A program made the translations under genes and the position numbers. Below the pieces are notes generated by a model. That model searched no databases, was not told the origin of the DNA, and saw only the letters and a program-made list of their open reading frames with translations. This document shows positions 1 through 64,000 of a stretch of DNA of 64,000 nucleotides, in pieces (position 1 is the first letter of the stretch; every line of letters begins with the position of its first letter). This stretch comes from Microvirga sp. 17 mud 1-3 (GTDB lineage: Bacteria; Pseudomonadota; Alphaproteobacteria; Rhizobiales; Beijerinckiaceae), in contig NZ_CP029481.1 in NCBI RefSeq assembly GCF_003151255.1, positions 62,001 to 126,000 of the forward strand, given 5' to 3'.

Positions 1-690
1 GGCGATGCCGAGCGCCCGGATCGACAGGCGCAGCAATTCCCGCTGCGCCTCGTCCTCAGGTGGGGTCGGCATATCCAGGATCGGGGAAGGCAGCACCCGC
101 TCCGGCAGGTCGTAGAGGCGTTCGAAGCCGCGCCGGGTGGCGGTCGTGACCTCGCCGGCCCAGAACAGCCATTCGAGCGCCCGCTTGCCGTCGCTCCAGC
201 CCCACCAGGAGCCCTCTCCCTTGCCGCCGATGGACAATTCGCCCGCCCCGATGGGGCCTCGGGCCTCGATCTCCCGCCGCACCTCCTCGATGAAGGCGCG
301 CTTCTCGTGTCCGAACCGGGCGATCCCGCCATAGATGCCCTCGCCCCGCGCGGCCCGCGCCATGCGCCAGCGGAACAGGGGATGCAGATCGAGGCGGATC
401 AGGGAGGCCTCGTGGCCCCAATACTCGAAGGTGTTGCGCTTCCGGCGGTGATAGGCGGTCTTTTCCAGAAGGTCCCGGTCGTAGGCGCCGAGGCGGGAGA
501 AGAGCGGCATGTAATGGGCGCGCACCAGCACATTGACCGAATCGATCTGGAGCAGATGCGAGCGGCCGAGGGTGCGATTCAGGTGGCGGGAGGTGGCCGC
601 ATCGGGGCGGGCCTCTGCGAAACCTTGGGCGGCCAGCGCGATCCGGCGGGCCTGGGCGAGGGTGAGGCGTGTCCGGGGCATCGTGAACAT
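1..690 (-). CDS. ycaQ: YcaQ-type winged-helix DNA glycosylase, partial (C-terminus beyond the window)
   Basis: The frame is open from the ATG at 690 to base 1, giving 230 residues without a stop, so the C-terminal part is cut off by the window edge. The start reads MFTMPRTRLTLAQARRIALA, followed by a conserved stretch around LLQIDSVNVLVRAHYMPLFSRLG. This is characteristic of the HTH_42/YcaQ family, whose E. coli member unhooks interstrand crosslinks and removes bulky alkyl adducts. A second in-frame ATG lies 9 bases downstream at 681. The gene is transcribed away from the adenylate cyclase gene across a 150-200 bp gap. Family assignment rests on recognised motifs; the catalytic residues were not checked individually. 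Confidence 0.85.
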   Translation of the reverse strand, partial: MFTMPRTRLTLAQARRIALAAQGFAEARPDAATSRHLNRTLGRSHLLQIDSVNVLVRAHYMPLFSRLGAYDRDLLEKTAYHRRKRNTFEYWGHEASLIRLDLHPLFRWRMARAARGEGIYGGIARFGHEKRAFIEEVRREIEARGPIGAGELSIGGKGEGSWWGWSDGKRALEWLFWAGEVTTATRRGFERLYDLPERVLPSPILDMPTPPEDEAQRELLRLSIRALGIA

Positions 691-887
691 TTGCAGAACT
701 TCGCCCAGCTAGCCCGAACCCGGCCTTTCCGGCAAGCCCGGGCGGCGCGGGTCCACATGCAATTTCCCCAAGGAGATTCCTGCCCCACCTGCCTTTAGGG
801 CACGCTGCCGGTGCGGGGAAACACAGCCGGCCCATTCCGGCGGTGACAAGCTCGGCGGTCTCGGATAGACGCGATTTTCGAAACCCG

Positions 888-1910
888 ATGAGGTGCGAAG
901 TGAGATTCGGACCGTGGTTCTGGGCCGGGGTGGTTCTGATCAGCGCCGCTGCCGGCGCACTGTACGGCCTGCTTTTCGGCAGCGTCCACCCGGCCATCTC
1001 GGCCGTCTATGGCGCCTGCACGGGCACGCTCCTGTTCGTCTTCGAGCGGCGCCTGATCCTGTCCGGCCTCCAGGCGCGCTTGCGGCGTCTCTCGACACCC
1101 CTGTACCTCGTCGGGACCGAGGCCTGTTACGTCGTCCTCATCGTTCTCGGCAACGCGGCGGCGGGCAGTGCCCTCTGGGCCGCTGGCCTGCTCGACGAAA
1201 CCCTCGCGGACGCGACTCTCCCGACGATGCGGGTGATCCTCTATTCCCTGGCCGTCGCGGCCATCGTGGGCTTCGTGCTGCGCATGCGCGACCTGATGGG
1301 CACCGAGATGTTCATCAATCTCCTGATCGGCCGCTATCACAAGCCCGTGACCGAGGAGCGCGTCTTCCTGTTCATCGACCTTGTCGGTTCGACGAGCCTG
1401 GCCGAGGATATCGGCGACATGCGCTTCCAGGAGCTCCTCGGCGATTTCATGGCCGCGCTCGGGGAGCCGGTCCGTCGCTATCGCGGCTCCATCGACGATT
1501 ATATCGGCGACATGGCCATGATCACGTGGCCGCTCGCGCGCGGCATCAAGGATGCGCGGTGCCTTCATGTGATCCGGGCGATCCGGGAGCAGTTCGACCG
1601 GGAGGCCGCTGTCTGGCACGCCAAGTTCGGCCTGAAGCCCCATTTCCGGGTGGCTCTGCATTGCGGGCCCATCGTCACGGCGGATGTGGGCGTCGAGAAA
1701 CACAAGATCGCGTATTTCGGCGACACCGTGAACACGACCTCCCGCCTGGAGGCGCTCTGCCGGGATCTTCGGGAATCGGTGCTGGTCTCCTCGGATCTCC
1801 TGGCGCGCCTGGAGATCCCGGCGGGCTTCGAGTTCGAGGATCTCGGGCCCCGTGCATTGCGCGGCCGCGATCAGCCGCTCGGCCTCTTCGCCCTGCGCTC
1901 CCTTCCTTAA
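888..1910 (+). CDS. Membrane-anchored class III adenylate/guanylate cyclase
   Basis: The protein makes a cyclic nucleotide from ATP or GTP at the inner membrane. From the ATG at 888 it has 340 residues. The first ~130 residues hold four hydrophobic segments, and the catalytic domain fills roughly residues 150-335. The metal-binding aspartates are visible in FLFIDLVGST and DDYIGDMAM, and the C-terminal core motif is YFGDTVNTTSRLEAL. An upstream GTG at 843 would add 15 residues; neither start has a convincing Shine-Dalgarno, so the start is uncertain. It stands alone, upstream of and co-directional with the MFS gene. A second, soluble cyclase of different architecture lies at 36543-37760. Confidence 0.88.
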   Translation: MRCEVRFGPWFWAGVVLISAAAGALYGLLFGSVHPAISAVYGACTGTLLFVFERRLILSGLQARLRRLSTPLYLVGTEACYVVLIVLGNAAAGSALWAAGLLDETLADATLPTMRVILYSLAVAAIVGFVLRMRDLMGTEMFINLLIGRYHKPVTEERVFLFIDLVGSTSLAEDIGDMRFQELLGDFMAALGEPVRRYRGSIDDYIGDMAMITWPLARGIKDARCLHVIRAIREQFDREAAVWHAKFGLKPHFRVALHCGPIVTADVGVEKHKIAYFGDTVNTTSRLEALCRDLRESVLVSSDLLARLEIPAGFEFEDLGPRALRGRDQPLGLFALRSLP

Positions 1911-2015
1911 GAGGTTCTGGCCGGGAACCGGTCCGGGGTCTATACGCATATCAGGCTTGCGGCGGGTTGCGGGACAAGGTGGCCCCTGTTCCCTAAGAAG
2001 GCCCGCAGCCAAGCG

Positions 2016-3521
2016 ATGGAGCCCATGGACCAACCCGTTTCACCTTCCCGGCCGCAAGCGCCAGCCCTCACCCAGCGCGAGATCCGCACGATCATCGTGG
2101 GCATCATGCTGGCCCTGCTCCTGGCGGCGCTCGACCAGACCATCATCGCCACGGCCCTGCCGACCATCGGCCGGGAGCTCGGCGATCTGGAACACCTGCC
2201 CTGGGTCGTGACCGTCTATCTCCTCGCCGCGACCGCCGTGACGCCCCTCTACGGCAAGTTCAGCGACAGCCATGGCCGGCGCATCACCCTTCTGATCGGC
2301 ATCGTCGTGTTCATCCTGGGCTCGATCGCCTGCGCGCTCGCCCCCACCATGCTCGTGCTCATCCTAGCGCGGGGCGTGCAGGGCCTGGGCGGCGGTGGGT
2401 TGATCGCCCTCTCCCAGACCATCGTGGCCGACCTCGTGTCGCCCCGCGAGCGCGGGCGCTATCAGGTCTATTTCGCCAGCGTGTTCATGACCTCGAGCCT
2501 GCTCGGCCCGGTGCTCGGCGGTTTCTTCGCAGAGCATCTGCACTGGTCGGTGATCTTCTGGATCAACCTGCCCCTCGGGCTCATCGCCCTGCTCATCACC
2601 TTCCATACCTTGAAGAAGCTGCCGCGGTTCGACCGTCCGCACAAACTCGACCTCCTGGGCGCGCTCCTCCTCGTGAGCGCCACCGTGTCCCTGCTCCTGG
2701 CCCTGAGCTGGGGCGGGCTGCGCTTCCCATGGGCTTCGTTCCCGATCCTCGGCCTCGTGGCTGCCTCGCTGGTGCTCTGGTGCCTCTTCGCCCTGCGTAT
2801 GCGCTTCGCGCCCGAACCCCTGATCCCGGCCGGCGTGCTGCACAACCCGGTGGTCCGCACCGGCACGCTCGCGGCCTGCTTCGGCATGGGCACCTATATC
2901 GGCCTCACCATCTACCTGCCGGTCTATTTCGAGGCGGTGCGCGGCATCTCGGCCAGTTCGTCCGGCCTGGCGCTCATTCCCCTCATGGCCGGCACCGTGG
3001 TGGGCGCTACCCTCTCGGGCCGCGCCATGGTGAAGGTGACCCATTACAAGCGCCTGCCCATGGTGGGCCTCGCCATCGCCATCGCGGCGACGGCCATCCT
3101 GGCCTTCTTTGGCGACAGCCTCTCGTTCCCGGGCATCGAGGTGATTCTCGCCGTGATCAGCATCGGGCTCGGGACCCTGCTGCCGGTCTCGACGGTCGCG
3201 ATCCAGAACGCGGTCGCGCCGCACGAGCTCGGGACAGCCACCGGAACCGCCAATTTCTTCCGCTCCCTCGGAGGCGCCTTCATCGTGGCGATCTTCGGCG
3301 CCATCGTGCTGAGCGGAACGGGCTTCGGCGGTGCGACCAGCTTCGAATCCCTGGCCGGTGTCGCAGCGCAGAGCGGGGTCGATCTGGCCGGCGTGTTCTC
3401 CCATGTGTTCATGGCGGCCGTGGTGGGCTTCGCGCTCGCCTTCGTGTTCCTGCTCGCCATGGAGGAGCGGCCCCTGCGGGGCGGCGCCGTCAAGGCGGCC
3501 GGCGCGGCCATCGCGGACTGA
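2016..3521 (+). CDS. DHA2-family MFS multidrug exporter (EmrB/QacA type)
   Basis: The 501-residue protein is a proton-coupled drug exporter of the inner membrane with about 14 predicted transmembrane segments, the DHA2 number. The family motif near LDQTIIATALPTIGRELGD lies in the first segment. The loop 2-3 motif follows as GKFSDSHGRR, and motif C as GPVLGGFF. An ATG at 2025 (MDQPVSP) is an alternative start. No HlyD partner sits beside it; the nearest one belongs to the convergent ABC operon whose last gene ends 18 bp from this stop. The substrate cannot be told from sequence. Confidence 0.9.
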   Translation: MEPMDQPVSPSRPQAPALTQREIRTIIVGIMLALLLAALDQTIIATALPTIGRELGDLEHLPWVVTVYLLAATAVTPLYGKFSDSHGRRITLLIGIVVFILGSIACALAPTMLVLILARGVQGLGGGGLIALSQTIVADLVSPRERGRYQVYFASVFMTSSLLGPVLGGFFAEHLHWSVIFWINLPLGLIALLITFHTLKKLPRFDRPHKLDLLGALLLVSATVSLLLALSWGGLRFPWASFPILGLVAASLVLWCLFALRMRFAPEPLIPAGVLHNPVVRTGTLAACFGMGTYIGLTIYLPVYFEAVRGISASSSGLALIPLMAGTVVGATLSGRAMVKVTHYKRLPMVGLAIAIAATAILAFFGDSLSFPGIEVILAVISIGLGTLLPVSTVAIQNAVAPHELGTATGTANFFRSLGGAFIVAIFGAIVLSGTGFGGATSFESLAGVAAQSGVDLAGVFSHVFMAAVVGFALAFVFLLAMEERPLRGGAVKAAGAAIAD

Positions 3522-3539
3522 CGGGCCCGAACTTCCGGT

Positions 3540-4709
3540 TCAATCGAGGGTCTGGCGGAAGCGGGCCACCGCGAGGCCCATGGCCGCCAGGGCGAAAAGG
3601 CCGAGCGCCAACACATCGGCCTGAAGGTCCACGAAGCCCGCGCCCTTCAGCATGATGCCGCGCACGATGCGCAGGTAATGGGTGAGGGGCAGGATCTCGC
3701 CGATGGCCTGCGCCCAGCCGGGCATGCCCCGGAACGGAAACATGAAGCCCGAGAGCAGGATGCTGGGCAGGAAGAAGAAGAACGACATCTGCATCGCCTG
3801 AAGCTGGCTCTTGGCGATGGTCGAGAAGGTGTATCCCACCGACAGGTTCGCCAGGATGAAGAGTAGCGTCAGCACGACCAGGAGCCCAAGGCTGCCGACC
3901 ACCGGCACGTCGAAGAGCAGCCTGGCGGCGCCCAGGATCAGCCCTGCCTGCAACCCGCCGACCACGAGATAGGGCGCGATCTTGCCGAGCATGATCTCCA
4001 CGGGCCGGATCGGCATGGCGAGCAGGCTCTCCATGGTCCCCCGCTCCACCTCGCGGGTCACCGAGAGAGCCGTGAAGATCAGCATGGTCAAGGTCAGGAT
4101 CGTGCCCATGAGCCCGGGCACGATGTTGAGCCGGGTCTCGCCGGCCGGGTTGTAGCGCCGGTGGATGCGCAGCTCGAAGGGCGGAGGCTGCGGCGCCCGC
4201 GTGGCCGTGGGGCCGACGAGCTCCCGCGAGAAGACCGTCGCGGGCAGGCCCTGGAGCGCCGTCACGGCGCCGCCCGCCGCCACAGGGTCGCTCGCATCCG
4301 CCACCACGAGCAGGGCGGGCCGCTCCCCGCGGATCAGGTCGCGCCCGAAATGCGCCGGGATCTGCACGCCGAACTGCACCGTGCCGGACAGGATCAGGTG
4401 GTCGAGTTCCGCCTCGCTGCGGGCTGTCGTGACGATGTCGAAGTAACCGCTCACCCGCATGGCCGCCACGAAGGAGCGCGCGAAGGCGCTATCGTCCTGG
4501 ATCAGGACGGCGGTCGGCAGGTTCTTGGGGTCTGTGTTGATGGCGTAGCCGAAGAGGAGGAGCTGCACGAGCGGGATGAAGATCATCGTCGCGAAGGTGA
4601 TCCGGTCGCGGCGCAGCTGGAGCAGCTCCTTGAGGAAGGCCGCATAGACGCGCCCCATCGCGGCGCGGAAGCCCCGGGTTCTGCGGTCAGGGGCGGCTCC
4701 GGCGCTCAT
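3540..4709 (-). CDS. ABC-2 type efflux permease (YbhS/YbhR/YhhJ-like)
   Basis: A 389-residue inner-membrane permease with one N-terminal membrane segment (FATMIFIPLVQLLLFGYAI), a large periplasmic loop of about 150 residues, and five clustered segments in the C-terminal half. The motif VTREVERGTMESLLAMPIRPVEIMLGK is typical of ABC-2 exporters. Its ATG overlaps the ATPase stop by four bases (ATGA), so the two are translationally coupled. It is the last gene of the TetR-HlyD-ATPase-permease operon. E. coli ybhGFSR has two permeases; here only one is present, so it presumably forms a homodimer. Confidence 0.9.
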   Translation of the reverse strand: MSAGAAPDRRTRGFRAAMGRVYAAFLKELLQLRRDRITFATMIFIPLVQLLLFGYAINTDPKNLPTAVLIQDDSAFARSFVAAMRVSGYFDIVTTARSEAELDHLILSGTVQFGVQIPAHFGRDLIRGERPALLVVADASDPVAAGGAVTALQGLPATVFSRELVGPTATRAPQPPPFELRIHRRYNPAGETRLNIVPGLMGTILTLTMLIFTALSVTREVERGTMESLLAMPIRPVEIMLGKIAPYLVVGGLQAGLILGAARLLFDVPVVGSLGLLVVLTLLFILANLSVGYTFSTIAKSQLQAMQMSFFFFLPSILLSGFMFPFRGMPGWAQAIGEILPLTHYLRIVRGIMLKGAGFVDLQADVLALGLFALAAMGLAVARFRQTLD

Positions 4710-5641
4710 GCGAAATTGTCCTTCGAGCGGCTCATCAGGTCGATGAACACGTCCTCCAGGGTCGGCTCGCCCGGAGCCCAGCTTTGCGGCCCTCGTTCAC
4801 GCAGATCCTGCGTGGCCGCGTCGAGCCGCGCCTTGTCGCGCCCGCTCACGTGGAGGGCCGTTCCGAACGGGGCCACCATGTCGACCCCCTCGCGCTTTTT
4901 CAGGGTTTCGGCCAGATCGGCGAGGTCGGGGCCTGTCACGATGTAGGTGGCCAGATGCGCCTCGGCGACCACCTCGTTCACATTGCCCTGCGCCAGGAGC
5001 TCGCCATAGGCGATGTAGGCGATCTCGTGGCAGCGCTCGGCCTCGTCCATGTAATGGGTCGAGACCAGCACGGTCATGCCCTGATGGGCGAGGGCGTGGA
5101 TCTCGTCCCAGAAATCCCGCCGTGCCTTCGGGTCGACGCCGGCGGTAGGCTCGTCGAGGAGCAGGAGCTGAGGCCCGGGCAGGATGCAGGCGCCGAGCGC
5201 GAGGCGCTGTTTCCAGCCGCCGGACAATTCCCCGGCGAGCTGGCCGGCCCGGTTCTCCAGGCCGAGGCGGCGGATCGCCCCGTCGGCGGCCGCACGCGGA
5301 TGCTCGAGGTTGTAGACGCGGGCCACGAATTCCAGGTTCTCGCGGATCGACAGGTCCGCATAGAGGGAGAAGCGCTGGGTCATGTAGCCCACGTGGCGCT
5401 TGATCTCGGCCGATTGGGTGAGGATGTCGTAGCCGAGGCAGGTCCCGTGCCCGCTATCGGGGGTCAGCAGGCCGCAGAGCATGCGCAAGGTCGTGGTCTT
5501 GCCGCTGCCGTTCGGTCCGAGAAAGCCGTAGATCAGGCCGCGATGCACCTGCATCGAGAGGTTCCGCACCACCGGACGCCCGCCGAAGGACTTGGTCAGC
5601 CCCTCCACGTCGATCACGATTTCGGCGGCCGGGCCGCTCAC
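4706..5641 (-). CDS. ABC transporter ATP-binding protein (YbhF-type half)
   Basis: A 311-residue ATPase that powers the adjacent permease. Walker A is GPNGSGKTT near residue 40, the signature is LSGGWKQRLALG, and Walker B is LLLLDEPTAGVD, followed by the switch histidine in STHYMDEAERC. E. coli YbhF carries two ATPase domains, whereas this protein has one. The start is a GTG whose last bases overlap the HlyD stop (GTGA). It lies third in the operon, downstream of the TetR and HlyD genes. Confidence 0.92.
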   Translation of the reverse strand: MSGPAAEIVIDVEGLTKSFGGRPVVRNLSMQVHRGLIYGFLGPNGSGKTTTLRMLCGLLTPDSGHGTCLGYDILTQSAEIKRHVGYMTQRFSLYADLSIRENLEFVARVYNLEHPRAAADGAIRRLGLENRAGQLAGELSGGWKQRLALGACILPGPQLLLLDEPTAGVDPKARRDFWDEIHALAHQGMTVLVSTHYMDEAERCHEIAYIAYGELLAQGNVNEVVAEAHLATYIVTGPDLADLAETLKKREGVDMVAPFGTALHVSGRDKARLDAATQDLRERGPQSWAPGEPTLEDVFIDLMSRSKDNFA

Positions 5642-6630
5642 GGCCGGGCCTCCGGAAGCTGCGGAATCACGCTCACCGGCAGGCCGAGGGGCAGGCTCGC
5701 CCCATCGAGGGGCTGGGCCTCGAGACGGAACACGAGCTTGGCCCGTTCCTGCTCGCTGAAGATGACCGGCGGGGTGTATTCCGCTGCGTCCGACATGAAG
5801 CTGATCCGTGCCTTGAGAGATGAGGCGCAGCTATCGCAGGAGATGCCCACGACCTGCCCGAGCGAGAAGGTGTTGAGCCGCGGCTCCGGCACGTAGAAGC
5901 GGATGCGCCGGTTCGCCGGGGGCAGGAGCGCCAGAACGGGCTGTCCGGCATTCACGGTCTCGCCGGCCCGGAAATACACGTCCTGAACCTGCGCACCCGC
6001 GGAAGCGTACACCCGGCGCTTGGCGAGCCGGGTCTCAGCCTGGCCGAGCGCCGCCTCGGTGGCGGTCGCCGCCGCCTTCGCAGCCTCGATCTCGGCCGAA
6101 CGGCCGGCGATCTGGCCCGCCTCGATCTGCCGCCGCACCTCCTGCAGGGCGGCCTTGTCCCGTTCGAAGGCGGTCTTCGCCTGATCGAACTGCGCCTTGG
6201 CCGATATCCCGCGATTGTAGAGGGTCTGCTGGCGGTTGAGCTCCGCCTGGGAGAGGTCGAGCTGCGCGGCGGCGCGCTCTTCCTGGGCCTGCAGGACGGC
6301 GATCTCCTCCGGGCGCTGGAGCGAGGCCTGCAGGTTGGCGAGCTGCGCCTTCGCCTGTTCCCAGCGCGCCTTCGCCTCGTCGCGCTGGGCCGTCTGGAGA
6401 GAGGAATCGAGCGTGAAGAGAACCTGACCTTCCGTCACTTGGTCTCCTTCCCGAACGGCCAGGCTGTCGATCCGGCCACCCTCCTCGGGTGCCATGAAGA
6501 CCAGGTAGCCCTCCACATAGCCCTGGTAGCGCTCGGGCCCGTCGCCCCTGTGCCCGTAATACCAGAAGGCCGCTCCGGCTCCGGACAGGGCCGCCAGGAC
6601 GATCAACGCCACCAGGATCCGCCGGGTCAT
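5638..6630 (-). CDS. HlyD/YbhG-type membrane-fusion protein
   Basis: A 330-residue periplasmic adaptor that would link the permease to an outer-membrane channel. It begins MTRRILVALIVLAALSGAG, an N-terminal membrane anchor or signal. A biotinyl-lipoyl segment follows near residues 40-75, then a long alpha-helical hairpin (about 75-205) rich in Ala, Gln and Glu, and then a second lipoyl half and a beta-barrel region. Its length is close to that of E. coli YbhG. The ATG at 6630 overlaps the TetR stop by four bases. The same frame stays open upstream to 7461, but that part is the shadow of the TetR gene. Confidence 0.9.
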   Translation of the reverse strand: MTRRILVALIVLAALSGAGAAFWYYGHRGDGPERYQGYVEGYLVFMAPEEGGRIDSLAVREGDQVTEGQVLFTLDSSLQTAQRDEAKARWEQAKAQLANLQASLQRPEEIAVLQAQEERAAAQLDLSQAELNRQQTLYNRGISAKAQFDQAKTAFERDKAALQEVRRQIEAGQIAGRSAEIEAAKAAATATEAALGQAETRLAKRRVYASAGAQVQDVYFRAGETVNAGQPVLALLPPANRRIRFYVPEPRLNTFSLGQVVGISCDSCASSLKARISFMSDAAEYTPPVIFSEQERAKLVFRLEAQPLDGASLPLGLPVSVIPQLPEARP

Positions 6631-7274
6631 GAGGATGGCCCTTTCAGCGCCTGCATCATCAGGGCGAGATGGGTGTCCAGCATTCCCTCCACGTCCAGCG
6701 GGTCGAGGCGCTGGAAGAAAGCGGTCCACAGGAGGGCCAGGACCCCCGGCGCGACGGCAAGCTGGGGAAAGCGCACGAGGGCGTCGGACTGGAATTCCCC
6801 CGTGGCGATGCCCTGCTCGGCGATGCCGCGCAGGAGCCGCATCCCCGTGGCGACCACCTCCCGATGGTAGATCTCGGCGAGTTCCGGAAAGCGCCCCGCC
6901 TCGATCAGGATGAGCCGCACGATATCCACCCGGCGGGTGCCAAGGATCTCCTTGCGCAGGAACGAGAACAGGGCCCTGAGCTTGGCCTCCGCCGGAGCGT
7001 CGAGGGACAGGATCCGCTGCTCGATGGTGCCGATGGGGCCGCCGATTTCGGAACGGATCAGGGTTTCGAGCAGGGCCTGCTTGGACGGGACATAGAGATA
7101 GATCGTTCCCTTGCCGACCCCGGCCCGCGCCGCCACGTCCTCCAGCCGCGCTTCTGTGAAGCCTTTCTCCAGAAACACGTCGAGGGCCGCATCCAGGATG
7201 GCCTGGAGCTTGGCCTGTCGCTCCTCTTCCTTCCGGGCCGGAGCCCTCCGGGGGGCAGGGCGCTTCGTTGGCAT
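6627..7274 (-). CDS. TetR-family repressor of the downstream efflux operon
   Basis: A 215-residue regulator. The N-terminal helix-turn-helix spans about residues 20-65 and contains the family signature ARAGVGKGTIYLYVPSKQALL. The C-terminal helical ligand pocket is family-typical and variable. It is the first gene of the operon (TetR, HlyD, ATPase, permease, each overlapping the next by four bases), an order resembling E. coli cecR-ybhGFSR. A perfect inverted repeat lies 21 bp upstream of the start, which supports autoregulation of the whole operon. The inducer is unknown. Confidence 0.92.
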   Translation of the reverse strand: MPTKRPAPRRAPARKEEERQAKLQAILDAALDVFLEKGFTEARLEDVAARAGVGKGTIYLYVPSKQALLETLIRSEIGGPIGTIEQRILSLDAPAEAKLRALFSFLRKEILGTRRVDIVRLILIEAGRFPELAEIYHREVVATGMRLLRGIAEQGIATGEFQSDALVRFPQLAVAPGVLALLWTAFFQRLDPLDVEGMLDTHLALMMQALKGPSS

Positions 7275-7295
7275 GGAGGCAGGTCTCCCGATATG

Positions 7296-7313
7296 TGACT
7301 GACCAGTCAGTCA
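7296..7313. promoter_or_regulatory. TetR operator, perfect 8-bp inverted repeat
   Basis: The site reads TGACTGACCAGTCAGTCA. The arms TGACTGAC and GTCAGTCA are exact reverse complements separated by two bases. It ends 21 bp upstream of the TetR start at 7274, where bound protein would block transcription of the four-gene efflux operon. Each arm is itself a repeat of the tetramer TGAC. On the minus strand a TATGAT sequence lies just upstream of the repeat and may be the -10 element, but no good -35 was found. Confidence 0.7.
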
Positions 7314-7537
7314 GCATCATAAACCTGTTTGTCGCCAAGTCGAATCGTTTATGAAGGGACTGTCCACGATCCTGGAGCAGCGTCGACGAGGTAGTTTCGC
7401 GGTCTCTCGGGTCTCCTGCGGCCTCTTGGCTGGGGATAGGGCCCGGAAGGCTGTGGAGCATTCCGGCTTTTCGGGCACTTCCCGGGACCCTGCCGTGTTA
7501 GGACGGCACAGGATTCAGCCAGGAACGAGGGAGGCGC

Positions 7538-9097
7538 ATGAAGGTCGGCATCGATATGGGGCAGGTCTCCTCGGGGCATGGGGTCGGCGCCGCGCCGGGC
7601 AGCCCCGCCATGCTCGACCTTGAGGAGCTTCTGGCGACGCGTCTGCTCGTCCAGGGCAATTCCGGCTCCGGCAAGTCCTATCTCCTGCGCCGCCTTCTGG
7701 AACAGAGCGCCGCCATGGTGCAGCAGGCCGTGATCGACCCGGAGGGGGATTTCGTGACCCTTGCGGACAAGTTCGGCCACGTGGTGGTGGATGCGGCCCG
7801 GAGCGAGGGCGACATCCAGCGGATCGCCGCGCGGGTGCGCCAGCACCGGGTCTCGGTGGTGCTGAGCCTGGAAGGCCTCGACGCGGAGGCGCAGATGCGC
7901 TGCGCGGCCGCCTTCCTGGGCGGGCTCTTCGATGCGGACCGTGACTTCTGGTATCCGATGCTCGTGGTGGTGGACGAGGCGCAGCTCTTCGCGCCGGCCG
8001 CGGCCGGCGAAGTCTCGGACGAGGCGCGCAAAGTATCCCTCGGGGCCATGACGAACCTCATGTGCCGCGGCCGCAAGCGCGGGCTTGCGGGCATCATCGC
8101 GACCCAGCGCCTCGCCAAGCTCGCCAAGAACGTGGCGGCCGAGGCCTCGAACTTCCTCATGGGGCGCACCTTCCTGGACATCGACATGGCCCGCGCGGCC
8201 GACCTTCTGGGCATGGAGCGCCGGCAGGCCGAGATGTTCCGGGATCTGGAGCGCGGTCATTTCGTGGCCCTGGGCCCGGCCCTGTCGCGCCGGCCGGTGC
8301 CGATCCGCATCGGATCCGTGGAGACCTCGGCCCGCAGCGGCAATTTCAAGCTGGTGCCCCTGCCCGAGAAGCCCGCCGAGGATGCCCGGGACCTGATCTT
8401 CAAGGCCGGCGACGACGAGCTCGTCGCCCGCCCGGTCATGCCGCGCCGCACTCCGCCGCCCCCGCCGCCGGCCACGAACGACCTTCTGGCCCAGCTCGCC
8501 CGCGCCCGTCCGGCCGCCGCTCCCGAGCCGGAGGCCGAGCCTTCCGCGGAAACCAAGGCGGAGCGCGATGCCGCCCTCGACGGGATCCTGCGCGAAATCC
8601 TGGAGGATCCGGAGGCCGCCTTCCGCACGGTGGCGGTGCTCTATCAGGACTTCCTGGTGCGCTGCCGCATCCGCCGCATCGGCGGCGATCCTCCGAGCCT
8701 GCCGGCCTTCCGCCGCCGCCTCGCGGTCGCCCGGGCCGGAGTCGACACCCAGACTGCCGAAGGCTCCGAATGGGACCGGGCGGTGGCCTTCGCGGCCGAT
8801 CTTGCGGAGGATATCCAGGGTGTCTACCTGCTCCTCGCCCGCGCGGCCCTGGAAGGCGCGCCCTGCCCGCCGGACGGGGAGATCGCCCGCGCCTGCGGCA
8901 GCCGCTCGCCCGGCCGTGCCCGCCGTCTCGTGGCCTACATGGAAAGCCGCAACATCGTCGTGACCCGCAACGACCCGCGCGGCCTGCGCATCATCGCGCT
9001 GCCCGATCTCGGCTGGGAAACCGGCCCCGGCGACCCGAATGCATTCGAGGAGCCGCTGCCCGTCTCCGACAACCAGGACCTGTTCGCGACGGGCTGA
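7538..9097 (+). CDS. HerA/DUF87-like ATP-binding protein
   Basis: A 519-residue P-loop ATPase of the FtsK-HerA superfamily. Walker A is GNSGSGKSYLLRR near residue 42, Walker B is MLVVVDEAQLF near residue 147, and an arginine-rich segment CRGRKRGLAGIIATQR follows. A proline/alanine-rich linker occupies about residues 305-345. The C-terminal 170 residues look winged-helix-like, ending in a segment that resembles a DNA-binding wing. HerA proteins are DNA translocases that usually act with the nuclease NurA, but no nuclease gene adjoins this one. Many Rhizobiales have such orphan HerA-like proteins, so a housekeeping role is possible. Confidence 0.8.
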   Translation: MKVGIDMGQVSSGHGVGAAPGSPAMLDLEELLATRLLVQGNSGSGKSYLLRRLLEQSAAMVQQAVIDPEGDFVTLADKFGHVVVDAARSEGDIQRIAARVRQHRVSVVLSLEGLDAEAQMRCAAAFLGGLFDADRDFWYPMLVVVDEAQLFAPAAAGEVSDEARKVSLGAMTNLMCRGRKRGLAGIIATQRLAKLAKNVAAEASNFLMGRTFLDIDMARAADLLGMERRQAEMFRDLERGHFVALGPALSRRPVPIRIGSVETSARSGNFKLVPLPEKPAEDARDLIFKAGDDELVARPVMPRRTPPPPPPATNDLLAQLARARPAAAPEPEAEPSAETKAERDAALDGILREILEDPEAAFRTVAVLYQDFLVRCRIRRIGGDPPSLPAFRRRLAVARAGVDTQTAEGSEWDRAVAFAADLAEDIQGVYLLLARAALEGAPCPPDGEIARACGSRSPGRARRLVAYMESRNIVVTRNDPRGLRIIALPDLGWETGPGDPNAFEEPLPVSDNQDLFATG

Positions 9098-9283
9098 GGC
9101 GGCGTCGCGCAGATGACCGCACGGGTCGAATCGCCCGGGGTGTCACGTCGATGCTGTGGGAATACTGACCGAATACCACGCCGGTCGATTTGAGCAAGCC
9201 GCCCCGGCGCATGCGTGATCCGCCGCGCATGGTGCTTCTCCCGCTCCGTTTCCGAGGACAGATAAGGCCGAGGAGGGAATGGA

Positions 9284-9646
9284 ATGAAAAGCAGCGATCG
9301 TCTCAAACTCATCCGCATTCTCGGCATGCTGGGCTCCGATCAGCCAGGGGAGCGCGCTGCCGCGGCCCTCGCAGCTCACCGCCATGTCAAAGCTCTGGGC
9401 GCCAGCTGGGCCGACCTCGTCACTGCACCACGGGCGACGGAAAGGCGCGAGGTGGTGGTCAGGACCGTCTACGAATACGGCATTGACCATGTCCGCGCGG
9501 CCGAAGCGCGAATGCGTCAGCTGCGCCACGAGATCGTGACGCTCAAGCAGGAGAATGCCCGCCTCAAGAACCGCCTTGCGGTCAGGGCCGACCAGGAGCG
9601 GCGGGCCCGCATGGCCGACGGCCTTGCGCATGACCGGCCGCTTTGA
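9284..9646 (+). CDS. Hypothetical coiled-coil protein
   Basis: A 120-residue protein that I do not recognise as a named family. The N-terminal half (LIRILGMLGSDQPGERAAAAL, then HRHVKALGASWADLV) resembles a short helical module seen in phage-like and rhizobial hypothetical proteins. Residues 78-105 are charged with heptad character (RQLRHEIVTLKQENARLKNRL), which indicates a coiled coil and probably a dimer. A ribosome-binding sequence GGAGGGAATGGA precedes the ATG. It lies between the HerA-like gene and the amidohydrolase gene without overlap. Confidence 0.65.
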   Translation: MKSSDRLKLIRILGMLGSDQPGERAAAALAAHRHVKALGASWADLVTAPRATERREVVVRTVYEYGIDHVRAAEARMRQLRHEIVTLKQENARLKNRLAVRADQERRARMADGLAHDRPL

Positions 9647-9711
9647 CTTTCCCGTCCGTCAAATCACCGATAGGTTGCGGGCCAATTTCTGAAACGAGAG
9701 AACGAAGAATC

Positions 9712-11148
9712 ATGCACAACGACCGCCTGAGCCTCGACGAGATCGCCCGCCGCGTGGACGCTAAGGCGCAAGCCTTCTGCGACTCGAGCGACCGCATCTG
9801 GGCCATGCCGGAGCTCGCCTTCGAGGAGCACCGGGCGGTCGAGGAGCAGATCAGGATGCTCGAGGCCGAGGGCTTCAGCATCAGCCGCGCGGTCGGCGGC
9901 ATGGCGACGGCTTTCGTGGCCGAATGGGGCAAGGGCGGGCCGGTGGTCGGCATTCTGGGCGAGTATGATGCACTCCCCGACCTGTCGCAGGAATCGGGCG
10001 CCACGGGTCACGCGCCCCTGACGTCCGGCAAGCCCGGCCACGGCTGCGGCCATAACCTCCTGGGGTCGGGTTCGGCGCTCGCGGCGGTGGCCCTCAAGGA
10101 TGCGCTGGAGGCCGAGGGCATCGCCGGCACCGTGCGCTATTACGGCTGCCCGGCCGAGGAGAGCGGGTCGGGCAAGACCTTCATGGCGCGCGCCGGCCTG
10201 TTCGACGATCTCGACGCGGCCTTCTGCTGGCATCCGAGCGTCGTCAACGAGGTGCAGACCACCTCTTCGCTCGCCTGCATCCAGGCCTTCTTCCGCTTCA
10301 AGGGCCGCGCCGCCCATGCGGCCGCCGCGCCCCATGTGGGCCGCAGCGCGCTTGATGCCGTGGAGCTGATGAATGTGGGCGTCAACTACATGCGCGAGCA
10401 CATGCCCTCCGACGCGCGGGTGCATTACGCGATCACCAACACGGGCGGCGACGCGCCGAACGTCGTCCAGGCCTATGCCGAATCCCTCTATCTCGTGCGC
10501 TCGCCGCACCTGCCTGACGCCGAAAAACTGTTCGAGCGCGTGAAGAAGATCGCCGAGGGCGCGGCGCTCATGACCGAGACGACGGTCAGCGTGCAGATCA
10601 CGGATGCCACCTCCAACGTCGTCCCCAACAAGGTGCTGCAGGAGGCCATGTACGAGAACATGCGCCGCCTCGGCCCGCCCGCTTTCGACGAGGCCGACTA
10701 CGCCTTCGCCGAGAAGCTGCGCAAGGCGGCGCTGACCGAGGAGGACATCCTGGCGAGCGTGAAGCCGCACGATCTCTCGCTCCGGTCCAAGATCCTGCAC
10801 GACGCCGTCCTGACGATGCCGACCCGCGAGGAGGTGATGATGGGCACCACCGATGTGGGCGATGTGAGCTGGATCGTCCCGACCGTCCAGTGCCACGCGG
10901 CCTGCTTCGCCATCGGCACGCCGTTCCACACCTGGCAGCTCGTCGCGCAGGGTAACCTGCCGGCGGCCCACAAGGGTATGGTGCTGGCCGCCAAGGCCAT
11001 GGCGGCGACCGCGGCCGATGCCCTGCGTAGCCCCGATCTCATCGCCCGCGCCAAGGCGGAGCTGCGCGAGCGCACCGGCGGCCGGCCCTATCTCTGCCCG
11101 ATCCCCGAGAACGTGACCCCGGACGACCTGCGCACCAAGGCGGCGTAA
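9712..11148 (+). CDS. M20-family amidohydrolase (AbgB-like)
   Basis: A 478-residue zinc-dependent amidase/peptidase. The metal-site motifs GEYDALPDLSQE, PGHGCGHNLLG and CPAEESGSGK are visible in the first 170 residues, followed by the dimerisation (lid) domain with GRAAHAAAAPHVGRSALDAVELM. The pattern matches p-aminobenzoyl-glutamate hydrolase subunit B and related enzymes. The ATG at 9712 is preferred over an in-frame upstream codon at 9643 because the added 23 residues look non-coding. The next gene, a PLP enzyme, follows within 40 bp, so they may form an operon acting on an amino acid conjugate. The substrate is not known. Confidence 0.88.
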   Translation: MHNDRLSLDEIARRVDAKAQAFCDSSDRIWAMPELAFEEHRAVEEQIRMLEAEGFSISRAVGGMATAFVAEWGKGGPVVGILGEYDALPDLSQESGATGHAPLTSGKPGHGCGHNLLGSGSALAAVALKDALEAEGIAGTVRYYGCPAEESGSGKTFMARAGLFDDLDAAFCWHPSVVNEVQTTSSLACIQAFFRFKGRAAHAAAAPHVGRSALDAVELMNVGVNYMREHMPSDARVHYAITNTGGDAPNVVQAYAESLYLVRSPHLPDAEKLFERVKKIAEGAALMTETTVSVQITDATSNVVPNKVLQEAMYENMRRLGPPAFDEADYAFAEKLRKAALTEEDILASVKPHDLSLRSKILHDAVLTMPTREEVMMGTTDVGDVSWIVPTVQCHAACFAIGTPFHTWQLVAQGNLPAAHKGMVLAAKAMAATAADALRSPDLIARAKAELRERTGGRPYLCPIPENVTPDDLRTKAA

Positions 11149-11186
11149 GGGGCCTGCGAGTGAACCAGAGGGAGGAGATTCAGCCG

Positions 11187-12197
11187 ATGAAACAAGACAG
11201 TCCACTCGGATCGCAGAAGATTCCGCTCGCGACCCTGCCGACCCCGCTCGAGCCGCTTCCCGCCCTCACGCGGGCCCTCGGCGGCCCCGAGATCTGGGTG
11301 AAGCGCGATGACTGCACCGGTCTTGCGGGCGGCGGCAACAAGGCCCGCAAGCTCGAATACCTGTTGGCCGAGGCCCTGAGCCTCGGCGCGGACACCATTG
11401 TGACGGCCGGCGGGATCCAGTCGAACCATGCGCGCCAGACCGCCGCCGCCGCGGCGCGGCTCGGCCTTCGCTGCATCCTCGTCCTGACCGATTCCGTGCC
11501 GGGCCGCAGCCCAGCCTACCATGGCAACGGGAACCTGCTCCTCGACCGCCTGTTCGGCGCCGAGATCCGCTTCTTCGACGGGGATACGGATCCGGATCGC
11601 GTCATGGCCGAGATCGCGGCTTCCTGCGAAGCCGAAGGCGGCCGTCCCTACGTGATCCCGGTCGGCGGATCGAACGCCGTGGGCGCCAAGGCCTATGTGG
11701 CGGCCGCCGACGAGGCGTATGAGCAGGCGACCGCTCTCGGCCTCTCCTTCAGCCACGTGGTCCTGACGACCGGAAGCGGCGGCACCCATGCGGGCCTCGC
11801 CCTCGGCTATGCAGCCCGCGATCCCGACCTGCGGGTGCTTGGGATCAGCGTCAGCCGCGCCCATGAGGCGGCCGTCCAGCGCGTTCAGGACTTGGTGGAG
11901 AAGACGGCAGCGTCCCTCGGGACGGACCGTCTTCCCGAGATCCTCATCGACGACCGGTTCGTCGGTCCGGGCTACGGCCAGCCGACGCCCGCCATGGTGG
12001 AGGCGGTCGGCCTCGCGGCCCGCTCGGAGGGGTTGCTGCTCGATCCGGTCTATACGGGCAAGGCCATGGCCGGCCTGATCGCCCTCGTGCGCGAGGGCCG
12101 CTTCACGGCCGCGGACAGGATCCTCTTCTGGCATACCGGCGGCAGCATCGGGCTCTTCGCCTATGAGGAGGTCTTCGCGAAGGACCGGCCGGAATAG
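11187..12197 (+). CDS. D-cysteine desulfhydrase / ACC deaminase family PLP enzyme
   Basis: A 336-residue fold-type II PLP enzyme. The cofactor lysine is Lys52 in GGGNKARKLEYLLAEA. The family motif GGIQSNHARQTAAAAARLG and the phosphate-binding loop TTGSGGTHAGLALG follow. Members turn D-cysteine into pyruvate, H2S and ammonia, or deaminate 1-aminocyclopropane-1-carboxylate; sequence alone does not separate them here. The ATG at 11187 lies 10 bp after a strong GGGAGGAG, so it is preferred to the GTG at 11160. It is probably co-transcribed with the amidohydrolase gene. Confidence 0.88.
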   Translation: MKQDSPLGSQKIPLATLPTPLEPLPALTRALGGPEIWVKRDDCTGLAGGGNKARKLEYLLAEALSLGADTIVTAGGIQSNHARQTAAAAARLGLRCILVLTDSVPGRSPAYHGNGNLLLDRLFGAEIRFFDGDTDPDRVMAEIAASCEAEGGRPYVIPVGGSNAVGAKAYVAAADEAYEQATALGLSFSHVVLTTGSGGTHAGLALGYAARDPDLRVLGISVSRAHEAAVQRVQDLVEKTAASLGTDRLPEILIDDRFVGPGYGQPTPAMVEAVGLAARSEGLLLDPVYTGKAMAGLIALVREGRFTAADRILFWHTGGSIGLFAYEEVFAKDRPE

Positions 12198-12234
12198 GCT
12201 CGCCTCGCCGGAATTGTGGTGAGTATGCACTAAC

Positions 12235-12249
12235 GCAAATTAGATTTGC
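12235..12249. promoter_or_regulatory. Palindrome upstream of the dioxygenase gene
   Basis: GCAAAT-TAG-ATTTGC is a perfect 6-bp inverted repeat with a three-base centre, located 70 bp before the dioxygenase start. Its position and size suit an operator, but no regulator is encoded beside the gene and the repeat is short, so chance is possible. Confidence 0.3.
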
Positions 12250-12318
12250 CGTTTGTGGCGTCGTGTTTGCGTCAGAGCAATCCTATCTTCGGATCAACCG
12301 AGATGAAGGAGAGCATCC

Positions 12319-13260
12319 ATGAAACTCACCGGAATTCACCACCTGACCGCCGTGACGGCGAATGCCAAGGGCAACCACGATTTCTACACGCAGGCGCTCG
12401 GGATGCGCCTCGTGAAGAAGACCGTCAACCAGGACGACGTGAGCGCCTATCACCTGTTCTACGGCGACGGCCGGGCCTCGCCGGGTTCGGACATCACGTT
12501 CTTCGACTGGCCGGTGGGGCGGGAGCGGCGCGGCACCCACAGCGTCGTGCACACGGCCCTGCGCGTGACCGGCGAGAAGACCCTGGCGTGGTGGAAAGAG
12601 CGGCTCGACGCGCACCGGATCGACAACAGCGGCATCGTCGAACGGGACGGGCGCCTGTGGATCGATTTCGAGGATCCGGAGGGCCAGCGGCTCGGCCTCG
12701 TGGACGATGGCGGTCGGGGTGACCCGTCCCATGCCTGGGAGCGCAGCCCCGTGCCGGCGGAGCACCAGATCCGCGGCCTCGGGCCGATCACCCTCAGTGT
12801 GCCGACCATCGAGCGCACGGCCCTCGTCCTGACCGCCGGCATGGATATGCGGGCCGCGCGGGACTACCGGCGCGGCGAGAGCCCGGTGCATGTATTCGAG
12901 ATGGGGGAGGGCGGTCCTGCGGCGGAATTGCACGTGGCGGTCGAGCCCCATCTGCCGCCGGCCCAGCCGGGCGCGGGCGGCGTGCACCACGTGGCCTTCC
13001 GCACGCCGGACGACGAGACCTATGCGGATGCGGCGCAGCGCCTCCAGGCCATGCGGGCGCCCTCGAGCGGCCCGGTGGACCGCTACTATTTCCGCAGTCT
13101 CTACTTCCGCGAGCCGAACGGCATCCTGTTCGAGATCGCGACCGACGGTCCGGGCTTCGCCACCGACGAGCCCATGGAGAGCCTCGGCGAGCGTCTCGCC
13201 CTGCCGCCCTTCCTGGAGCCCCGGCGGGCCGAGATCGAGGCCGGTTTGAAGCCGCTCTGA
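12319..13260 (+). CDS. VOC-superfamily ring-cleaving dioxygenase (MhqO/LinE-like)
   Basis: A 313-residue extradiol-type dioxygenase made of two glyoxalase-fold halves. The first metal histidine lies in [26 protein letters not shown]. The second half has [11 protein letters not shown] near residue 220 and the acidic ligand in [21 protein letters not shown]. The family includes hydroquinone-specific dioxygenases such as LinE and MhqO. The ATG follows GAAGGAGAG. It appears monocistronic: a palindrome lies upstream and a long hairpin downstream. Confidence 0.88.
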
Positions 13261-13264
13261 TGAT

Positions 13265-13305
13265 CAAAGCCTCGGACGGGCGTTGAGCGCCTGCCCGGGG
13301 CTTTG
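13265..13305 (+). terminator. Hairpin after the dioxygenase gene
   Basis: Outer arms CAAAGCC (13265-13271) and GGCTTTG (13299-13305) pair perfectly, and an inner CGGGC/GCCCG pair extends the stem imperfectly. It begins four bases after the dioxygenase stop and lies between convergent genes. No T-tract follows, so it may be a bidirectional or Rho-assisted end. Confidence 0.45.
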
Positions 13306-13365
13306 AGGGTCCGGGATCGAGCATCTTTCCGCGCAGAACCGGTGCCCGCTTTTGCGCTCGAGGCT

Positions 13366-14259
13366 CTAGCGCCGCCAGTTGACCACAGCGACACCGATGA
13401 GCGCCATGGCCCCGCCGACCGCGCCGAGTGCGGTCGGCACCTCTCCGAGCCAGAGGAAGCCCAAAAGGGTGGCGACCGGCGGCACGCAATACATGAAGTT
13501 CGAGGCGCGGCTCGCCGGCAGCCGCGACAGGGCAACCGCCCAGGTGCCGTAGGCGACGAGGCTCGGCACGAGGCCGAGATAGACCACGGCCCACAGGCCC
13601 TGCGCGGAGGCGGACGAGAGCTCGGCGGAGGCCGGGACCAGCCAGGGGCTGAGGACGAGGGCGCCGAGCGCCATGTTCCAGGCCGAGACGGCGAGGGGCC
13701 GGTGGCGCGTAAAGAGAGGCTTCTGCACCACCGTGGTGACGGAGGTGCACAGGGCGGCGCCGAGGATCAGCAGCGCACCCGTGTCGATGCTGAGGCCGCC
13801 GCCTTCGCCCAGGGCGATGAGGCCGATCCCCAGGAACGACAGGGTCGTGCCGGCCCAGGCGCGGGCCCCGAAGCGCTCGCCCAGCACCAACATGGCGAGC
13901 CCCGCCGTGATGATCGGATTGGTGTTGATGATGAAGCTCGCGGCACCCGCCGAGACGGTCGTCTCGCCCATGTTGAGGAGCGCCGTATAGAGCGCCACGA
14001 ACAGCACCCCGCCGGTGGCGAGCCGCAGGAAATCCGGCAGCGACGGCCATCCCGGCCGGGTCACGAGCAGGAAGATCGCGGCCGGAACCCCCGCGATGGC
14101 GAAACGCAGGGCGCCGAGCTCCACGGGCCCGAAATCGTGCAGGCCCGCCCGGATGGCCGGAAAGGCCGAGGCCCAGGAGAGGATCGTCACGACGACGGCC
14201 GTGGCCGTCACCATGTCGAGGGAAGTCCGTTCGGGCCGGCAGGCGGCAGCGGTGCTCAT
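13366..14259 (-). CDS. EamA-family (DMT) transporter
   Basis: A 297-residue inner-membrane protein with about ten hydrophobic segments in two EamA halves. The first begins VTATAVVVTILSWASAFPAIRAGLHDFG, and the second carries AVVYLGLVPSLVAYGTWAVALSRL. Such proteins export amino acids or other metabolites. The start at 14259 (MSTAAACRP) is preferred to an upstream in-frame codon at 14328 because the upstream segment overlaps the regulator's promoter. A LysR gene is divergent from it across 89 bp, the usual arrangement for a regulator and its target exporter. Confidence 0.88.
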   Translation of the reverse strand: MSTAAACRPERTSLDMVTATAVVVTILSWASAFPAIRAGLHDFGPVELGALRFAIAGVPAAIFLLVTRPGWPSLPDFLRLATGGVLFVALYTALLNMGETTVSAGAASFIINTNPIITAGLAMLVLGERFGARAWAGTTLSFLGIGLIALGEGGGLSIDTGALLILGAALCTSVTTVVQKPLFTRHRPLAVSAWNMALGALVLSPWLVPASAELSSASAQGLWAVVYLGLVPSLVAYGTWAVALSRLPASRASNFMYCVPPVATLLGFLWLGEVPTALGAVGGAMALIGVAVVNWRR

Positions 14260-14348
14260 AAGGTCTGTCTCGCGGCAACTGGATGGGCGCGACCATCGGG
14301 GAGAGGCGGCTCGTTGACAAGCGAACAATTCGAGGGTGAGCTGTGCGT

Positions 14349-15269
14349 ATGGATCACATCTCGCTCCCCCTGCCGCCGCTCGACGCCCTGCGTGCCTTCG
14401 AGGCTGCGGCCCGCCTGGGGAGCTTCTCGGCCGCCGCCGCCTCCCTCAACATCACCCACGGCGCCGTCAGCCGTCAGGTGGCCAAGCTCGAGCACTGGCT
14501 GGGACAGAGGCTCTTCGACCGGCAGGCCCGCGGGGTCGTCCTGACGCCCCATGGACAGCGTCTTCACCTGCGCACGAGCGAGGCCTTCGCGCTCATCGCC
14601 GACAGCTCCGACCGTTGGATCGAGCGCCGGGGCGCCGGGATCGTGCGCCTGACGTCGATTCCGTCCGTGAGCAGTCTCTGGCTGATGCCGCGTCTCAGGG
14701 CCTTCGAGGAAGGCGACCCGGCCCTGCGGATCGAATTCGTGGTCGAACACCGCGCCATCGACCTGGAGGCGGAGGGCATCGACCTGGCGATCCGCTGCGG
14801 CCGCGGTGCCCTGCCGGGCCGCCTGTCCGTGCGCCTGTTCGAGGAGCATTGCCAGCCGGTCGCCTGCCGGGCCATCGCGGAGCGGCTGCCGCCGGGGCCG
14901 CCGGAGCGCCTGCTGGCCTATCCCCTGGTCCACGATTCCGACACGTCCGCCTGGCGGGCCTGGTTCGCCGCCCAGGGAATCGACTATCGCCCGCGGCCGC
15001 AGGACCGCCGCTTCGAGGATTACAACCTCGTCCTCGACGCCGCCGCCCACGGGCTCGGCCTGGCCCTCGCCCGGCCGCCTCTGGCCGGGGAGGCGCTGGC
15101 CACGGGCCGGCTGGTCCCCGTCGATCCCAGGACCGTGCTCAACCCCGTCTCCTATTGGCTCGACCGTCCCCAGGGGCGCCTGCGGCCCATGGCGGCTGAG
15201 CTTGCGCGCCGGATCATGGGAGCTGCGGGCCTCGATACGGCAGCCGCGGCAGCATTCCTGAAAGCCTGA
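14349..15269 (+). CDS. LysR-family regulator (GcvA-like)
   Basis: A 306-residue regulator. The N-terminal winged helix-turn-helix (about residues 8-68) contains LRAFEAAARLGSFSAAAASL and GAVSRQVAKLEHWLGQRLFDR. The effector domain follows, with the GcvA-type segment IDLEAEGIDLAIRCGRG. The ATG at 14349 lies eight bases after GAGGGTGAG; a GTG at 14343 would add two residues. It is divergent from the EamA transporter gene. In the shared gap, TTGACAAGCGAACAA at 14314-14328 has the T-N11-A form of a LysR box, which is only suggestive. Confidence 0.9.
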   Translation: MDHISLPLPPLDALRAFEAAARLGSFSAAAASLNITHGAVSRQVAKLEHWLGQRLFDRQARGVVLTPHGQRLHLRTSEAFALIADSSDRWIERRGAGIVRLTSIPSVSSLWLMPRLRAFEEGDPALRIEFVVEHRAIDLEAEGIDLAIRCGRGALPGRLSVRLFEEHCQPVACRAIAERLPPGPPERLLAYPLVHDSDTSAWRAWFAAQGIDYRPRPQDRRFEDYNLVLDAAAHGLGLALARPPLAGEALATGRLVPVDPRTVLNPVSYWLDRPQGRLRPMAAELARRIMGAAGLDTAAAAAFLKA

Positions 15270-15401
15270 GCGCTCCGGGCATGGGCCGCAGGGGCCGGAA
15301 GACTTTCCTGTTTTGGGGCCCTTCATCGTTGAACAGGCAGGGCAAGTCTGCCACCATCCCGCCGCTTTCTATCGGGCTGCAATCTGCGTGGGGGTGTGGG
15401 G

Positions 15402-16976
15402 ATGTCGGTCGTTCAAGGCTTGCGGGCTGTCCTGTCCGCCGCAACCATCGTCATGGCGGGCACCGTCGCGATGCCGTCCTGGGCGCAGCAGGCGCCCAAT
15501 GCGCAGGCGACCGACCCACAGGCGCTTCGGGCGCGGATCGACGGGCTGATCCCCGCGTTCGAGACATACTTCCAGGACGGGATGAAGAGCTTTCAGGTAC
15601 CGGGCGCCGCCATCGGCATCGTCCTGGACGACAAGCTGATTTACGCCAAGGGCTTCGGCGTCAAGGAGCAGGGCAAGCCGGATCCCGTCCGGCCCGAGTC
15701 GATCTTCCAGATCGGCTCGACCACCAAGGCATTCTTGAGCGCCGCGCTGGCGCAGGCCGTGGATGCGGGGCGTCTCGCCTGGAGCGACCGGGTTTCCGAC
15801 CTGATGCCCGAATTCCAGCTCAGCGACCCCTGGATCGGGCGCGAGTTCCGCGTGCTCGACCTTTCGGCCCAGCGCAGCGGCCTCACGCCTTACGTGAACG
15901 ACAGCCTTGCCGTGCTCGGCTACGACAGGACGAGCCTCATCCGGTCCTTGCGGACAGCGCCCATCACCCTGTCGTTCCGGTCCGACTTCACCTACACCAA
16001 CATTACCCACCTGGCGGCGGGCGAGATCCTGGCGCGCAAGGCGGGCCAGGGCTCCTGGGCGGATGTGGTGAAGGCCGGCATTCTCGACCCGCTGGGCATG
16101 ACGGCTACGAGCGCGACCGCCGAGGCCATCGCGCAGGCGCCCGACCATGCCATGGGCCACCGGGTCGACAAGGATGCCCCCGTCCCGGTGCCGTTCCATC
16201 CGGCCTTTCCCTATGCGGTCGGCGCGGCCGGCAACCTCAATTCCAACATCCCCGACATGGCGAAATGGCTTCGCCTGCAGCTCGGGCGCGGGCAGTTCGA
16301 GGAGCGCATCGTCGTCTCGGAGAAGAACCTCGACGAGACCTGGACGCCCCGCGTCGCGCTCGGTGAGCGCCTCTCCTACGCGCTCGGCTGGCTCGTGAGC
16401 GCGACCCCGAACGGGCGCATCATCTGGCACAATGGCGGCACCCTGGGCTTCGGCGCCCATGCGGGCTTCCTCCCCGATCGCGGGGTTGGCATCGTCATCC
16501 TCACCAATGCCCAGAACAGGGGCTTACCGGATGCGGCCGCGCAATGGCTTTACGACCGGATCCTGGGGAATCCGACCGTCGACAATGTGGCGCTCGCCCT
16601 CACGGCGACCCGCGAGAGGGAAGCGGAGGAGCAGGCGAAGGCGAAGGCCTCGCAAGGAAAGGTCTATGCGGAGCAGGATCTCGCGTCGCTCGCCGGAACC
16701 TACGGGTCCCCGGTCCTGGGCGATGTCTCGGCGAGCATCGAGGGCGAGACGCTCAGGCTCCGGCTCGAGGAGACGGAGGCCGTCCTGGTCCTCACGCCCG
16801 TCGACCGGGACACGTTCGCGGCCCGCCTCGTGCCGGAAGGCGCCTATGAGCCCGTGGCCCGGATGGCGGGAGACGAAGTCCTGACGCGGATCCGCTTCGA
16901 GCGGGACGAGGGCGGCCAGGTCCGTCGCATGCGCTGGCTCGATCCGAGCCTTCCTCAGGTTCTGGAGCGGCAATGA
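15402..16976 (+). CDS. Secreted serine hydrolase, class C beta-lactamase fold
   Basis: A 524-residue protein with a signal peptide ending near AMPSWAQQA (about residue 29). The catalytic SxxK motif is Ser106-Thr-Thr-Lys109 in FQIGSTTKAF, the YxN motif is Tyr198-Thr-Asn200, and the third motif is HNGGT near residue 345. About 110 extra C-terminal residues form a beta-rich domain like DUF3471. This fold includes esterases, D-amino-acid amidases and penicillin-binding-like hydrolases, so the substrate is open. The ATG at 15402 is used; a GTG six bases earlier is also possible. The next small gene starts close to its stop. Confidence 0.87.
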   Translation: MSVVQGLRAVLSAATIVMAGTVAMPSWAQQAPNAQATDPQALRARIDGLIPAFETYFQDGMKSFQVPGAAIGIVLDDKLIYAKGFGVKEQGKPDPVRPESIFQIGSTTKAFLSAALAQAVDAGRLAWSDRVSDLMPEFQLSDPWIGREFRVLDLSAQRSGLTPYVNDSLAVLGYDRTSLIRSLRTAPITLSFRSDFTYTNITHLAAGEILARKAGQGSWADVVKAGILDPLGMTATSATAEAIAQAPDHAMGHRVDKDAPVPVPFHPAFPYAVGAAGNLNSNIPDMAKWLRLQLGRGQFEERIVVSEKNLDETWTPRVALGERLSYALGWLVSATPNGRIIWHNGGTLGFGAHAGFLPDRGVGIVILTNAQNRGLPDAAAQWLYDRILGNPTVDNVALALTATREREAEEQAKAKASQGKVYAEQDLASLAGTYGSPVLGDVSASIEGETLRLRLEETEAVLVLTPVDRDTFAARLVPEGAYEPVARMAGDEVLTRIRFERDEGGQVRRMRWLDPSLPQVLERQ

Positions 16977-16996
16977 TGGCCGACGGGAGCACCGCC

Positions 16997-17323
16997 ATGA
17001 TCCGGAAATATCTCGCTCTTCCTCTCGGCCTTGCGACGGCCCTTGCGCTGACGGGCGGTGCGGCCGCGCTCCCGCACATGGTGCCGATGCCTGGCGGGGG
17101 AGTGGTGCAGCCGGCACAGTTGAGCGGCATCCTCGACCTGTTCGCGGATGACGACGATTACGTTCACGACCGGCATTACGACTGGGAGCAGTATCGCAAT
17201 TCCACGAGCCGCAAGGAACGGATCAGGGATTATTACCGGATGCAGGAGGAGGCCGAGAAGGATTACTGGCGCGCCCAGAAGCAGATGCAGAAGGACATGA
17301 TCAAGCGCCAGCGAGGCTGGTGA
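16997..17323 (+). CDS. Small secreted hypothetical protein
   Basis: A 108-residue protein of no recognised family. It starts MIRKYLALPLGLATALALTGG, a clear signal peptide. The mature part has an acidic patch FADDDDYVHD followed by a strongly charged helical tail rich in Tyr, Arg, Lys and Gln (RIRDYYRMQEEAEKDYWRAQ). The ATG at 16997 follows GGGAG at good spacing. An ATG at 16973, overlapping the upstream stop by four bases, is the alternative and would put eight residues before the signal peptide. It is probably co-transcribed with the serine hydrolase gene. Confidence 0.65.
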   Translation: MIRKYLALPLGLATALALTGGAAALPHMVPMPGGGVVQPAQLSGILDLFADDDDYVHDRHYDWEQYRNSTSRKERIRDYYRMQEEAEKDYWRAQKQMQKDMIKRQRGW

Positions 17324-17325
17324 GG

Positions 17326-18228
17326 TCAGGCGCGGAGAATTCCCTCGACGATGTCCACGACGGCCGCGGCCTCCCGGAAGGTCGCAAGGCGGTTCGGTCG
17401 TCCGGCGATGAGCTTCCCGAATTCCGCGACCTGATGCGCATCGGCGCGGGCAGGCGCCATCTCCTCGTCGCCGTATTGCAGCCGGTACCATTCGCTCAGC
17501 ACGGCCTTGCCCTTCGGGCCCGTGATCTCGAACCGGTTGAAGTCGTCGATCTCGCCCTCCACGGCGCCGTCGATGGTCATGCGGCAGGCCGCGAAGCCGA
17601 GGGTTGCGCGGATGCGGGTCTCGGTGCCGGTCGGCCCCCGCTCCACCTCCTGCGCCTCCAGCCGCCCCGGCCCGAAGAGCCGCAGGGCCAGAAAGACCGC
17701 GTGGGAAACCACCTCGCGGGTGAAGCCGCCCTGTTCGGGACCCGCGAGCCAGCCGGCGGCCCCGTGCTGCCAGCCGCGCGGCCATGTCCTGAAGCGCAAG
17801 GTCAGATGGGCCGAGAGCCCGTCGCCGAGGGCCCCGCCCGACACGATCTCGCGCAGACGGAGGATGGCGGGAGCGGTCGCAAACGGGAAATTGACGGCGG
17901 CCCGCACGCCTGAGCGTTCCACTGCGTCGATGCAGGCCCGGGCCTCCTCGACCGTCGCCGCCAGGGGCTTCTCGCACAGAATGACCTTCCCGGCCCGGGC
18001 CGCAGCGGAAACCAGCGCCGCGTGGGTCGCCGGCGGGGATGCGATGTAGAGCCCGTCGATGGAAGGGTCGGCGAGGAGCGCCTCGACGCTTCCGGCGCGG
18101 GGCACGGTGGCCTCGACCGGAGCCGGGTCGTAGCCGGCCACGATCCTGAAATCCGGGTTGGCCGCGAAGCTCTCGATCATCCTGCGGCCCATGATGCCGA
18201 GTCCCATCACGCCGATGCCGTAAGCCAT
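17326..18228 (-). CDS. Gfo/Idh/MocA-family NAD(P)-dependent oxidoreductase
   Basis: A 300-residue oxidoreductase with an N-terminal Rossmann domain (GIGVMGLGIMGRRMIESF) and the family motif VILCEKPLAATVEEA near residue 95, whose EKP lysine contributes to catalysis. The second domain is a mixed beta-sheet substrate-binding fold. Members act on sugars, inositols and related compounds; the substrate here is not evident. A strong GGGGAGGA precedes the ATG. It ends two bases from the convergent small secreted gene and has no pathway neighbour. Confidence 0.88.
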   Translation of the reverse strand: MAYGIGVMGLGIMGRRMIESFAANPDFRIVAGYDPAPVEATVPRAGSVEALLADPSIDGLYIASPPATHAALVSAAARAGKVILCEKPLAATVEEARACIDAVERSGVRAAVNFPFATAPAILRLREIVSGGALGDGLSAHLTLRFRTWPRGWQHGAAGWLAGPEQGGFTREVVSHAVFLALRLFGPGRLEAQEVERGPTGTETRIRATLGFAACRMTIDGAVEGEIDDFNRFEITGPKGKAVLSEWYRLQYGDEEMAPARADAHQVAEFGKLIAGRPNRLATFREAAAVVDIVEGILRA

Positions 18229-18546
18229 GCCGTCCTCCCCTGCTCCGGCACCCTATAGAGGCTTCGAGCACGCGGCGCGAGAGCCGGGATGGGCTTCGAG
18301 AGCCCGTTTTACGGGCCTTTAACCCTCCTGCGAGATCGCTTGCTGCAGAAAGGGAGTGTCAAGGAAGCGCCCGTAGAGCTGTTTCCCGCCGGACACACGG
18401 AGGCAGGGAAACGCCGAGGCGGGTTCTTTGCAGTCGGATGCCGGTCGATTCCGTGCCTTCCTCATGGTAAGGCTGCCCGCCCGACGCCGTTCGACTGCCT
18501 TCGTCTTAAGGTCAGGACAGCGTTCCCCGCAATTTCAGGAAGCCTC
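18229..18546. other. Divergent promoter gap between oxidoreductase and MipA genes
   Basis: This 318-bp gap holds no convincing gene. An open frame in phase with MipA runs back to 18289, but the added sequence has no signal-peptide logic and looks random. A small hairpin GCCCGT-TTT-ACGGGC lies at 18302-18316 and is followed by CTTTAA. A weaker one (GCCTT, nine-base loop, AAGGC) lies at 18455-18473. Either may be a leader structure; neither can be assigned. Confidence 0.4.
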
Positions 18547-19365
18547 ATGCGCCTGTCGACCTCTCTTGCTCTCGTGTCTCTCCTGGCCGCCGGTTCCCTG
18601 GCGGTGCCGGCGCAGGCGGCGGATCTGTTCTCCCCGGTGCCGTTCGTGCCCGAGGGCTGGATCGTGACGCTGAAAGGCAACCTCAGGGTCGGCCCGTCCT
18701 ATCCGGGCGCGGACGATTTCAGCGTCATCGGTTTTCCGTCCTTGAGCTTCCGTCGCGCCGGGACGCCCGAGCGCTTCGGTGCGCCGGACGACGGTCTCAG
18801 CTTCTCGCTCCTGGAGGAATCGGCCGTGCGGATCGGCGTCGTCGGACGCTTCCAGGGCGGGCGCTATCTCAAGGACGACCGACGCCTGTTCGGCCTCGAC
18901 AAGGTCAACTGGGCGGTCGAGCCCGGCGTCTTCGTGGAATACTGGCCGCTCGCGTTCCTGCGCGCCCGCGCAGAGCTCCGGCATGGCATCAACGGCCATC
19001 ACGGCTTCGTGGCCGATTTTGGCCTCGACCTGGTGCAGAGCTACGGAGCCCTGACCCTCTCGGTCGGTCCGCGTCTCGCCCTCGGCGATTCCAGCTTCGC
19101 CCGGACCTATTTCGGCGTCACGCCCCTGGAGGCCGCCCTCAACGGCCAAGTGACACCCTACAGGCCGTCAGGCGGCATCACGTCGGTCGGCGCGACCGCG
19201 GGTGTGAGCTACACCTGGTCCGAGCAGTGGTCCACCACCGCCTTTGTCACCTACAAGCGCCTGGTGGGCGACGCGGCCGACAGCCCGATCGTGAAGCGCT
19301 TCGGCTCCGAGAACCAGTTCGGCTTCGGCCTGACCGCGTCCTATTCGTTCGGCGCGGGCCGCTGA
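18547..19365 (+). CDS. MipA/OmpV-family outer-membrane protein
   Basis: A 272-residue beta-barrel protein. The signal peptide MRLSTSLALVSLLAAGSLAVPAQA is cleaved before ADLFSPVPF. The mature part has alternating hydrophobic strands with features typical of MipA/OmpV (VGPSYPGADDFSVIGFPSLSFRR, GVFVEYWPLAFLRARAELRHGINGHHG). It ends in an aromatic strand, TASYSFGAGR. MipA in E. coli scaffolds peptidoglycan synthesis enzymes; in alphaproteobacteria the role is less certain. AGGAAG precedes the ATG. Confidence 0.88.
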   Translation: MRLSTSLALVSLLAAGSLAVPAQAADLFSPVPFVPEGWIVTLKGNLRVGPSYPGADDFSVIGFPSLSFRRAGTPERFGAPDDGLSFSLLEESAVRIGVVGRFQGGRYLKDDRRLFGLDKVNWAVEPGVFVEYWPLAFLRARAELRHGINGHHGFVADFGLDLVQSYGALTLSVGPRLALGDSSFARTYFGVTPLEAALNGQVTPYRPSGGITSVGATAGVSYTWSEQWSTTAFVTYKRLVGDAADSPIVKRFGSENQFGFGLTASYSFGAGR

Positions 19366-19386
19366 TCGCCCAGGACGTAACCTGAA

Positions 19387-19406
19387 CCGGGCGGGAAGCC
19401 GCCCGG
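19387..19406. terminator. Hairpin between convergent mipA-like and queD genes
   Basis: CCGGGCGG-GAAG-CCGCCCGG forms a perfect 8-bp stem with a GAAG tetraloop. It lies 22 bp after the MipA stop and 16 bp from the convergent queD stop, so it could end both transcripts. No T-tract is present. Confidence 0.5.
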
Positions 19407-19421
19407 CATCATGGCGGGCCC

Positions 19422-19925
19422 TCAGCGGGAATAGATCGCCGAATTGCCGCTGTGCTCCTTCACCTCGACGCTTTCCAGCCAGACCCGGCCGCCGGTCTCG
19501 CGCTGAGCGAAATCCGCCACATGGTCGAAAACGTGCTTGGCCGTGGCTTCGCAGCCGACCGAGGGCAGGATCCGCAGGTCGACGAGGCCGTCCCGGTGCA
19601 TTTCCTCGAAGCGTGCGAGTTCGGGATCATCCTCGGCCACCAGCATGGTGTGGTCGAACATGTGCTTGAGCCAGGCCTTCACGGGCTTCAGCCCGCCGAA
19701 ATCGAGGCACCAGTTGCGCTCGTCGAGCTCATGGGTCGCGAACACGAACCGGAAGGCCAGGGCATAGCCATGGATCAGGCGGCAATGGGAGTGGGTCGCC
19801 CGCCATTGCCGGAAGCAGCAGGACAGGCCCTCGTTATGGTCGTAGGTCTTGGTGGAGCGGTAGATCTCCCGGGCCTCGGGACGGCTGCCCGATCCGTGGC
19901 TGGTCATCGGGACGGATAGGGTCAT
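19422..19925 (-). CDS. queD: 6-carboxytetrahydropterin synthase homolog, HGY variant
   Basis: A 167-residue T-fold enzyme of the PTPS/QueD family, which converts dihydroneopterin triphosphate in the route to queuosine. The core aligns as THSHCRLIHGYALAFRF (Cys as catalytic thiol), WCLDFGGLKPVKAWLK, MFDHTMLV and VKEHSGNSAIY (Glu near the pterin). In canonical QueD the HGH pair supplies two zinc ligands; here it is HGY, so the third ligand would have to come from the nearby HSH or elsewhere. This form occurs in other alphaproteobacteria as far as I recall. It lies downstream of folE, the enzyme making its substrate, with a 62-bp gap. Confidence 0.82.
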   Translation of the reverse strand: MTLSVPMTSHGSGSRPEAREIYRSTKTYDHNEGLSCCFRQWRATHSHCRLIHGYALAFRFVFATHELDERNWCLDFGGLKPVKAWLKHMFDHTMLVAEDDPELARFEEMHRDGLVDLRILPSVGCEATAKHVFDHVADFAQRETGGRVWLESVEVKEHSGNSAIYSR

Positions 19926-19987
19926 GGAAGCCGATCTCCGAGGTGTGTCGTCTGGCAGGGGCTAAAGCGTCGGGTCGATGTCAGGCG

Positions 19988-20662
19988 TCAATCCGCCTGT
20001 TCCCGGTCGAGAATGGCGCATTCGTGGATGAATTCGCGCTTGAGATCCGCATCCGTCGCCAGATTCCCCCAGTAATAGGTATTGACCATGCGGCTGCGCC
20101 GGCTCGCCCGGACGCCCCGATGGGTCTTGCACATGTGGACGGCGCTGATCCGGACCGCGAGGCCGCGCGGCGCCGTCATGTCGACGATGTACTGGCCGAT
20201 CTGCTTGACCATCTCCTCCTGGATCTGGAGCCTGGAGGCGAAGTGCTCCACGATCCGGTCGTATTTCGACAGGCCGATGATCTTTCCGTCGGCTGCCGGC
20301 AGGATCCCGATATAGGCCTGCCCGTAGATGGGCATGAGATGGTGCGCGCACATGGAACGCACCTCGATGGGACCGGTGACGATCAGCTGGTCGTAGGCCT
20401 GCACATTGTCGAATTCGGTGATGCGCGGCGGTGCCGTATATCGCCCCTCCAGGATCTCCTCGACGAACATCCGCGCCACCCGCATGGGGGTCTCGCGGGT
20501 GTTGTGGTCGTTCCTGTGGTCGACCCGTAGGATATCGAACAGCTCTTCCACCTTCCGGGCCGCCGCCGCGATCATGGCAGTCCGCGCTGCCTCATCCAGG
20601 GGCTCGCTGAGGGCCTCGTTGGACAGGCATGGCGGGGGCATCTCGCGCGGGTGAAAATTCAT
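19988..20662 (-). CDS. folE: GTP cyclohydrolase I
   Basis: A 224-residue enzyme converting GTP to 7,8-dihydroneopterin triphosphate, the first step of folate and of queuosine precursor synthesis. The zinc ligands are visible as Cys105 and His108 in VRSMCAHHLMPIYG and Cys178 in AVHMCKTHRGV. The start at 20662 (MNFHPREM) is preferred to an in-frame codon at 20719 because the upstream part looks non-coding. It is divergent from the SUOX-fold gene and lies directly before queD, which uses its product. The gap upstream contains a 10-bp palindrome GTAATATTAC at 20720-20729. Confidence 0.95.
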   Translation of the reverse strand: MNFHPREMPPPCLSNEALSEPLDEAARTAMIAAAARKVEELFDILRVDHRNDHNTRETPMRVARMFVEEILEGRYTAPPRITEFDNVQAYDQLIVTGPIEVRSMCAHHLMPIYGQAYIGILPAADGKIIGLSKYDRIVEHFASRLQIQEEMVKQIGQYIVDMTAPRGLAVRISAVHMCKTHRGVRASRRSRMVNTYYWGNLATDADLKREFIHECAILDREQAD

Positions 20663-20865
20663 GATTCGCCTATAGTCGTACTGATCTTCAAGTTGCCGCC
20701 CAATCTCCCAACGTAGCATGTAATATTACGCGGCTGATATTGAGGCGTCCGGAGCTAGCTATAACCAGCTTTTGTTGGTATCAAAAATGTTAACGAAGCT
20801 TTATTTCAATTTTACGCCAAATTACAGATTGCGTAGCCGGTCGTCGACTGGAAACGGGGGAAAAG

Positions 20866-21390
20866 ATGTCGATTGCAAAGATGAAATATAGTATCTTTTC
20901 GGCCCTCTTCGGTCTTCTGGCCTTGGCGGGTGCAGGGGCGGCCTTTGCGGAGGGTCTGCCGGCCCCAACCGAGAAGCCGATCCTCACCGTTGCGGGCAAG
21001 ATCAGCACCACCAACAAAGACGGCGAGGCTCAGTTCGACAGGCCGATGCTCGAGCAGCTCGGCCTCGTCACCGTGGAGACGAGCACGCCCTGGTACAACG
21101 GCCCGGTCAAGTTCGAGGGCGTTTCTCTCGACAAGCTCATGAAGCTGGTCGGCGCCTCCGGCGAGCGCGCCGTCGTCGTTGCGCTCAACGATTACAGCAG
21201 CGAGATCCCGGTTGCGGATTTCGCCAAATACAACGTGATCCTGGCCCTCAAGCGAAACGGCGAATACATGCCCGTGAAGGACAAGGGTCCGCTCTTTGTG
21301 ATCTATCCTTTTGACAGCATGCCGGAGCTGAAGAGTCAGACTTATTATGGACGGGCCGTTTGGCAGGTGGCAAAAATCATCGTCAAGTAA
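20866..21390 (+). CDS. Periplasmic SUOX-fold (Oxidored_molyb-like) protein without cysteine
   Basis: A 174-residue protein with a signal peptide ending near GAGAAFAEG. The mature domain resembles the molybdopterin oxidoreductase (SUOX) fold seen beside GGDEF genes in proteobacteria (TPWYNGPVKFEGVSLDKLMKLVGA, VALNDYSSEIPVADF, GPLFVIYPFDS). It contains no cysteine at all, so the thiolate that ligates molybdenum in true enzymes is missing. I infer a non-catalytic periplasmic sensor. A GGGGGAAAAG ribosome-binding site precedes the ATG, and the PAS-GGDEF-EAL gene follows after 21 bp in the same operon. Confidence 0.78.
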   Translation: MSIAKMKYSIFSALFGLLALAGAGAAFAEGLPAPTEKPILTVAGKISTTNKDGEAQFDRPMLEQLGLVTVETSTPWYNGPVKFEGVSLDKLMKLVGASGERAVVVALNDYSSEIPVADFAKYNVILALKRNGEYMPVKDKGPLFVIYPFDSMPELKSQTYYGRAVWQVAKIIVK

Positions 21391-21411
21391 CCGTGGAGGC
21401 GAGCGCTCCCG

Positions 21412-23856
21412 ATGAGCTTTGAAGGACCGTCCGTGTCCCTGCGAATCCTCAAGGCGGTGCTCGCCATCGTAATCGCCTGCTTTCTCCTGTCCGCGGCCTA
21501 TATCTCGAGCCTGGTCGTCGAGCGACAGGAAGCCCTGAAGCAGGTCTCTCGCTACAATACCTCGTGGCTCGCGAGCCAAGCGGTCTCGGAATTCACCCGG
21601 CTGGAGCAGCGGCTGAGCGCCTTTGCGGCGCCGGGCGGCGGCGTCGATGCGGACGAAGTGGCGCTGCGCTACGACATCCTTGTCAGCCGGGCCAAGCTGC
21701 TCGACAACGGTGAGTTCCAGGATTTCGTGAGCCGCGATCCGGAACGCGTGGCGACGGTCGAACTCCTGAGCCGCTCGCTCGCGGCGATCCAGCCCCTGAT
21801 CCAGACGCTCGACGAACCGGGCAACGCCCTGAAGGCGCTCACGATCCTCCAGCCGCTCGAGACGAAGGTGACGGCGCTGGCCTCCGCGGCGAACCATTAC
21901 GGGGCGCAAAGGGTCACGGAGGATCAGCACGAGCTGATCCGCCTGCACTGGCTGTTCTCCAGCCTAGCGGGCGGCCTGATCGTCTGCGGCTTCATCCTGC
22001 TCGGCCTCCTCGGCTGGCACAACCGCCTGCTCACGCGCGCCCATCACGATCTGCGCTTCCTGGCCGAGAACCTGCAGCGGACCTCCGAGGAGCTGAAGAA
22101 GGCCAACAAGGCTCTCGGCAACGCCTATGCGGAACTCCAGCACCAGAACGGGGTGCTGCAGATCCAGGAGATCGAGCTGAGGACGCAGAACGAGCGGTTC
22201 AACGCGGCCCTCAACAACATGTCCCAGGGCCTGTGCATGGTGGACGGCTCCGGCCATATCATCGTGTTCAACGCCCGCTTCGCGGATCTCTTCGATTTGG
22301 ACAACTCGGTCCGCCCCGGCACGACCCTGAACGAGCTGATCGCCCATGCGGATGCCCGCGGGCGCGAGGGAGCAGCGGCCCTCCGGCAGATCTGCGTCGA
22401 GCAGCAGGACCTGATCCGCAACCGGCGCAACGCCACCTTCGTCCAGGGCCAGCCGGGCGGGCGCACCATCGCGGTCTCGCACCAGCCCATGAGCGACGGC
22501 GGCTGGGTGGCCACCTATGAGGACATCACCGAGCGCCGTCAGGCGGAAACGCAGATCGCCTACATGGCCCATCACGACGCCCTGACGGGCCTCGCCAACC
22601 GGGTCCTGTTCCGGGAGCAGATGCTGCGTGTCCTCGCCCAGGCCCAGCGCCAGAGCGCGCACACGGCCGTGCTCTGCCTCGATCTCGATCGGTTCAAGGA
22701 CGTCAACGACTCCCTCGGGCACGAGATCGGCGACGAGCTTCTGAAGGTGGTCGCCCAGCGTCTTGGGCACTGCGTGCGCGAGGAGGACGTCGTCGCCCGC
22801 CTCGGCGGCGACGAGTTCGCCGTGCTCCAGATCGCCGTCCATGGGCCGCACGACTGCGCCGTGCTCGCCATGCGGATCGTCGAATCCTTGAGCGCGCCCT
22901 ACGAGATCAACGGCCAGGAGATCGTTATCGGCACCAGCATCGGCATCGCCCTCGCCACGGAAGGCAGCCTGACGCCGGATCAGCTTCTCAAGCACGCGGA
23001 TCTCGCGCTCTATCGGGCCAAGGCCGTCGGACGCGGCACGTTCCGTTTCTTCGAGCCCGAGATGGACGCGCAGCTCCAGGCGCGGCGGGTTCTCGAGATC
23101 GACCTGCGCAAGGCGCTCCCCAACGGAGAGTTCGAGCTCTTCTACCAGCCGCAGGTCGATATTCGGAAAACGGTGATTACGGGCTACGAGGCGCTGCTGC
23201 GCTGGCGGCATCCGGAGCGCGGCATCGTCTCGCCGGCGGAATTCATCCCGATTGCCGAGGATATCGGCCTGATTTCGCCCCTGGGCGAGTGGGTGGTCCG
23301 CGAGGCCTGCCGCGAAGCGGCCCGGTGGCCCGCCCCCATGAAGGTCGCGGTCAACCTGTCGCCCGTGCAGTTCCGGAACCGCAATCTGGTGCAGTCCGTC
23401 AGGCAGGCCCTCGAAAGCTCGGGTCTCAGCCCGAGCCGCCTGGAACTCGAAATCACCGAGTCGGTGCTGCTGCAGGACAACGACACCACGCTCGCCACCC
23501 TTCACCAGCTGCGCAAGCTCGGCGTGCGGATTGCCATGGATGATTTCGGCACCGGCTATTCGTCCCTGAGCTATCTCCGCAGCTTTCCCTTCGACAAGAT
23601 CAAGATCGACCAGTCCTTCGTCCAGGGCTTGTCCACGAGGGCCGACTGCCTGGCCATCGTGCAGTCCATCGCAGGCCTCGGCACCAGCCTCGGCATGAGC
23701 ACGGTGGCGGAGGGCGTCGAGACGGAGGACCAGCTCATGCAGCTGCGCGCGGCGGGCTGCGCAGAGGCGCAGGGCTATTACTTCGGTCGTCCCAAGCCCG
23801 CCCGCGATCTGACCCATACGCTCGAAGGGTTCGGCCCGACAAAGGCCGCAGGCTGA
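21412..23856 (+). CDS. Membrane PAS-GGDEF-EAL cyclic-di-GMP signalling protein
   Basis: An 814-residue inner-membrane protein. One membrane segment near residue 15-35 and a second near 182-205 flank a periplasmic domain of about 145 residues. A coiled coil (about 215-260) leads to a PAS domain (about 262-375, ending YEDITERRQAE). The GGDEF domain holds an intact RLGGDEFAVLQ, and the EAL domain has YEALLRWRHPERG, with DDFGTGYSSLSYL and VAEGVET. Both catalytic signatures look complete, so it could make or degrade c-di-GMP. Its periplasmic domain is a plausible partner for the SUOX-fold protein encoded just upstream. Confidence 0.93.
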   Translation: MSFEGPSVSLRILKAVLAIVIACFLLSAAYISSLVVERQEALKQVSRYNTSWLASQAVSEFTRLEQRLSAFAAPGGGVDADEVALRYDILVSRAKLLDNGEFQDFVSRDPERVATVELLSRSLAAIQPLIQTLDEPGNALKALTILQPLETKVTALASAANHYGAQRVTEDQHELIRLHWLFSSLAGGLIVCGFILLGLLGWHNRLLTRAHHDLRFLAENLQRTSEELKKANKALGNAYAELQHQNGVLQIQEIELRTQNERFNAALNNMSQGLCMVDGSGHIIVFNARFADLFDLDNSVRPGTTLNELIAHADARGREGAAALRQICVEQQDLIRNRRNATFVQGQPGGRTIAVSHQPMSDGGWVATYEDITERRQAETQIAYMAHHDALTGLANRVLFREQMLRVLAQAQRQSAHTAVLCLDLDRFKDVNDSLGHEIGDELLKVVAQRLGHCVREEDVVARLGGDEFAVLQIAVHGPHDCAVLAMRIVESLSAPYEINGQEIVIGTSIGIALATEGSLTPDQLLKHADLALYRAKAVGRGTFRFFEPEMDAQLQARRVLEIDLRKALPNGEFELFYQPQVDIRKTVITGYEALLRWRHPERGIVSPAEFIPIAEDIGLISPLGEWVVREACREAARWPAPMKVAVNLSPVQFRNRNLVQSVRQALESSGLSPSRLELEITESVLLQDNDTTLATLHQLRKLGVRIAMDDFGTGYSSLSYLRSFPFDKIKIDQSFVQGLSTRADCLAIVQSIAGLGTSLGMSTVAEGVETEDQLMQLRAAGCAEAQGYYFGRPKPARDLTHTLEGFGPTKAAG

Positions 23857-23993
23857 GGCTCCGGGCTGCGGCAGGGTCCCGCGCCCGGATCGGATATTCC
23901 CTGCCCCCGCAAACGTGCCCCTTAGGGAACCCCACTCCGACCTGCTCCCCGCCCGGCGCCGAACGCGTCCGGCCAGCCGAAGCAGCTTCCATT

Positions 23994-24020
23994 TGTTTCA
24001 CCAAAGGTATTAGTGAAACA
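23994..24020. promoter_or_regulatory. Probable RpiR operator, inverted repeat
   Basis: TGTTTCAC and GTGAAACA are perfect 8-bp inverted arms separated by 11 bases, an overall span suited to a dimeric regulator. The site ends 39 bp before the RpiR start. A possible promoter follows it: TTGCAA at 24025-24030 and TAGACT at 24047-24052, 16 bp apart. Autoregulation of the RpiR-aminotransferase-transporter unit is inferred. Confidence 0.55.
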
Positions 24021-24058
24021 CTTGTTGCAAGGTCATCGGTTCCGGCTAGACTGGCACG

Positions 24059-24952
24059 ATGTCGGACGCCCCCATAGCCGAAAGGCTGCTCGCCATCTTC
24101 GACGACCTGCCGGCCCAGCACCGGGTCGCGGCCCGCTGGCTGCTTGACCATCCGGACGACGTCGCCCTTTTATCCATGCGCGAGCAGGCAAAGCGGGTCG
24201 GCGTGCCGCCTGCGACCATGACGCGGCTGGCCCAGCGGCTCGGATACGAGGGCTTCGACGAGCTGAAGGAGGTCTATGTCGCGTCCCTGCGCGGGCGCTC
24301 GGACCATTTCGCCGGCCGGACCGAGAAGCTGCTGCAGCGCCGCGCGCTCGACGGCGATGCCGCCTTCACGTCGGACCTGCTGGCGGGATTGGCCGGGCAC
24401 CTGAAACTCCTGTCCAGCCTCGATACCCTGACGGCGGTCGCGAAGGCTGCCGATATCGTCGTGGAGCGGGATCGGCTCTTCTGCATCGGCGCACGGTCGA
24501 GCTTTTCCAGCGCTCATCTGGGGGCCTATCTCCTCTCGCTTATCGGGGAGCGGACGATCCTCGTCGACGGGGCCGGTGCGATCGGGCTCGACACATTGCG
24601 CGACATCGGCCCCCGCGATGCGCTGCTTGCGCTCACCATCGCGCCTTATACGCGCGTCACCGTCGAGGCCGTTGCTTTCGCCCGAGAGCGCGGAGCGAGC
24701 ATCATCGCCATCACCGACAGCACTGTCTCGCCCATTGCGCGCCAGGCCACGGCGACGATCGTCGTTCCGACGAGCACACCCTCGTTCCTGCAGACGGTCG
24801 TGCCGGCCCTGATCGTCGTCGAATGCATCGCGGCGCTCGTTGCGGCCCGGCGCGGCAAGAAGGCCGTCTCGGCCATCGCGGCGGCCGAGGCCCATCTGGA
24901 GCGCTTCGGCTCCTACTACACGGACAAGACAAGCAAAGGACAGACATCGTGA
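24059..24952 (+). CDS. RpiR/MurR-family transcriptional regulator
   Basis: A 297-residue regulator with an N-terminal helix-turn-helix (about residues 1-80, including LSMREQAKRVGVPPATMTRLAQRLGYEGFDELK) and a C-terminal SIS domain (about 115-260, with FCIGARSSFSSAHLGAYLLSLIGE and SIIAITDSTVSPIA). SIS domains bind phosphosugars or related metabolites. Here the neighbours are amino-acid-type genes, so the ligand may be different. The stop overlaps the aminotransferase GTG start by four bases. A palindrome lies in its promoter. Confidence 0.9.
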   Translation: MSDAPIAERLLAIFDDLPAQHRVAARWLLDHPDDVALLSMREQAKRVGVPPATMTRLAQRLGYEGFDELKEVYVASLRGRSDHFAGRTEKLLQRRALDGDAAFTSDLLAGLAGHLKLLSSLDTLTAVAKAADIVVERDRLFCIGARSSFSSAHLGAYLLSLIGERTILVDGAGAIGLDTLRDIGPRDALLALTIAPYTRVTVEAVAFARERGASIIAITDSTVSPIARQATATIVVPTSTPSFLQTVVPALIVVECIAALVAARRGKKAVSAIAAAEAHLERFGSYYTDKTSKGQTS

Positions 24953-26313
24953 CGAAAGACCGGCCCGACGGCGCAAGAACGCGCATTCTGCACCGGCAGA
25001 TCGCCGGGAGCGACCGGCTCCCCATCGCGGTTTCGGGCCGCGGCATCGAGATCGTCGACAGCACGGGCAAGGCCTATATCGATGCCTCGGGCGGCGCGGC
25101 AGTATCGTGCCTGGGACACGGGCACCCGCGCGTCAACGAGGCTCTCAAAGCCCAGATCGACCGTCTGGCCTATGCGCACACGTCGTTCTTCACGACCGAG
25201 GTTGCCGAGGAACTAGCCGACCACCTGGTTGCCCATGCGCCCGCGGGTCTCGACCACGTCTATTACGTGTCGGGCGGCTCGGAGGCCATGGAGGCCGCGC
25301 TGAAGATGGCGCGGCAGTACTTCATCGAGAAGGGCGAGCCCGGCCGCGTCAACTTCATCGGCCGGCGTCAGAGCTATCACGGCAACACGCTCGGAGTCCT
25401 GGCGGTCGGCGGCAATCTCTGGCGCAGGCAGCAATTCGCGCCGATGCTCTTCGACAGTCACCACGTCTCGCCACCCTACGCCTACCGCGACCAACGCTCC
25501 GACGAAACCGCGGAAGAATACGGCGAGCGGCTCGTTGCGGAGTTCGAGGCGAAACTGACGGAGCTTGGGCCCGAAACGGTCATCGCCTTCGTGGCCGAGA
25601 CGGTCGGCGGAGCCACCCAGGGCTGCACCACCGCACCGCCCGGCTATTTCAAGCGCATGCGGGAGATCTGCGACCGTCACGGCATCCTGCTCATCCTCGA
25701 CGAGGTGATGTGCGGGATGGGCCGCACCGGCACCCTGCATGCCTGCGAGCAGGAGGGGATCTCGCCCGACCTGATGGCCATCGCCAAGGGGCTCGGCGGC
25801 GGCTACCAGCCGATCGGGGCGGTTCTCTTGAGCGAGCGGATCTTCGCGGCCTTCCGGGACGGGAGCGGCTTCTTCCAGCACGGCCACACCTATCTCGCCC
25901 ATCCGCTCGCCTGTGCGGCAGCGCTCGCCGTGCAGAAGACCATTCAGGAGGAGGAACTCCTCGCCAATGTCCGCAAGCAATCCGCCCATCTCGAACGCCG
26001 CCTCAAGGAACGGTTCGGCAATCATCACCATGTGGGCGACATTCGCGGCCGCGGCCTGTTCTGGGCCATCGAATACGTGACGGACCGGGGAACGAAGGAC
26101 CCCTTCGACCCGGCCCTCAAGCTCAATGCCCGCGTCAAGCGCGAAGCCCTGGCGCGGGGTCTGGCATGCTACGCCATGCCCGGAACGATCGACGGCAAGA
26201 CCGGCGATCACAACATGCTGGCGCCGCCTTTCATCTGCACCGGCCAGGACATCGACACCATCGTCGAGCGCCTGGGCGATGCGGTGGATGCGGCCATCCA
26301 GTCCATCGCCTAA
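24949..26313 (+). CDS. Class III PLP-dependent aminotransferase
   Basis: A 454-residue fold-type I aminotransferase of the group annotated as aspartate aminotransferase family, which includes omega-amino acid and diamine transaminases. The cofactor lysine is Lys280 in LMAIAKGLGGGYQPIG, and the ring-nitrogen aspartate is Asp251 in LILDEVMCGMGRTG. The phosphate-binding region is YYVSGGSEAMEAALKMARQ. The GTG start (GTGA) is coupled to the RpiR stop. The same unit encodes a TAXI-TRAP importer and a racemase-like protein, so it probably deaminates the imported compound. The compound is not identified. Confidence 0.9.
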   Translation: MTKDRPDGARTRILHRQIAGSDRLPIAVSGRGIEIVDSTGKAYIDASGGAAVSCLGHGHPRVNEALKAQIDRLAYAHTSFFTTEVAEELADHLVAHAPAGLDHVYYVSGGSEAMEAALKMARQYFIEKGEPGRVNFIGRRQSYHGNTLGVLAVGGNLWRRQQFAPMLFDSHHVSPPYAYRDQRSDETAEEYGERLVAEFEAKLTELGPETVIAFVAETVGGATQGCTTAPPGYFKRMREICDRHGILLILDEVMCGMGRTGTLHACEQEGISPDLMAIAKGLGGGYQPIGAVLLSERIFAAFRDGSGFFQHGHTYLAHPLACAAALAVQKTIQEEELLANVRKQSAHLERRLKERFGNHHHVGDIRGRGLFWAIEYVTDRGTKDPFDPALKLNARVKREALARGLACYAMPGTIDGKTGDHNMLAPPFICTGQDIDTIVERLGDAVDAAIQSIA

Positions 26314-26350
26314 CCGGCAATAACGGCATTCAACCAGAGGGGAAAAAACC

Positions 26351-27316
26351 ATGAATGCGAAACTTGCAGGCCTCCTTGCCCTGGGGCTCTCCGTCGGGCT
26401 GTCCGTGCCCGCCGAAGCCCAGCAGAAATTCGCGACCATCGGCACCGGCGGCGTGACCGGCGTCTATTATGCGGTCGGCGGTTCCATCTGCCGGCTGCTC
26501 AACAAGGATCGCGCGAAGACCGGCATCCGCTGCTCGACGGAATCGACCGGCGGCTCGGTCTTCAACGTGAATGCCATCCGCTCGGGCGAGCAGGAATTCG
26601 GCATGACCCAGTCGGACGTGCAGTTCAATGCCGTCAACGGTCTCGCTCAGTTCAAGGATACGGGCGCCGACAAGGACCTGCGGGCGGTCTTCTCGGTGCA
26701 CCCGGAACCGTTCACGGTGCTCGCGCGCAAGGAGGCGGGCGTCGAGAAGTTCGCGGACTTCAAGGGCAAGCGCCTCAATGTCGGCAATCCCGGTTCCGGA
26801 ACGCTCGCGTCGATGGAGGAGCTTCTCAAGGAACTCGGCTGGAGCAAGGCCGATTTCTCCCTGGCGGCGGAATTGAAGGCGGACGAGCAGGGCACCGCGC
26901 TCTGCGACAACAAGATCGATGGGTTCTTCTACGGCGTCGGCCACCCGTCCGCCGCGATCCAGGATCCGACCACCGCCTGCGGCGCGAAGCTCGTTTCCCT
27001 GCAGGGCCCGGCCGTCGACAAGCTCGTGAAGGAGAAGCCCTACTACGCCAAGGCGACGATTCCGGGCGGCATGTATGCCAACAACCCCAACCCGACCGAG
27101 ACTTATGGCGTGGTGGCGACCCTCGTCTCCTCGGCGAAGGTCCCGGACGACGCCGTCTATGCGCTCGTCAGGTCCGTCTTCGAGAATTTCGAGGAGTTCA
27201 AGAAGCTGCACCCTGCCTTCGCCAATCTCGACCCCAAGGCGATGGTGAAGAACGGGCTCTCGGCGCCGCTGCATCCGGGCGCCGTCAAGTACTACAAGGA
27301 AAAGGGCTGGATGTAA
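26351..27316 (+). CDS. TAXI-family TRAP transporter solute-binding protein
   Basis: A 321-residue periplasmic binding protein. The signal peptide [23 protein letters not shown] is followed by the family hallmark [28 protein letters not shown]. Later landmarks include [30 protein letters not shown] and [27 protein letters not shown] proteins deliver small anions such as glutamate or other carboxylates to a fused DctQM permease. The ATG follows AGAGGGGAAAA. A strong terminator lies between it and the permease gene. Confidence 0.93.
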
Positions 27317-27328
27317 GCCACGGCGAGG

Positions 27329-27364
27329 GGCGGGCCGCGTGAGCGCGGCCCGCCTTTTCTTCTT
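27329..27364 (+). terminator. Intrinsic terminator/attenuator inside the TRAP operon
   Basis: GGCGGGCCGCG and CGCGGCCCGCC form a perfect 11-bp stem with a TGAG loop, directly followed by TTTTCTTCTT. It lies 12 bp after the binding-protein stop and 15 bp before the permease start. Partial read-through would give more binding protein than permease, which suits the needed stoichiometry. Confidence 0.8.
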
Positions 27365-27379
27365 CAAGGGGGAACTGCG

Positions 27380-29959
27380 ATGACGCGCATGCACGAAAGC
27401 GCCACGGCAACACGCGCCGAGCTGGAAGACATGGTGGCGGAGGCCGATACCGGGGGCCGTAAGCCGAAAGGGATGACCCGGATCTTCATCTTCTGGACGG
27501 CCGTCGCATGGTCGCTGTTCCAGGTCTGGTATGCGTCACCCATCCCGTTCATCATCAGGGCCGGCGTCTTCAACGATTCCGAGGCTCGCGCCATCCACCT
27601 GGCCTTCGCGATGACGCTCGCGTTCCTGACCTTCCCGCGCGGGAAGGCGTCGCCGCGTTCCTATGTTCCTGTCTACGATTGGGTCCTGGCGGCGCTCGGC
27701 GCAGCCTCGGCGCTCTATCTCTTCTTCTTCTACCGTGAACTCGCCCAGCGCCCCGGCCTTCCAACCACCCTCGACATCGTGGTCGCCGTCACGGGCATCC
27801 TCGTTCTGCTGGAGGCAGCAAGGCGCGCGGTCGGCCCGGCGCTTGCGGTCATCGCCGCCCTCATGCTGGCCTATATCTTTGCCGGCCCCTGGCTCGGCGG
27901 CCTTTTCGCCCATCGCGGCGCCTCCCTGGGGCGGGCCGCCTCCCAGATGTGGCTCACCTCGGAAGGCGTGTTCGGCGTGGCGATCGGCGTCTCGACCAGC
28001 TTCATCTTCCTTTACGTGCTGTTCGGCACGCTGCTCGAAAAGGCTGGCGCGGGCCATTACTTCATCCAGCTCGCCTATTCGCTGCTCGGGCATTACCGCG
28101 GCGGACCGGCCAAGGCGGGCGTCGTCGCCTCGGGCATGACCGGGATGATCTCCGGCTCATCCATCGCCAACACGGTGACGACCGGCACCTTCACGATTCC
28201 GCTGATGAAGCGGGTCGGCTATCCGGCCGTGAAGGCCGGCGCCATTGAATGCGCGGCCGGCGTGAACGGCCAGCTCATGCCGCCCGTCATGGGCGCCGCC
28301 GCCTTCCTGATCGCCGAATATGTCGGCATCTCCTATGCCGAGGTGGTGAAGCACGCCTTCATCCCGGCGCTGCTGACCTATGGCGCCCTGTTCTACATCG
28401 TCGACATCGAGGCGATGAAGATGGGCCTCGTCGGCGGCACGCGCGTCCAGCGGCATCCCCTGTCGCAGCGCCTCGTCAAGGCGCTCGCGACCTGGTGCGG
28501 CCTCATCATCCTGGCGGGAATCGTGTATTTCGCGCTCGGCGCCGTAAAGACGGCCTTCGGAACCGGCGCCCCCTGGGTGACGGGAATTGGGCTCACGGCC
28601 GCCTATGTCGGGCTCCTTTGGAACAAGGCCCGGCATCCGGACCTGCCGGAGGACGACCCGGCGGCCGCCACGATGGCGGTGCCGGATTTCTACGAGACCG
28701 CCCGGACGGGCCTTCACTACCTGATCCCCGTCGTGGTGCTGATCTGGTGCCTGCTGGTTGAGGAGATGTCTCCCGGCCTAGCGGCCTTCTGGGGCACCAT
28801 GACGCTGGTCTTCGTCGTCCTGACCCAGCGGCCCATCGTCGTCTGGTTCCGTGGCCACGGCGATGTGGGCGAGGGGCTGCGACGCGGCATCCGGGAGTGC
28901 ATCGACGCGCTGGAGGCAGCGGCCCGCAACATGACGGGTGTCGGCATCGCGACCGCGGCCGCCGGCATCATCGTAGGCACCGTCGCGCTAACCGGCATCG
29001 GTCTCGTGATGACCGAGATCGTGGAGGCACTTTCGGGCGGCAACCTCATCATCATGCTGCTGCTGACGGCTGGCATCTGCCTTGTTCTCGGCATGGGCAT
29101 GCCGACGACCGCGAGCTATGTGGTTGTCGCGACGTTGATGGCACCGGTTCTGATCGAGGTCTCGGCCCAGAACGATCTCGCGGTGCCGCTCGTCGCAGTC
29201 CACCTCTTCGTCTTCTATTTCGGCCTGATGGCGGACGTGACGCCTCCTGTCGGACTTGCGGCCTATGCGGCTGCGGCGATCTCGGGCGCGGATCCCGTAA
29301 AGACCGGCATCCAGGGCTTCAAATACGAGATCCGGACGGGACTTCTGCCCTTCATCTTCATCTTCAATGCGGAGCTCCTCCTCATCGACATCCGAAGCTG
29401 GTGGCAATTCACGCTCGTGCTCGTCTGCGCGACCATCGGCATGGCCTGCTTCGTGGCCGCGAGCCAGAACTGGCTGCTCGTCCGCAACAGGCTGTGGGAG
29501 ACGCTGGCGCTGATCCTCATCTGCTTCACGCTGTTCCGCCCGCATTTCTGGCTCAACATGCTCGAGCCCGCCTATGAACCCAAGGGGCCCGACGCGATCG
29601 CTACCTATGTGGACACGATCCCGAGGGACGGTACGCTGCGCTTGCGAGTCCTCAGCCAGAGCCGCGCCGGTGACGACGTCGAGAAGCTGGTCCGACTTAG
29701 CCTGCGAGCCGAGGGAACGCCCGAACAGCGGCTCGGCGAGGCAGGCCTTATCCTGGCAAAGCAGGGCGACGACATGATCGTGCGCTCCGCGAAACTCGGC
29801 AGCGAGGCGGCGCAATACGGGCTTCAACCCGGCGACACGGTCAAGTCCGTTCTCGTTCCCACCGAACGGTCGAGTCCCTATTGGGCGACCCTGCCGGCCC
29901 TGGCCCTGCTCGGCCTGATCATCGTCCTGCAGCGCGGTCGCCGGAGGGCGGCCGCATGA
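27380..29959 (+). CDS. Fused TRAP transporter permease (DctQM) with DUF3394 tail
   Basis: An 859-residue inner-membrane protein. About four N-terminal membrane segments correspond to the small DctQ subunit and about a dozen more to DctM, as is usual for TAXI systems. Conserved DctM stretches include SGMTGMISGSSIANTVTTGTFTIPLMKRVGYPAVKAGAIE and CLVLGMGMPTTASYVV. The last ~120 residues form a soluble PDZ-like DUF3394 region (GLQPGDTVKSVLVP) and a final membrane helix. The stop overlaps the racemase-like ATG by four bases. Confidence 0.93.
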   Translation: MTRMHESATATRAELEDMVAEADTGGRKPKGMTRIFIFWTAVAWSLFQVWYASPIPFIIRAGVFNDSEARAIHLAFAMTLAFLTFPRGKASPRSYVPVYDWVLAALGAASALYLFFFYRELAQRPGLPTTLDIVVAVTGILVLLEAARRAVGPALAVIAALMLAYIFAGPWLGGLFAHRGASLGRAASQMWLTSEGVFGVAIGVSTSFIFLYVLFGTLLEKAGAGHYFIQLAYSLLGHYRGGPAKAGVVASGMTGMISGSSIANTVTTGTFTIPLMKRVGYPAVKAGAIECAAGVNGQLMPPVMGAAAFLIAEYVGISYAEVVKHAFIPALLTYGALFYIVDIEAMKMGLVGGTRVQRHPLSQRLVKALATWCGLIILAGIVYFALGAVKTAFGTGAPWVTGIGLTAAYVGLLWNKARHPDLPEDDPAAATMAVPDFYETARTGLHYLIPVVVLIWCLLVEEMSPGLAAFWGTMTLVFVVLTQRPIVVWFRGHGDVGEGLRRGIRECIDALEAAARNMTGVGIATAAAGIIVGTVALTGIGLVMTEIVEALSGGNLIIMLLLTAGICLVLGMGMPTTASYVVVATLMAPVLIEVSAQNDLAVPLVAVHLFVFYFGLMADVTPPVGLAAYAAAAISGADPVKTGIQGFKYEIRTGLLPFIFIFNAELLLIDIRSWWQFTLVLVCATIGMACFVAASQNWLLVRNRLWETLALILICFTLFRPHFWLNMLEPAYEPKGPDAIATYVDTIPRDGTLRLRVLSQSRAGDDVEKLVRLSLRAEGTPEQRLGEAGLILAKQGDDMIVRSAKLGSEAAQYGLQPGDTVKSVLVPTERSSPYWATLPALALLGLIIVLQRGRRRAAA

Positions 29960-30585
29960 GGATCGCGCTCATTCATGCGCTCCGGCACTCGCCGCCGCCG
30001 ATCGAGGAGGCGTTCCGGCGGCTCTGGCCCGAGCCGACCCTCATGAACCTCCTCGACGATTCGCTGTCGGCGGATCTCGCGCCGGACGGCGCTCTCACGC
30101 CGGCCATGACGGAGCGTTTCCTGCAGCTCGGGCGCTATGCGCGCGATACGGGCGCCGACGGGATCCTCTTCACCTGCTCGGCCTTCGGGCCGTGCATCGA
30201 CGCCGTGAAGGAGGATCTGCCGGGCATTCCCGTGCTCAAGCCGAACGAAGCCATGATCGAGGAGGCTTGCGCGGCAGGATCCCGCATCGCGCTCCTCGCC
30301 AGTTTCGCTCCAACGCTCGTCTCGATGCCTCCCGAGTTTCCGCCTGGCGTGACGCTCGTGCCGAGACTGGTCGAAGGCGCGCTCGCGGCTCTCGACCGCG
30401 GCGACGGCACCACCCATGATCGCCTCGCAGCCGAAGAAGCCGCGAGGCTCGGCGAATGCGACGTGGTCGCACTCGCCCAGTTCAGTCTTGCGCGTGCGGC
30501 CGGTGCGGTCGCGGCGGCATGCGGCCGGCCGGTGTTCACGACCCCCGACAGTGCAGTCCGGAAGCTGCGGGCACTCCTTGCGTGA
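29956..30585 (+). CDS. Asp/Glu racemase-superfamily protein lacking the second cysteine
   Basis: A 209-residue protein. The first catalytic-type cysteine is in GADGILFTCSAFGPCID near residue 74. At the place where cofactor-independent racemases carry the second cysteine, the sequence is CDVVALAQFSLARAAG, with Gln-Phe-Ser instead of Cys-Thr. A two-base racemase mechanism is therefore doubtful; an isomerase, decarboxylase or hydrolase-like activity is possible. The ATGA overlap couples it to the TRAP permease. It is the last gene of the unit and is followed by a strong hairpin. Confidence 0.78.
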   Translation: MRIALIHALRHSPPPIEEAFRRLWPEPTLMNLLDDSLSADLAPDGALTPAMTERFLQLGRYARDTGADGILFTCSAFGPCIDAVKEDLPGIPVLKPNEAMIEEACAAGSRIALLASFAPTLVSMPPEFPPGVTLVPRLVEGALAALDRGDGTTHDRLAAEEAARLGECDVVALAQFSLARAAGAVAAACGRPVFTTPDSAVRKLRALLA

Positions 30586-30613
30586 AAGAGCGCCGGCCCC
30601 TCCCTGAACGACG

Positions 30614-30638
30614 GAGGGCGCGCCACTGGCGCGCCCTC
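30614..30638. terminator. Hairpin between convergent racemase-like and autotransporter genes
   Basis: GAGGGCGCGCC-ACT-GGCGCGCCCTC is a perfect 11-bp stem with a three-base loop. It lies 28 bp from both flanking stops. There is no T-tract on either side, so it probably acts as a bidirectional hairpin terminator or an RNA 3'-end stabiliser. Confidence 0.6.
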
Positions 30639-30665
30639 ATCAGGCAAGAGATCGATGGGTCGGGA

Positions 30666-33600
30666 TCAGTACGTCCCGAAGCGCCAGACGAAGTTGCCCT
30701 TGACGGTATGCTCCTGCGCCCGTGCGCCGATCTGCCCGGCATAGCTGACCCCTAAGCTGATCGCCTCCGAGGCCCGCCAGTCGAGACCCGCCTCGGCCAC
30801 CAAGGCGTCCCGGTCGACCGGCACGCCCGCCACCGTGAACGGGCTTGCTCCGCCCGCAAAGGCCAGCAGCGCCTCGGGCGCTACATCGCCATAGGCATGC
30901 CGCCAGCCGAGCAGGCCGCTCAGCGTCAGCGGCACCGTCTCGCTCAAGCGCGCCTCGGCCCTTAACCCCACGGTCGTGGTGCCGAGATCATAGGTCCGCC
31001 CGAACCCGGTCAGCGCGGCAGCCCCGCCCTGCTCCTGGAAGCCGTCGGTCGACAGCCGCAGCACGGACGCGCCGACAAACGGCTCGAGCGCCAGCGCGCC
31101 GAAGCCGAGCCGGTAGCCAAGCTCGCCGAAGGCCTGCAGGGTCGAACCGTCATAGGAGGCTTTGACCGCATCGGCATAGCCCGGGAACGTGATGGTGCGG
31201 CTCAAGTCGATGTCGTGGCGGGCATAGGCCGCGCCGAGGCGCAGGGTGAGGGCGCCCCATTGGCCGGAGCCATAGAGGGCACCGAACACGCTCTCGTTGG
31301 AGCCGGAGGAGAGGCGGGCATCGACATCGAGCGCGGTGCGCAGATAGCCGCCGGCAAGGCCAAGGCGCCAGCCGTCGGTGACCTGAGCATCGGCGCCGAT
31401 CAGGAAGCCGCCGGTGGAGGTGTCGAGCGAAGCGGCATTGCGGTCGGAGCGGGTTTTGCCCCAGGCCCCGAAGCCTTCCCCCCACAGGGCATAGCGCGGG
31501 GCGATGGGAGCGGGCGTGACCGCGACCGGGGCCACGGCTTGGCCGGGCCGGTCGGCCGCGAAGGCGGCGCCGTAGGCGCCTTGGGCGAGCAGCGGCAGGG
31601 ACGTGAGCGGCTGGCGCAGGCGGGTGAGGAGGGTGGTCTGGATCAGCCCGGCCTGGGCATAGCCCGCCGTTACGGCCGAGCCGTGCGCCTCGCCCGAGAG
31701 GAGGTCGATGGCGCGGTCCACGGAGGCCGCGTCGAGCCGAAGGATCGCATCGTCCAGCTTGCTATCGGTCCTGATGAGCGCGTCGATGGCGGCCGCCACG
31801 TCCTTCCGCTCCGGAGACGTCTCCGCATCGGCGAGTGGCACCGCATTGCGCTCGAAGGTGACCGTGACGCTGTCGCCCACGTAACGCAACCGGGGGTCCA
31901 GGAAGGCCGACACGCTGTTGGTGCGCAGGGTCCCGAAGACGCCCGTCGCACCGCCCGCGGAGTTGACGATCTCGAGCGGCGTGCCGATCGGCGCCAAGCC
32001 GTCCGCGAGGACCAGGTCGAGGGCGCCGCCCTCCAGGGTCGTCGTGCCGCCGACCACGAGCCGGTCGTGATTTCCGCTTGCATTGGCATCGACCCGATAG
32101 GTCGAGCTCGACAGCAGGGTGGCATCGCCCGTGACCGTCAGGGTGCCGAAGGTGCCGGCAACGGCCGAACCCGGCTCCAGGGTACCCGCAAGGGAGAGCG
32201 GAGCCTGGATCGTGCCCGTTCCCCGCAGGGTTCCGGAGGTCCCGACCGTCATGAACGAGGCGACCGAGCCCGTGAGGGTGAGTGCGCCGCCCAGCACCTC
32301 GGTGCCGCCCTCATAGGTGTTGGCACCGGTGAGGAGGAGGTTGCCGTCTCCACGCTTGATGAGACCGCCGGTGCCCACGATGTCGTTGGACCAGGTGGAA
32401 TCGTAGCCTTTCGTGTTCACGTCGAAGACCTGAGCGAAGCCCTCGGCCCCGAACTCCTTCGGACCCCTGACGGCCCGACCGAGATTGAGGAGGCCGCGGC
32501 CATAGATTTCCGCCGGACCGATATCGTCCGTCGTGGTCAGCATGACTTCGATGATCTGGCGCGCCGTCATGTACGGGAAGGCTTCCCGCAACACGGCCGC
32601 GCTGCCCGCCACGACGGGCGCCGCCATGGAGGTGCCGACCATGGGCTCGTAGGTGCTGAACGGATAGGTCGAAAGGATCTCGTAGGTGTTCCGATCCTGC
32701 CCGGCCCGGGCGTGGTCACCGCCCGGCGCCGCCAGACACCATAGGAAGGTCACGCCGCAGCGGTTGCTGTAGCTCGCAATCTTATTGTTGCGGTCGGTCG
32801 CGACGACCGCGATCACGCTTCCCTGGAGATCGGAGAAGTCGAGCTGGCCGAAATAGGGATCGTTGGGGTCCGCATAAACATAGGTCGCCGGATCGAGGAT
32901 GCTCTCGCCGCCCGTAAGGAATTTATAGGCGCCGGCCCGCGTGTTGCTCGGGGTGATGAAGGGCAGGAAGGCAATCCCGTCGGGGCTTCCGGCGGAAATC
33001 GGCTGATCCCCATAGGCGTTGCCTGCCGAGAAGACCAACACGATGTCCGCATCCGCCGCAGCCTTGGCGGCCTTGTATTCGGCCTCGAGACCTCCGCCGT
33101 AGACGATCTTGTCCGGCATGACTTCGTGATAGGGGTTCCGGCTGTAGCCGCTGGGCGAAGCGGGATCCTTGATCCACAGGGGCGGAAGGGCATTGGGGCC
33201 GTAGCTGCCATTGAGGACCTTGGCGCCGGACTGGGCCGCATAATAGAGCGCCGAATTCGACGGGTCGTGGATACCGTCATTGGCAACCTCGATGGCCCTC
33301 AAGGGCATGAGCGTCGCGTTATAGGCCACGCCCTGGGTGCCGACGCCATTGCGTGCCGCACCGATGATGCCGCCCACATGGGTGCCGTGTCCGGCGATCT
33401 GGCCGTCCGGCTCGAGGTCGGTCATGAAGCCGATCGGCTCATCCATCGCAAAGGAGCGGAAGAACGGTGAGATTCGGCCCGAAAACTCCGGATGGTCCAT
33501 GTCGAGGCCCGTATCGACGATGGCGACCGTTACGCCCTTCCCCGTGTAGCCCAGCGCATAGGCCTCGGACGCATGGATCTTCCCGAGGAACCAGGAGCGC

Positions 33601-33827
33601 TGGTACTCGTCCGTCTCGAAGGAGGCGGCACTGGCGGACGAAGAGATTTCTGACGCGAGCGGAACATTCAAGAACGTCGGGACGCGGGTGCCCGGGTAGT
33701 CGGCCGCGAAGGCGTTCGGCAGGCCAGCGAGAAGCCCGGCCGTCGCAGTACCGGCCATGAGGCCGGCGACGAGCAGGCGCGTCGAAACAGAGCGGCGCAA
33801 AGCGCGCCTCAATACGGAAGAAGTCAT
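30666..33827 (-). CDS. Subtilisin-type (S8) autotransporter serine protease
   Basis: A 1053-residue secreted protease. A long signal peptide ends near NAFAADYPG (residue 41). The S8 domain has the triad Asp105 (IVDTGLD), His147 (GHGTHVGG) and Ser400 (VGTSMAAPV). A passenger-associated repeat follows near residue 500 (LIKRGDGNLLLTGANTYEGGTEVLGG). The C-terminal ~280 residues form the outer-membrane barrel (RYALWGEGFGAWGKTRSDRN to VKGNFVWRFGTY). The start at 33827 is preferred over an in-frame upstream codon at 33965. The gene is monocistronic and the natural substrate is unknown. The 202-bp upstream gap (33828-34029) is comparatively AT-rich. Confidence 0.93.
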   Translation of the reverse strand: MTSSVLRRALRRSVSTRLLVAGLMAGTATAGLLAGLPNAFAADYPGTRVPTFLNVPLASEISSSASAASFETDEYQRSWFLGKIHASEAYALGYTGKGVTVAIVDTGLDMDHPEFSGRISPFFRSFAMDEPIGFMTDLEPDGQIAGHGTHVGGIIGAARNGVGTQGVAYNATLMPLRAIEVANDGIHDPSNSALYYAAQSGAKVLNGSYGPNALPPLWIKDPASPSGYSRNPYHEVMPDKIVYGGGLEAEYKAAKAAADADIVLVFSAGNAYGDQPISAGSPDGIAFLPFITPSNTRAGAYKFLTGGESILDPATYVYADPNDPYFGQLDFSDLQGSVIAVVATDRNNKIASYSNRCGVTFLWCLAAPGGDHARAGQDRNTYEILSTYPFSTYEPMVGTSMAAPVVAGSAAVLREAFPYMTARQIIEVMLTTTDDIGPAEIYGRGLLNLGRAVRGPKEFGAEGFAQVFDVNTKGYDSTWSNDIVGTGGLIKRGDGNLLLTGANTYEGGTEVLGGALTLTGSVASFMTVGTSGTLRGTGTIQAPLSLAGTLEPGSAVAGTFGTLTVTGDATLLSSSTYRVDANASGNHDRLVVGGTTTLEGGALDLVLADGLAPIGTPLEIVNSAGGATGVFGTLRTNSVSAFLDPRLRYVGDSVTVTFERNAVPLADAETSPERKDVAAAIDALIRTDSKLDDAILRLDAASVDRAIDLLSGEAHGSAVTAGYAQAGLIQTTLLTRLRQPLTSLPLLAQGAYGAAFAADRPGQAVAPVAVTPAPIAPRYALWGEGFGAWGKTRSDRNAASLDTSTGGFLIGADAQVTDGWRLGLAGGYLRTALDVDARLSSGSNESVFGALYGSGQWGALTLRLGAAYARHDIDLSRTITFPGYADAVKASYDGSTLQAFGELGYRLGFGALALEPFVGASVLRLSTDGFQEQGGAAALTGFGRTYDLGTTTVGLRAEARLSETVPLTLSGLLGWRHAYGDVAPEALLAFAGGASPFTVAGVPVDRDALVAEAGLDWRASEAISLGVSYAGQIGARAQEHTVKGNFVWRFGTY

Positions 33828-34029
33828 CGTGCCCCCAAAGCATCCGTGCGGGCAGCCTTCCACGGCTGTCCACTTTAGGAGCGAAGACTTAAGAATTAAG
33901 GCCTGAGCGTCCAGCAGTTTCCTTTGCGGAATTCGTCCTTCCTGACGAGTGTTACCGAGCGGCAACTATAGATCGCTCAGATGGTGTTCCGTTATTACCT
34001 AAAGGAAATTTTGTTATAGCCTCGACTGA

Positions 34030-35448
34030 TCAGCGGGTGACGACCACACTTTTGATATTGACGAATTCGTGGATCCCGAAGTCGGAGCACTCGCGTCCAT
34101 AGCCGCTGTCCTTGACGCCCCCGAAGGGCATCCGCGGATCGGAGCGCACGTTGCCGTTCACGAAACTCATGCCGGATTCCAGCTCCTCCGCGGCGATCCT
34201 CTCGCCTCGCGCGGGATCCCGTGTGAGGACACCGGAGCCGAGGCCGAACCGGGCCTCATTGGCGATGCGGATCGCGTCCGCCTCGTCCTTGGCCTCGATG
34301 ACGGCCGCCACGGGGCCGAACACCTCCTCGTCATGGGCCGGCATGCCGGGGCGCACATCGGTCAGCACGGTCGGCGGGTACCAGGCCCCGGGACGATCCG
34401 GGATCGTGCCGCCTGTGAGAAGCCGTGCACCGCGCTCCACGCTGCGGCGAACCTGCTCATGGATCTGGTCGCGCGCCTTGACGCTTTCCATAGGCCCCAG
34501 CTTCGAGCCCGGATCGCGCGGGTCGCCCATGAGGTAGGTTTCCATTTCGGCCGCGAGAGCGCGCTCGAAAGCTTCCCGCACCTGGCGCACGGCGATGAAG
34601 CGCTTCCCGGCAATGCAGCTCTGCCCGCCATTGACCATCCGGGCCGTGGCGCAGACCTTCGCGGCCTGGGCGATATCCGCATCCTCGAGCACCAGATAGG
34701 CGTCCGAGCCGCCGAGCTCGAGCACGCTCTTCTTGAGCGCAGCCCCCGCCGCGGCGGCCACCTCCCGGCCCGCTTCCACGCTCCCCGTGAGCGTCACGGC
34801 CGCGATGCTCGGGTCGTCGATGAGGGCTTTGACCTGGGCGCTGGGGATCAGGAGGGTGCGGAACACGTTCTCCGGAAAGCCCGCCTCGCGGAAGACGCTC
34901 TCGATGGCAAGCGCGCAGCCCGGGACGTTGCTGGCATGTTTCAGGACGGCCGTGTTGCCGGCCATCAGAGTCGGTGCCGCGAAGCGGAAGACCTGCCAGA
35001 ACGGGAAATTCCATGGCATCACGGCCAGGACGGTTCCCAGCGGGTTGAAGGTCACGAAGGCCCGGCTCCCGTCGAGATCGACAGGCCGGCGGGCGAGGAA
35101 GGCCTCCGCATTGTCGGCGAAATAATCGCAGTTGAAGGCGCATTTCTCGACTTCCGCCCGCCCGTCCGCGAGGAGCTTGCCCATTTCGGACGTCATGATC
35201 TCAGCGAAGTCCGCCTGGCGGCGGCGCAGGACGGCGGCAGCCTCCTTCATGAGGCGCGCGCGCTCGGGAAAGGGCGTCCGGCGCCATTCCCCGAACGCGG
35301 CGCGCACCTGGCGGGCGATGGCCAGCGCTTCGTCAGGCGTATGGCCCTCATAGCTGCGGCCCGGTCTGCCGGTGGCAGGATCGAGCGTCTCGAAGCGGGG
35401 CTTGCCGGTAGCGGCAGGGCGTCGGTCGGTCAGGGAGCTCTCGGCCAT
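34030..35448 (-). CDS. Succinate-semialdehyde dehydrogenase-type aldehyde dehydrogenase
   Basis: A 472-residue NAD(P)-dependent aldehyde dehydrogenase. The catalytic glutamate is Glu244 in SVLELGGSDA and the nucleophile is Cys278 in NGGQSCIAGKRF. Cofactor binding is indicated by MPWNFPFWQVFRFAAPTLMAGN. The FNPLGTVLAVMPWNFP and RMPFGGVKDSGYGRE stretches fit the succinate-semialdehyde dehydrogenase subfamily (SSADH, YneI-like). Succinic semialdehyde is also a product of the HpaI aldolase encoded at 44.8-45.6 kb, so a metabolic link is possible but not shown. It appears monocistronic. Confidence 0.88.
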   Translation of the reverse strand: MAESSLTDRRPAATGKPRFETLDPATGRPGRSYEGHTPDEALAIARQVRAAFGEWRRTPFPERARLMKEAAAVLRRRQADFAEIMTSEMGKLLADGRAEVEKCAFNCDYFADNAEAFLARRPVDLDGSRAFVTFNPLGTVLAVMPWNFPFWQVFRFAAPTLMAGNTAVLKHASNVPGCALAIESVFREAGFPENVFRTLLIPSAQVKALIDDPSIAAVTLTGSVEAGREVAAAAGAALKKSVLELGGSDAYLVLEDADIAQAAKVCATARMVNGGQSCIAGKRFIAVRQVREAFERALAAEMETYLMGDPRDPGSKLGPMESVKARDQIHEQVRRSVERGARLLTGGTIPDRPGAWYPPTVLTDVRPGMPAHDEEVFGPVAAVIEAKDEADAIRIANEARFGLGSGVLTRDPARGERIAAEELESGMSFVNGNVRSDPRMPFGGVKDSGYGRECSDFGIHEFVNIKSVVVTR

Positions 35449-35508
35449 GGGACATCCTTTCGGGGAGGCGGCTCCTCGTCATGATGAACGAGCCGCCCCG
35501 TCTCCAAA

Positions 35509-35542
35509 AGCCCGGCGCCCGAACCCGGTTCCGTGCCGGGCT
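35509..35542 (-). terminator. Terminator of the universal stress protein gene
   Basis: AGCCCGGC and GCCGGGCT are perfect 8-bp arms around an 18-base loop, and on the minus strand the stem is followed by TTTTGG. It lies 35 bp past the universal stress protein stop. A second hairpin (GGCGGCTC at 35467-35474 with GAGCCGCC at 35490-35497) is closer to the dehydrogenase start and may be part of its leader. Confidence 0.6.
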
Positions 35543-35576
35543 GCCCATTGTCCGCTTCGTGTTCCCGGCCTGAGCG

Positions 35577-36419
35577 TCAATGGGCCATGAGGAGCGGCAT
35601 CTCGGTTCGTTCGAGCATATCCCGGCTCGTGCCGCCGAGGATCCATTCGCGCGCCCGCGAGTGGCCATAGCCTCCCATGACGATGAGGTCGGCAGACATG
35701 CGTCGTGCCTGGTCGAGAATCACTTCGCTCACCGCCCGACCGTTGCTCGGAACGAGATTGACTTCGACTTCCGTGCCGTAGCGCTCCAGGTGCCGCGCGA
35801 TGTCGAGATCGAGCGTCGGCTTCCCTCCGGCATCCTCCGGGTCGACCACCAGCACGCAGGTGCGGGCCGCCTTCGCGATCAGGGGGGCGGCCTCCGCAAT
35901 CGCCCGCGCGGTCTCGCGCGTCTCGCGCCAGGCGACGAGAACGCGCCGGATCGCCTCGGCCGGCTTGCGCCCCGGCGGGACGATGTAGACGCCGCGTCCG
36001 CTTCCGAAGAGCACCGATTCGAAAAGGTCGTCCCAGGCCGACGATCCGTTGCCGTCATAGGGCCTTTGCGCCACGAACAGGTCGGACCGGCGGGCTTCGG
36101 AGACGGCCTGTTTCATCAGCTGGCCGGGTGTGCCATCGAGCCGGCGAATCTCGTTGGGAACGGACAGGCGCATGAAGCGCTCCGCGAGGCGCTGCTGCGT
36201 CCGGTCTCCACTACGCCGGGCCTCCTCGTCGAGCTCGGCAAGCACTTCGGCCGCCGCCGCGCCGCCGTCCATGGGCGTCATCAGGGCGAAGTCGGGAAGC
36301 GTGTTTGTAAAGAGGCCCGTGATGCGGGCTTCGCTGGCGGAAGCAATCGCCTCCGCATGAGCCAACCGCAGCTCGTCGTCGTCGCCTCCGTCCAGATGAA
36401 CCAGTACGTCTTTGATCAT
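35577..36419 (-). CDS. Tandem-domain universal stress protein
   Basis: A 280-residue protein with two UspA halves. The first starts MIKDVLVHLDGGDDDELRL, and the second begins near residue 160 with RRVLVAWRETRETARAI. It ends in the nucleotide-binding signature LIVMGGYGHSRAREWILGGTSRDMLERTEMPLLMAH. The G-2x-G-9x-G(S/T) pattern indicates ATP binding. The ATG follows GGGAGAG. A TTGA-N6-GCAA box, the FixK-type pattern, lies 85 bp upstream, suggesting induction at low oxygen. Confidence 0.9.
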   Translation of the reverse strand: MIKDVLVHLDGGDDDELRLAHAEAIASASEARITGLFTNTLPDFALMTPMDGGAAAAEVLAELDEEARRSGDRTQQRLAERFMRLSVPNEIRRLDGTPGQLMKQAVSEARRSDLFVAQRPYDGNGSSAWDDLFESVLFGSGRGVYIVPPGRKPAEAIRRVLVAWRETRETARAIAEAAPLIAKAARTCVLVVDPEDAGGKPTLDLDIARHLERYGTEVEVNLVPSNGRAVSEVILDQARRMSADLIVMGGYGHSRAREWILGGTSRDMLERTEMPLLMAH

Positions 36420-36503
36420 GATGCTCTCCCTGCTTCCTCCGTCGAGGAGGACTGCGCTCGCGGCCTTTCGAACGCATTTCATGTCGGTCGTGGCATATTG
36501 TCC

Positions 36504-36517
36504 TTGATTTTGCGCAA
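36504..36517. promoter_or_regulatory. FixK/FNR-type box upstream of the universal stress gene
   Basis: TTGATTTTGCGCAA matches the alphaproteobacterial FixK-type pattern TTG(A/C)-N6-(T/G)CAA exactly and matches the FNR consensus TTGAT-N4-ATCAA at eight of ten positions. It lies 85 bp before the universal stress protein start and 26 bp after the cyclase stop, a position suited to activating the stress gene. Confidence 0.5.
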
Positions 36518-36542
36518 TGTCCTCTGTCGTTTCCGCGGCAGA

Positions 36543-37760
36543 TCAGTCTTCCAAGGCGCTCTCAAGGGTGAAAAGCTCCTGGGGACGCTTGACGCCACGC
36601 AGCGCGTATCGTCCCACGGAAACGAACGCCCTGCGGTCCTCGTCCTGGGCGGCTGCTTGAAAGGCCGAGGAGACGAGGACGCTTCGCTCCACCGAATGGC
36701 ACAGAGCGGCAATCCGGCTCGTTTCATTCACGGCAGGCCCCACGACCGTAAAATCGAGGCGCTCCCGGCTCCCGATATTGCCATAGAAAACCTCGCCCAC
36801 ATGAAGGCCTAGATATGCTTCGGTCGTGGGAAGCCCTCGCGCGCCGCGGTCCCGGTTGAGCTCCTTGATCCGTCGGCGCATGGCCTCCTCGGCCGCGAGG
36901 GCCTGCCGGCAGGCGAGGCTCTGGTCCTTCGTCTTGAAGATGGCCAGCGTGCCGTCGCCGATGAGCTTGAGCACGTCTCCTCCGGCCTCATGGATGGAGG
37001 AAATGATCGCTTCCGAATAATCGTTGAGGAACGGGATGATCTCGTCGGGCGCTGAGGTGTCGGCGATGTGCGTGAATCCGTGCAGGTCGCTGAACCACAG
37101 AACGGCCTGGATGCGGTCCGTGACGCCCCGCGCGATGCGCCCGTTCAGGACGCGCCGCCCGGCATCACGGCCGAGATAGGTCTCCACCAGCGTCTCGGCG
37201 ATCCGCGTGAGCGAGCTGCATTTCATGGCGAGCGCCAGGGAGGGGACGAGCCGGCGCAAGGTCTCGATCTCGCCATCCGAAAAGCCCTGCGGTACGGCAG
37301 TCGTCCAGGACGAGAAGATGCAATCCATCTCGCCAATGGCGCCCTGCGCGGAGAATCGCTGCATGAGAGCCACGTAGTCGGTCTGTCCCTCCCGGTGCAG
37401 ATCGTCGAGAATCGCGAAATCGCAGGGGTGATCGGGCCCGATCCTGCGGCGGAGGATCTCTTGATCCTCCTGGTAGAGATGGAAATAGGGGCTGCGCCGC
37501 CAGCGCTCCTCCGCCTGCGTCCCCTCGACGAGGCGCCCGTATTCCGAGATCGGCTCGAACTCCGCATCGTGGACCCAGCGGAAGATCCGTCCTTCGAGGA
37601 CCGGATGGAGCGTGTCGATGCCCATATTGGCGCGCGCGACCGGCAGGCCGGCCTCGACGAGACGGCTGCAGAAGCCGCGCATCAGCTCCGTTTCGGCCAT
37701 GCCGGCGAGGCCCGCTCCGGTGACCCATTCCACGATGCGCGTCGCCTGGGCAGCATCCAT
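36543..37760 (-). CDS. Soluble class III adenylate/guanylate cyclase with N-terminal sensor-like region
   Basis: A 405-residue cytosolic protein. Residues 1-200 form a domain of unrecognised type, without membrane segments, that is common ahead of rhizobial cyclases (ANMGIDTLHPVLEGRIFRW). The catalytic domain spans about residues 215-400. Metal-binding aspartates are in LWFSDLHGFT and LKLIGDGTLAIF, and the core motif is FTVVGPAVNETSRIAAL. The gene stands alone and is co-directional with the universal stress gene. The N-terminal ligand is unknown. Confidence 0.88.
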   Translation of the reverse strand: MDAAQATRIVEWVTGAGLAGMAETELMRGFCSRLVEAGLPVARANMGIDTLHPVLEGRIFRWVHDAEFEPISEYGRLVEGTQAEERWRRSPYFHLYQEDQEILRRRIGPDHPCDFAILDDLHREGQTDYVALMQRFSAQGAIGEMDCIFSSWTTAVPQGFSDGEIETLRRLVPSLALAMKCSSLTRIAETLVETYLGRDAGRRVLNGRIARGVTDRIQAVLWFSDLHGFTHIADTSAPDEIIPFLNDYSEAIISSIHEAGGDVLKLIGDGTLAIFKTKDQSLACRQALAAEEAMRRRIKELNRDRGARGLPTTEAYLGLHVGEVFYGNIGSRERLDFTVVGPAVNETSRIAALCHSVERSVLVSSAFQAAAQDEDRRAFVSVGRYALRGVKRPQELFTLESALED

Positions 37761-37848
37761 GGAAACCTCCTTGGGAAGGGTGGGGCGGAATCGGCCGCAT
37801 CATGGCCGGGGGGCAGGACGGATATCAAGCGGCGCGGCTTTCTCCTCT

Positions 37849-38565
37849 TCAGGACTCCTGCTGCTGCGCTGGTGCTTCCACCTTCGACGGGAGCGGGAAC
37901 AGGGTCACGAAGCGCTCCGCGAGGGCGCGGTCGCCCTCGATTCCAAGCTCGCCCTTCGCCTCGAGGGCCGAGAGGGGTATGCCTGCATACACGGCGGCCG
38001 CTACGACAGGGGCAGGGCCCGTGACGATCAGATCCGCTCCGTCCACGGGGCCGCGGCGGATGTCGATCCGCCCTTCCGCCAGATGAGCCAGATAGGTCTC
38101 CTCTCCGATACGAAAACCGATCCGCGCATCGATTCCGGCTGCCCTCTCCGGATCGAGCATCGTGCGGAAGGACAGCATCAGCGAAACGGCGCTGAAAGGC
38201 AGGGTCGGATCGTGATGGGGGGAGCGGGCCGCCCAGCGGCCGAGCACCTGGAAGATCGGCTCGCTCTCATATCCCCAAGGCGTAAGCTCGTAGACCTGCG
38301 TCGCAGCCGGTGGGGGAAGCCTGCGTTTGACGACAATGCCGGCGGCCTCCAGCCCTTCGAGGCGCTGGGTCAGCACATTGGCGCTGATGCCCGGCAGGTT
38401 GGCCCGCAAGTCGCTGAAGCGCCGCGGGCCCATCATGAGTTCCCGAATGACCAGAAGCGCCCAGCGCTCGCCTACCAGATCGAGCGCATGGGCCGTCGCG
38501 CATGCATCGTCGTAATGACGACGGGCAGGCGGCTTCGGATTATTGGTTACTTTTTCTAACTTCAT
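37849..38565 (-). CDS. HxlR-family regulator with SCP2-like C-terminal domain
   Basis: A 238-residue protein. The N-terminal HxlR winged helix (about residues 18-110) has ALDLVGERWALLVIRELMMGPRRFSDLRANLPGISANVLTQRLEGLE. The C-terminal ~100 residues resemble an SCP2 sterol-carrier fold (FRIGEETYLAHLAEGRIDIRRGPVDGADLIVTG), which probably binds a lipid-like or aromatic effector. It is divergent from the VOC gene across only 58 bp. Two tandem inverted repeats occupy that gap and run into its first codons, so it likely represses itself and the VOC-SRPBCC pair. Confidence 0.9.
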   Translation of the reverse strand: MKLEKVTNNPKPPARRHYDDACATAHALDLVGERWALLVIRELMMGPRRFSDLRANLPGISANVLTQRLEGLEAAGIVVKRRLPPPAATQVYELTPWGYESEPIFQVLGRWAARSPHHDPTLPFSAVSLMLSFRTMLDPERAAGIDARIGFRIGEETYLAHLAEGRIDIRRGPVDGADLIVTGPAPVVAAAVYAGIPLSALEAKGELGIEGDRALAERFVTLFPLPSKVEAPAQQQES

Positions 38566-38581
38566 AGTTGCTTTTTATAAC
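38546..38581. promoter_or_regulatory. Tandem operator repeats in the HxlR/VOC divergent promoter
   Basis: Two copies of a 15-base inverted repeat lie exactly 21 bp apart: GTTACTTTTTCTAAC at 38546-38560 and GTTGCTTTTTATAAC at 38567-38581. Each has GTT/AAC half-sites around a run of T. The first copy lies inside codons 2-7 of the HxlR gene and the second directly upstream of its ATG. The spacing of two helical turns puts both on one face of the DNA. Confidence 0.7.
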
Positions 38582-38623
38582 TAGATGCGGCATGGATGTC
38601 AAACCGGATGAACGGAGGAACCC

Positions 38624-39055
38624 ATGTCCAGGCTGATTTTCGTAAACCTTCCCGTAGCCGATCTCGAGCGCGCAACCGCCTTCTATGAGGCTGTGGGCGC
38701 GACGAAGAACGCTCAGTTTTCCGACCATACGGCGTCCTGCATGGTTCTCTCCGAGACGATCCACGTGATGCTGCTGACCCACGACAAGTTCCGCCAGTTC
38801 ACGCCCAAGGCCATTGCGGACGCGAAGACAACGAGCGAGGTGCTCATCTGCCTGTCGGCGGAAAGCCGTGAGGCTGTCGACGCAACAATCGACAAGGCGG
38901 GCGCGAGCGGCGGGCGCATGGATCCTGGCCCGAAGCAGGATTACGGCTTCATGTACGGCCGCAGCTTCGAGGACCTCGACGGTCATATGTGGGAAGTGAT
39001 GTGGATGGACCTGGAAGCCGCCATGGCGGCCCAATCGGAAATGGCGCCGGCCTGA
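38624..39055 (+). CDS. VOC-family (glyoxalase-fold) protein
   Basis: A 143-residue single-module vicinal-oxygen-chelate protein that would act as a dimer. It opens SRLIFVNLPVADLERATAFYEAVGA, and a conserved GRSFEDLDGHMWEVMWMD segment closes it. It resembles the YaeR/lactoylglutathione-lyase-like group, but the activity is not predictable. GGAGGAA precedes the ATG. It is the first gene of a probable two-gene operon with the SRPBCC gene (35-bp gap), under the HxlR tandem operators. Confidence 0.88.
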   Translation: MSRLIFVNLPVADLERATAFYEAVGATKNAQFSDHTASCMVLSETIHVMLLTHDKFRQFTPKAIADAKTTSEVLICLSAESREAVDATIDKAGASGGRMDPGPKQDYGFMYGRSFEDLDGHMWEVMWMDLEAAMAAQSEMAPA

Positions 39056-39090
39056 CACACATTCGGAAACCGGACACACGGAACATTGCC

Positions 39091-39582
39091 ATGAATGCAC
39101 ATGCGACCATCCAAGGGCCTCCCCTTCACGAGCTGTCCATTACCCGCACGATCGATGCCCCGCCCGAGACCGTTTACCGCGTCTGGACGCAACGGCTCGG
39201 CGAATGGTGGGCGCCTCGGCCTTATGCAACCCCCGTGGTCGAGCTCGACCTCAGGCCCGGCGGCCGCGGTCTCATGGTCATGGAAGCGCCCGACGGCACG
39301 CGATTTCCCAACGAGGGTGTTTTCCTGGACATCGTGCCCAACCGTCAGATCGTGTTCACCAATGCGTTCACGGCCGGATGGGTGCCGCAGGACCCCTTCA
39401 TGGTCGTGATCATCACGTTCGAGCCGGAAGGATCCGGAACCCGCTATACGGCGCGCGTGCGCCATTGGAGCGAGGAGGCCCTCAGGCGCCACGAGGCGAT
39501 GGGCTTCCAGGAAGGTTGGAGCATCGTGGCGGGTCAGCTCGCCGAGCTCGCCGAGAACGAGCGAATCGCTGCGTCTGCCTGA
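39091..39582 (+). CDS. SRPBCC/AHSA1-family protein
   Basis: A 163-residue START-like helix-grip protein of the AHSA1 group. It has the family pattern LSITRTIDAPPETVYRVWTQ near residue 16, then WWAPRPYATPVVELDLRPGG and the C-terminal helix with EEALRRHEAMGFQEGWSIVAGQL. Such proteins bind hydrophobic ligands and are often encoded beside VOC proteins and small DNA-binding regulators, as here. The ATG at 39091 is preferred to an upstream in-frame codon because that part overlaps the VOC gene. Confidence 0.9.
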   Translation: MNAHATIQGPPLHELSITRTIDAPPETVYRVWTQRLGEWWAPRPYATPVVELDLRPGGRGLMVMEAPDGTRFPNEGVFLDIVPNRQIVFTNAFTAGWVPQDPFMVVIITFEPEGSGTRYTARVRHWSEEALRRHEAMGFQEGWSIVAGQLAELAENERIAASA

Positions 39583-39589
39583 AAAGCAG

Positions 39590-39630
39590 GACGGCCGCAC
39601 CGAGGGCTTGGATGCCCCGATGCGGCCGTC
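39590..39630. terminator. Hairpin after the VOC-SRPBCC operon
   Basis: GACGGCCGCA (39590-39599) and TGCGGCCGTC (39621-39630) form a perfect 10-bp stem, and inside its 21-base loop GGGC/GCCC can pair again. It starts eight bases after the SRPBCC stop and lies between convergent genes. The downstream sequence ATCACGTTTC has only a weak T-tract. Confidence 0.6.
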
Positions 39631-39706
39631 ATCACGTTTCGATCCCGACTGTCCGGCTCCATGCCGGATTGGCCGGGATGCAAAGCAGCTGGCTCGTGTG
39701 GAAGCC

Positions 39707-40090
39707 TTATGACTTCTTCCCGCTGGCGTCGAACTGCTTGAGATAGGCGATCAGGTCGTCGATCTTCTTGTCGTCCTTCAGACCGGCATAGATCATCTTG
39801 GTGCCCGGGACCTTGGCCTTCGGGTCCTTGATGTATTCGCGGAAGGTCGCCTCGTCCCAGGTCAGGCCGGAGTTCTTGTTGGCGGCCGAATAGTTGTAGC
39901 CCTCCACGGAGCCGGCCTTACGGCCGATGACACCGTTGAGTTCCGGGCCGACGGCGTTCTTGGCAGTCTCGCCGATCTGATGGCAGGCTTTGCATGGAGC
40001 GAAGACCTTTTCGCCTGCAGCTGCGTCCTGAGCATTGGCCGCCATGGGGCTGAAAGCCAGGACGAGGGGGACGAGAACGACGAAACGCAT
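39707..40090 (-). CDS. Class I c-type cytochrome (cytochrome c2-like)
   Basis: A 127-residue periplasmic electron carrier. The signal peptide MRFVVLVPLVLAFSPMAANA precedes QDAAAGEKVFAPCKACHQIGE, where CKACH binds haem c. The axial methionine is in KVPGTKMIYAGLKDD, and the helical C-terminus ends KKIDDLIAYLKQFDASGKKS. The size and motifs match mitochondrial-like cytochrome c2/c550. The start at 40090 is set by the signal peptide and a GAGAGGAAG ribosome-binding site; the frame extends upstream without coding character. Its role could include donating electrons to terminal oxidases or to NirK. Confidence 0.92.
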   Translation of the reverse strand: MRFVVLVPLVLAFSPMAANAQDAAAGEKVFAPCKACHQIGETAKNAVGPELNGVIGRKAGSVEGYNYSAANKNSGLTWDEATFREYIKDPKAKVPGTKMIYAGLKDDKKIDDLIAYLKQFDASGKKS

Positions 40091-40261
40091 AATGGCTTCC
40101 TCTCTTTGAAGGGTATGAGCGGGATCTAGAACCCCGACACCCGGTTTGTAGCGCTTTCCGGGACAGGGCTGCAACATGGACGCGTCAATCCGGTTCGGAT
40201 TCGCGATGCCCATCCTGCCGTCAACTCATCAGATACCTGATTGGATCCGCGCCAAAGCCGG

Positions 40262-40990
40262 TTACTGGGATGAGGCTCTTCTGTTCTCGTCCGGCGGGAG
40301 GATCATCATTCCGGATATGGGCTCGATCCAAACCATCTGATCCGTCACCGATTTCACGCCGGGAACGTTTTCGGCAATGACGCGGGCGGCCGTCCGCTCC
40401 CGTTCGTCGAAGATCGATCCGGCGAGTTCGACGACACCGTCTCGGACTTCGACCTGGACGAATCCGCAGCCCCAGTTCTGTTTGGCGAATTCCGCCAGGA
40501 TGGCGGAGCGGATCTGCTCGTCGCCGACCGCTCCCGGGGCCGCCGTCGGAAGAGCCTTCGCCAAGGCTCGCAGAACGTCGGAGCGGGTCACCACGCCGAC
40601 CAATCGTCCATCATCGACCACAGGAACCCGCTTGATGCGGTAACGGCTCATCGCCTCGATGACGTCGTCGAGGGGCGCATCGCGCCGGATCGTCACGACA
40701 TTCGTCGACATGACCTCATCCACCTTGCGGCCATGAGTGCGGACATATTCGTCGGCGATCCTGCCGGGACCAATCAAAAACTCCAGCCATCGCGGCCGCT
40801 TGCGCTCGGTACCGAGTTCGCCCCGGCGCAGGAGGTCCCCTTCGCTGATCACGCCGCGGAGCCGGCCGTCCCGCTCCACAACCGGGAGGCCGCTGATCCG
40901 ATGCGTAAGCATGAGTTTGGCCGCGTCGCCGATCGAGGTCGAGGGCTCGACGCTGATGACCGGAGCGGTCATGACATCCTCAACAATCAT
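40262..40990 (-). CDS. Twin CBS-domain protein with C-terminal BON domain
   Basis: A 242-residue cytosolic protein. CBS domain 1 spans residues ~1-60 (VEDVMTAPVISVEPSTSIGDAAKLML), CBS domain 2 ~90-145 (VDEVMSTNVVTIRRDAPLDDVIEAMSRYRIKRVPVVDDG), and a BON domain ~155-225 (GFVQVEVRDGVVELAGSIFDERERTAARVIAENVPGVKSV). CBS pairs bind adenine nucleotides and BON domains bind phospholipid or act as adaptors. Such CBS-BON proteins are common near stress genes in Rhizobiales. The ATG follows a GGAGATGGACG sequence. It is monocistronic. Confidence 0.9.
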   Translation of the reverse strand: MIVEDVMTAPVISVEPSTSIGDAAKLMLTHRISGLPVVERDGRLRGVISEGDLLRRGELGTERKRPRWLEFLIGPGRIADEYVRTHGRKVDEVMSTNVVTIRRDAPLDDVIEAMSRYRIKRVPVVDDGRLVGVVTRSDVLRALAKALPTAAPGAVGDEQIRSAILAEFAKQNWGCGFVQVEVRDGVVELAGSIFDERERTAARVIAENVPGVKSVTDQMVWIEPISGMMILPPDENRRASSQ

Positions 40991-41074
40991 CGTCCATCTC
41001 CTGAGATCGAAACCTTTCGGGCGATCCAGGGGATTCGCCCTTGAAGATACTGTAACGGCCTGCGCCCGTAAGGC

Positions 41075-41902
41075 TCACGAAGTCAGGCGAGGGTACATGC
41101 GCGCCGCAATGCCAACGAGCAGTGCCGTGACGGCAATCAGCACCGCAGCGTCGAACCCAAGCCCGTATTTTGTCGTTCCGCCGGTCAGCATGAGGGCCCG
41201 AAGGCCGTCAACCTCATAGGTCAGCGGATTGGCCGATGAAATCGTCTTGAGCCATGGGGGCATCAGTTCGATAGGATAGATGGCATTGCTGGCAAAGAAA
41301 ATCGGCATGGTGAGCACCTGGCCGATCCCCATGAAGCGCTCCCGCGTCTTCACGATGCAGGCGATGATCAGCGAGAAGGTCGAGAACAGGGCCGACCCGA
41401 TGGCGATGAAAATGGCAACGCCGAGGATATGCGCCGGCCTGAACGAAACATCGATGCCGATGAGAACGGCGAGCCCATAGACGATGACCGCCTGGGACAG
41501 GCCTCGGACGGCCGACGAGGCTGCCTTGCCGAGGACGAGCGCGCTTCGAGGGGACGGGCTGACCATGAAGCGGTGCAGGACGCCGAGATCCCGCTCCCAG
41601 ATTGCCGCAATACCATAGAAGATGGCGGCGAACAGGACGCTTTGCGCCAGAATGCCGGGAGCCAGAAAATCGAGGTAGCGCCCGCCGTCCGCAATACCTC
41701 GCACCTGGGCCATCACCTGCCCGAACAGGAGCAGCCAGATCGCCGGCTGGAGGGCCCGCGTCAGGAGCTCGCTCGGGTCGTGCCGGAGTTTCTGAATTTC
41801 GGCATCCGCAACCGCATAGATCTGGGTGTAATAGCCTGTGATCAGGGACAGCGGAGCGGGTTCATGAATGGACGCGAGCGCTGGCGCGGGTCTGTCTGAC
41901 AT
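41075..41902 (-). CDS. ABC-2 type exporter permease (DrrB-like)
   Basis: A 275-residue inner-membrane permease with six hydrophobic segments. The ABC2_membrane signature region RDLGVLHRFMVSPSPRSALVLGKAASSAVRGLSQAVIV and the ending FFASNAIYPIELMPPWLKTISSANPLTYEVDGLRALML are those of drug or polysaccharide exporters. It overlaps the end of the ATPase gene by 41 bp. The substrate is unknown. There is no HlyD partner, in contrast to the two other ABC-2 operons in this window. Confidence 0.9.
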   Translation of the reverse strand: MSDRPAPALASIHEPAPLSLITGYYTQIYAVADAEIQKLRHDPSELLTRALQPAIWLLLFGQVMAQVRGIADGGRYLDFLAPGILAQSVLFAAIFYGIAAIWERDLGVLHRFMVSPSPRSALVLGKAASSAVRGLSQAVIVYGLAVLIGIDVSFRPAHILGVAIFIAIGSALFSTFSLIIACIVKTRERFMGIGQVLTMPIFFASNAIYPIELMPPWLKTISSANPLTYEVDGLRALMLTGGTTKYGLGFDAAVLIAVTALLVGIAARMYPRLTS

Positions 41903-42689
41903 CGCGATAGGATCCTCCGGAGGTCATCTCGGTCCCGGTGACATGGGTGAATACATCCTCGAGGGTGGCATCGGGGCCGATCCGCGCCTTGAGCTCCTGG
42001 GGAGAGCCCACTTCGGCAAGCCGGCCCATATGCAGCACACCGATCCGGCCGCACAGTTCATCCGCCTCGTCCATCAAATGGGTGGTGATCAGGATTGTTG
42101 TGCCCAGCCTTTCCCGCAACGCGCGGACGTGGTCCCACACCGCATGGCGTGCCACCGGATCGAGCCCAACCGTCGGCTCGTCCATGAAGAGAACAGCTGG
42201 CTCGTGGATCATGCTCTGGGCGATCTCAAGCCGGCGGATCATGCCTCCTGAAAAATTCTCGACCAGCCGTTGAGCCGCGTCCTCCAGGTCCATCAGCCGA
42301 AGGGCGGCCGCAATGCGGGCCTCCCGCTCCTTGCGGGGCACGAGATAAAGGCGAGCGGAGACCAGGAGGTTTTCATAGGCGCTCAAGGCGCGGTCTGCCG
42401 ACAGGAGCTGAGGGACATAGCCGATATGGGCCCGCACCTTCTCGGGATGGCGCGTCACGTCGAAGCCGGCCACTTGGGCTGTTCCCGAGCTGGGCGGCAA
42501 AAGGGTCGTAAGCATCTTGATGAGCGTCGACTTGCCGGCGCCGTTTGGGCCGATGAGGCCGAAGATCTCCCCCGGCCACACCTGCAACGATACGTCGTCT
42601 ATGGCGATCAGGTTGCCGAAACGCTTGGTAAGAGCATGGGTTTCGATGATGCCGGTTGCGCTCGGCGCGCCATAGGGAATGGAGGTCAA
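41862..42689 (-). CDS. ABC exporter ATP-binding protein (DrrA-like)
   Basis: A 275-residue ATPase. Walker A is GLIGPNGAGKSTLIK, the signature is ENFSGGMIRRLEIAQ, Walker B is AVLFMDEPTVGLDP, and the switch is TTHLMDEADELC. The start is placed at a TTG (42689) directly after GGGGAGGACAGG, in a frame that stays open 19 codons further with no better start. It is the first gene of a two-gene operon. Its last 41 bases overlap the permease gene, so the two reading frames are coupled. Confidence 0.87.
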   Translation of the reverse strand: MTSIPYGAPSATGIIETHALTKRFGNLIAIDDVSLQVWPGEIFGLIGPNGAGKSTLIKMLTTLLPPSSGTAQVAGFDVTRHPEKVRAHIGYVPQLLSADRALSAYENLLVSARLYLVPRKEREARIAAALRLMDLEDAAQRLVENFSGGMIRRLEIAQSMIHEPAVLFMDEPTVGLDPVARHAVWDHVRALRERLGTTILITTHLMDEADELCGRIGVLHMGRLAEVGSPQELKARIGPDATLEDVFTHVTGTEMTSGGSYRDVRQTRASARVHS

Positions 42690-43122
42690 CCTGTCCTCCC
42701 CGAATGCACAAAGTATAAATTTGAGATCGGTCGCGCAGGAACGCAATGACCTTTGTCAGCCGAACCTTTGTTTCATCGACCCGATCATCATTGTGCGCCA
42801 CCAGACGGACTGAGAGGCCAAGGCAATCCGCGCTCCATCGTCCTTTCCAGATCAGAAAATTAACACGTTGCGGTGGGCCGCTTGATTTCCAGGTGTATTT
42901 ATTTAACATGGTAATTATAACTTCACCGTCACATGCGGCTTCAATGGCAGCTTCGATCTTTTCCGAGTCCCCAGGCCACGAATCTCAATCGCGAATACCG
43001 GGCGCAGCGGCTGCTTGCGCCTTCTCGCAGTAACCGGCCACTGAGGCCGTCCGACCTTCATCCATCTCGCAAAACAGAATGTCGACCCGGCTGAGCAGCG
43101 GGCCGATAAAAGGACTGAACGC
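42690..43122. other. Regulatory gap upstream of the hpa genes, AT-rich in part
   Basis: This 433-bp gap holds no supported gene; a 95-codon frame at 42746-43033 has no family resemblance. Around 42857-42920 the composition turns AT-rich (AAAATTAACACGTT, GTATTTATTTAACATGG, GTAATTATAAC), unlike its surroundings. TAACACGTT at 42861-42869 is the reverse complement of AACGTGTTA at 45748-45756 in the promoter gap of the transporter operon. The region probably contains the promoter and operators for hpaGHI. Confidence 0.45.
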
Positions 43123-43992
43123 ATGCTCTCTCCCAAATTCGTGAGCTATTCTGCCGAAGGCCGTCATGGATACGGCTTGGTCGTTGATGAAGGGATCATC
43201 GACCTGTCCAGCCGTTTCTCCACGCAATGGCCCACCCTGCAGGAGGTGGTTGCCGACAATGCCTTCGACCGGCTTGTGCAGGCTCGGGCAGGGTTGGCGC
43301 CTGATCTCCCGTTCGACGCGATTCGGTATAAGATTCCGCTGGCGGCACCCGAAAAGATCATCTGTGTCGGCGTGAATTTCCCCGACCGTAATGCGGAGTA
43401 CAAGGACGGCAAGGACGCTCCGCCGAACCCCTCTCTGTTTCCCAGATTTCCGCGATCGTTCACCGGCCATGACCGCCCGCTGATCCGTCCGCCGGAGAGC
43501 GAGCAGCTCGATTATGAAGGCGAGATTGCCATTGTGATCGGCAAGGCAGGACGCCGGATCGCCGAACGCGATGCGCTCGACCATGTTGCGGCGCTGACGC
43601 TCGCAAACGAGGGAACGATTCGCGACTGGGTGCGGCACGCGAAGTTCAACGTCACACAGGGCAAGAACTTCGACCGCTCCGGCGCAATCGGGCCATGGCT
43701 TGTGCCGTTCACCGACGAAGCCCAGATCGCCGATATTGCGCTGACGACGCGGGTGAACGGCGAATTGCGCCAGAGTGACCGGACCAGCCGCATGATTTTC
43801 CCGTTTCGGAAGATCATCAGCTATATCTCGACCTTCACGACCCTCGTTCCGGGTGACGTCCTCATCACCGGAACGCCGACCGGTGCCGGTGCCCGTCACG
43901 ACCCGCCGCTCTGGCTGAAGCCCGGCGATGTCGTCGAGGTCGAGGCCGAGGGCATCGGCCTTCTTCGCAACACCATCGCCGACGAGGTCTGA
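43123..43992 (+). CDS. hpaG: Fumarylacetoacetate hydrolase-family decarboxylase/isomerase (HpaG-like)
   Basis: A 289-residue enzyme with one FAH domain (about residues 75-285). Metal-site residues are in QLDYEGEIAIVIGKAG, and the C-terminal family block is VLITGTPTGAGARHDPPLWLKPGDVVEVEAEGIG. In homoprotocatechuate breakdown HpaG decarboxylates 5-oxopent-3-ene-1,2,5-tricarboxylate. E. coli HpaG has two such domains (about 430 residues) while this has one. The role is inferred from the hydratase and aldolase genes that follow within a few bases. A generic acylpyruvase-like activity is the alternative. Confidence 0.78.
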   Translation: MLSPKFVSYSAEGRHGYGLVVDEGIIDLSSRFSTQWPTLQEVVADNAFDRLVQARAGLAPDLPFDAIRYKIPLAAPEKIICVGVNFPDRNAEYKDGKDAPPNPSLFPRFPRSFTGHDRPLIRPPESEQLDYEGEIAIVIGKAGRRIAERDALDHVAALTLANEGTIRDWVRHAKFNVTQGKNFDRSGAIGPWLVPFTDEAQIADIALTTRVNGELRQSDRTSRMIFPFRKIISYISTFTTLVPGDVLITGTPTGAGARHDPPLWLKPGDVVEVEAEGIGLLRNTIADEV

Positions 43993-43995
43993 CCG

Positions 43996-44799
43996 ATGCT
44001 GGCCCCTGACGACATTGCTGCCGCTGCCCTTAGCCTCGACGAGGCGGAGCGGACCCGCCAGCAGATCGGTTTGATGTCGCTGCGGTTCCCGCAGATGACC
44101 ATGGACGATGCCTATGCGGTTCAAGGCGCTTGGGTGAAGCGCAAGCTCGCGGCCGGACGCACGGTGATCGGCTGGAAGATCGGGCTCACCTCGAAGGCCA
44201 TGCAATATGCGTTGAACATCAGCACGCCCGATTCCGGCGTGCTGCTCGACGACATGCGCTTCGAGGACGGCGACAGCATTCCGAAGGATCGCTTCATCCA
44301 GCCGCGGATCGAAGCTGAGATCGCGTTTGTGATGAAAGCACCCCTCAAGGGGCCCAATGTCACTGTCTTCGATGTGCTGAGCGCAACTGATTATATCACG
44401 CCGGCGCTTGAGATCCTGGATACGCGCATCCTGCGCGTTGATCCGCAGACCAAGCAGGCGCGTACCATCGTCGACACGATTGCCGACAACGCAGCCAATG
44501 CCGGAATCGTTGTCGGAGGGCGTGCCATGCGCCCCGATCAAGTGGATCTACGTTGGGTCGGCGCCATCGTGTCGCGCAACGGACAGGTCGAGGAAACGGG
44601 GCTAGGAGCCGGTGTGCTAAACCATCCGGCGCGCGGTATCGCCTGGCTGGCCAACCGGCTCGCGCTCTATGGCGAGCGGATCGAAGCTGGCCAAGTCGTC
44701 CTGGCAGGCTCTTTCATCCGCCCGGTAGAGGCACGCCATGGCGACACCATTGTCGGCGATTACGGCCCGCTGGGCACCGTCAGCTGCTATTTCGAGTGA
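43996..44799 (+). CDS. hpaH: 2-oxo-hepta-3-ene-1,7-dioate hydratase
   Basis: A 267-residue enzyme, the same length as E. coli HpaH. The motifs [42 protein letters not shown], and [17 protein letters not shown] are conserved across the hydratase/4-oxalocrotonate decarboxylase family. It hydrates the product of HpaG to 2,4-dihydroxy-hept-2-ene-1,7-dioate. The ATG lies three bases after the hpaG stop, and the aldolase gene starts eight bases after its own stop, so the three form one operon. Confidence 0.88.
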
Positions 44800-44807
44800 G
44801 ACTATCC

Positions 44808-45611
44808 ATGCCTGCTCCTACAAACCCCTTCAAGGCGGCGCTCAAGGCGGGGCGCACCCAGATTGGCCTGTGGCTTGCCCTGGCCAGCCCCAATGTGGCC
44901 GAAGTCTGCGCCGGCTCGGGCTATGACTGGCTCCTGATTGATGCCGAACACGGTCCGAACGACATCCCTCTGCTGGCAGCGCAGCTCCAGGCGGTCGCAG
45001 CGTCGGCAAGTCATCCGGTCGTCCGGGTGCCAGTTGGCGAGGCCTGGATCATCAAGCAGGTTCTCGATATCGGCGCTCAGACGCTCCTGATCCCCATGGT
45101 GGAAACCGCCGAGCAGGCGAGGGCGCTCGTGCGGGCGACCCGCTACGCCCCGGACGGCATGCGCGGTGTCGGAGCCGCGCTGGCGCGTGCCTCGGCTTAC
45201 AACCGCATCCCGGACTATCTTCAGACTGCGAACGAGCAGGTCTGCTTGCTTTTGCAGGTGGAAAGTCGGGCAGGGCTGGCGGCAATCGAGGAGATCGCAG
45301 CTGTCGACGGTGTCGATGGCATTTTCATCGGCCCGGCAGATCTCGCGGCCGACATGGGTTTCCTGGGCAACCCGGGAGCCGCAGAGGTTCAGGCAACAGT
45401 TCGGGAAGGCTTGCAACGCATCATCGACACCGGACGCGCACCAGGAATTCTGACGGCCGATCAGGACTTGGCGAAAAGCTATGTCGACATGGGCGCAAGC
45501 TTCGTGGCGATCGGTTCGGATGTCGGTCTGCTGGCCGGAAGCACGACCCGATTGCTTGCGCAGTTCCGCTCCGGCTCGCAGGCACAATCAACGCGCGGAT
45601 CCGTCTATTGA
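44808..45611 (+). CDS. hpaI: HpcH/HpaI-family class II aldolase
   Basis: A 267-residue metal-dependent aldolase that splits 4-hydroxy-2-oxoheptanedioate into pyruvate and succinic semialdehyde. Family motifs are [13 protein letters not shown] (active-site His), [32 protein letters not shown] (metal Glu) and [14 protein letters not shown] (metal Asp). The length equals that of E. coli HpaI. It is the third gene of the hpaGHI operon and is followed by a hairpin. The succinic semialdehyde could be taken up by the dehydrogenase encoded at 34.0-35.4 kb. Confidence 0.88.
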
Positions 45612-45621
45612 AGATTGTTTC

Positions 45622-45648
45622 GCCCGCCAAGTGAGTGTCAGCGGGCGG
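45622..45648 (+). terminator. Hairpin after hpaI
   Basis: CGCCCGC (45622-45628) and GCGGGCG (45642-45648) are perfect 7-bp arms with a 13-base loop, 11 bp after the hpaI stop. No T-tract follows. It may separate hpaGHI transcription from the transporter operon. Confidence 0.45.
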
Positions 45649-45730
45649 CTGCCTGGTCTGCCTCTAACCTGTTGAGTTCATGAATCAAAATAGCCTTGAA
45701 AACCATCCGCCGACGACAGAATCCGGAATA

Positions 45731-45756
45731 TAATTAACTTGATAATTAACGTGTTA
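45731..45756. promoter_or_regulatory. AT-rich repeat and shared 9-mer before the amino acid transporter operon
   Basis: TAATTAAC occurs twice in direct orientation, 12 bp apart (45731-45738 and 45743-45750). The second copy runs into AACGTGTTA (45748-45756), within the near-palindrome TAAC-GT-GTTA. The same 9-mer, inverted, lies in the gap upstream of hpaG. The site ends about 75 bp before the binding-protein start. It is a candidate operator for the HpaF-HpaR fusion protein encoded at the end of this operon. Confidence 0.4.
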
Positions 45757-45830
45757 TGTGCCATCTCGATCGCGCTGTGCAGGCATGTTGTGCTTGCACC
45801 TGCTTCGTGACAGACGCTGGGAGGACTAGG

Positions 45831-46868
45831 ATGCTCAAATACCTGCGCAACAAATGGATGCTGGCGGCGGGCTGCCTGATGGCTGCGACGACAGTCGCTT
45901 CGGCCGAGAGTGGCGCCACGCAGAAGTCCATCAAGGACCGTGGCATGCTCAATTGCGGCGTGTCGAGCGGCGTACAAACCGGAATGAGCACGCTCGACAG
46001 CGACGCGAAGTGGTCCGGGTTCGAAGTCGATTTCTGCCGCGCAGTTGCGGCCGCCGTTCTGGGCGATCCGGAGAAGATCAAGTTCGTACCTCTCGAGATC
46101 AAGACCGCCTTCGCGACGCTTCAGTCGGGCGGGATCGACCTTCTGGCCAGGACCGCGACCCACACCTTCGTCCGGGACATCGAGCTGAATGTCGAGTGGC
46201 CCGGGGTGTACCTCTATGACAGCCAGGGCTTCCTGGCCAAGAAGTCGCTTGGCGTGAAGAGCGCGAAGGAACTCGACGGCGCCTCCATCTGCGTCTCGGC
46301 AGGCTCGAACTACGAGCTGAACTTGGCCGACTACTTCCGGAAAAACGGTCTCAAGTTCAAGCCGGTGGCTGCCAACACCCGGGACCAGAATGAAAAGAAC
46401 CTCGCGGCTGGCCGCTGTGACGTTTACGCCAACGTCCTGAGCGCACTCGCAGGGGCGGTCTCGAAGCTGGGCAACCCGGATGATTGGGTCGTTCTGCCGG
46501 AACTGATCTCGATGGAGCCGATCGGTCCTGTCGTGCGCAAGGACGACAGCCGCTTTCGCGACATCGTAGCCTGGACCCTCAATGGCCTGATCGCAGCCGA
46601 AGAGCTTGGCATCACAAGAGCCAATGTCGACGAGATGAAGGCGAGCTCCACATCGCCGGAAGTCCAGCGTCTTCTCGGCGTGACGGGCGACTTCGGGGTC
46701 AAGCTCGGGCTCGACAACAGCTGGGCCTATAATGCGATCAAGACCGTCGGCAATTACGGCGAGATGTTCGAGCGCAATCTGGGCGACAAAAGCCCGATCA
46801 AGCTCGATCGCGGTCTCAACAACCTCTGGAACAACAAGGGACTGATGTCCTCACCATTGATCCGCTAA
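45831..46868 (+). CDS. aapJ: AapJ-type amino acid ABC transporter binding protein
   Basis: A 345-residue periplasmic solute-binding protein of family 3, close to the usual AapJ length. The signal peptide ends near TTVASAESG. The typical pattern follows: LNCGVSSGVQTGMSTLDSDAKWSGFEVDFCRAVAAAVLGDP, then FATLQSGGIDLLARTATHTFVRD and later LGVTGDFGVKLGLDNSWAYNAIKTVGNYGEMFERNLG. Rhizobial Aap takes up a broad range of L-amino acids. The ATG at 45831 follows GGGAGGACTAGG; an upstream in-frame start lacks a signal-peptide-like sequence. Confidence 0.88.
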   Translation: MLKYLRNKWMLAAGCLMAATTVASAESGATQKSIKDRGMLNCGVSSGVQTGMSTLDSDAKWSGFEVDFCRAVAAAVLGDPEKIKFVPLEIKTAFATLQSGGIDLLARTATHTFVRDIELNVEWPGVYLYDSQGFLAKKSLGVKSAKELDGASICVSAGSNYELNLADYFRKNGLKFKPVAANTRDQNEKNLAAGRCDVYANVLSALAGAVSKLGNPDDWVVLPELISMEPIGPVVRKDDSRFRDIVAWTLNGLIAAEELGITRANVDEMKASSTSPEVQRLLGVTGDFGVKLGLDNSWAYNAIKTVGNYGEMFERNLGDKSPIKLDRGLNNLWNNKGLMSSPLIR

Positions 46869-46883
46869 CAAGTCCTGCATTTG

Positions 46884-46907
46884 AGGCCGGCGCTCTGGCG
46901 CCGGCCT
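46884..46907 (+). terminator. Hairpin between aapJ and aapQ
   Basis: AGGCCGGCGC-TCTG-GCGCCGGCCT is a perfect 10-bp stem with a four-base loop, 15 bp after the aapJ stop and 29 bp before aapQ. It has no T-tract. Such hairpins after binding-protein genes stabilise the upstream message or attenuate the permease genes. Confidence 0.55.
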
Positions 46908-46936
46908 ACCGATCCTGACCCTCGACAAGCTGAACG

Positions 46937-48121
46937 ATGACCACCTCATATGCAGTTCAATCGCCGCCGCGAGCCGTATCGGTCGGACGTCGGCGCAAGA
47001 TAGGCTGGCTCTATCAAAGCCTGCTCGTGGCGGCTCTCGCCCTGCTGGCATACGTCGCGATCGGCAACCTGCAGGACAATCTCGCAGCGCGAGGCCTTCG
47101 GATCGGTTTCGACTTCCTAAGGCAGGAGGCTGGCTTCGAGATTGCCTTCCACCTGATCCCCTACTCATCCAGCGACACCTACTGGTGCGTCTTCCTGATC
47201 GGCATTACCAACACGCTGTTGGTCACGGTTCTGGCCATCATATTCTCGACCATTCTGGGATTTGCCGTCGGGATCGCTCAGCTCTCGGTCAATTGGACCC
47301 TGTCACGCTCTGCACGCATCTATGTCGAGCTCGTGCGGAACCTGCCCCAACTGCTGCACATTCTCATCTGGTACAACGTCGCGCTCCGCGCCCTTCCGGC
47401 ACCCAAACAGGCGCATGCCATCGGCGATGTGGCGTATCTCTCCAACCGCGGGATCTTTCTCCCAGCCGTGACGACGGACAGGCCCGGCCTGCTGGCGCTT
47501 GCCATTCTGCTCGCCATGGCCGCTGCCCTCGCGCTGTTTCGCAGTCTGACTGTATACTCGGAGCGTACGGGCCGCCAAGTCAGCGCCTGGCTGCCTGCTT
47601 TGGCGATCTTGGCGCTTCTGCCGGTCGCGGTCGTAGGTCTGACAGGCACGCAGATCGACCTGTCATTTCCCCAGCTGCGAGGCTTCAACTTCGTCGGTGG
47701 CTGGGTGCTCGTGCCGGAGCTGACAGCCCTCGTGCTCGCAATGGCAATCTACAATGCCGCGTTCATCGCCGAGTTGGTGCGCGCGAGCATCGAGTCCGTG
47801 AACAAGGGACAGCGCGAAGCGGCGGCCGCAATCGGTTTCGGCTGGTGGCAGACCCTGCGCTTCATCGTGATCCCTCAAGCGATCCGAGTGCTGCTGCCTC
47901 CGCTGTCGAACCAATATCTCAACATTCTCAAAGGCTCCTCGCTCGCGGTGGCGATTGGATACCCGGACCTCGTAGGCGTCTTCACCGGCATTAGCATCAA
48001 CCAGACGGGACGTGCGATCGAAATCGTCGCCATGACGATGGCCGTCTACCTCGCCATCAGTCTCCTGATCGGCGCGCTGATCAATCTGTTCAACCACATG
48101 ACCAGGATCATCGAGCGGTGA
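46937..48121 (+). CDS. aapQ: AapQ-type amino acid ABC transporter permease
   Basis: A 394-residue inner-membrane permease with about eight membrane segments. The AapQ hallmark AGFEIAFHLIPYSSSDTYWC precedes the membrane core. The EAA loop that contacts the ATPase is VNKGQREAAAAIGFGWWQTLRFIVIPQAIR near residue 290. The long middle insert with extra helices distinguishes AapQ/BztB from ordinary GlnP permeases. Its last codons overlap the aapM GTG start. Confidence 0.9.
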   Translation: MTTSYAVQSPPRAVSVGRRRKIGWLYQSLLVAALALLAYVAIGNLQDNLAARGLRIGFDFLRQEAGFEIAFHLIPYSSSDTYWCVFLIGITNTLLVTVLAIIFSTILGFAVGIAQLSVNWTLSRSARIYVELVRNLPQLLHILIWYNVALRALPAPKQAHAIGDVAYLSNRGIFLPAVTTDRPGLLALAILLAMAAALALFRSLTVYSERTGRQVSAWLPALAILALLPVAVVGLTGTQIDLSFPQLRGFNFVGGWVLVPELTALVLAMAIYNAAFIAELVRASIESVNKGQREAAAAIGFGWWQTLRFIVIPQAIRVLLPPLSNQYLNILKGSSLAVAIGYPDLVGVFTGISINQTGRAIEIVAMTMAVYLAISLLIGALINLFNHMTRIIER

Positions 48122-49239
48122 ACGATACAGCCACGATACTGGCCGCCAACAGCAGGCCGCCTGCCTCCCCCGCCTCGGCAGGATCGGCGCCCCGGCTTCT
48201 GAACTGGCTGCGCCGGCGCCTCTTTGCATCATGGCGCGATGCCCTCGTTTCGATGGCCGTCATCACGCTATTGGCTGCCATTGCCTGGTCCATTGTTCCC
48301 TGGGCTCTGATCGACGCGACCTGGCGCGGCGCCAGTCGCAACGATTGCGCACCGGACGGTGCATGCTGGGCATTCGTCACGGCAAAAGCGTCACAGTTCA
48401 TCTACGGCTTTTATCCACCCACCGAGCGCTGGCGACCGGATATTGTGTTTGCCTTGCTCATTGTCGGGCTCGTGTGGCTGATGGTGCCTCGGATCCCCAA
48501 GAAGGGTTATGCCTGGCTCTTCATGATCGTCGTCCTCCCGCTTGCAGCATTCGCCTTGCTGCGCGGTGGGTTTGCCGGTCTGCCGTTCGTGCCGAGCGAT
48601 CAATGGGGCGGCCTTCTGCTTACCATGATACTTGCGGTCTCAGGGATCACCTTCTCGCTCCCCATCGGCGTTCTCTTCGCCCTCGGGCGACGCAGCCGCA
48701 TGCCCCTGATCCGCTGGTTCTGCATCGGCTTCATCGAGTTCTGTCGCGGCGTTCCGTTCCTCACGGTGCTTTTCATGGCAATCGTGATGTTGCCGTTCTT
48801 CCTGCCTTCCGGAACGAAGCCAGATCCGCTCGCGCTTGCCGTCGTCGGCATCATCTTCTACGAGGCGGCCTATATGGCCGAGGTCGTCCGCGGCGGGCTC
48901 CAGGCACTCCCGAAAGGCCAATACGAAGCCGCGATGTCGATCGGCTTCGGCTATTGGCGGACGATGATCTACATCATCCTGCCTCAGGCACTCCGGAAGG
49001 TTGTCCCGGGTGTCGTGAACACGACCATCTCGCTGCTGAAGAATACGACTTTGGTGATGGTGGTGGGCCTCTTCGACCTGCTCAACATTGTCTCGGCCGG
49101 CGTCTCCGACCCATTATGGGCCGGCTCACAGGCCGAAGGCTACTTCATTGTCGGCCTGGTCTTCTGGCTCATGAGCTTTGGCCTCTCCTGCTACAGCCGC
49201 ACAATCGAGGCCGGCTTCGCACGGGCCGACCGCTCCTAA
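48118..49239 (+). CDS. aapM: AapM-type amino acid ABC transporter permease
   Basis: A 373-residue partner permease. It starts at GTG overlapping the aapQ stop by four bases. The N-terminal half carries three or four membrane segments, and the conserved permease core has the EAA loop LPKGQYEAAMSIGFGYWRTMIYIILPQALRK near residue 265. It forms the heterodimeric membrane channel with AapQ and is followed by the ATPase gene after 21 bp. Confidence 0.9.
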   Translation: MNDTATILAANSRPPASPASAGSAPRLLNWLRRRLFASWRDALVSMAVITLLAAIAWSIVPWALIDATWRGASRNDCAPDGACWAFVTAKASQFIYGFYPPTERWRPDIVFALLIVGLVWLMVPRIPKKGYAWLFMIVVLPLAAFALLRGGFAGLPFVPSDQWGGLLLTMILAVSGITFSLPIGVLFALGRRSRMPLIRWFCIGFIEFCRGVPFLTVLFMAIVMLPFFLPSGTKPDPLALAVVGIIFYEAAYMAEVVRGGLQALPKGQYEAAMSIGFGYWRTMIYIILPQALRKVVPGVVNTTISLLKNTTLVMVVGLFDLLNIVSAGVSDPLWAGSQAEGYFIVGLVFWLMSFGLSCYSRTIEAGFARADRS

Positions 49240-49260
49240 ACGCATCCGGGTAGTTAGAAC

Positions 49261-49998
49261 ATGGATCAGACCCTCATCCGGCTCACAGACGTCAATAAAT
49301 GGTACTCACAGTTCCATGTTCTCAGAGACATCAACCTCGATGTCCGGCAAGGCGAACGGATCGTCGTCTGTGGCCCGTCGGGATCCGGCAAATCGACCAT
49401 GATCCGCTGCATTAATGGACTTGAAGAATACGAGCAGGGGACCATCACGGTCGGAGGCGAGCGCGTCTCTCAGGATGACGACAATATCGAGAAGATCCGC
49501 CAGCGGGTCGGCATGGTCTTCCAGAGCTTCAACCTGTTCCCCCATCTGTCGATCCTCGACAACCTGACGCTGGGGCCCATCAAGCTGAAACGTGTGCCCC
49601 GCGCTCAAGCCGAGGCACGTGCGATGGAGTTGCTGGAACGCGTCCATATCGGACATCAGGCACGGAAGTTCCCCAATCAGCTCTCGGGTGGGCAGCAGCA
49701 GCGCGTCGCAATCGCCCGCGCTCTCGCCATGGAGCCGGACGTCATGCTGTTCGACGAGCCGACTTCGGCACTCGACCCGGAGATGGTTAAAGAGGTGCTC
49801 GACGTCATGATCGAACTGGCAAATACCGGCATGACCATGATTTGCGTCACGCACGAAATGGGCTTTGCGCGGGCGGTGGCCGACCGAGTCGTTTTCATGG
49901 CTGATGGAGCCATCGCGGAGATCGGCGCACCGGACACGTTCTTCTCGAACCCATGCACTGAACGAGCTCGCCAGTTCATCCAGCAGGTCATTCACTAG
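49261..49998 (+). CDS. aapP: AapP-type amino acid ABC transporter ATPase
   Basis: A 245-residue ATPase of the polar amino acid family. Walker A is [13 protein letters not shown], the Q-loop region is [18 protein letters not shown], the signature is [16 protein letters not shown], Walker B is [15 protein letters not shown], and the switch is [14 protein letters not shown]. It completes the transporter. The aminotransferase gene follows after 41 bp in the same direction, which ties uptake to transamination. Confidence 0.93.
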
Positions 49999-50039
49999 TC
50001 AAATCCTAGCAGCCGCTAGCCCGTCTTCCGGAGCCTCCT

Positions 50040-51200
50040 ATGACTAACGCGTCCCCAACAGTCTACCCCTATCGCCTGCGCATCCCCGGCCCGATTTCGG
50101 TTCCGGAGCGGGTCCGCCAGGCCAACGCAAAGCCCGTAGTTAACCACCGTGGCGCCGAAATGCGGGCTATTCTGGGCGAAATTCAACGCTTGATCAAACC
50201 GCTGTTCGGAACGCAGGCGCCTGTGCTAACGTTCGGAAGCTCCGGCACAGGCGTCATGGAGGCAAGTCTGGTCAATGTTCTGGCGCCCGGCGAGAAGGTT
50301 CTTGCACTTGTGCACGGCCAGTTCGGCGAGCGCTACGCTCAGATCGCACGCGCTCTCGGAGCGGAGGTCGATGTGATCGAAAGCGAGTGGGGCCAGGTCC
50401 CGGATCCGCAACAGGTCGCGGCCAGCCTTGACAAGGCTCAGTACCGGGCGGTTGTCACCGTCCATAATGAGAGCTCAACCGGCGCCGTGACGGATCTCGC
50501 AGGAATCGGAGCGCTCCTTCGGGATCGGGACACGTTGTTCCTCGTCGATTCCATCAGCGGGCTCGCCGGTATGGAGCTGCGGCAGGACGAGTGGGGCGTT
50601 GATATCGCTGTTACCGGATCTCAGAAGGCCCTGATGTGCCCGCCCGGACTCGGCTTCGCCAGCGTGAGCGACAAGGCCCGCAAGGTCATCGACCGTGACG
50701 ACAGGTGTTCGCGATTCTATTTCGATATGCGCAAGGCTCTTGCCGGCGTCGACAACAACGAAACTGCCTTTACGTGCCCGGTCTCCCTGCTCTTTGGGCT
50801 GCATGAAGCGCTGACGATGATCCATGAAGAAGGGCTCCCGCAGGTGTTCGCTCGGCATAAGCGCCTGTCGGACGCTCTGCGGGCTGGCTGTGTCGCACTC
50901 GGCCTGCCGGCATTCGGCGATCAGGCTGCTGCGTCCCGTACCGTTGTGGTCGCCTCAGTGCCTGAACCTCTTACCGGCGGTGCAATCGTCAAGCATATGT
51001 ATGAGAATTATAATACTGTGATTGCCGGTGCCCGGAATAAGCTGAGCGGAAAAGTCATCCGCATCGGCACTATGGGGCAGATCAGCGAAGCCGATATCCT
51101 GACCGACCTGCATTATCTCGAGCGCACGCTGACCGCGCTTGGCCATGATGTTCCCACGCCCGGCTGCGGTGTTGCCGCCGCTATGGCCTCACTCCGCTAG
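50040..51200 (+). CDS. Class V aminotransferase (alanine/serine-glyoxylate type)
   Basis: A 386-residue fold-type I PLP enzyme. The cofactor lysine is Lys196 in VTGSQKALMCPPGLGF, the ring-nitrogen aspartate is Asp170 in LFLVDSISGLAGMEL, and the phosphate loop is LTFGSSGTGVMEASLVN. The family covers alanine-, serine- and aspartate-glyoxylate aminotransferases and related enzymes. It lies between the amino acid transporter and the HpaF-HpaR fusion gene, so it may remove nitrogen from an imported compound before ring cleavage. That link is inference. Confidence 0.88.
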   Translation: MTNASPTVYPYRLRIPGPISVPERVRQANAKPVVNHRGAEMRAILGEIQRLIKPLFGTQAPVLTFGSSGTGVMEASLVNVLAPGEKVLALVHGQFGERYAQIARALGAEVDVIESEWGQVPDPQQVAASLDKAQYRAVVTVHNESSTGAVTDLAGIGALLRDRDTLFLVDSISGLAGMELRQDEWGVDIAVTGSQKALMCPPGLGFASVSDKARKVIDRDDRCSRFYFDMRKALAGVDNNETAFTCPVSLLFGLHEALTMIHEEGLPQVFARHKRLSDALRAGCVALGLPAFGDQAAASRTVVVASVPEPLTGGAIVKHMYENYNTVIAGARNKLSGKVIRIGTMGQISEADILTDLHYLERTLTALGHDVPTPGCGVAAAMASLR

Positions 51201-51220
51201 CGCGAGACGGATCGCCTCAT

Positions 51221-52210
51221 ATGCCTCATATCTGGGTTGAATATTCAAGCAATCTCGAAGACAGCATCGACGTTTCCGCTCTGCTCAAGACAACGCAGGA
51301 CGCGCTGATCGGCGATGGGACGATCTTTCCCTTTGCAGGTGCGCGCACGCGCGGCGTCCCCGTCCAAAACTACCTTATCGTGGACGGCCATGCGGATAAT
51401 TCATTCGTACATGTTCTGCTGCGCATCGCAGTTGGGCGGTCGCAAGAAGACAGGAAAGCTGCGGCGAGCCGTGTATTCGAGGCAGTCAAGGATTTCCTCG
51501 CGCCAATCACTGCCTCGCGCCCCCTCGGTATATCTGTGCAGATGGAGGAGGCCGACGAAGCGACGAATTTCAAGACAAGCAATTACCGCGAGTACTTGAA
51601 GCAGCGTGGCATCCCCGAGAAGGCGTCGTCCAAACCCGAACGTCCGGCGAAAACTCCGGGTCGGTCTGCGCCACTTCGCCAAGCCGCAGGAGCTTCCATC
51701 TCCGAGCGTGTATCCGCCGAGCCGAGGCAAAAGACCTTGGATGCCGACCACTCATCGACACGGGTACGGATACGGCACTTCTCGAAGTCGCTGCCCATGT
51801 CTCTGCTCCGAGCGCGCGAAGCAGTCATGCGCCACTTCCGGGCAAGCCTCCGCCGCTTCGAGATAACCGAGCAACAGTGGCGCGTTCTGCGCGCCCTGAC
51901 GTCAGTCGAAACCATTGAGGTCACGACCCTGGCCGACGTGACATTTCTCCTCCCGCCTAGTTTGTCGCGGATCCTCAAGGACCTCGACGAGCGAGGGCTC
52001 ATCGTGCGCCGGACATCCTCCTCGGACATGCGTCGTGGGATCATTTCGATCTCGCCGCAAGGCCTTGAGCTGATTGAGCGGGCAGGAGCCGAGTCGGAGG
52101 TGATCTATCGTGAGATCACGGGACGATATGGGCCGGAGCGCCTCGCCGAACTTCAGAACCTGCTTCAGCAACTCGAAGAGTGTCTGGACGGCCCTGAAAT
52201 CGCGGGCTGA
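51221..52210 (+). CDS. Fusion of 5-carboxymethyl-2-hydroxymuconate isomerase (HpaF) and MarR-type repressor (HpaR)
   Basis: A 329-residue protein with two full domains. Residues 1-128 match HpaF/CHMI: the tautomerase proline directly after Met1 (MPHIWVEYSSN), TIFPFAGARTRG, SFVHVLLRIAVGRS and TNFKTSNY. Residues 129-182 are a Pro/Arg/Ser/Ala-rich linker. Residues 183-329 match HpaR, the homoprotocatechuate-operon MarR repressor: MSLLRAREAVMRHFRASLRRFEITEQQWRVLRAL, then LPPSLSRILKDLDERGLIVRR and the wing SSSDMRRGIISISPQG. The frame is continuous, with no sign of a frameshift. Met193 could serve as an internal start for a free repressor. The gene starts 20 bp after the aminotransferase stop. An enzyme tethered to its own pathway repressor is unusual. 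Confidence 0.87.
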   Translation: MPHIWVEYSSNLEDSIDVSALLKTTQDALIGDGTIFPFAGARTRGVPVQNYLIVDGHADNSFVHVLLRIAVGRSQEDRKAAASRVFEAVKDFLAPITASRPLGISVQMEEADEATNFKTSNYREYLKQRGIPEKASSKPERPAKTPGRSAPLRQAAGASISERVSAEPRQKTLDADHSSTRVRIRHFSKSLPMSLLRAREAVMRHFRASLRRFEITEQQWRVLRALTSVETIEVTTLADVTFLLPPSLSRILKDLDERGLIVRRTSSSDMRRGIISISPQGLELIERAGAESEVIYREITGRYGPERLAELQNLLQQLEECLDGPEIAG

Positions 52211-52416
52211 CCTGGGAACGGCATGCATGCCGACGCGGCTCGTTGTTATAGGTGTAAGCGACCGGGCAGGGGCAGCTGCAACATCGTCCGGTCGACATCT
52301 GCCTTCCCCAAACGTGACCTCACCGTTGTACAATCGGCTGCGCCTTGCGGCCTAATGGCGCCTACTCGCAGAAGAGGTGAGGTGAGCTGCAAATGAAAAT
52401 CGGCATCAGGGGCGCC

Positions 52417-53550
52417 TCAAGCAATAGATGTTACGCTCCGGAAGCGTAGTAAGCCTAAGGCAAAGAACAAGCCGCCAATCAACGCGACGATCAGGAATTC
52501 CGGCCAGACCACATCAAATCCGGCCCCACGATAAAGAATAGCCTGTGCGAAGGATACGAAATGCACAGTAGGTGAAATTTGCAAGACTGCAGCGAGCCAC
52601 GAGGGCATGCTCTCAAGAGGTGTGCCGCTGCCGGACAGCATGGCCAATGGCAGATAGACAAGGAGATAGAGAAGGCCGAGCTGCGGCATCGATCGCGCAA
52701 CCGTCCCTAGGAATACTCCTATGGCTGTGGCGAAGAACAGGTAAATCCCAACCCCGACCAAGAATAGGGGAATCGATCCTGCAATTGGCACGCGAAGTAT
52801 GGCCTCGACAACGACATAGAGTGAGAAGAACGCCGATACGATAATGATGAAGCCGTTTGCCCAAATCTTCGACATCGCAATCTCGAAAGGGGTTAATGGC
52901 ATAGCGAGGAGATGATCGAGCGTGCCGTGCTCGCGTTCGCGAACGATTGCCGCTCCCGCCAGGATGATCGCGAGCATCGTGACGTTGTTGATGATGCCCA
53001 TGATGCTGGTGAACCAGCCTGTTTCGGCATTCGGATTGAACGCAAGACTCACAACGAGATCCACCTGCGAGGGATTTTTCCTATCGATATGTGATAGAAA
53101 GGTATTGATCTCGTTGGTGATGATTTGCTGCGCATAGCCGGAACCTAGTCCGGCCTGTACCATCGCGGTCGCGTCCACGTTGATCTGTATCTCCGGCTGG
53201 CGCCCCGAGACGATGTCGGCTTCGAACCGTGGTGGAATATCGATCACGAATGTATACCTGCCCGCATTCATGAGCGGCACTACGTCCTGTTCGGCGATCA
53301 GCTGTGGCGCCTGAAAATATGGCAGGAGAAACGCGTGCTGGATGCGGCGTGATAGGTTCGATCTATCCTCGTCGACGATCGCCACGGAGGCATTGTGAAC
53401 CTCCTGGGAGCTGCTTTGGGCCTGTGCCATGATGGCAAGGGAGAAGCTGTAAATGACGAGGAAAAGCAGTACGATATCGTGTCGGAAGCTTCGTAACTCC
53501 TTCGTCCCAAGCCAGAAGATGTTCGAGAGCTTCTGCATGGTTGCAATCAC
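52417..53550 (-). CDS. yhhJ: ABC-2 permease, YhhJ-like
   Basis: A 377-residue inner-membrane permease with one N-terminal segment (DIVLLFLVIYSFSLAIMAQAQ), a periplasmic loop of about 140 residues and five C-terminal segments. The motif REREHGTLDHLLAMPLTPFEIAMSK is the ABC-2 exporter signature. The GTG start follows the RbbA stop by five bases, after AGGAGCG; an ATG 12 bases later is possible. It ends the HlyD-RbbA-YhhJ operon, the same gene order as E. coli yhiI-rbbA-yhhJ. The 206-bp gap to the convergent fusion gene holds no clear feature. Confidence 0.9.
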   Translation of the reverse strand: MIATMQKLSNIFWLGTKELRSFRHDIVLLFLVIYSFSLAIMAQAQSSSQEVHNASVAIVDEDRSNLSRRIQHAFLLPYFQAPQLIAEQDVVPLMNAGRYTFVIDIPPRFEADIVSGRQPEIQINVDATAMVQAGLGSGYAQQIITNEINTFLSHIDRKNPSQVDLVVSLAFNPNAETGWFTSIMGIINNVTMLAIILAGAAIVREREHGTLDHLLAMPLTPFEIAMSKIWANGFIIIVSAFFSLYVVVEAILRVPIAGSIPLFLVGVGIYLFFATAIGVFLGTVARSMPQLGLLYLLVYLPLAMLSGSGTPLESMPSWLAAVLQISPTVHFVSFAQAILYRGAGFDVVWPEFLIVALIGGLFFALGLLRFRSVTSIA

Positions 53551-53555
53551 CAGCG

Positions 53556-56315
53556 CTAACGCTCCTGCTTTCGGAGCAGCAGCAAGCTGAGCACCGTCAG
53601 GGACGGTACGAACACAATAAGAGCAACGATGTCGCTTGAAAGGTCGCGAAACCCAAGCCCTTTGGTGAAAGTCCCGACGCTGATCGGAAGATAGTAGCTC
53701 ATTGGGAAAAGTCGCCCCATGATCTGGGCCATGCCTGTCAGGGACGAGACCGGAACGAGCATGCCTGCAAACATTGTTGCAGGAAGCACCGTCAGAATTG
53801 CGGTTCCGAAAAGTGCTGCGATCTGCGTCCGTGCAAAGGTGGAAACCAGCATACCGTACGCCGTTGTCGTTATGACGTAGATGAAGGTCGCCAATAGCAG
53901 GGTTGGGAAGCTCCCTTTGAGTGGGACTCTGAATACCAACTGCGCAATCGCAAACATGAGCGCAAAGTTGATCATCGCTAATCCGACATAAGGTGCCTGC
54001 TTGCCGAGGAGGAATTCAAGGCGCGTCAGCGGCGTGACGTATAGATTCGTGATCGAGCCGAGCTCCTTCTCCCGCACGACGGCAAGCGCCATGAGAATGG
54101 CCGGGAAGAGCGCAAGCTGCATCGCAAGCTGAGCCGGCACCATTGCGTAGATGCTATCGAAGTCCTGATTGTACTTAAAGCGAAGCTGGACGAGGGCCGG
54201 AGCCGGTGTGAGAGGCTGACCTGCCCTTGTTAGAAGGTCGGCGAGATAGAGCTGATGGAAGCCTTGTAGGTATCCGCGGATCGTTTGGGCAATGAAGGGC
54301 CGCGCTCCATCGACCCATGCTGCCACAGATGTGGGCTGGTCGCGTATGACGTTTCGCCCAAAGCCAGGCGGGATTACGATGGCAGCGTCGATTTCCCCGC
54401 GCGCGAGCCTCCTCTCAAGAGCCGTATAGTTCTCCAGGGGAGGTTTCTCGATGAAGTAGGTTGAGCCGCGAAGCGCCTCCAGGTAGGCGCGACTCTCGTG
54501 GCTTTGATCATAGTCTAGGACTGCGAACGTCAACCCGTTCACGTCCGTAGAGATGCCAAGGCCGAAGACGAGCATCAGGAACGTCGTGCCGAGTATAGCA
54601 AAGCCAAGCCTGATACGGTCGCGTATTAATTCGATAGTCTCGCGGATAGTGCAGGCCGTAAGACGCTCGAGGCTGAAACCCGATTGAATGCGTGTTCTTG
54701 CCTTTGGAGGGCGTACACGAGAAGGGTCTCTTGGAGCCTGTTGCACACTGAAGCCTGGTTCCTCGCTGCCGGCGCGGGCTTGTTCTGCGTCCTCAAGGTA
54801 TCCGATGAAGGCATCTTCGAGGGTCTCGGCGTTCCGTGCCTGCATCAATCCATTTGGTGTATCGGTTGCCAGCACACGACCCGAATCCATCAGGGAGATG
54901 CGATCGCAGCGCTCGGCTTCATTCATGAAGTGAGTGGAGACAAAAATCGTTATGCCGCGATTCCGCGCCAAATCAGTCAACAGTCTCCAGAATTGGTCCC
55001 TCGCAATAGGATCAACGCCGGACGTCGGTTCGTCGAGAATGAGAAGATCGGGCTCGTGAACGACGGCAACCGCCAGTGAAAGCCGCTGACGGATGCCAAG
55101 GGGCAAGGCTTGAGCCGGTTCGTCCACATAGTTGGCGAGGCCGAAATCCTTGACGAGCTTGGCAATGCGTGCATTCGCCTTTTGAGGCGACAGGTGGAAT
55201 AGCCGCGCGTGAAGATCGAGATTCTGGCGGACTGTCAGCTCGGTATAGAGCGAGAATGCCTGCGACATATACCCGACGCGCTTACGCGTTTCGAGATCGT
55301 TTGCATCGAGTGGTCGCCCGAACAACCGTACCTCGCCCTCGCTGGGCGGCAGCAATCCGGTGAGCATCTTCATGGTGGTTGTCTTGCCGCAACCGTTCGA
55401 GCCGACAAATCCGAAGATTTCCCCTCGCCTGATCGTAAAGCTGGCATGGTCGACAGCCACGAAATCCCCGAACCGGCGAGTCAGACCTTCCGCCATGATG
55501 ACCGGCTCCCCGTCGGCTTCTGAGCGTCGAGGCAAATAGAATTCCTGATAGCCGGTACGCTCGCGCTCCGGGAGCAGGGCAACGAAAGTCTCTTCGACAG
55601 TTCTCGCTCCGGTCGCGCGTTCGAGTTCTGCCGGTGATCCCGTGGCCACGATCCTGCCTGCATTGACGGCGGCCAACCAGTCAAACCGCTCGGCCTCCTC
55701 CATATAGGCCGTGGCGACAAGAACTGAGAGAGCGGGATTCCGAGCGCGGATGCGCTCGATGAGTCTCCAAAAATGGCGCCGCGACAGCGGGTCGACACCG
55801 GTCGTCGGCTCGTCGAGGATCAGGAGGTCCGGTTCGTGAATCAAAGAGCAGCAGAGGCCGAGCTTCTGCTTCATTCCTCCCGATAGCTTTTTTGCCGCCC
55901 GGTCGGCAAACGGCATAAGCCCTGTGCTTGCCAGAAGCTCCGCCATTCGCGCATCGCGCTCGTTATGTGGCTCTCCGAACAACCGCCCAAAGAACTCGAT
56001 ATTTTCTCGTACGGTAAGGTCCGGATAGAGATTCCTGCCCAGGCCTTGTGGCATGTAGGCGATGCAAGGACAGAGGGCAGAACGGACCTTTGGGTCAGCC
56101 ATGTCCTTACCCAGGACATATGCCCGACCTGTTTGAATCTGCCGGGCGCCGGCGATGATGGCGAGCAGAGATGACTTTCCAACTCCATCCGGCCCGATCA
56201 ATCCGGCTAGGCGGCCAGAGGGCACTGCGAGCGTGACATCGTCAAGCGCGACAGCCTTGCCGTAGCGAAGGGTAATATTCTCAAGAACTGCGACTGCTCC
56301 ATCGCCCATCATCAT
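53556..56315 (-). CDS. rbbA: RbbA-type fused ABC transporter (ATPase-ATPase-permease)
   Basis: A 919-residue protein, close to the 911 of E. coli RbbA. ATPase 1 has GPDGVGKSSLL, LSGGMKQKLGL and LLILDEPTTGVD (residues ~10-240). ATPase 2 has GSNGCGKTTTMKM and LLILDEPTSGVD (about 270-495). The C-terminal permease domain (about 545-919) has six membrane segments and REKELGSITNLYVTPLTRLEFLLGKQ. E. coli RbbA was reported to associate with ribosomes, yet the domain structure is an exporter. The ATG cluster overlaps the HlyD stop. Base composition is lower in GC than in the first 40 kb. Confidence 0.92.
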   Translation of the reverse strand: MMMGDGAVAVLENITLRYGKAVALDDVTLAVPSGRLAGLIGPDGVGKSSLLAIIAGARQIQTGRAYVLGKDMADPKVRSALCPCIAYMPQGLGRNLYPDLTVRENIEFFGRLFGEPHNERDARMAELLASTGLMPFADRAAKKLSGGMKQKLGLCCSLIHEPDLLILDEPTTGVDPLSRRHFWRLIERIRARNPALSVLVATAYMEEAERFDWLAAVNAGRIVATGSPAELERATGARTVEETFVALLPERERTGYQEFYLPRRSEADGEPVIMAEGLTRRFGDFVAVDHASFTIRRGEIFGFVGSNGCGKTTTMKMLTGLLPPSEGEVRLFGRPLDANDLETRKRVGYMSQAFSLYTELTVRQNLDLHARLFHLSPQKANARIAKLVKDFGLANYVDEPAQALPLGIRQRLSLAVAVVHEPDLLILDEPTSGVDPIARDQFWRLLTDLARNRGITIFVSTHFMNEAERCDRISLMDSGRVLATDTPNGLMQARNAETLEDAFIGYLEDAEQARAGSEEPGFSVQQAPRDPSRVRPPKARTRIQSGFSLERLTACTIRETIELIRDRIRLGFAILGTTFLMLVFGLGISTDVNGLTFAVLDYDQSHESRAYLEALRGSTYFIEKPPLENYTALERRLARGEIDAAIVIPPGFGRNVIRDQPTSVAAWVDGARPFIAQTIRGYLQGFHQLYLADLLTRAGQPLTPAPALVQLRFKYNQDFDSIYAMVPAQLAMQLALFPAILMALAVVREKELGSITNLYVTPLTRLEFLLGKQAPYVGLAMINFALMFAIAQLVFRVPLKGSFPTLLLATFIYVITTTAYGMLVSTFARTQIAALFGTAILTVLPATMFAGMLVPVSSLTGMAQIMGRLFPMSYYLPISVGTFTKGLGFRDLSSDIVALIVFVPSLTVLSLLLLRKQER

Positions 56316-57661
56316 GGTGTTGCGGGCCCTGGTTCTAGGCTAGGCGGCCACTTTGCATCCGGATCGGTACGCACGTAGGCCATTCCGGGCAGGCCGCTTC
56401 TCACGCTTACCTCGCGGCCCTTGAGCCGATCCGGGTCGATCCGGACCCGGATTCGAAACATCAACTTGTCGCGCTCGCTCTTCGTCTCGACGGTCTTGGG
56501 GGTGAACTGGGCTTCGCTAGAAACATAGACGACATTGGCCGGTATGACGCGACCGGGATAGGCGTCCAGGACGATGCGAGCTTCACTCCCGAACTTAAGT
56601 CGTCCGGCCTCCGCAGTCGGGAGATAGATGTCCATATAGACGTATGAAGCGTCGAGCATCGTGAAGACCTTGCCGCCGGCCGGCAGAACTTCCCCGACAG
56701 TGGCAAGGCGGTATTCAATGGGGCCGTCACGTGGCGCGATCAGTGTATTATCCGCGATCATGACCTTGTAGTACTCGACATTGTAAGTAGCAGCTTCGCT
56801 CGATTGTTCTGCTTGCCCAACCCTGGCGGTGGCCGCATCACGCGATGCGATTGCCCCATCCGCATTGTGTCGGGCGGCGATCAGCGCCTGTTCCGCTGCG
56901 CTCACCCTGGCGACCGCAGCGCTTTTTGCCGCCAAGGCGGCATCCAAAGCCTGCTGTCGTTGATCGAGCAGTTCGATGGTGGCGATTCCTTTCGACACGA
57001 GCGCTTTGGTGCGATCATATTCCTGTTGAGCCAGTTTCGTCTGTGTCAGCTGCTGTTGCAGGTTCGCATTCGTTTCATCCAGGATCCGTTGTGTCTGAAG
57101 TGCAGCTGCTTGTGTGCTCAACACTAGGCTTTTCTGCTGGACGAGGTTCTGTCGCGCTTCATCCACGGCTCGCTGCATTTGAAGGGCCTGGGCTTCGGCC
57201 TGCTTCAACTGAGCCTGAAGGTCCTGAGTATCCATGATTGCGACGACCTGGCCGGCTTTCACCAAGTCGCCCTGCTCGGCATAGAGGCGTAGGACGCGTC
57301 CCGCGAACTTCGTATCAATGTTGATCTCGTCTGCTTCCAACCTGCCGTTTCCGGACGCGAAGCCAGGTGGAAGCGTCGGCCTATGCTGGAGCCACCAATA
57401 GTACCCAACCCCGGCCATAGCGAGGAGTGCAAGAAGCGCGACGATCCACCGGAGGACTGTATTTTTCCTGATAGGCTCCGACCGCCTGGCCGGAAGCCAC
57501 GATGGCTTGTCGGGCGGGGTATAGCCGCCTTGGGGGGCGATCTGTCCTTGATGCGCCCCGGAGGCGTCAGCCGCAGGCAGGGGAGGAATCCTCTCCGGCA
57601 TTTCTGCCTTCACGGGGGAATCGGATGGGCCCGGCTCCGTGTGCCGATCGGACGCTGCCAT
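56312..57661 (-). CDS. HlyD-type membrane-fusion protein (YhiI-like)
   Basis: A 449-residue periplasmic adaptor. An unusual Pro-rich cytoplasmic N-terminus of about 65 residues precedes the membrane anchor VLRWIVALLALLAMAGVGYYW. The first lipoyl half follows, then an Ala/Gln-rich helical hairpin (about 145-300) and the second lipoyl/beta-barrel half (IAPRDGPIEYRLATVGEVLPAGGKVFTML). It is the first gene of the exporter operon. An FNR/FixK-like box lies 77 bp upstream of its start. Confidence 0.9.
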   Translation of the reverse strand: MAASDRHTEPGPSDSPVKAEMPERIPPLPAADASGAHQGQIAPQGGYTPPDKPSWLPARRSEPIRKNTVLRWIVALLALLAMAGVGYYWWLQHRPTLPPGFASGNGRLEADEINIDTKFAGRVLRLYAEQGDLVKAGQVVAIMDTQDLQAQLKQAEAQALQMQRAVDEARQNLVQQKSLVLSTQAAALQTQRILDETNANLQQQLTQTKLAQQEYDRTKALVSKGIATIELLDQRQQALDAALAAKSAAVARVSAAEQALIAARHNADGAIASRDAATARVGQAEQSSEAATYNVEYYKVMIADNTLIAPRDGPIEYRLATVGEVLPAGGKVFTMLDASYVYMDIYLPTAEAGRLKFGSEARIVLDAYPGRVIPANVVYVSSEAQFTPKTVETKSERDKLMFRIRVRIDPDRLKGREVSVRSGLPGMAYVRTDPDAKWPPSLEPGPATP

Positions 57662-57964
57662 TCAATATCCTCTGGAATGCGCTGAGCACACTCCGCGATT
57701 GTCGATAGGCAAGCTAAGCTCTCCTTTCGACCGAATATTGACATTGAGCAAGATCCCCGGTCTCGAGGCCGACAGGCAGTGTCAGCGCGGAAATTTCCGG
57801 CGGAGCCTGCAAGTATCATCAGAGCAGCTCCGTTGACTAAGCTCAGTCAAGATAGAAAAGCCAAGTTTATCGTTCAAACCGTAAAGTACAGCGAGGATCG
57901 AGCGGCTCACGCATCAGGAAACCATCCGTACAACTGGGCAACAATTCCAGTGCAGTTCCGATAA
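57662..57964. other. Promoter gap of the HlyD-RbbA-YhhJ operon
   Basis: This 303-bp gap contains no supported gene; the short open frames in it show no family resemblance. Its composition is AT-richer than the genes. It contains one candidate regulatory site, the TTGACATTGAGCAA box at 57738-57751. The c-type-haem protein gene at 57965 ends at its other border. Confidence 0.45.
57738..57751. promoter_or_regulatory. FixK/FNR-like box before the HlyD-RbbA-YhhJ operon
   Basis: TTGACATTGAGCAA matches TTG(A/C)-N6-(T/G)CAA and agrees with TTGAT-N4-ATCAA at eight of ten positions. It begins 77 bp upstream of the HlyD start at 57661, a normal distance for an activator site. Together with the boxes at nirK/hemN it suggests oxygen-dependent expression. 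Confidence 0.4.
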
Positions 57965-58453
57965 TCATGGCACCAGACCGAAATTTTGATTGCCGAACGG
58001 GGAATGAGTCGGCACCTGAACGGCAATGAAGCCGACACCAGCCGCCTGATGACACTGATTGCAGGCATTCGTAACTTGCACATAGGCGGCTTCGAAACGC
58101 GAACTGTCCTGATCAGCGACGGCCCGCCGAAGGGCCAACATGGCCGGATCCGTTTTCTCATGGATCAATTGGGCTTGAGCGACCGAGGACGTCTGCGGGT
58201 ACAATTTGACGATCCGGTCGATCGTGGTCTGGAATTGCTTCAACTCGTAATCTGCGAGCGGCCAGTTCCCGACACGCTGTGCATACCAAAGTTTGAAGTG
58301 TCTCAACTGCGTTAAGATCATAAGATCGCCCAGCGTCGGCTGGCTGGCATCCTGCTCTTCTGCAAGGGCTCTCATAGAGAAGCTGCCTATGAGAGCGACA
58401 CTCAAGGCGGCGATCAGAGAGATGTAGCAGCGGAAACTGGAACGCTTGTTCAT
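57965..58453 (-). CDS. Periplasmic protein with a C-terminal CXXCH haem motif
   Basis: A 162-residue protein of no firm family. A signal peptide (SLIAALSVALIGSFSMRALAEE) is followed by a helical domain (LMILTQLRHFKLWYAQRVGNWPLADYELKQFQTTIDRIVKLYP). Near the end CNQCH in VQVTNACNQCHQAAGVGFI would bind haem c. The helical layout with a late CXXCH recalls cytochrome c'-like proteins. The ATG at 58453 follows an AGGAG-poor leader; an upstream in-frame codon at 58471 is possible. It lies close to the PHA synthase gene, divergently. Confidence 0.7.
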   Translation of the reverse strand: MNKRSSFRCYISLIAALSVALIGSFSMRALAEEQDASQPTLGDLMILTQLRHFKLWYAQRVGNWPLADYELKQFQTTIDRIVKLYPQTSSVAQAQLIHEKTDPAMLALRRAVADQDSSRFEAAYVQVTNACNQCHQAAGVGFIAVQVPTHSPFGNQNFGLVP

Positions 58454-58627
58454 CGCATAATCTCCATGCAACGCCGAGGAGTGGCTGCCGGAACCGCTCC
58501 TCCGGTTGGCACGCGAGCTGGAGCGTCACGGTCGAATCAATCTCGATCTGATATAAGTCCGCAAATACACGTGAAGTTATTGATTTTCGTCAGCCTATGG
58601 ATGTCTTTTCCGTGAGAGTGGATTTTG

Positions 58628-60697
58628 ATGAACAAGGGTCCAATACGAAAGAACATATACCTTGCTGCATCTGGCACCTCCGTGACGAGGAATTCCCTCG
58701 CCCCGAGTGGTCCTGCAGCGCAGGCTTCCGTTGGTAGCGATGAAAGACGGGGATCTTCTGGAATTGCCAATTCCGCCGTCGTCGCAGAAACCGAGATCTC
58801 AAAAGCAGATCCCTCCGAAGCTTGGGCGAAGCCCTTTTTTCAACCGCTCGCTTGGTTTGGCGACGCCACGTCGAATGTCCTGCATACATGGTTGCCCGTC
58901 GAGAGATCAAAGCGCAGCAGTTCCGACGCCAGGCGGAGTACCTCCGAATGGCCACGCCCTCCTTTGGCCCCGACGGAGGCGGATGTCCCGACGAGCGTAG
59001 ATCGGCTGCTTCATGCCACGATGGGGCGCTTTACCCTCGGCGTCTCGCCATCCGCACTCTGGCTCGCTTATGCCGATTGGGCAGTCCATCTCGGGACCTC
59101 GCCAGGCAAATGCCAGCAACTCGCGGAAAAGAGCGTACGTAAGGCGGTTCGGTTCATGACATATGCAGTACACGCTATGTCTGACCCGGACACTCCGCCC
59201 TGTATCGAGCCACTGCCGCAGGATCGCCGATTTCGCAGCGAGGCTTGGCAACAGCTTCCATACAACCTGATCTATCAGGCTTTTCTTCTAAACCAGCAAT
59301 GGTGGCACAGTGCCATGACGGGTGTTGGAGGAGTCTCGTCTCATCACGAGCAGGTTGTGTCCTTCACGACGCGCCAATTGCTCGACATGGTTTCACCCGT
59401 CAATTTCATCGCCACGAATCCCGAGATCATATCTGCGACCTTGCATGAGAACGGACGGAATCTGCTCCGCGGCGCGATGAACTTCTGGGCCGATTGGGAA
59501 CGCGCACTTGGCGGAAAGCCGCCGATCGGCGCTGAGAATTTTCATCCCGGCGAACAGGTGGCACTGACCAAGGGCAAGGTTATCTATCGGAATCCGCTGA
59601 TCGAGCTTATCCAATATGCGCCTGCAACGTCTGACGTTCACAAGGAACCAGTTCTGATCGTGCCTGCGTGGATCATGAAATATTACATCCTCGACCTGTC
59701 GCCGGCGAATTCGCTCGTCAGGCATCTTGTCGAGGCTGGGCATACCGTCTTCATGATCTCATGGCACAATCCGACGGCCGGAGATCGTGAACTCGGTTTG
59801 AACGATTATCTCAAGTCCGGCGTCCTCGAGGCCGTGAAAGCCATACAGGCGATCGTGCCCAACACGAAGATCAATGCGGTCGGGTATTGTCTGGGTGGGA
59901 CCCTGCTTTCAATAGCTGCAGCATATATGGCGCGGGAGGGAACGGCGGCCTTTAACTCCATCTCACTACTGGCGGCCCAGATCGATTTTACCGAGGCCGG
60001 CGAGCTGACCCTGTTCGTCGATGACAGCCAGCTCGACTACCTTGAAGATATCATGTGGGATCAAGGTTATCTCGACAGCCGCCAGATGGCCGGAGCATTT
60101 CAGCTTCTGCGGTCCAACGACCTGATCTGGTCGTTTGTCGTGCATGACTACCTGATGGGTCGTCGCGCGCCCATGACCGATCTAATGGCTTGGAATGCCG
60201 ATAGTACCCGCATGCCATACCGGATGCACAGTGAGTATCTTCGCCGCCTCTTTCTGAAGAATGAACTGTTCGAAGGTCGATATGAGGTGGATGGCCGTCC
60301 CATTGCTCTCGGCGACATTCATCTTCCAATGTTCGCTGTGGCAACCGAAATGGATCACGTTGCGCCATGGCGCTCCGTTTACAAAGTCAATCTGGTCGAG
60401 GACATGGATGTCACTTTCCTCCTCACCAATGGCGGGCACAATGCCGGAATCGTGAGTGAGCCCGGTCACCCGGGCAGGCATTACCGGATGTCCCATCGCT
60501 TGGAGAATACTCAGTATATCGATCCGGAAACCTGGTATGCGCAGGCGAACATTCATGAAGGATCATGGTGGCCTGCATGGTTCTCGTGGCTTGAGCGACA
60601 ATCGCAAGGGAGGGCTCAACCTCCCAATCTTGGGTCGCCGGAAAAGGGCTATCTACCGCTCATCGAGGCGCCCGGCCGTTATGTCCTGGAGCGCTGA
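58628..60697 (+). CDS. phaC: Class I-like poly(3-hydroxyalkanoate) synthase
   Basis: A 689-residue synthase that polymerises hydroxyacyl-CoA into PHA granules. The lipase-like box has the nucleophile Cys421 in NAVGYCLGGTLL. The triad partners are Asp576 (ATEMDHVAPW) and His604 (TNGGHNAGIV). The N-terminal PhaC domain includes LLRGAMNFWADWERALGG. It is about 100 residues longer at the N-terminus than ordinary class I enzymes, with a Ser/Ala-rich, probably disordered extension. The ATG at 58628 is used. No phaA, phaB, phasin or depolymerase gene is nearby. A sequence TTGATTTTCGTCAG lies 35-48 bp upstream, an imperfect FNR-like site. Confidence 0.9.
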   Translation: MNKGPIRKNIYLAASGTSVTRNSLAPSGPAAQASVGSDERRGSSGIANSAVVAETEISKADPSEAWAKPFFQPLAWFGDATSNVLHTWLPVERSKRSSSDARRSTSEWPRPPLAPTEADVPTSVDRLLHATMGRFTLGVSPSALWLAYADWAVHLGTSPGKCQQLAEKSVRKAVRFMTYAVHAMSDPDTPPCIEPLPQDRRFRSEAWQQLPYNLIYQAFLLNQQWWHSAMTGVGGVSSHHEQVVSFTTRQLLDMVSPVNFIATNPEIISATLHENGRNLLRGAMNFWADWERALGGKPPIGAENFHPGEQVALTKGKVIYRNPLIELIQYAPATSDVHKEPVLIVPAWIMKYYILDLSPANSLVRHLVEAGHTVFMISWHNPTAGDRELGLNDYLKSGVLEAVKAIQAIVPNTKINAVGYCLGGTLLSIAAAYMAREGTAAFNSISLLAAQIDFTEAGELTLFVDDSQLDYLEDIMWDQGYLDSRQMAGAFQLLRSNDLIWSFVVHDYLMGRRAPMTDLMAWNADSTRMPYRMHSEYLRRLFLKNELFEGRYEVDGRPIALGDIHLPMFAVATEMDHVAPWRSVYKVNLVEDMDVTFLLTNGGHNAGIVSEPGHPGRHYRMSHRLENTQYIDPETWYAQANIHEGSWWPAWFSWLERQSQGRAQPPNLGSPEKGYLPLIEAPGRYVLER

Positions 60698-60716
60698 GCC
60701 GGCGCCTGCATATTCG

Positions 60717-61133
60717 CTAACAGGGAGACGATGGGTCGAAGGCTTTCCCATTTCTGAAGTCCAGGGTCCGTGCCGTCGCCATGTCTTCAGCGCCACGGGC
60801 TGCCGCCTCTCGAATATCTTCGAAAAGATGCCCGATTTCCGCAAAGACGCTTAGGTCCTTCTCATCCGTCGTGAGCGTGTCGAGTTCGCCGACGAGCTCA
60901 AGCAGGGCCGCGATCCGCTCCGCCTGGTGCCGCGCATCGAGGATGAAGCCGCGCAGTTGTCTCCGGGCTTCGAGAGCTTCGAAGCGCTCCAGTGCCGCAT
61001 CGACCTTGTCACGGCACCGGCAATCCAGATCGAGTGCGCCAAGAACCGTGCGAACACGCATCATGAGCGGGGACGGCTCAGGTTTTGCGTGCCGGTCATC
61101 GTCGGCATTGCCACTTTGCGAAACGATCTTCAT
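60717..61133 (-). CDS. Hypothetical helical protein, co-directional with the Crp/Fnr gene
   Basis: A 138-residue protein I cannot assign. It begins MKIVSQSGNADDDRHAKPEPSP, then a cysteine pair in DLDCRCRDKVDAALERFEALEARR, and a long helical stretch (FILDARHQAERIAALLELVGELDTLTTDEKDLSVFAEIGHLFEDIREAAARGA). AAGGAAATTC precedes the ATG. It lies 40 bp downstream of the Crp/Fnr gene and reads in the same direction, so the two are probably co-transcribed. It is convergent with phaC. Confidence 0.65.
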   Translation of the reverse strand: MKIVSQSGNADDDRHAKPEPSPLMMRVRTVLGALDLDCRCRDKVDAALERFEALEARRQLRGFILDARHQAERIAALLELVGELDTLTTDEKDLSVFAEIGHLFEDIREAAARGAEDMATARTLDFRNGKAFDPSSPC

Positions 61134-61173
61134 GCGAATTTCCTTCACGGCATAAGTGGGCGAAGCAGGGGAA

Positions 61174-61881
61174 TCATCCCTCGCTTTCGGGAAGATCCTG
61201 TCCAAGCGTGAGAAGCTTGTGCGGCTCGCAGATGACGATTTTCTGTCGACCGCCTCGCACCCAGCCGCGCTCTTCCCACGAGCTGAGAATGCGGCTCACA
61301 TTGTGAAGGGTCGTGCCCGTCGCTTCGGCGACGTCCTGGCGCGAGATCGGAAAGTCGATCTGGATGCCCTGTTCCACGGGTCGTCCTGTGGTCTTACTCA
61401 GGCGCACGAGCGTGTTCGCGATGCGTCGCTCGACCTGCTCGGTCGAGAGTTCGACGATCCGGCTGTGGGCCTCCTGAAGGCGCGTGCCGGCGGCCTGGAG
61501 TGCCGCTTCGGCGAGGCGGGGAAGGAGCGCGATCATATCGAGCCAGCGCGTCGAGGGCCAGGCGAGCGCGATGCTGTCGACGGCCGCCGTGGCTGTCGCC
61601 GGATAGGTATCCCGGCCGAGCGCCGCTGCGACACCGACCAGCTCGCCTGGACTTGCAAAGCGCACCACCACCTGCTGCCCGTCCGGGGTCAGTCGGGTCA
61701 CGCGCAGACGTCCATGCAGCAGCACGAAGAACGAGTCCGCCGTCTTATCCTGCTCGAAGAGGCTGCTTCCCTTGGTCCGGTAGACCGAGCGTGCCTCGGC
61801 GAGGATCGCATCGAGCTCCTCGGGAGACGCTCCCGCGAACGGAGGCAAGTGCACGATGAGGGAACGGTCGATCGTGGCCAT
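61174..61881 (-). CDS. Crp/Fnr-family regulator (NnrR/DNR-like)
   Basis: A 235-residue regulator. The cNMP-binding-like beta-barrel spans about residues 15-130 (LFEQDKTADSFFVLLHGRLRVTRLTPDGQQVVVRFASPGELVG), and the C-terminal helix-turn-helix is FPISRQDVAEATGTTLHNVSRILSSWEERGWV. It lacks the N-terminal cysteines of Fnr that bind an iron-sulphur cluster, so a DNR/NnrR-type nitric oxide or redox response is more likely. It lies directly downstream of nirK in the same direction, behind a strong terminator. The recognition helix suits the TTG-N8-CAA palindrome upstream of nirK. Confidence 0.88.
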   Translation of the reverse strand: MATIDRSLIVHLPPFAGASPEELDAILAEARSVYRTKGSSLFEQDKTADSFFVLLHGRLRVTRLTPDGQQVVVRFASPGELVGVAAALGRDTYPATATAAVDSIALAWPSTRWLDMIALLPRLAEAALQAAGTRLQEAHSRIVELSTEQVERRIANTLVRLSKTTGRPVEQGIQIDFPISRQDVAEATGTTLHNVSRILSSWEERGWVRGGRQKIVICEPHKLLTLGQDLPESEG

Positions 61882-61961
61882 GGATCCACTCCTTTCGAGC
61901 GGCCCGCACTGCAAAACCGGCCAGCGGCCGGAAGGGACGTGACGGGCCGACAATATGCCGA

Positions 61962-61987
61962 AAGGCCCGGGCGAGGGCCCGGGCCTT
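61962..61987 (-). terminator. Terminator of nirK
   Basis: AAGGCCCGGGC and GCCCGGGCCTT are perfect 11-bp arms around a four-base loop, 20 bp past the nirK stop. On the minus strand the stem ends in CCTTT before CGGC. It separates nirK from the Crp/Fnr gene. Confidence 0.7.
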
Positions 61988-62007
61988 GAGACCGATTGTG
62001 GCGTTCG

Positions 62008-63129
62008 TCAGTGTCCGCTGCTCGACTGGGCCGATCTCTGGGGATTGAAATCCTTGAAGATCGCCTCGTTCTCGGGGCCTTCCACCTGCAGGATCCCGGC
62101 CAGACCGCGCTCGACGCGGCTCAGGGCATGGTCAACGAGCACGTAGTTGCCGGGGACCTCGACCTTGAACTCCACCATGCTGGCTCCGCCAGGAGGTGTC
62201 GTGATGGTCTGGACATCATTCAGCGGTGCCGAGGTCAGCGAAGCCATCGGGTAGACCTTGTCGAAGATTTCACCGATTACGTGGAACGACGAGGTGTAGT
62301 TGGGCCCGCCCACACCGAAGAAGATGCGCACGGTCTCGCCGACCTTGGCCTTGAGTGGGTTCTTCTTCAGGGCGTCGGTGGCGCCGTTGAAGATGAAGTA
62401 CTCAGGGCGCTCACTGATGAGCTTGTCGTAGCTCTCCTCCACGAGCCCGGCGGTGCCGAAGGGCTGTTCCGTATAGATCTCGCCCTGCATCACGTAGAAT
62501 TCGTGGTCGACCTTCGGCAGGCCTCCCTCAGGCTCTACGAGGATCATGCCGTACATGCCGTTCGCAATGTGCTGAGCGACCATCGGTGTGGCGCAATGGT
62601 AGACGTAGAGGCCTGGGCTCAGCGCCTTGAACGAGAAGCCGCGGCTTTCGCCCGGAGCGGCCTCCGTGGCCTTCGCGCCGCCACCGGGTCCGGTGACCGC
62701 ATGGAAGTCCACATTGTGCATCATGACGCTGTCGTCATGGTTCTTGAGGTTGACCTCCACCGTATCGCCGACCCGGACCCGGATGAAGGGTCCTGGAACC
62801 TTGTTGTTGAAGGTCCAGTAGTGATAGGTCGTGCCGTCGGCGAGCTGGCCGGTAACCTCGGTGGTCTCCAGGTTGACCTTGACGTGCTGTGGAGCACGGA
62901 TGCCGATGGGGCCGGGAAGATCGGTCGGGTCGCGCACCACGTTCACGGGCCCCTGCGGCAAGGTCGAGGCCGGAGCGTGCTTGTGCATGGGCGCAGTTGC
63001 GGTCGCGGCAGCAACCTTGTCGAGGGCCTGGGCGGGCAGGGGCTGGGCCAGAAGAGCGGCTGCTCCAAGGGCCAGAACGGCGGCGGTCGCAAGCAGCGGC
63101 CGGCGTCCCGCATTTTTCAGAGTCCTCAT
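62008..63129 (-). CDS. nirK: Copper-containing nitrite reductase
   Basis: A 373-residue periplasmic enzyme reducing nitrite to nitric oxide in denitrification. A signal peptide ends near AQPLPAQALDK. Type 1 copper ligands are His138, Cys179, His187 and Met192 (in MHNVDFH and YHCATPMVAQHIANGM). Type 2 ligands are His143, His178 and His334 (VLVDHALS). The catalytic pair is Asp141 and His283. AAAGGAGACGACG precedes the ATG. It is divergent from hemN, and two Crp/Fnr-type sites lie in the gap. No nirV is adjacent. Confidence 0.96.
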   Translation of the reverse strand: MRTLKNAGRRPLLATAAVLALGAAALLAQPLPAQALDKVAAATATAPMHKHAPASTLPQGPVNVVRDPTDLPGPIGIRAPQHVKVNLETTEVTGQLADGTTYHYWTFNNKVPGPFIRVRVGDTVEVNLKNHDDSVMMHNVDFHAVTGPGGGAKATEAAPGESRGFSFKALSPGLYVYHCATPMVAQHIANGMYGMILVEPEGGLPKVDHEFYVMQGEIYTEQPFGTAGLVEESYDKLISERPEYFIFNGATDALKKNPLKAKVGETVRIFFGVGGPNYTSSFHVIGEIFDKVYPMASLTSAPLNDVQTITTPPGGASMVEFKVEVPGNYVLVDHALSRVERGLAGILQVEGPENEAIFKDFNPQRSAQSSSGH

Positions 63130-63211
63130 CGTCGTCTCCTTTTAGGAACCGCCTGGCGGAACATCGTGGTCCGTCATCGGATGAAGACTTTGTACTATCG
63201 AGTGCCTCCGA

Positions 63212-63235
63212 CTTATTTGTTGCGTTGCAAATAAG
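63212..63235. promoter_or_regulatory. NnrR/DNR-type palindrome upstream of nirK
   Basis: CTTATTTG-TTGCGTTG-CAAATAAG has perfect 8-bp arms and contains TTG-N8-CAA, the pattern of NnrR/DNR/FNR-class sites. It lies 83-106 bp upstream of the nirK start. The Crp/Fnr regulator encoded at the far side of nirK is the obvious candidate to bind it. Confidence 0.7.
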
Positions 63236-63297
63236 AACGCGAAATCACGCGAGACAACAAAGAAATCGTGTGTTTCGAGCTCGAAAAGGCAAAGCTT

Positions 63298-63311
63298 TTG
63301 ATTCAAATCAA
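63298..63311. promoter_or_regulatory. Perfect FNR/FixK box between nirK and hemN
   Basis: TTGATTCAAATCAA matches the FNR/FixK consensus TTGAT-N4-ATCAA in all ten positions and is itself palindromic apart from the centre. It lies 138 bp before the hemN start and 168 bp from nirK. It most likely drives anaerobic hemN expression and may also act on nirK. Confidence 0.75.
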
Positions 63312-63449
63312 TTTGTCGCAGCTTTTGGAGCCTTCCGCGGCCGCTTTTTGAGCGAGGTCAAAGACGCCCCGCTCCATCCTCCCTAGACACGGCGCAACAT
63401 GGTCGGTGCGCTGCGATCCTATCGGCGCGCCGCAGCGGAGAGATTTGCG

Positions 63450-64000
63450 ATGAAGGACGACCTGAGAGCGCGCTACGGTGAGGAGCGACTGCCTCGTTAC
63501 ACGAGCTATCCGACGGCGCCGCACTTTTCGGACGCCATCGGGCCTTCGGCCTATACGGACTGGCTTGCGGCGCTTCCGGCACAGGCGAGCACCTCGCTTT
63601 ATCTCCATGTGCCTTTCTGCCGGTCCATGTGCTGGTATTGCGGCTGCCATACAACCATAACTCAGCGGGATGCACCGATCGTGGACTACATCGCGGTCTT
63701 GCGCCGCGAGATCGATCTCGTGGCGGATCGTCTGACCACACGCCTGCCCGTGCGCCATATCCATTTCGGCGGTGGCACGCCCACCATTATGGAGCCGTCG
63801 GAACTCCTCGGCCTCATGGACCTCATGCGGCGGAGATTCTCGCTCGAGGATACGGCCGAGGTCGCGGTCGAGATTGACCCGCGCACGCTGACCCGCACCA
63901 TGACGGCCACGCTCGGCGAGGCGGGCGTCAACCGCGCGAGTCTGGGTGTCCAGAGCTTCGATCCTGTCGTCCAGCGTGCGATCAACCGGATCCAGAGCTT
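63450..64000 (+). CDS. hemN: Oxygen-independent coproporphyrinogen III oxidase, partial (C-terminus beyond the window)
   Basis: The first 183 codons of a radical SAM enzyme making protoporphyrinogen IX for haem when oxygen is scarce. The start MKDDLRARYGEERLPRYTSYPTAPHF is typical of HemN, and the cluster motif is CRSMCWYCGC (CX3CX2C with the extra family cysteine). HIHFGGGTPT, EIDPRTLT and GVNRASLGVQSFDP follow. The frame is open to the window end. It is divergent from nirK, with a perfect FNR/FixK box upstream. Confidence 0.94.
   Translation, partial: MKDDLRARYGEERLPRYTSYPTAPHFSDAIGPSAYTDWLAALPAQASTSLYLHVPFCRSMCWYCGCHTTITQRDAPIVDYIAVLRREIDLVADRLTTRLPVRHIHFGGGTPTIMEPSELLGLMDLMRRRFSLEDTAEVAVEIDPRTLTRTMTATLGEAGVNRASLGVQSFDPVVQRAINRIQS

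Follow-up and report, generated by a model that had tools for sequence, protein, structure and literature searches.

The gene at 51221..52210 (+) in the 64-kb stretch of DNA that we analysed (the window) is a single uninterrupted frame of 329 aa, and it joins an HpaF-like isomerase (CHMI) to an HpaR-like repressor in a genuine-looking hpaF-hpaR fusion. Judging from its DNA and from that of its relatives, we regard this fusion as real and young, and as probably functional. The best explanation of the data, and a fairly likely one, is that adjacent genes of one operon fused recently to give one chain, in which an active-looking isomerase is tied by a flexible linker to a working HpaR that represses its own operon.

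Domains of the fused frame

The fused gene has the following parts.

51221..52210 (+): hpaF-hpaR fusion gene (open frame; holds the genome's sole CHMI and its sole HpaR above cut-off)
51224..51592 (+): CHMI/HpaF domain, residues 2-124 (Pfam PF02962, 132 bits)
51596..51787 (+): linker, residues 126-189, composed of the HpaF tail, the former intergenic spacer and the former HpaR N-terminus (alignment, pLDDT, codon score)
51788..52174 (+): HpaR (MarR winged-helix) domain, residues 190-318 (TIGR02337; nearest solved chain by sequence is 7el2 HpaR)

The original prediction, of a continuous frame with a complete CHMI/HpaF domain that keeps its tautomerase proline and a complete HpaR-like MarR domain, was confirmed. 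The Pfam model of CHMI (PF02962) matched residues 2-124 with 132 bits (cut-off 26.5, E 2e-38), and the MarR_2/MarR models matched residues 215-271. In NCBIfam, the HpaR model TIGR02337 covered residues 190-318 with 144.1 bits, above its equivalog cut-off of 121.2. The CHMI half missed the PRK15031 equivalog cut-off (77.8 against 215 bits), as did its unfused relative L040 (81.1 bits). Alignment to 1otg placed Pro2, Arg42 and Arg73 of the fusion at Pro1, Arg40 and Arg71 of E. coli CHMI, residues reported to have catalytic roles (PMC11641302), although for Pro2 to serve as the N-terminal catalytic proline Met1 would have to be removed. Among solved structures, HpaR (7el2/7el3) and the MarR proteins 5aip and 2fbi are nearest in sequence to residues 188-322. 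Both halves are probably active. HpaR is here part of a longer chain and not a stand-alone protein, barring internal initiation.

The genome that carries the fusion is one contig of 4,403,107 bases and is 99.99% complete. No second CHMI was found in these 4.40 Mb, and no second HpaR above cut-off, the other 11 of the 12 matches to the HpaR model reaching 43 bits at most.

Origin of the fusion from neighbouring genes

To find relatives, the fusion protein was compared with 298 family genomes and with the GTDB contig collection (80 of at least 561 confirmed relatives). The nearest among the matches listed were G286 (loci L003/L153), Rhizobiales bacterium AFS012373 (L040) and G318 (L120/L152), the last of the same genus as the fusion genome. 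At L003, L040 and L120 both halves are present as neighbouring separate genes, 80-84% identical to the halves of the fusion. A five-way DNA alignment located the two signals that separate the genes in the relatives.

51632..51634 (+): codon 138, AAA, where four relatives have the hpaF stop TGA
51698..51700 (+): codon 160, ATC, at the place of the inferred hpaR ATG

The TGA stop is present in all four relatives aligned (L003, L040, L120 and L041), and the inferred hpaR ATG is kept in 3/3 relatives with an adjoining hpaR (L003, L040, L120); in L040 this ATG is the first possible start in its frame. The spacer between hpaF and hpaR measures 59, 59 and 58 nt in L003, L040 and L120, respectively, against 63 nt, or 21 codons, in the window. 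Therefore, hpaF and hpaR share one frame only in the window, and their frames differ in all three relatives. The same alignment identifies the linker as the old spacer plus the old N-terminus of HpaR. The fourth relative, L041 (a Brucellaceae MAG, 3597-5693), has an hpaF of the fusion's type without an adjacent hpaR, and matches to inverted hpaI and hpaH come next.

The ancestor would thus have had an hpaF of 137 aa followed, after a spacer of about 59 nt, by hpaR. In the lineage of the fusion the hpaF stop would have become a sense codon, the spacer would have grown to 63 nt and so brought hpaR into the frame of hpaF, and the hpaR ATG would have changed to ATC.

These differences also bear on whether the fusion could be an artefact of sequencing or assembly, with two genes in the real genome. 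Among the 414 single substitutions possible in codons 138-183, 13 make a stop, so a single miscalled base might mask a stop codon if HpaR starts at TTG173. However, the genome is a single, nearly complete contig, and to get from the arrangement of the relatives to that of the window takes two base changes at the stop, a third at the start and a change of length. Because stop, start and spacer all differ, a single sequencing error is insufficient, and we consider an artefact very improbable. A stop codon in the linker (51605-51770), which the original prediction had named as evidence against a fusion, does not occur in the sequence as given, where the frame is open throughout 51221-52210.

The linker

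The linker spans about 52 residues from the old C-terminus of HpaF (residue 137) to the start of the HpaR match at residue 190, or about 65 when counted from the end of the CHMI match. An AlphaFold2 model of the fusion, built from an alignment of 17 sequences, has low overall confidence (pLDDT 65, pTM 0.40), though its secondary structure fits both domains; residues 135-198 fall below a pLDDT of 50. The model suggests that the linker is probably disordered and acts as a flexible tether.

Codon usage points to the same origin as the alignment. Codons 138-183 (46 codons) scored -0.24, against a mean of 0.26 (SD 0.13) for 703 coding windows from 18 genes of the window. Only 0.3% of these coding windows score below the linker, and 30% of shuffled linkers score at least as high. 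As its score is no better than that of shuffled DNA, the linker appears to be former non-coding DNA. That it is open is unremarkable, since 29% of shuffles of codons 138-183 are open too. The fusion is nevertheless more than a chance open frame, because the relatives show that the stop was lost, the start was lost and the spacer came into frame. An open frame by chance only was ruled out, as the five-way DNA alignment calls for three changes relative to the relatives.

Possible internal starts

The frame might still yield two products. In that reading, translation starting within the frame, at TTG173 or weakly also at ATC160, would release a free HpaR that regulates, with the fused form serving mainly as isomerase. 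Two signals are relevant.

51688..51692 (+): AGGAG, the old hpaR Shine-Dalgarno sequence, retained (-6.6)
51737..51739 (+): in-frame TTG, codon 173, a possible internal start, with GAGG at 51724-51727 (-5.9)

ATC160 lies behind the retained AGGAG, whose Shine-Dalgarno energy of -6.6 equals that of the ATG start of L003, and initiation at TTG173 would give an HpaR of 157 aa that still contains all of the conserved core. As a start codon, however, ATC is very weak, and the hpaR ATG kept in the three relatives with an adjoining hpaR has been lost here. When the region was shuffled 1000 times, 193 of the shuffles contained a TTG, GTG or ATG with an equally good site, and 54 of 417 internal NTG codons of the 18 window genes have such a site; TTG173 is thus not special. 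The original prediction had proposed an internal start at Met193, which proved a poor candidate: its Shine-Dalgarno energy is -1.0, weaker than that of TTG173 or ATC160, and it was rejected. Overall, we judge two products from one frame to be a genuine rival but rather unlikely, and a single fused chain to be the better reading.

Rarity of the CHMI-MarR architecture

The original prediction called for a search for the same order of CHMI and MarR domains. Searches with PF02962 found CHMI in 8 of 48 genomes at the level of the genus, 76 of 397 at order level, 35 of 385 at class level and 97 of 398 at phylum level; these sets overlap, and a hand count gave 190 distinct genomes with CHMI. No second CHMI-MarR fusion was found among these 190. 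Besides that of the window (353 aa as listed), four of the CHMI frames listed were at least 270 aa long (in G566, G658, G543 and G437), and in each the surplus length was open sequence upstream of CHMI with a normal CHMI end. The same check of long frames among the matches listed from the 298 family genomes gave no further fusion.

The retrieved loci gave a similar picture. Among their 89 CHMI matches, the frame runs on past CHMI in just the three copies of the window and six Achromobacter loci. No CHMI was found upstream of HpaR-like genes in 115 locus records besides the window (some places being represented twice); in three of the 115 an ATG lies more than 80 residues upstream in open frame, and the added sequence bears no likeness to CHMI by eye. 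None of 164 plasmid records had a place covering 80% of the fusion protein, and PADLOC gave no match. A widespread domain architecture was thus rejected for the genomes and loci covered.

Among the open-access papers listed, no CHMI-MarR or HpaR fusion was found in titles and abstract starts, nor, by title, a paper on structures 7el2/7el3. For the CHMI-MarR pair this agrees with the original prediction, which knew of no described protein of this kind; enzyme-repressor fusions in general are known, PutA being one.

The operon and its pathway

The fusion is the last gene in an order of hpaG-like, hpaH, hpaI, four importer genes, class V aminotransferase and hpaF-hpaR.

43123..43992 (+): HpaG-like FAH-family protein, below the HpaG cut-offs (profile search)
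43996..44799 (+): hpaH, 2-oxo-hept-4-ene-1,7-dioate hydratase (TIGR02312, 451.3 bits, cut-off 351.5)
44808..45611 (+): hpaI, 4-hydroxy-2-oxoheptanedioate aldolase, start inferred (TIGR02311, 384.6 bits, cut-off 368.8)
45831..49998 (+): amino-acid-type ABC importer, with binding protein (start taken from relatives), two permeases and ATPase (Pfam/NCBIfam, relatives)
50040..51200 (+): class V aminotransferase, BhcA-like but below cut-off, directly upstream of the fusion (Pfam/NCBIfam)

G318 has the same operon order as the window, and G286 and L040 have the same neighbourhood but without hpaI at that place: in the window (44808-45611) and in G318 the gene separates hpaH from the importer, and it is absent there in G286 (L153) and L040. 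After the fusion, at 52417-57661 (-), stands what is by the look of its translations an ABC-2 export cluster (a permease, a 919-aa ATPase/permease and an HlyD-like protein); at this place G318 and G286 have a succinate-semialdehyde dehydrogenase gene.

The original prediction placed the two proteins in homoprotocatechuate catabolism. Fusion of an HpaF-like isomerase with an HpaR-like repressor stands, but the assignment to that pathway has to be loosened. In the genome, no HpaE (best match 438 against 638 bits) and no VOC-type HpaD (27 against 321 bits) scored above cut-off, and there was no LigB domain match that would indicate a LigB-type dioxygenase. Because the genome lacks a recognisable HpaD or HpaE, the pathway is better described as homoprotocatechuate-like than as canonical, and by similarity only its lower half is present. 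Since the operon holds an amino-acid importer and an aminotransferase, the substrate may be an amino acid. Our guess is that this amino acid is transaminated to a CHM/OPET-like acid, which HpaF, HpaG, HpaH and HpaI would then degrade. In the conserved operon at 43123-51200, lower homoprotocatechuate-type enzymes thus stand together with an amino-acid ABC importer and a BhcA-like aminotransferase, and the operon may serve to degrade an amino acid.

Operator-like sites and probable autoregulation

Three putative operators lie in two upstream regions of the operon.

42903..42914 (+): putative operator A, TTAACATGGTAA, upstream of hpaG (conserved in L040, L152 and L153)
45734..45745 (+): putative operator B1, TTAACTTGATAA, upstream of the solute-binding-protein gene (conserved in relatives, with one mismatch in L152)
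45746..45757 (+): operator-like B2, TTAACGTGTTAT, directly adjoining B1 (alignment, pattern search)

Upstream of hpaG and of the importer, the window and three relatives share TTAACATGNTAA and TAATTAACTTGATAATTAACNTGTTAT-like sequences, and the flanking DNA aligns poorly. Yersinia HpaR is reported to protect two 15-bp sites with the pattern TTAA-XXXX-TTAA at the hpaG1 promoter (PMC7180172). The sites at 42903, 45734 and 45746 are TTAA-N4-TTAA-like, each one arm base off the Yersinia sites. The window contains two occurrences of the pattern TTANCNNGNTAA, where 0.06 would be expected, and TTAACNTGNTAA has two exact occurrences in the whole 4.40-Mb genome, precisely at the hpaG and importer upstream sites. 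This rarity proves little, because the patterns were written from those very sites and the reversed control pattern also occurs twice in the genome. It is therefore position and conservation that carry the operator argument.

With conserved TTAA-N4-type sites in front of both hpaG and the importer genes, the fused protein is a candidate repressor of its own operon, and the sequence indicates that it is probably autogenous. The HpaR part would bind the putative TTAA-N4-TTAA-like operators and repress the whole operon, including its own gene. HpaR proteins studied elsewhere are reported to be released by pathway intermediates (PMC12718150), and a pathway compound bound by the HpaR part could likewise act as inducer and release repression here. 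In the best supported reading, the HpaR of the fusion is a ligand-released autogenous repressor that is now tied to the isomerase and so present in a fixed 1:1 ratio with it.

Constraint on both halves

Both domains appear to be under purifying selection, with key residues kept. Between the window and L040, NG86 dN/dS was 0.113/1.33 for CHMI and 0.102/1.14 for HpaR; in each of the four pairs computed, dN was much smaller than dS for both halves, in a range like that of seven other operon genes (hpaI left out), although the ratios are rough because dS is near or above 1 in pairs with the window. Window-specific amino-acid changes fell on 10 of 125 CHMI sites, compared to 90 of 2287 in those seven genes (Fisher p 0.036); the comparison with L152-specific changes gave p 0.47. 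For HpaR the count was 10 of 147 (p 0.13, and p 0.049 against L152-specific changes). All four p values are uncorrected, and we take the excess as a faint sign of relaxed or shifted constraint.

That faint sign is one of the points in favour of a neutral or decaying fusion, in an operon little used and with one half already impaired. The fusion was seen in one genome only, so there is no second fused genome to show selection on the fused state, and the window has no succinate-semialdehyde dehydrogenase gene adjacent to the fusion, whereas such a gene comes after hpaR in G318 and G286. A weak isomerase might also be tolerable, because CHM is reported to isomerise slowly by itself (PMC12718150). 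Against decay, the operon genes of the window align with those of the relatives over nearly their whole length, the catalytic residues and operator-like sites are kept, HpaR still scores above its equivalog cut-off, and dN is well below dS. We therefore regard decay as unlikely and keep to a fusion with two working halves.

Possible assembly and coupling of enzyme and repressor

The main effect of the fusion would be a fixed 1:1 ratio of enzyme to repressor, with HpaR carried on trimers of HpaF. MarR proteins are dimeric. CHMI is reported to be trimeric, and its C-termini lie about 47 Å from one another and well away from the active-site opening (PMC11641302); catalysis would therefore not have to suffer from a tether at the C-terminus. 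Because CHMI is trimeric and MarR proteins are dimeric, a closed assembly of six chains with three repressor dimers is possible. Such an (HpaF-HpaR)6, in which three repressor dimers would link two trimers, could grip the three operator-like sites in the two upstream regions, 2.8 kb apart, at once, and repression would then be set by isomerase assembly and substrate. We think this improbable; if true, it would be a new way for a pathway enzyme to control its own genes, seen soon after the loss of a stop codon. The original prediction had likewise suggested that substrate occupancy or oligomeric state might act directly on transcription; this is an inference.

A special case of the best explanation would be a trigger enzyme as in PutA, in which the isomerase domain senses flux and alters how the repressor joined to it binds DNA. 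Against this reading, MarR proteins generally have a ligand pocket of their own, and a long, probably disordered and young linker is ill-suited to precise allostery. In its favour, the layout resembles in principle that of PutA, an autogenous repressor-enzyme (PMC5293562), and simulations are reported to tie the C-terminal region of CHMI to Pro1 (PMC11641302). On balance a trigger enzyme seems quite doubtful, and we prefer a repressor released by its own ligand and tethered to the isomerase.

Comparison with known systems

The fusion offers a clean snapshot of how a PutA-like enzyme-repressor fusion could begin: adjacent genes on the same strand, loss of a stop, conversion of an in-frame spacer into a linker and loss of the second start. 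As there are unfused relatives with the same operon, few putative operators and a small protein, its consequences are directly testable. If the coupling is real, a MarR-tautomerase type would be added to the known autogenous catabolic enzymes.

PutA has an N-terminal ribbon-helix-helix domain and is switched by redox state and membrane association. In PutA, one chain unites a catabolic enzyme with an autogenous repressor of its own regulon (PMC5293562). Our protein has an enzyme and a repressor domain on one chain, with operator-like sites at its own operon, and may act in a PutA-like way. Its domains are unrelated to those of trifunctional PutA (proline dehydrogenase, P5C dehydrogenase and ribbon-helix-helix repressor), and the fusion has a C-terminal MarR domain on a young, probably disordered linker.

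The hpa operons of Yersinia and E. coli W have the same HpaF and HpaR domains and a similar type of operator, but as separate proteins. Canonical hpa operons are described as carrying hpaD and hpaE (PMC7180172), whereas the fusion genome has neither above cut-off. HpaR (7el2/7el3) and the MarR proteins 5aip and 2fbi are chains of 141-146 aa without an enzyme domain. The three syntenic loci (L003, L040, L120) have the same gene order as the fusion, with hpaR directly after hpaF, but each gene has its own stop and start.

The CHMI-HpaG1 fusions of Achromobacter (L070, L072, L073, L074, L077 and L078) extend the C-terminus of CHMI in frame by a pathway partner, as here. At these loci CHMI begins at 8001 (3658 in L078), and a separate HpaR-like gene lies about 2.6 kb upstream. 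In contrast to our fusion, the partner is an HpaG-N-type enzyme of the FAH family (by domain search in L073 and L077, and by like sequence in the others) and not a repressor, and the arrangement is common to all six loci.
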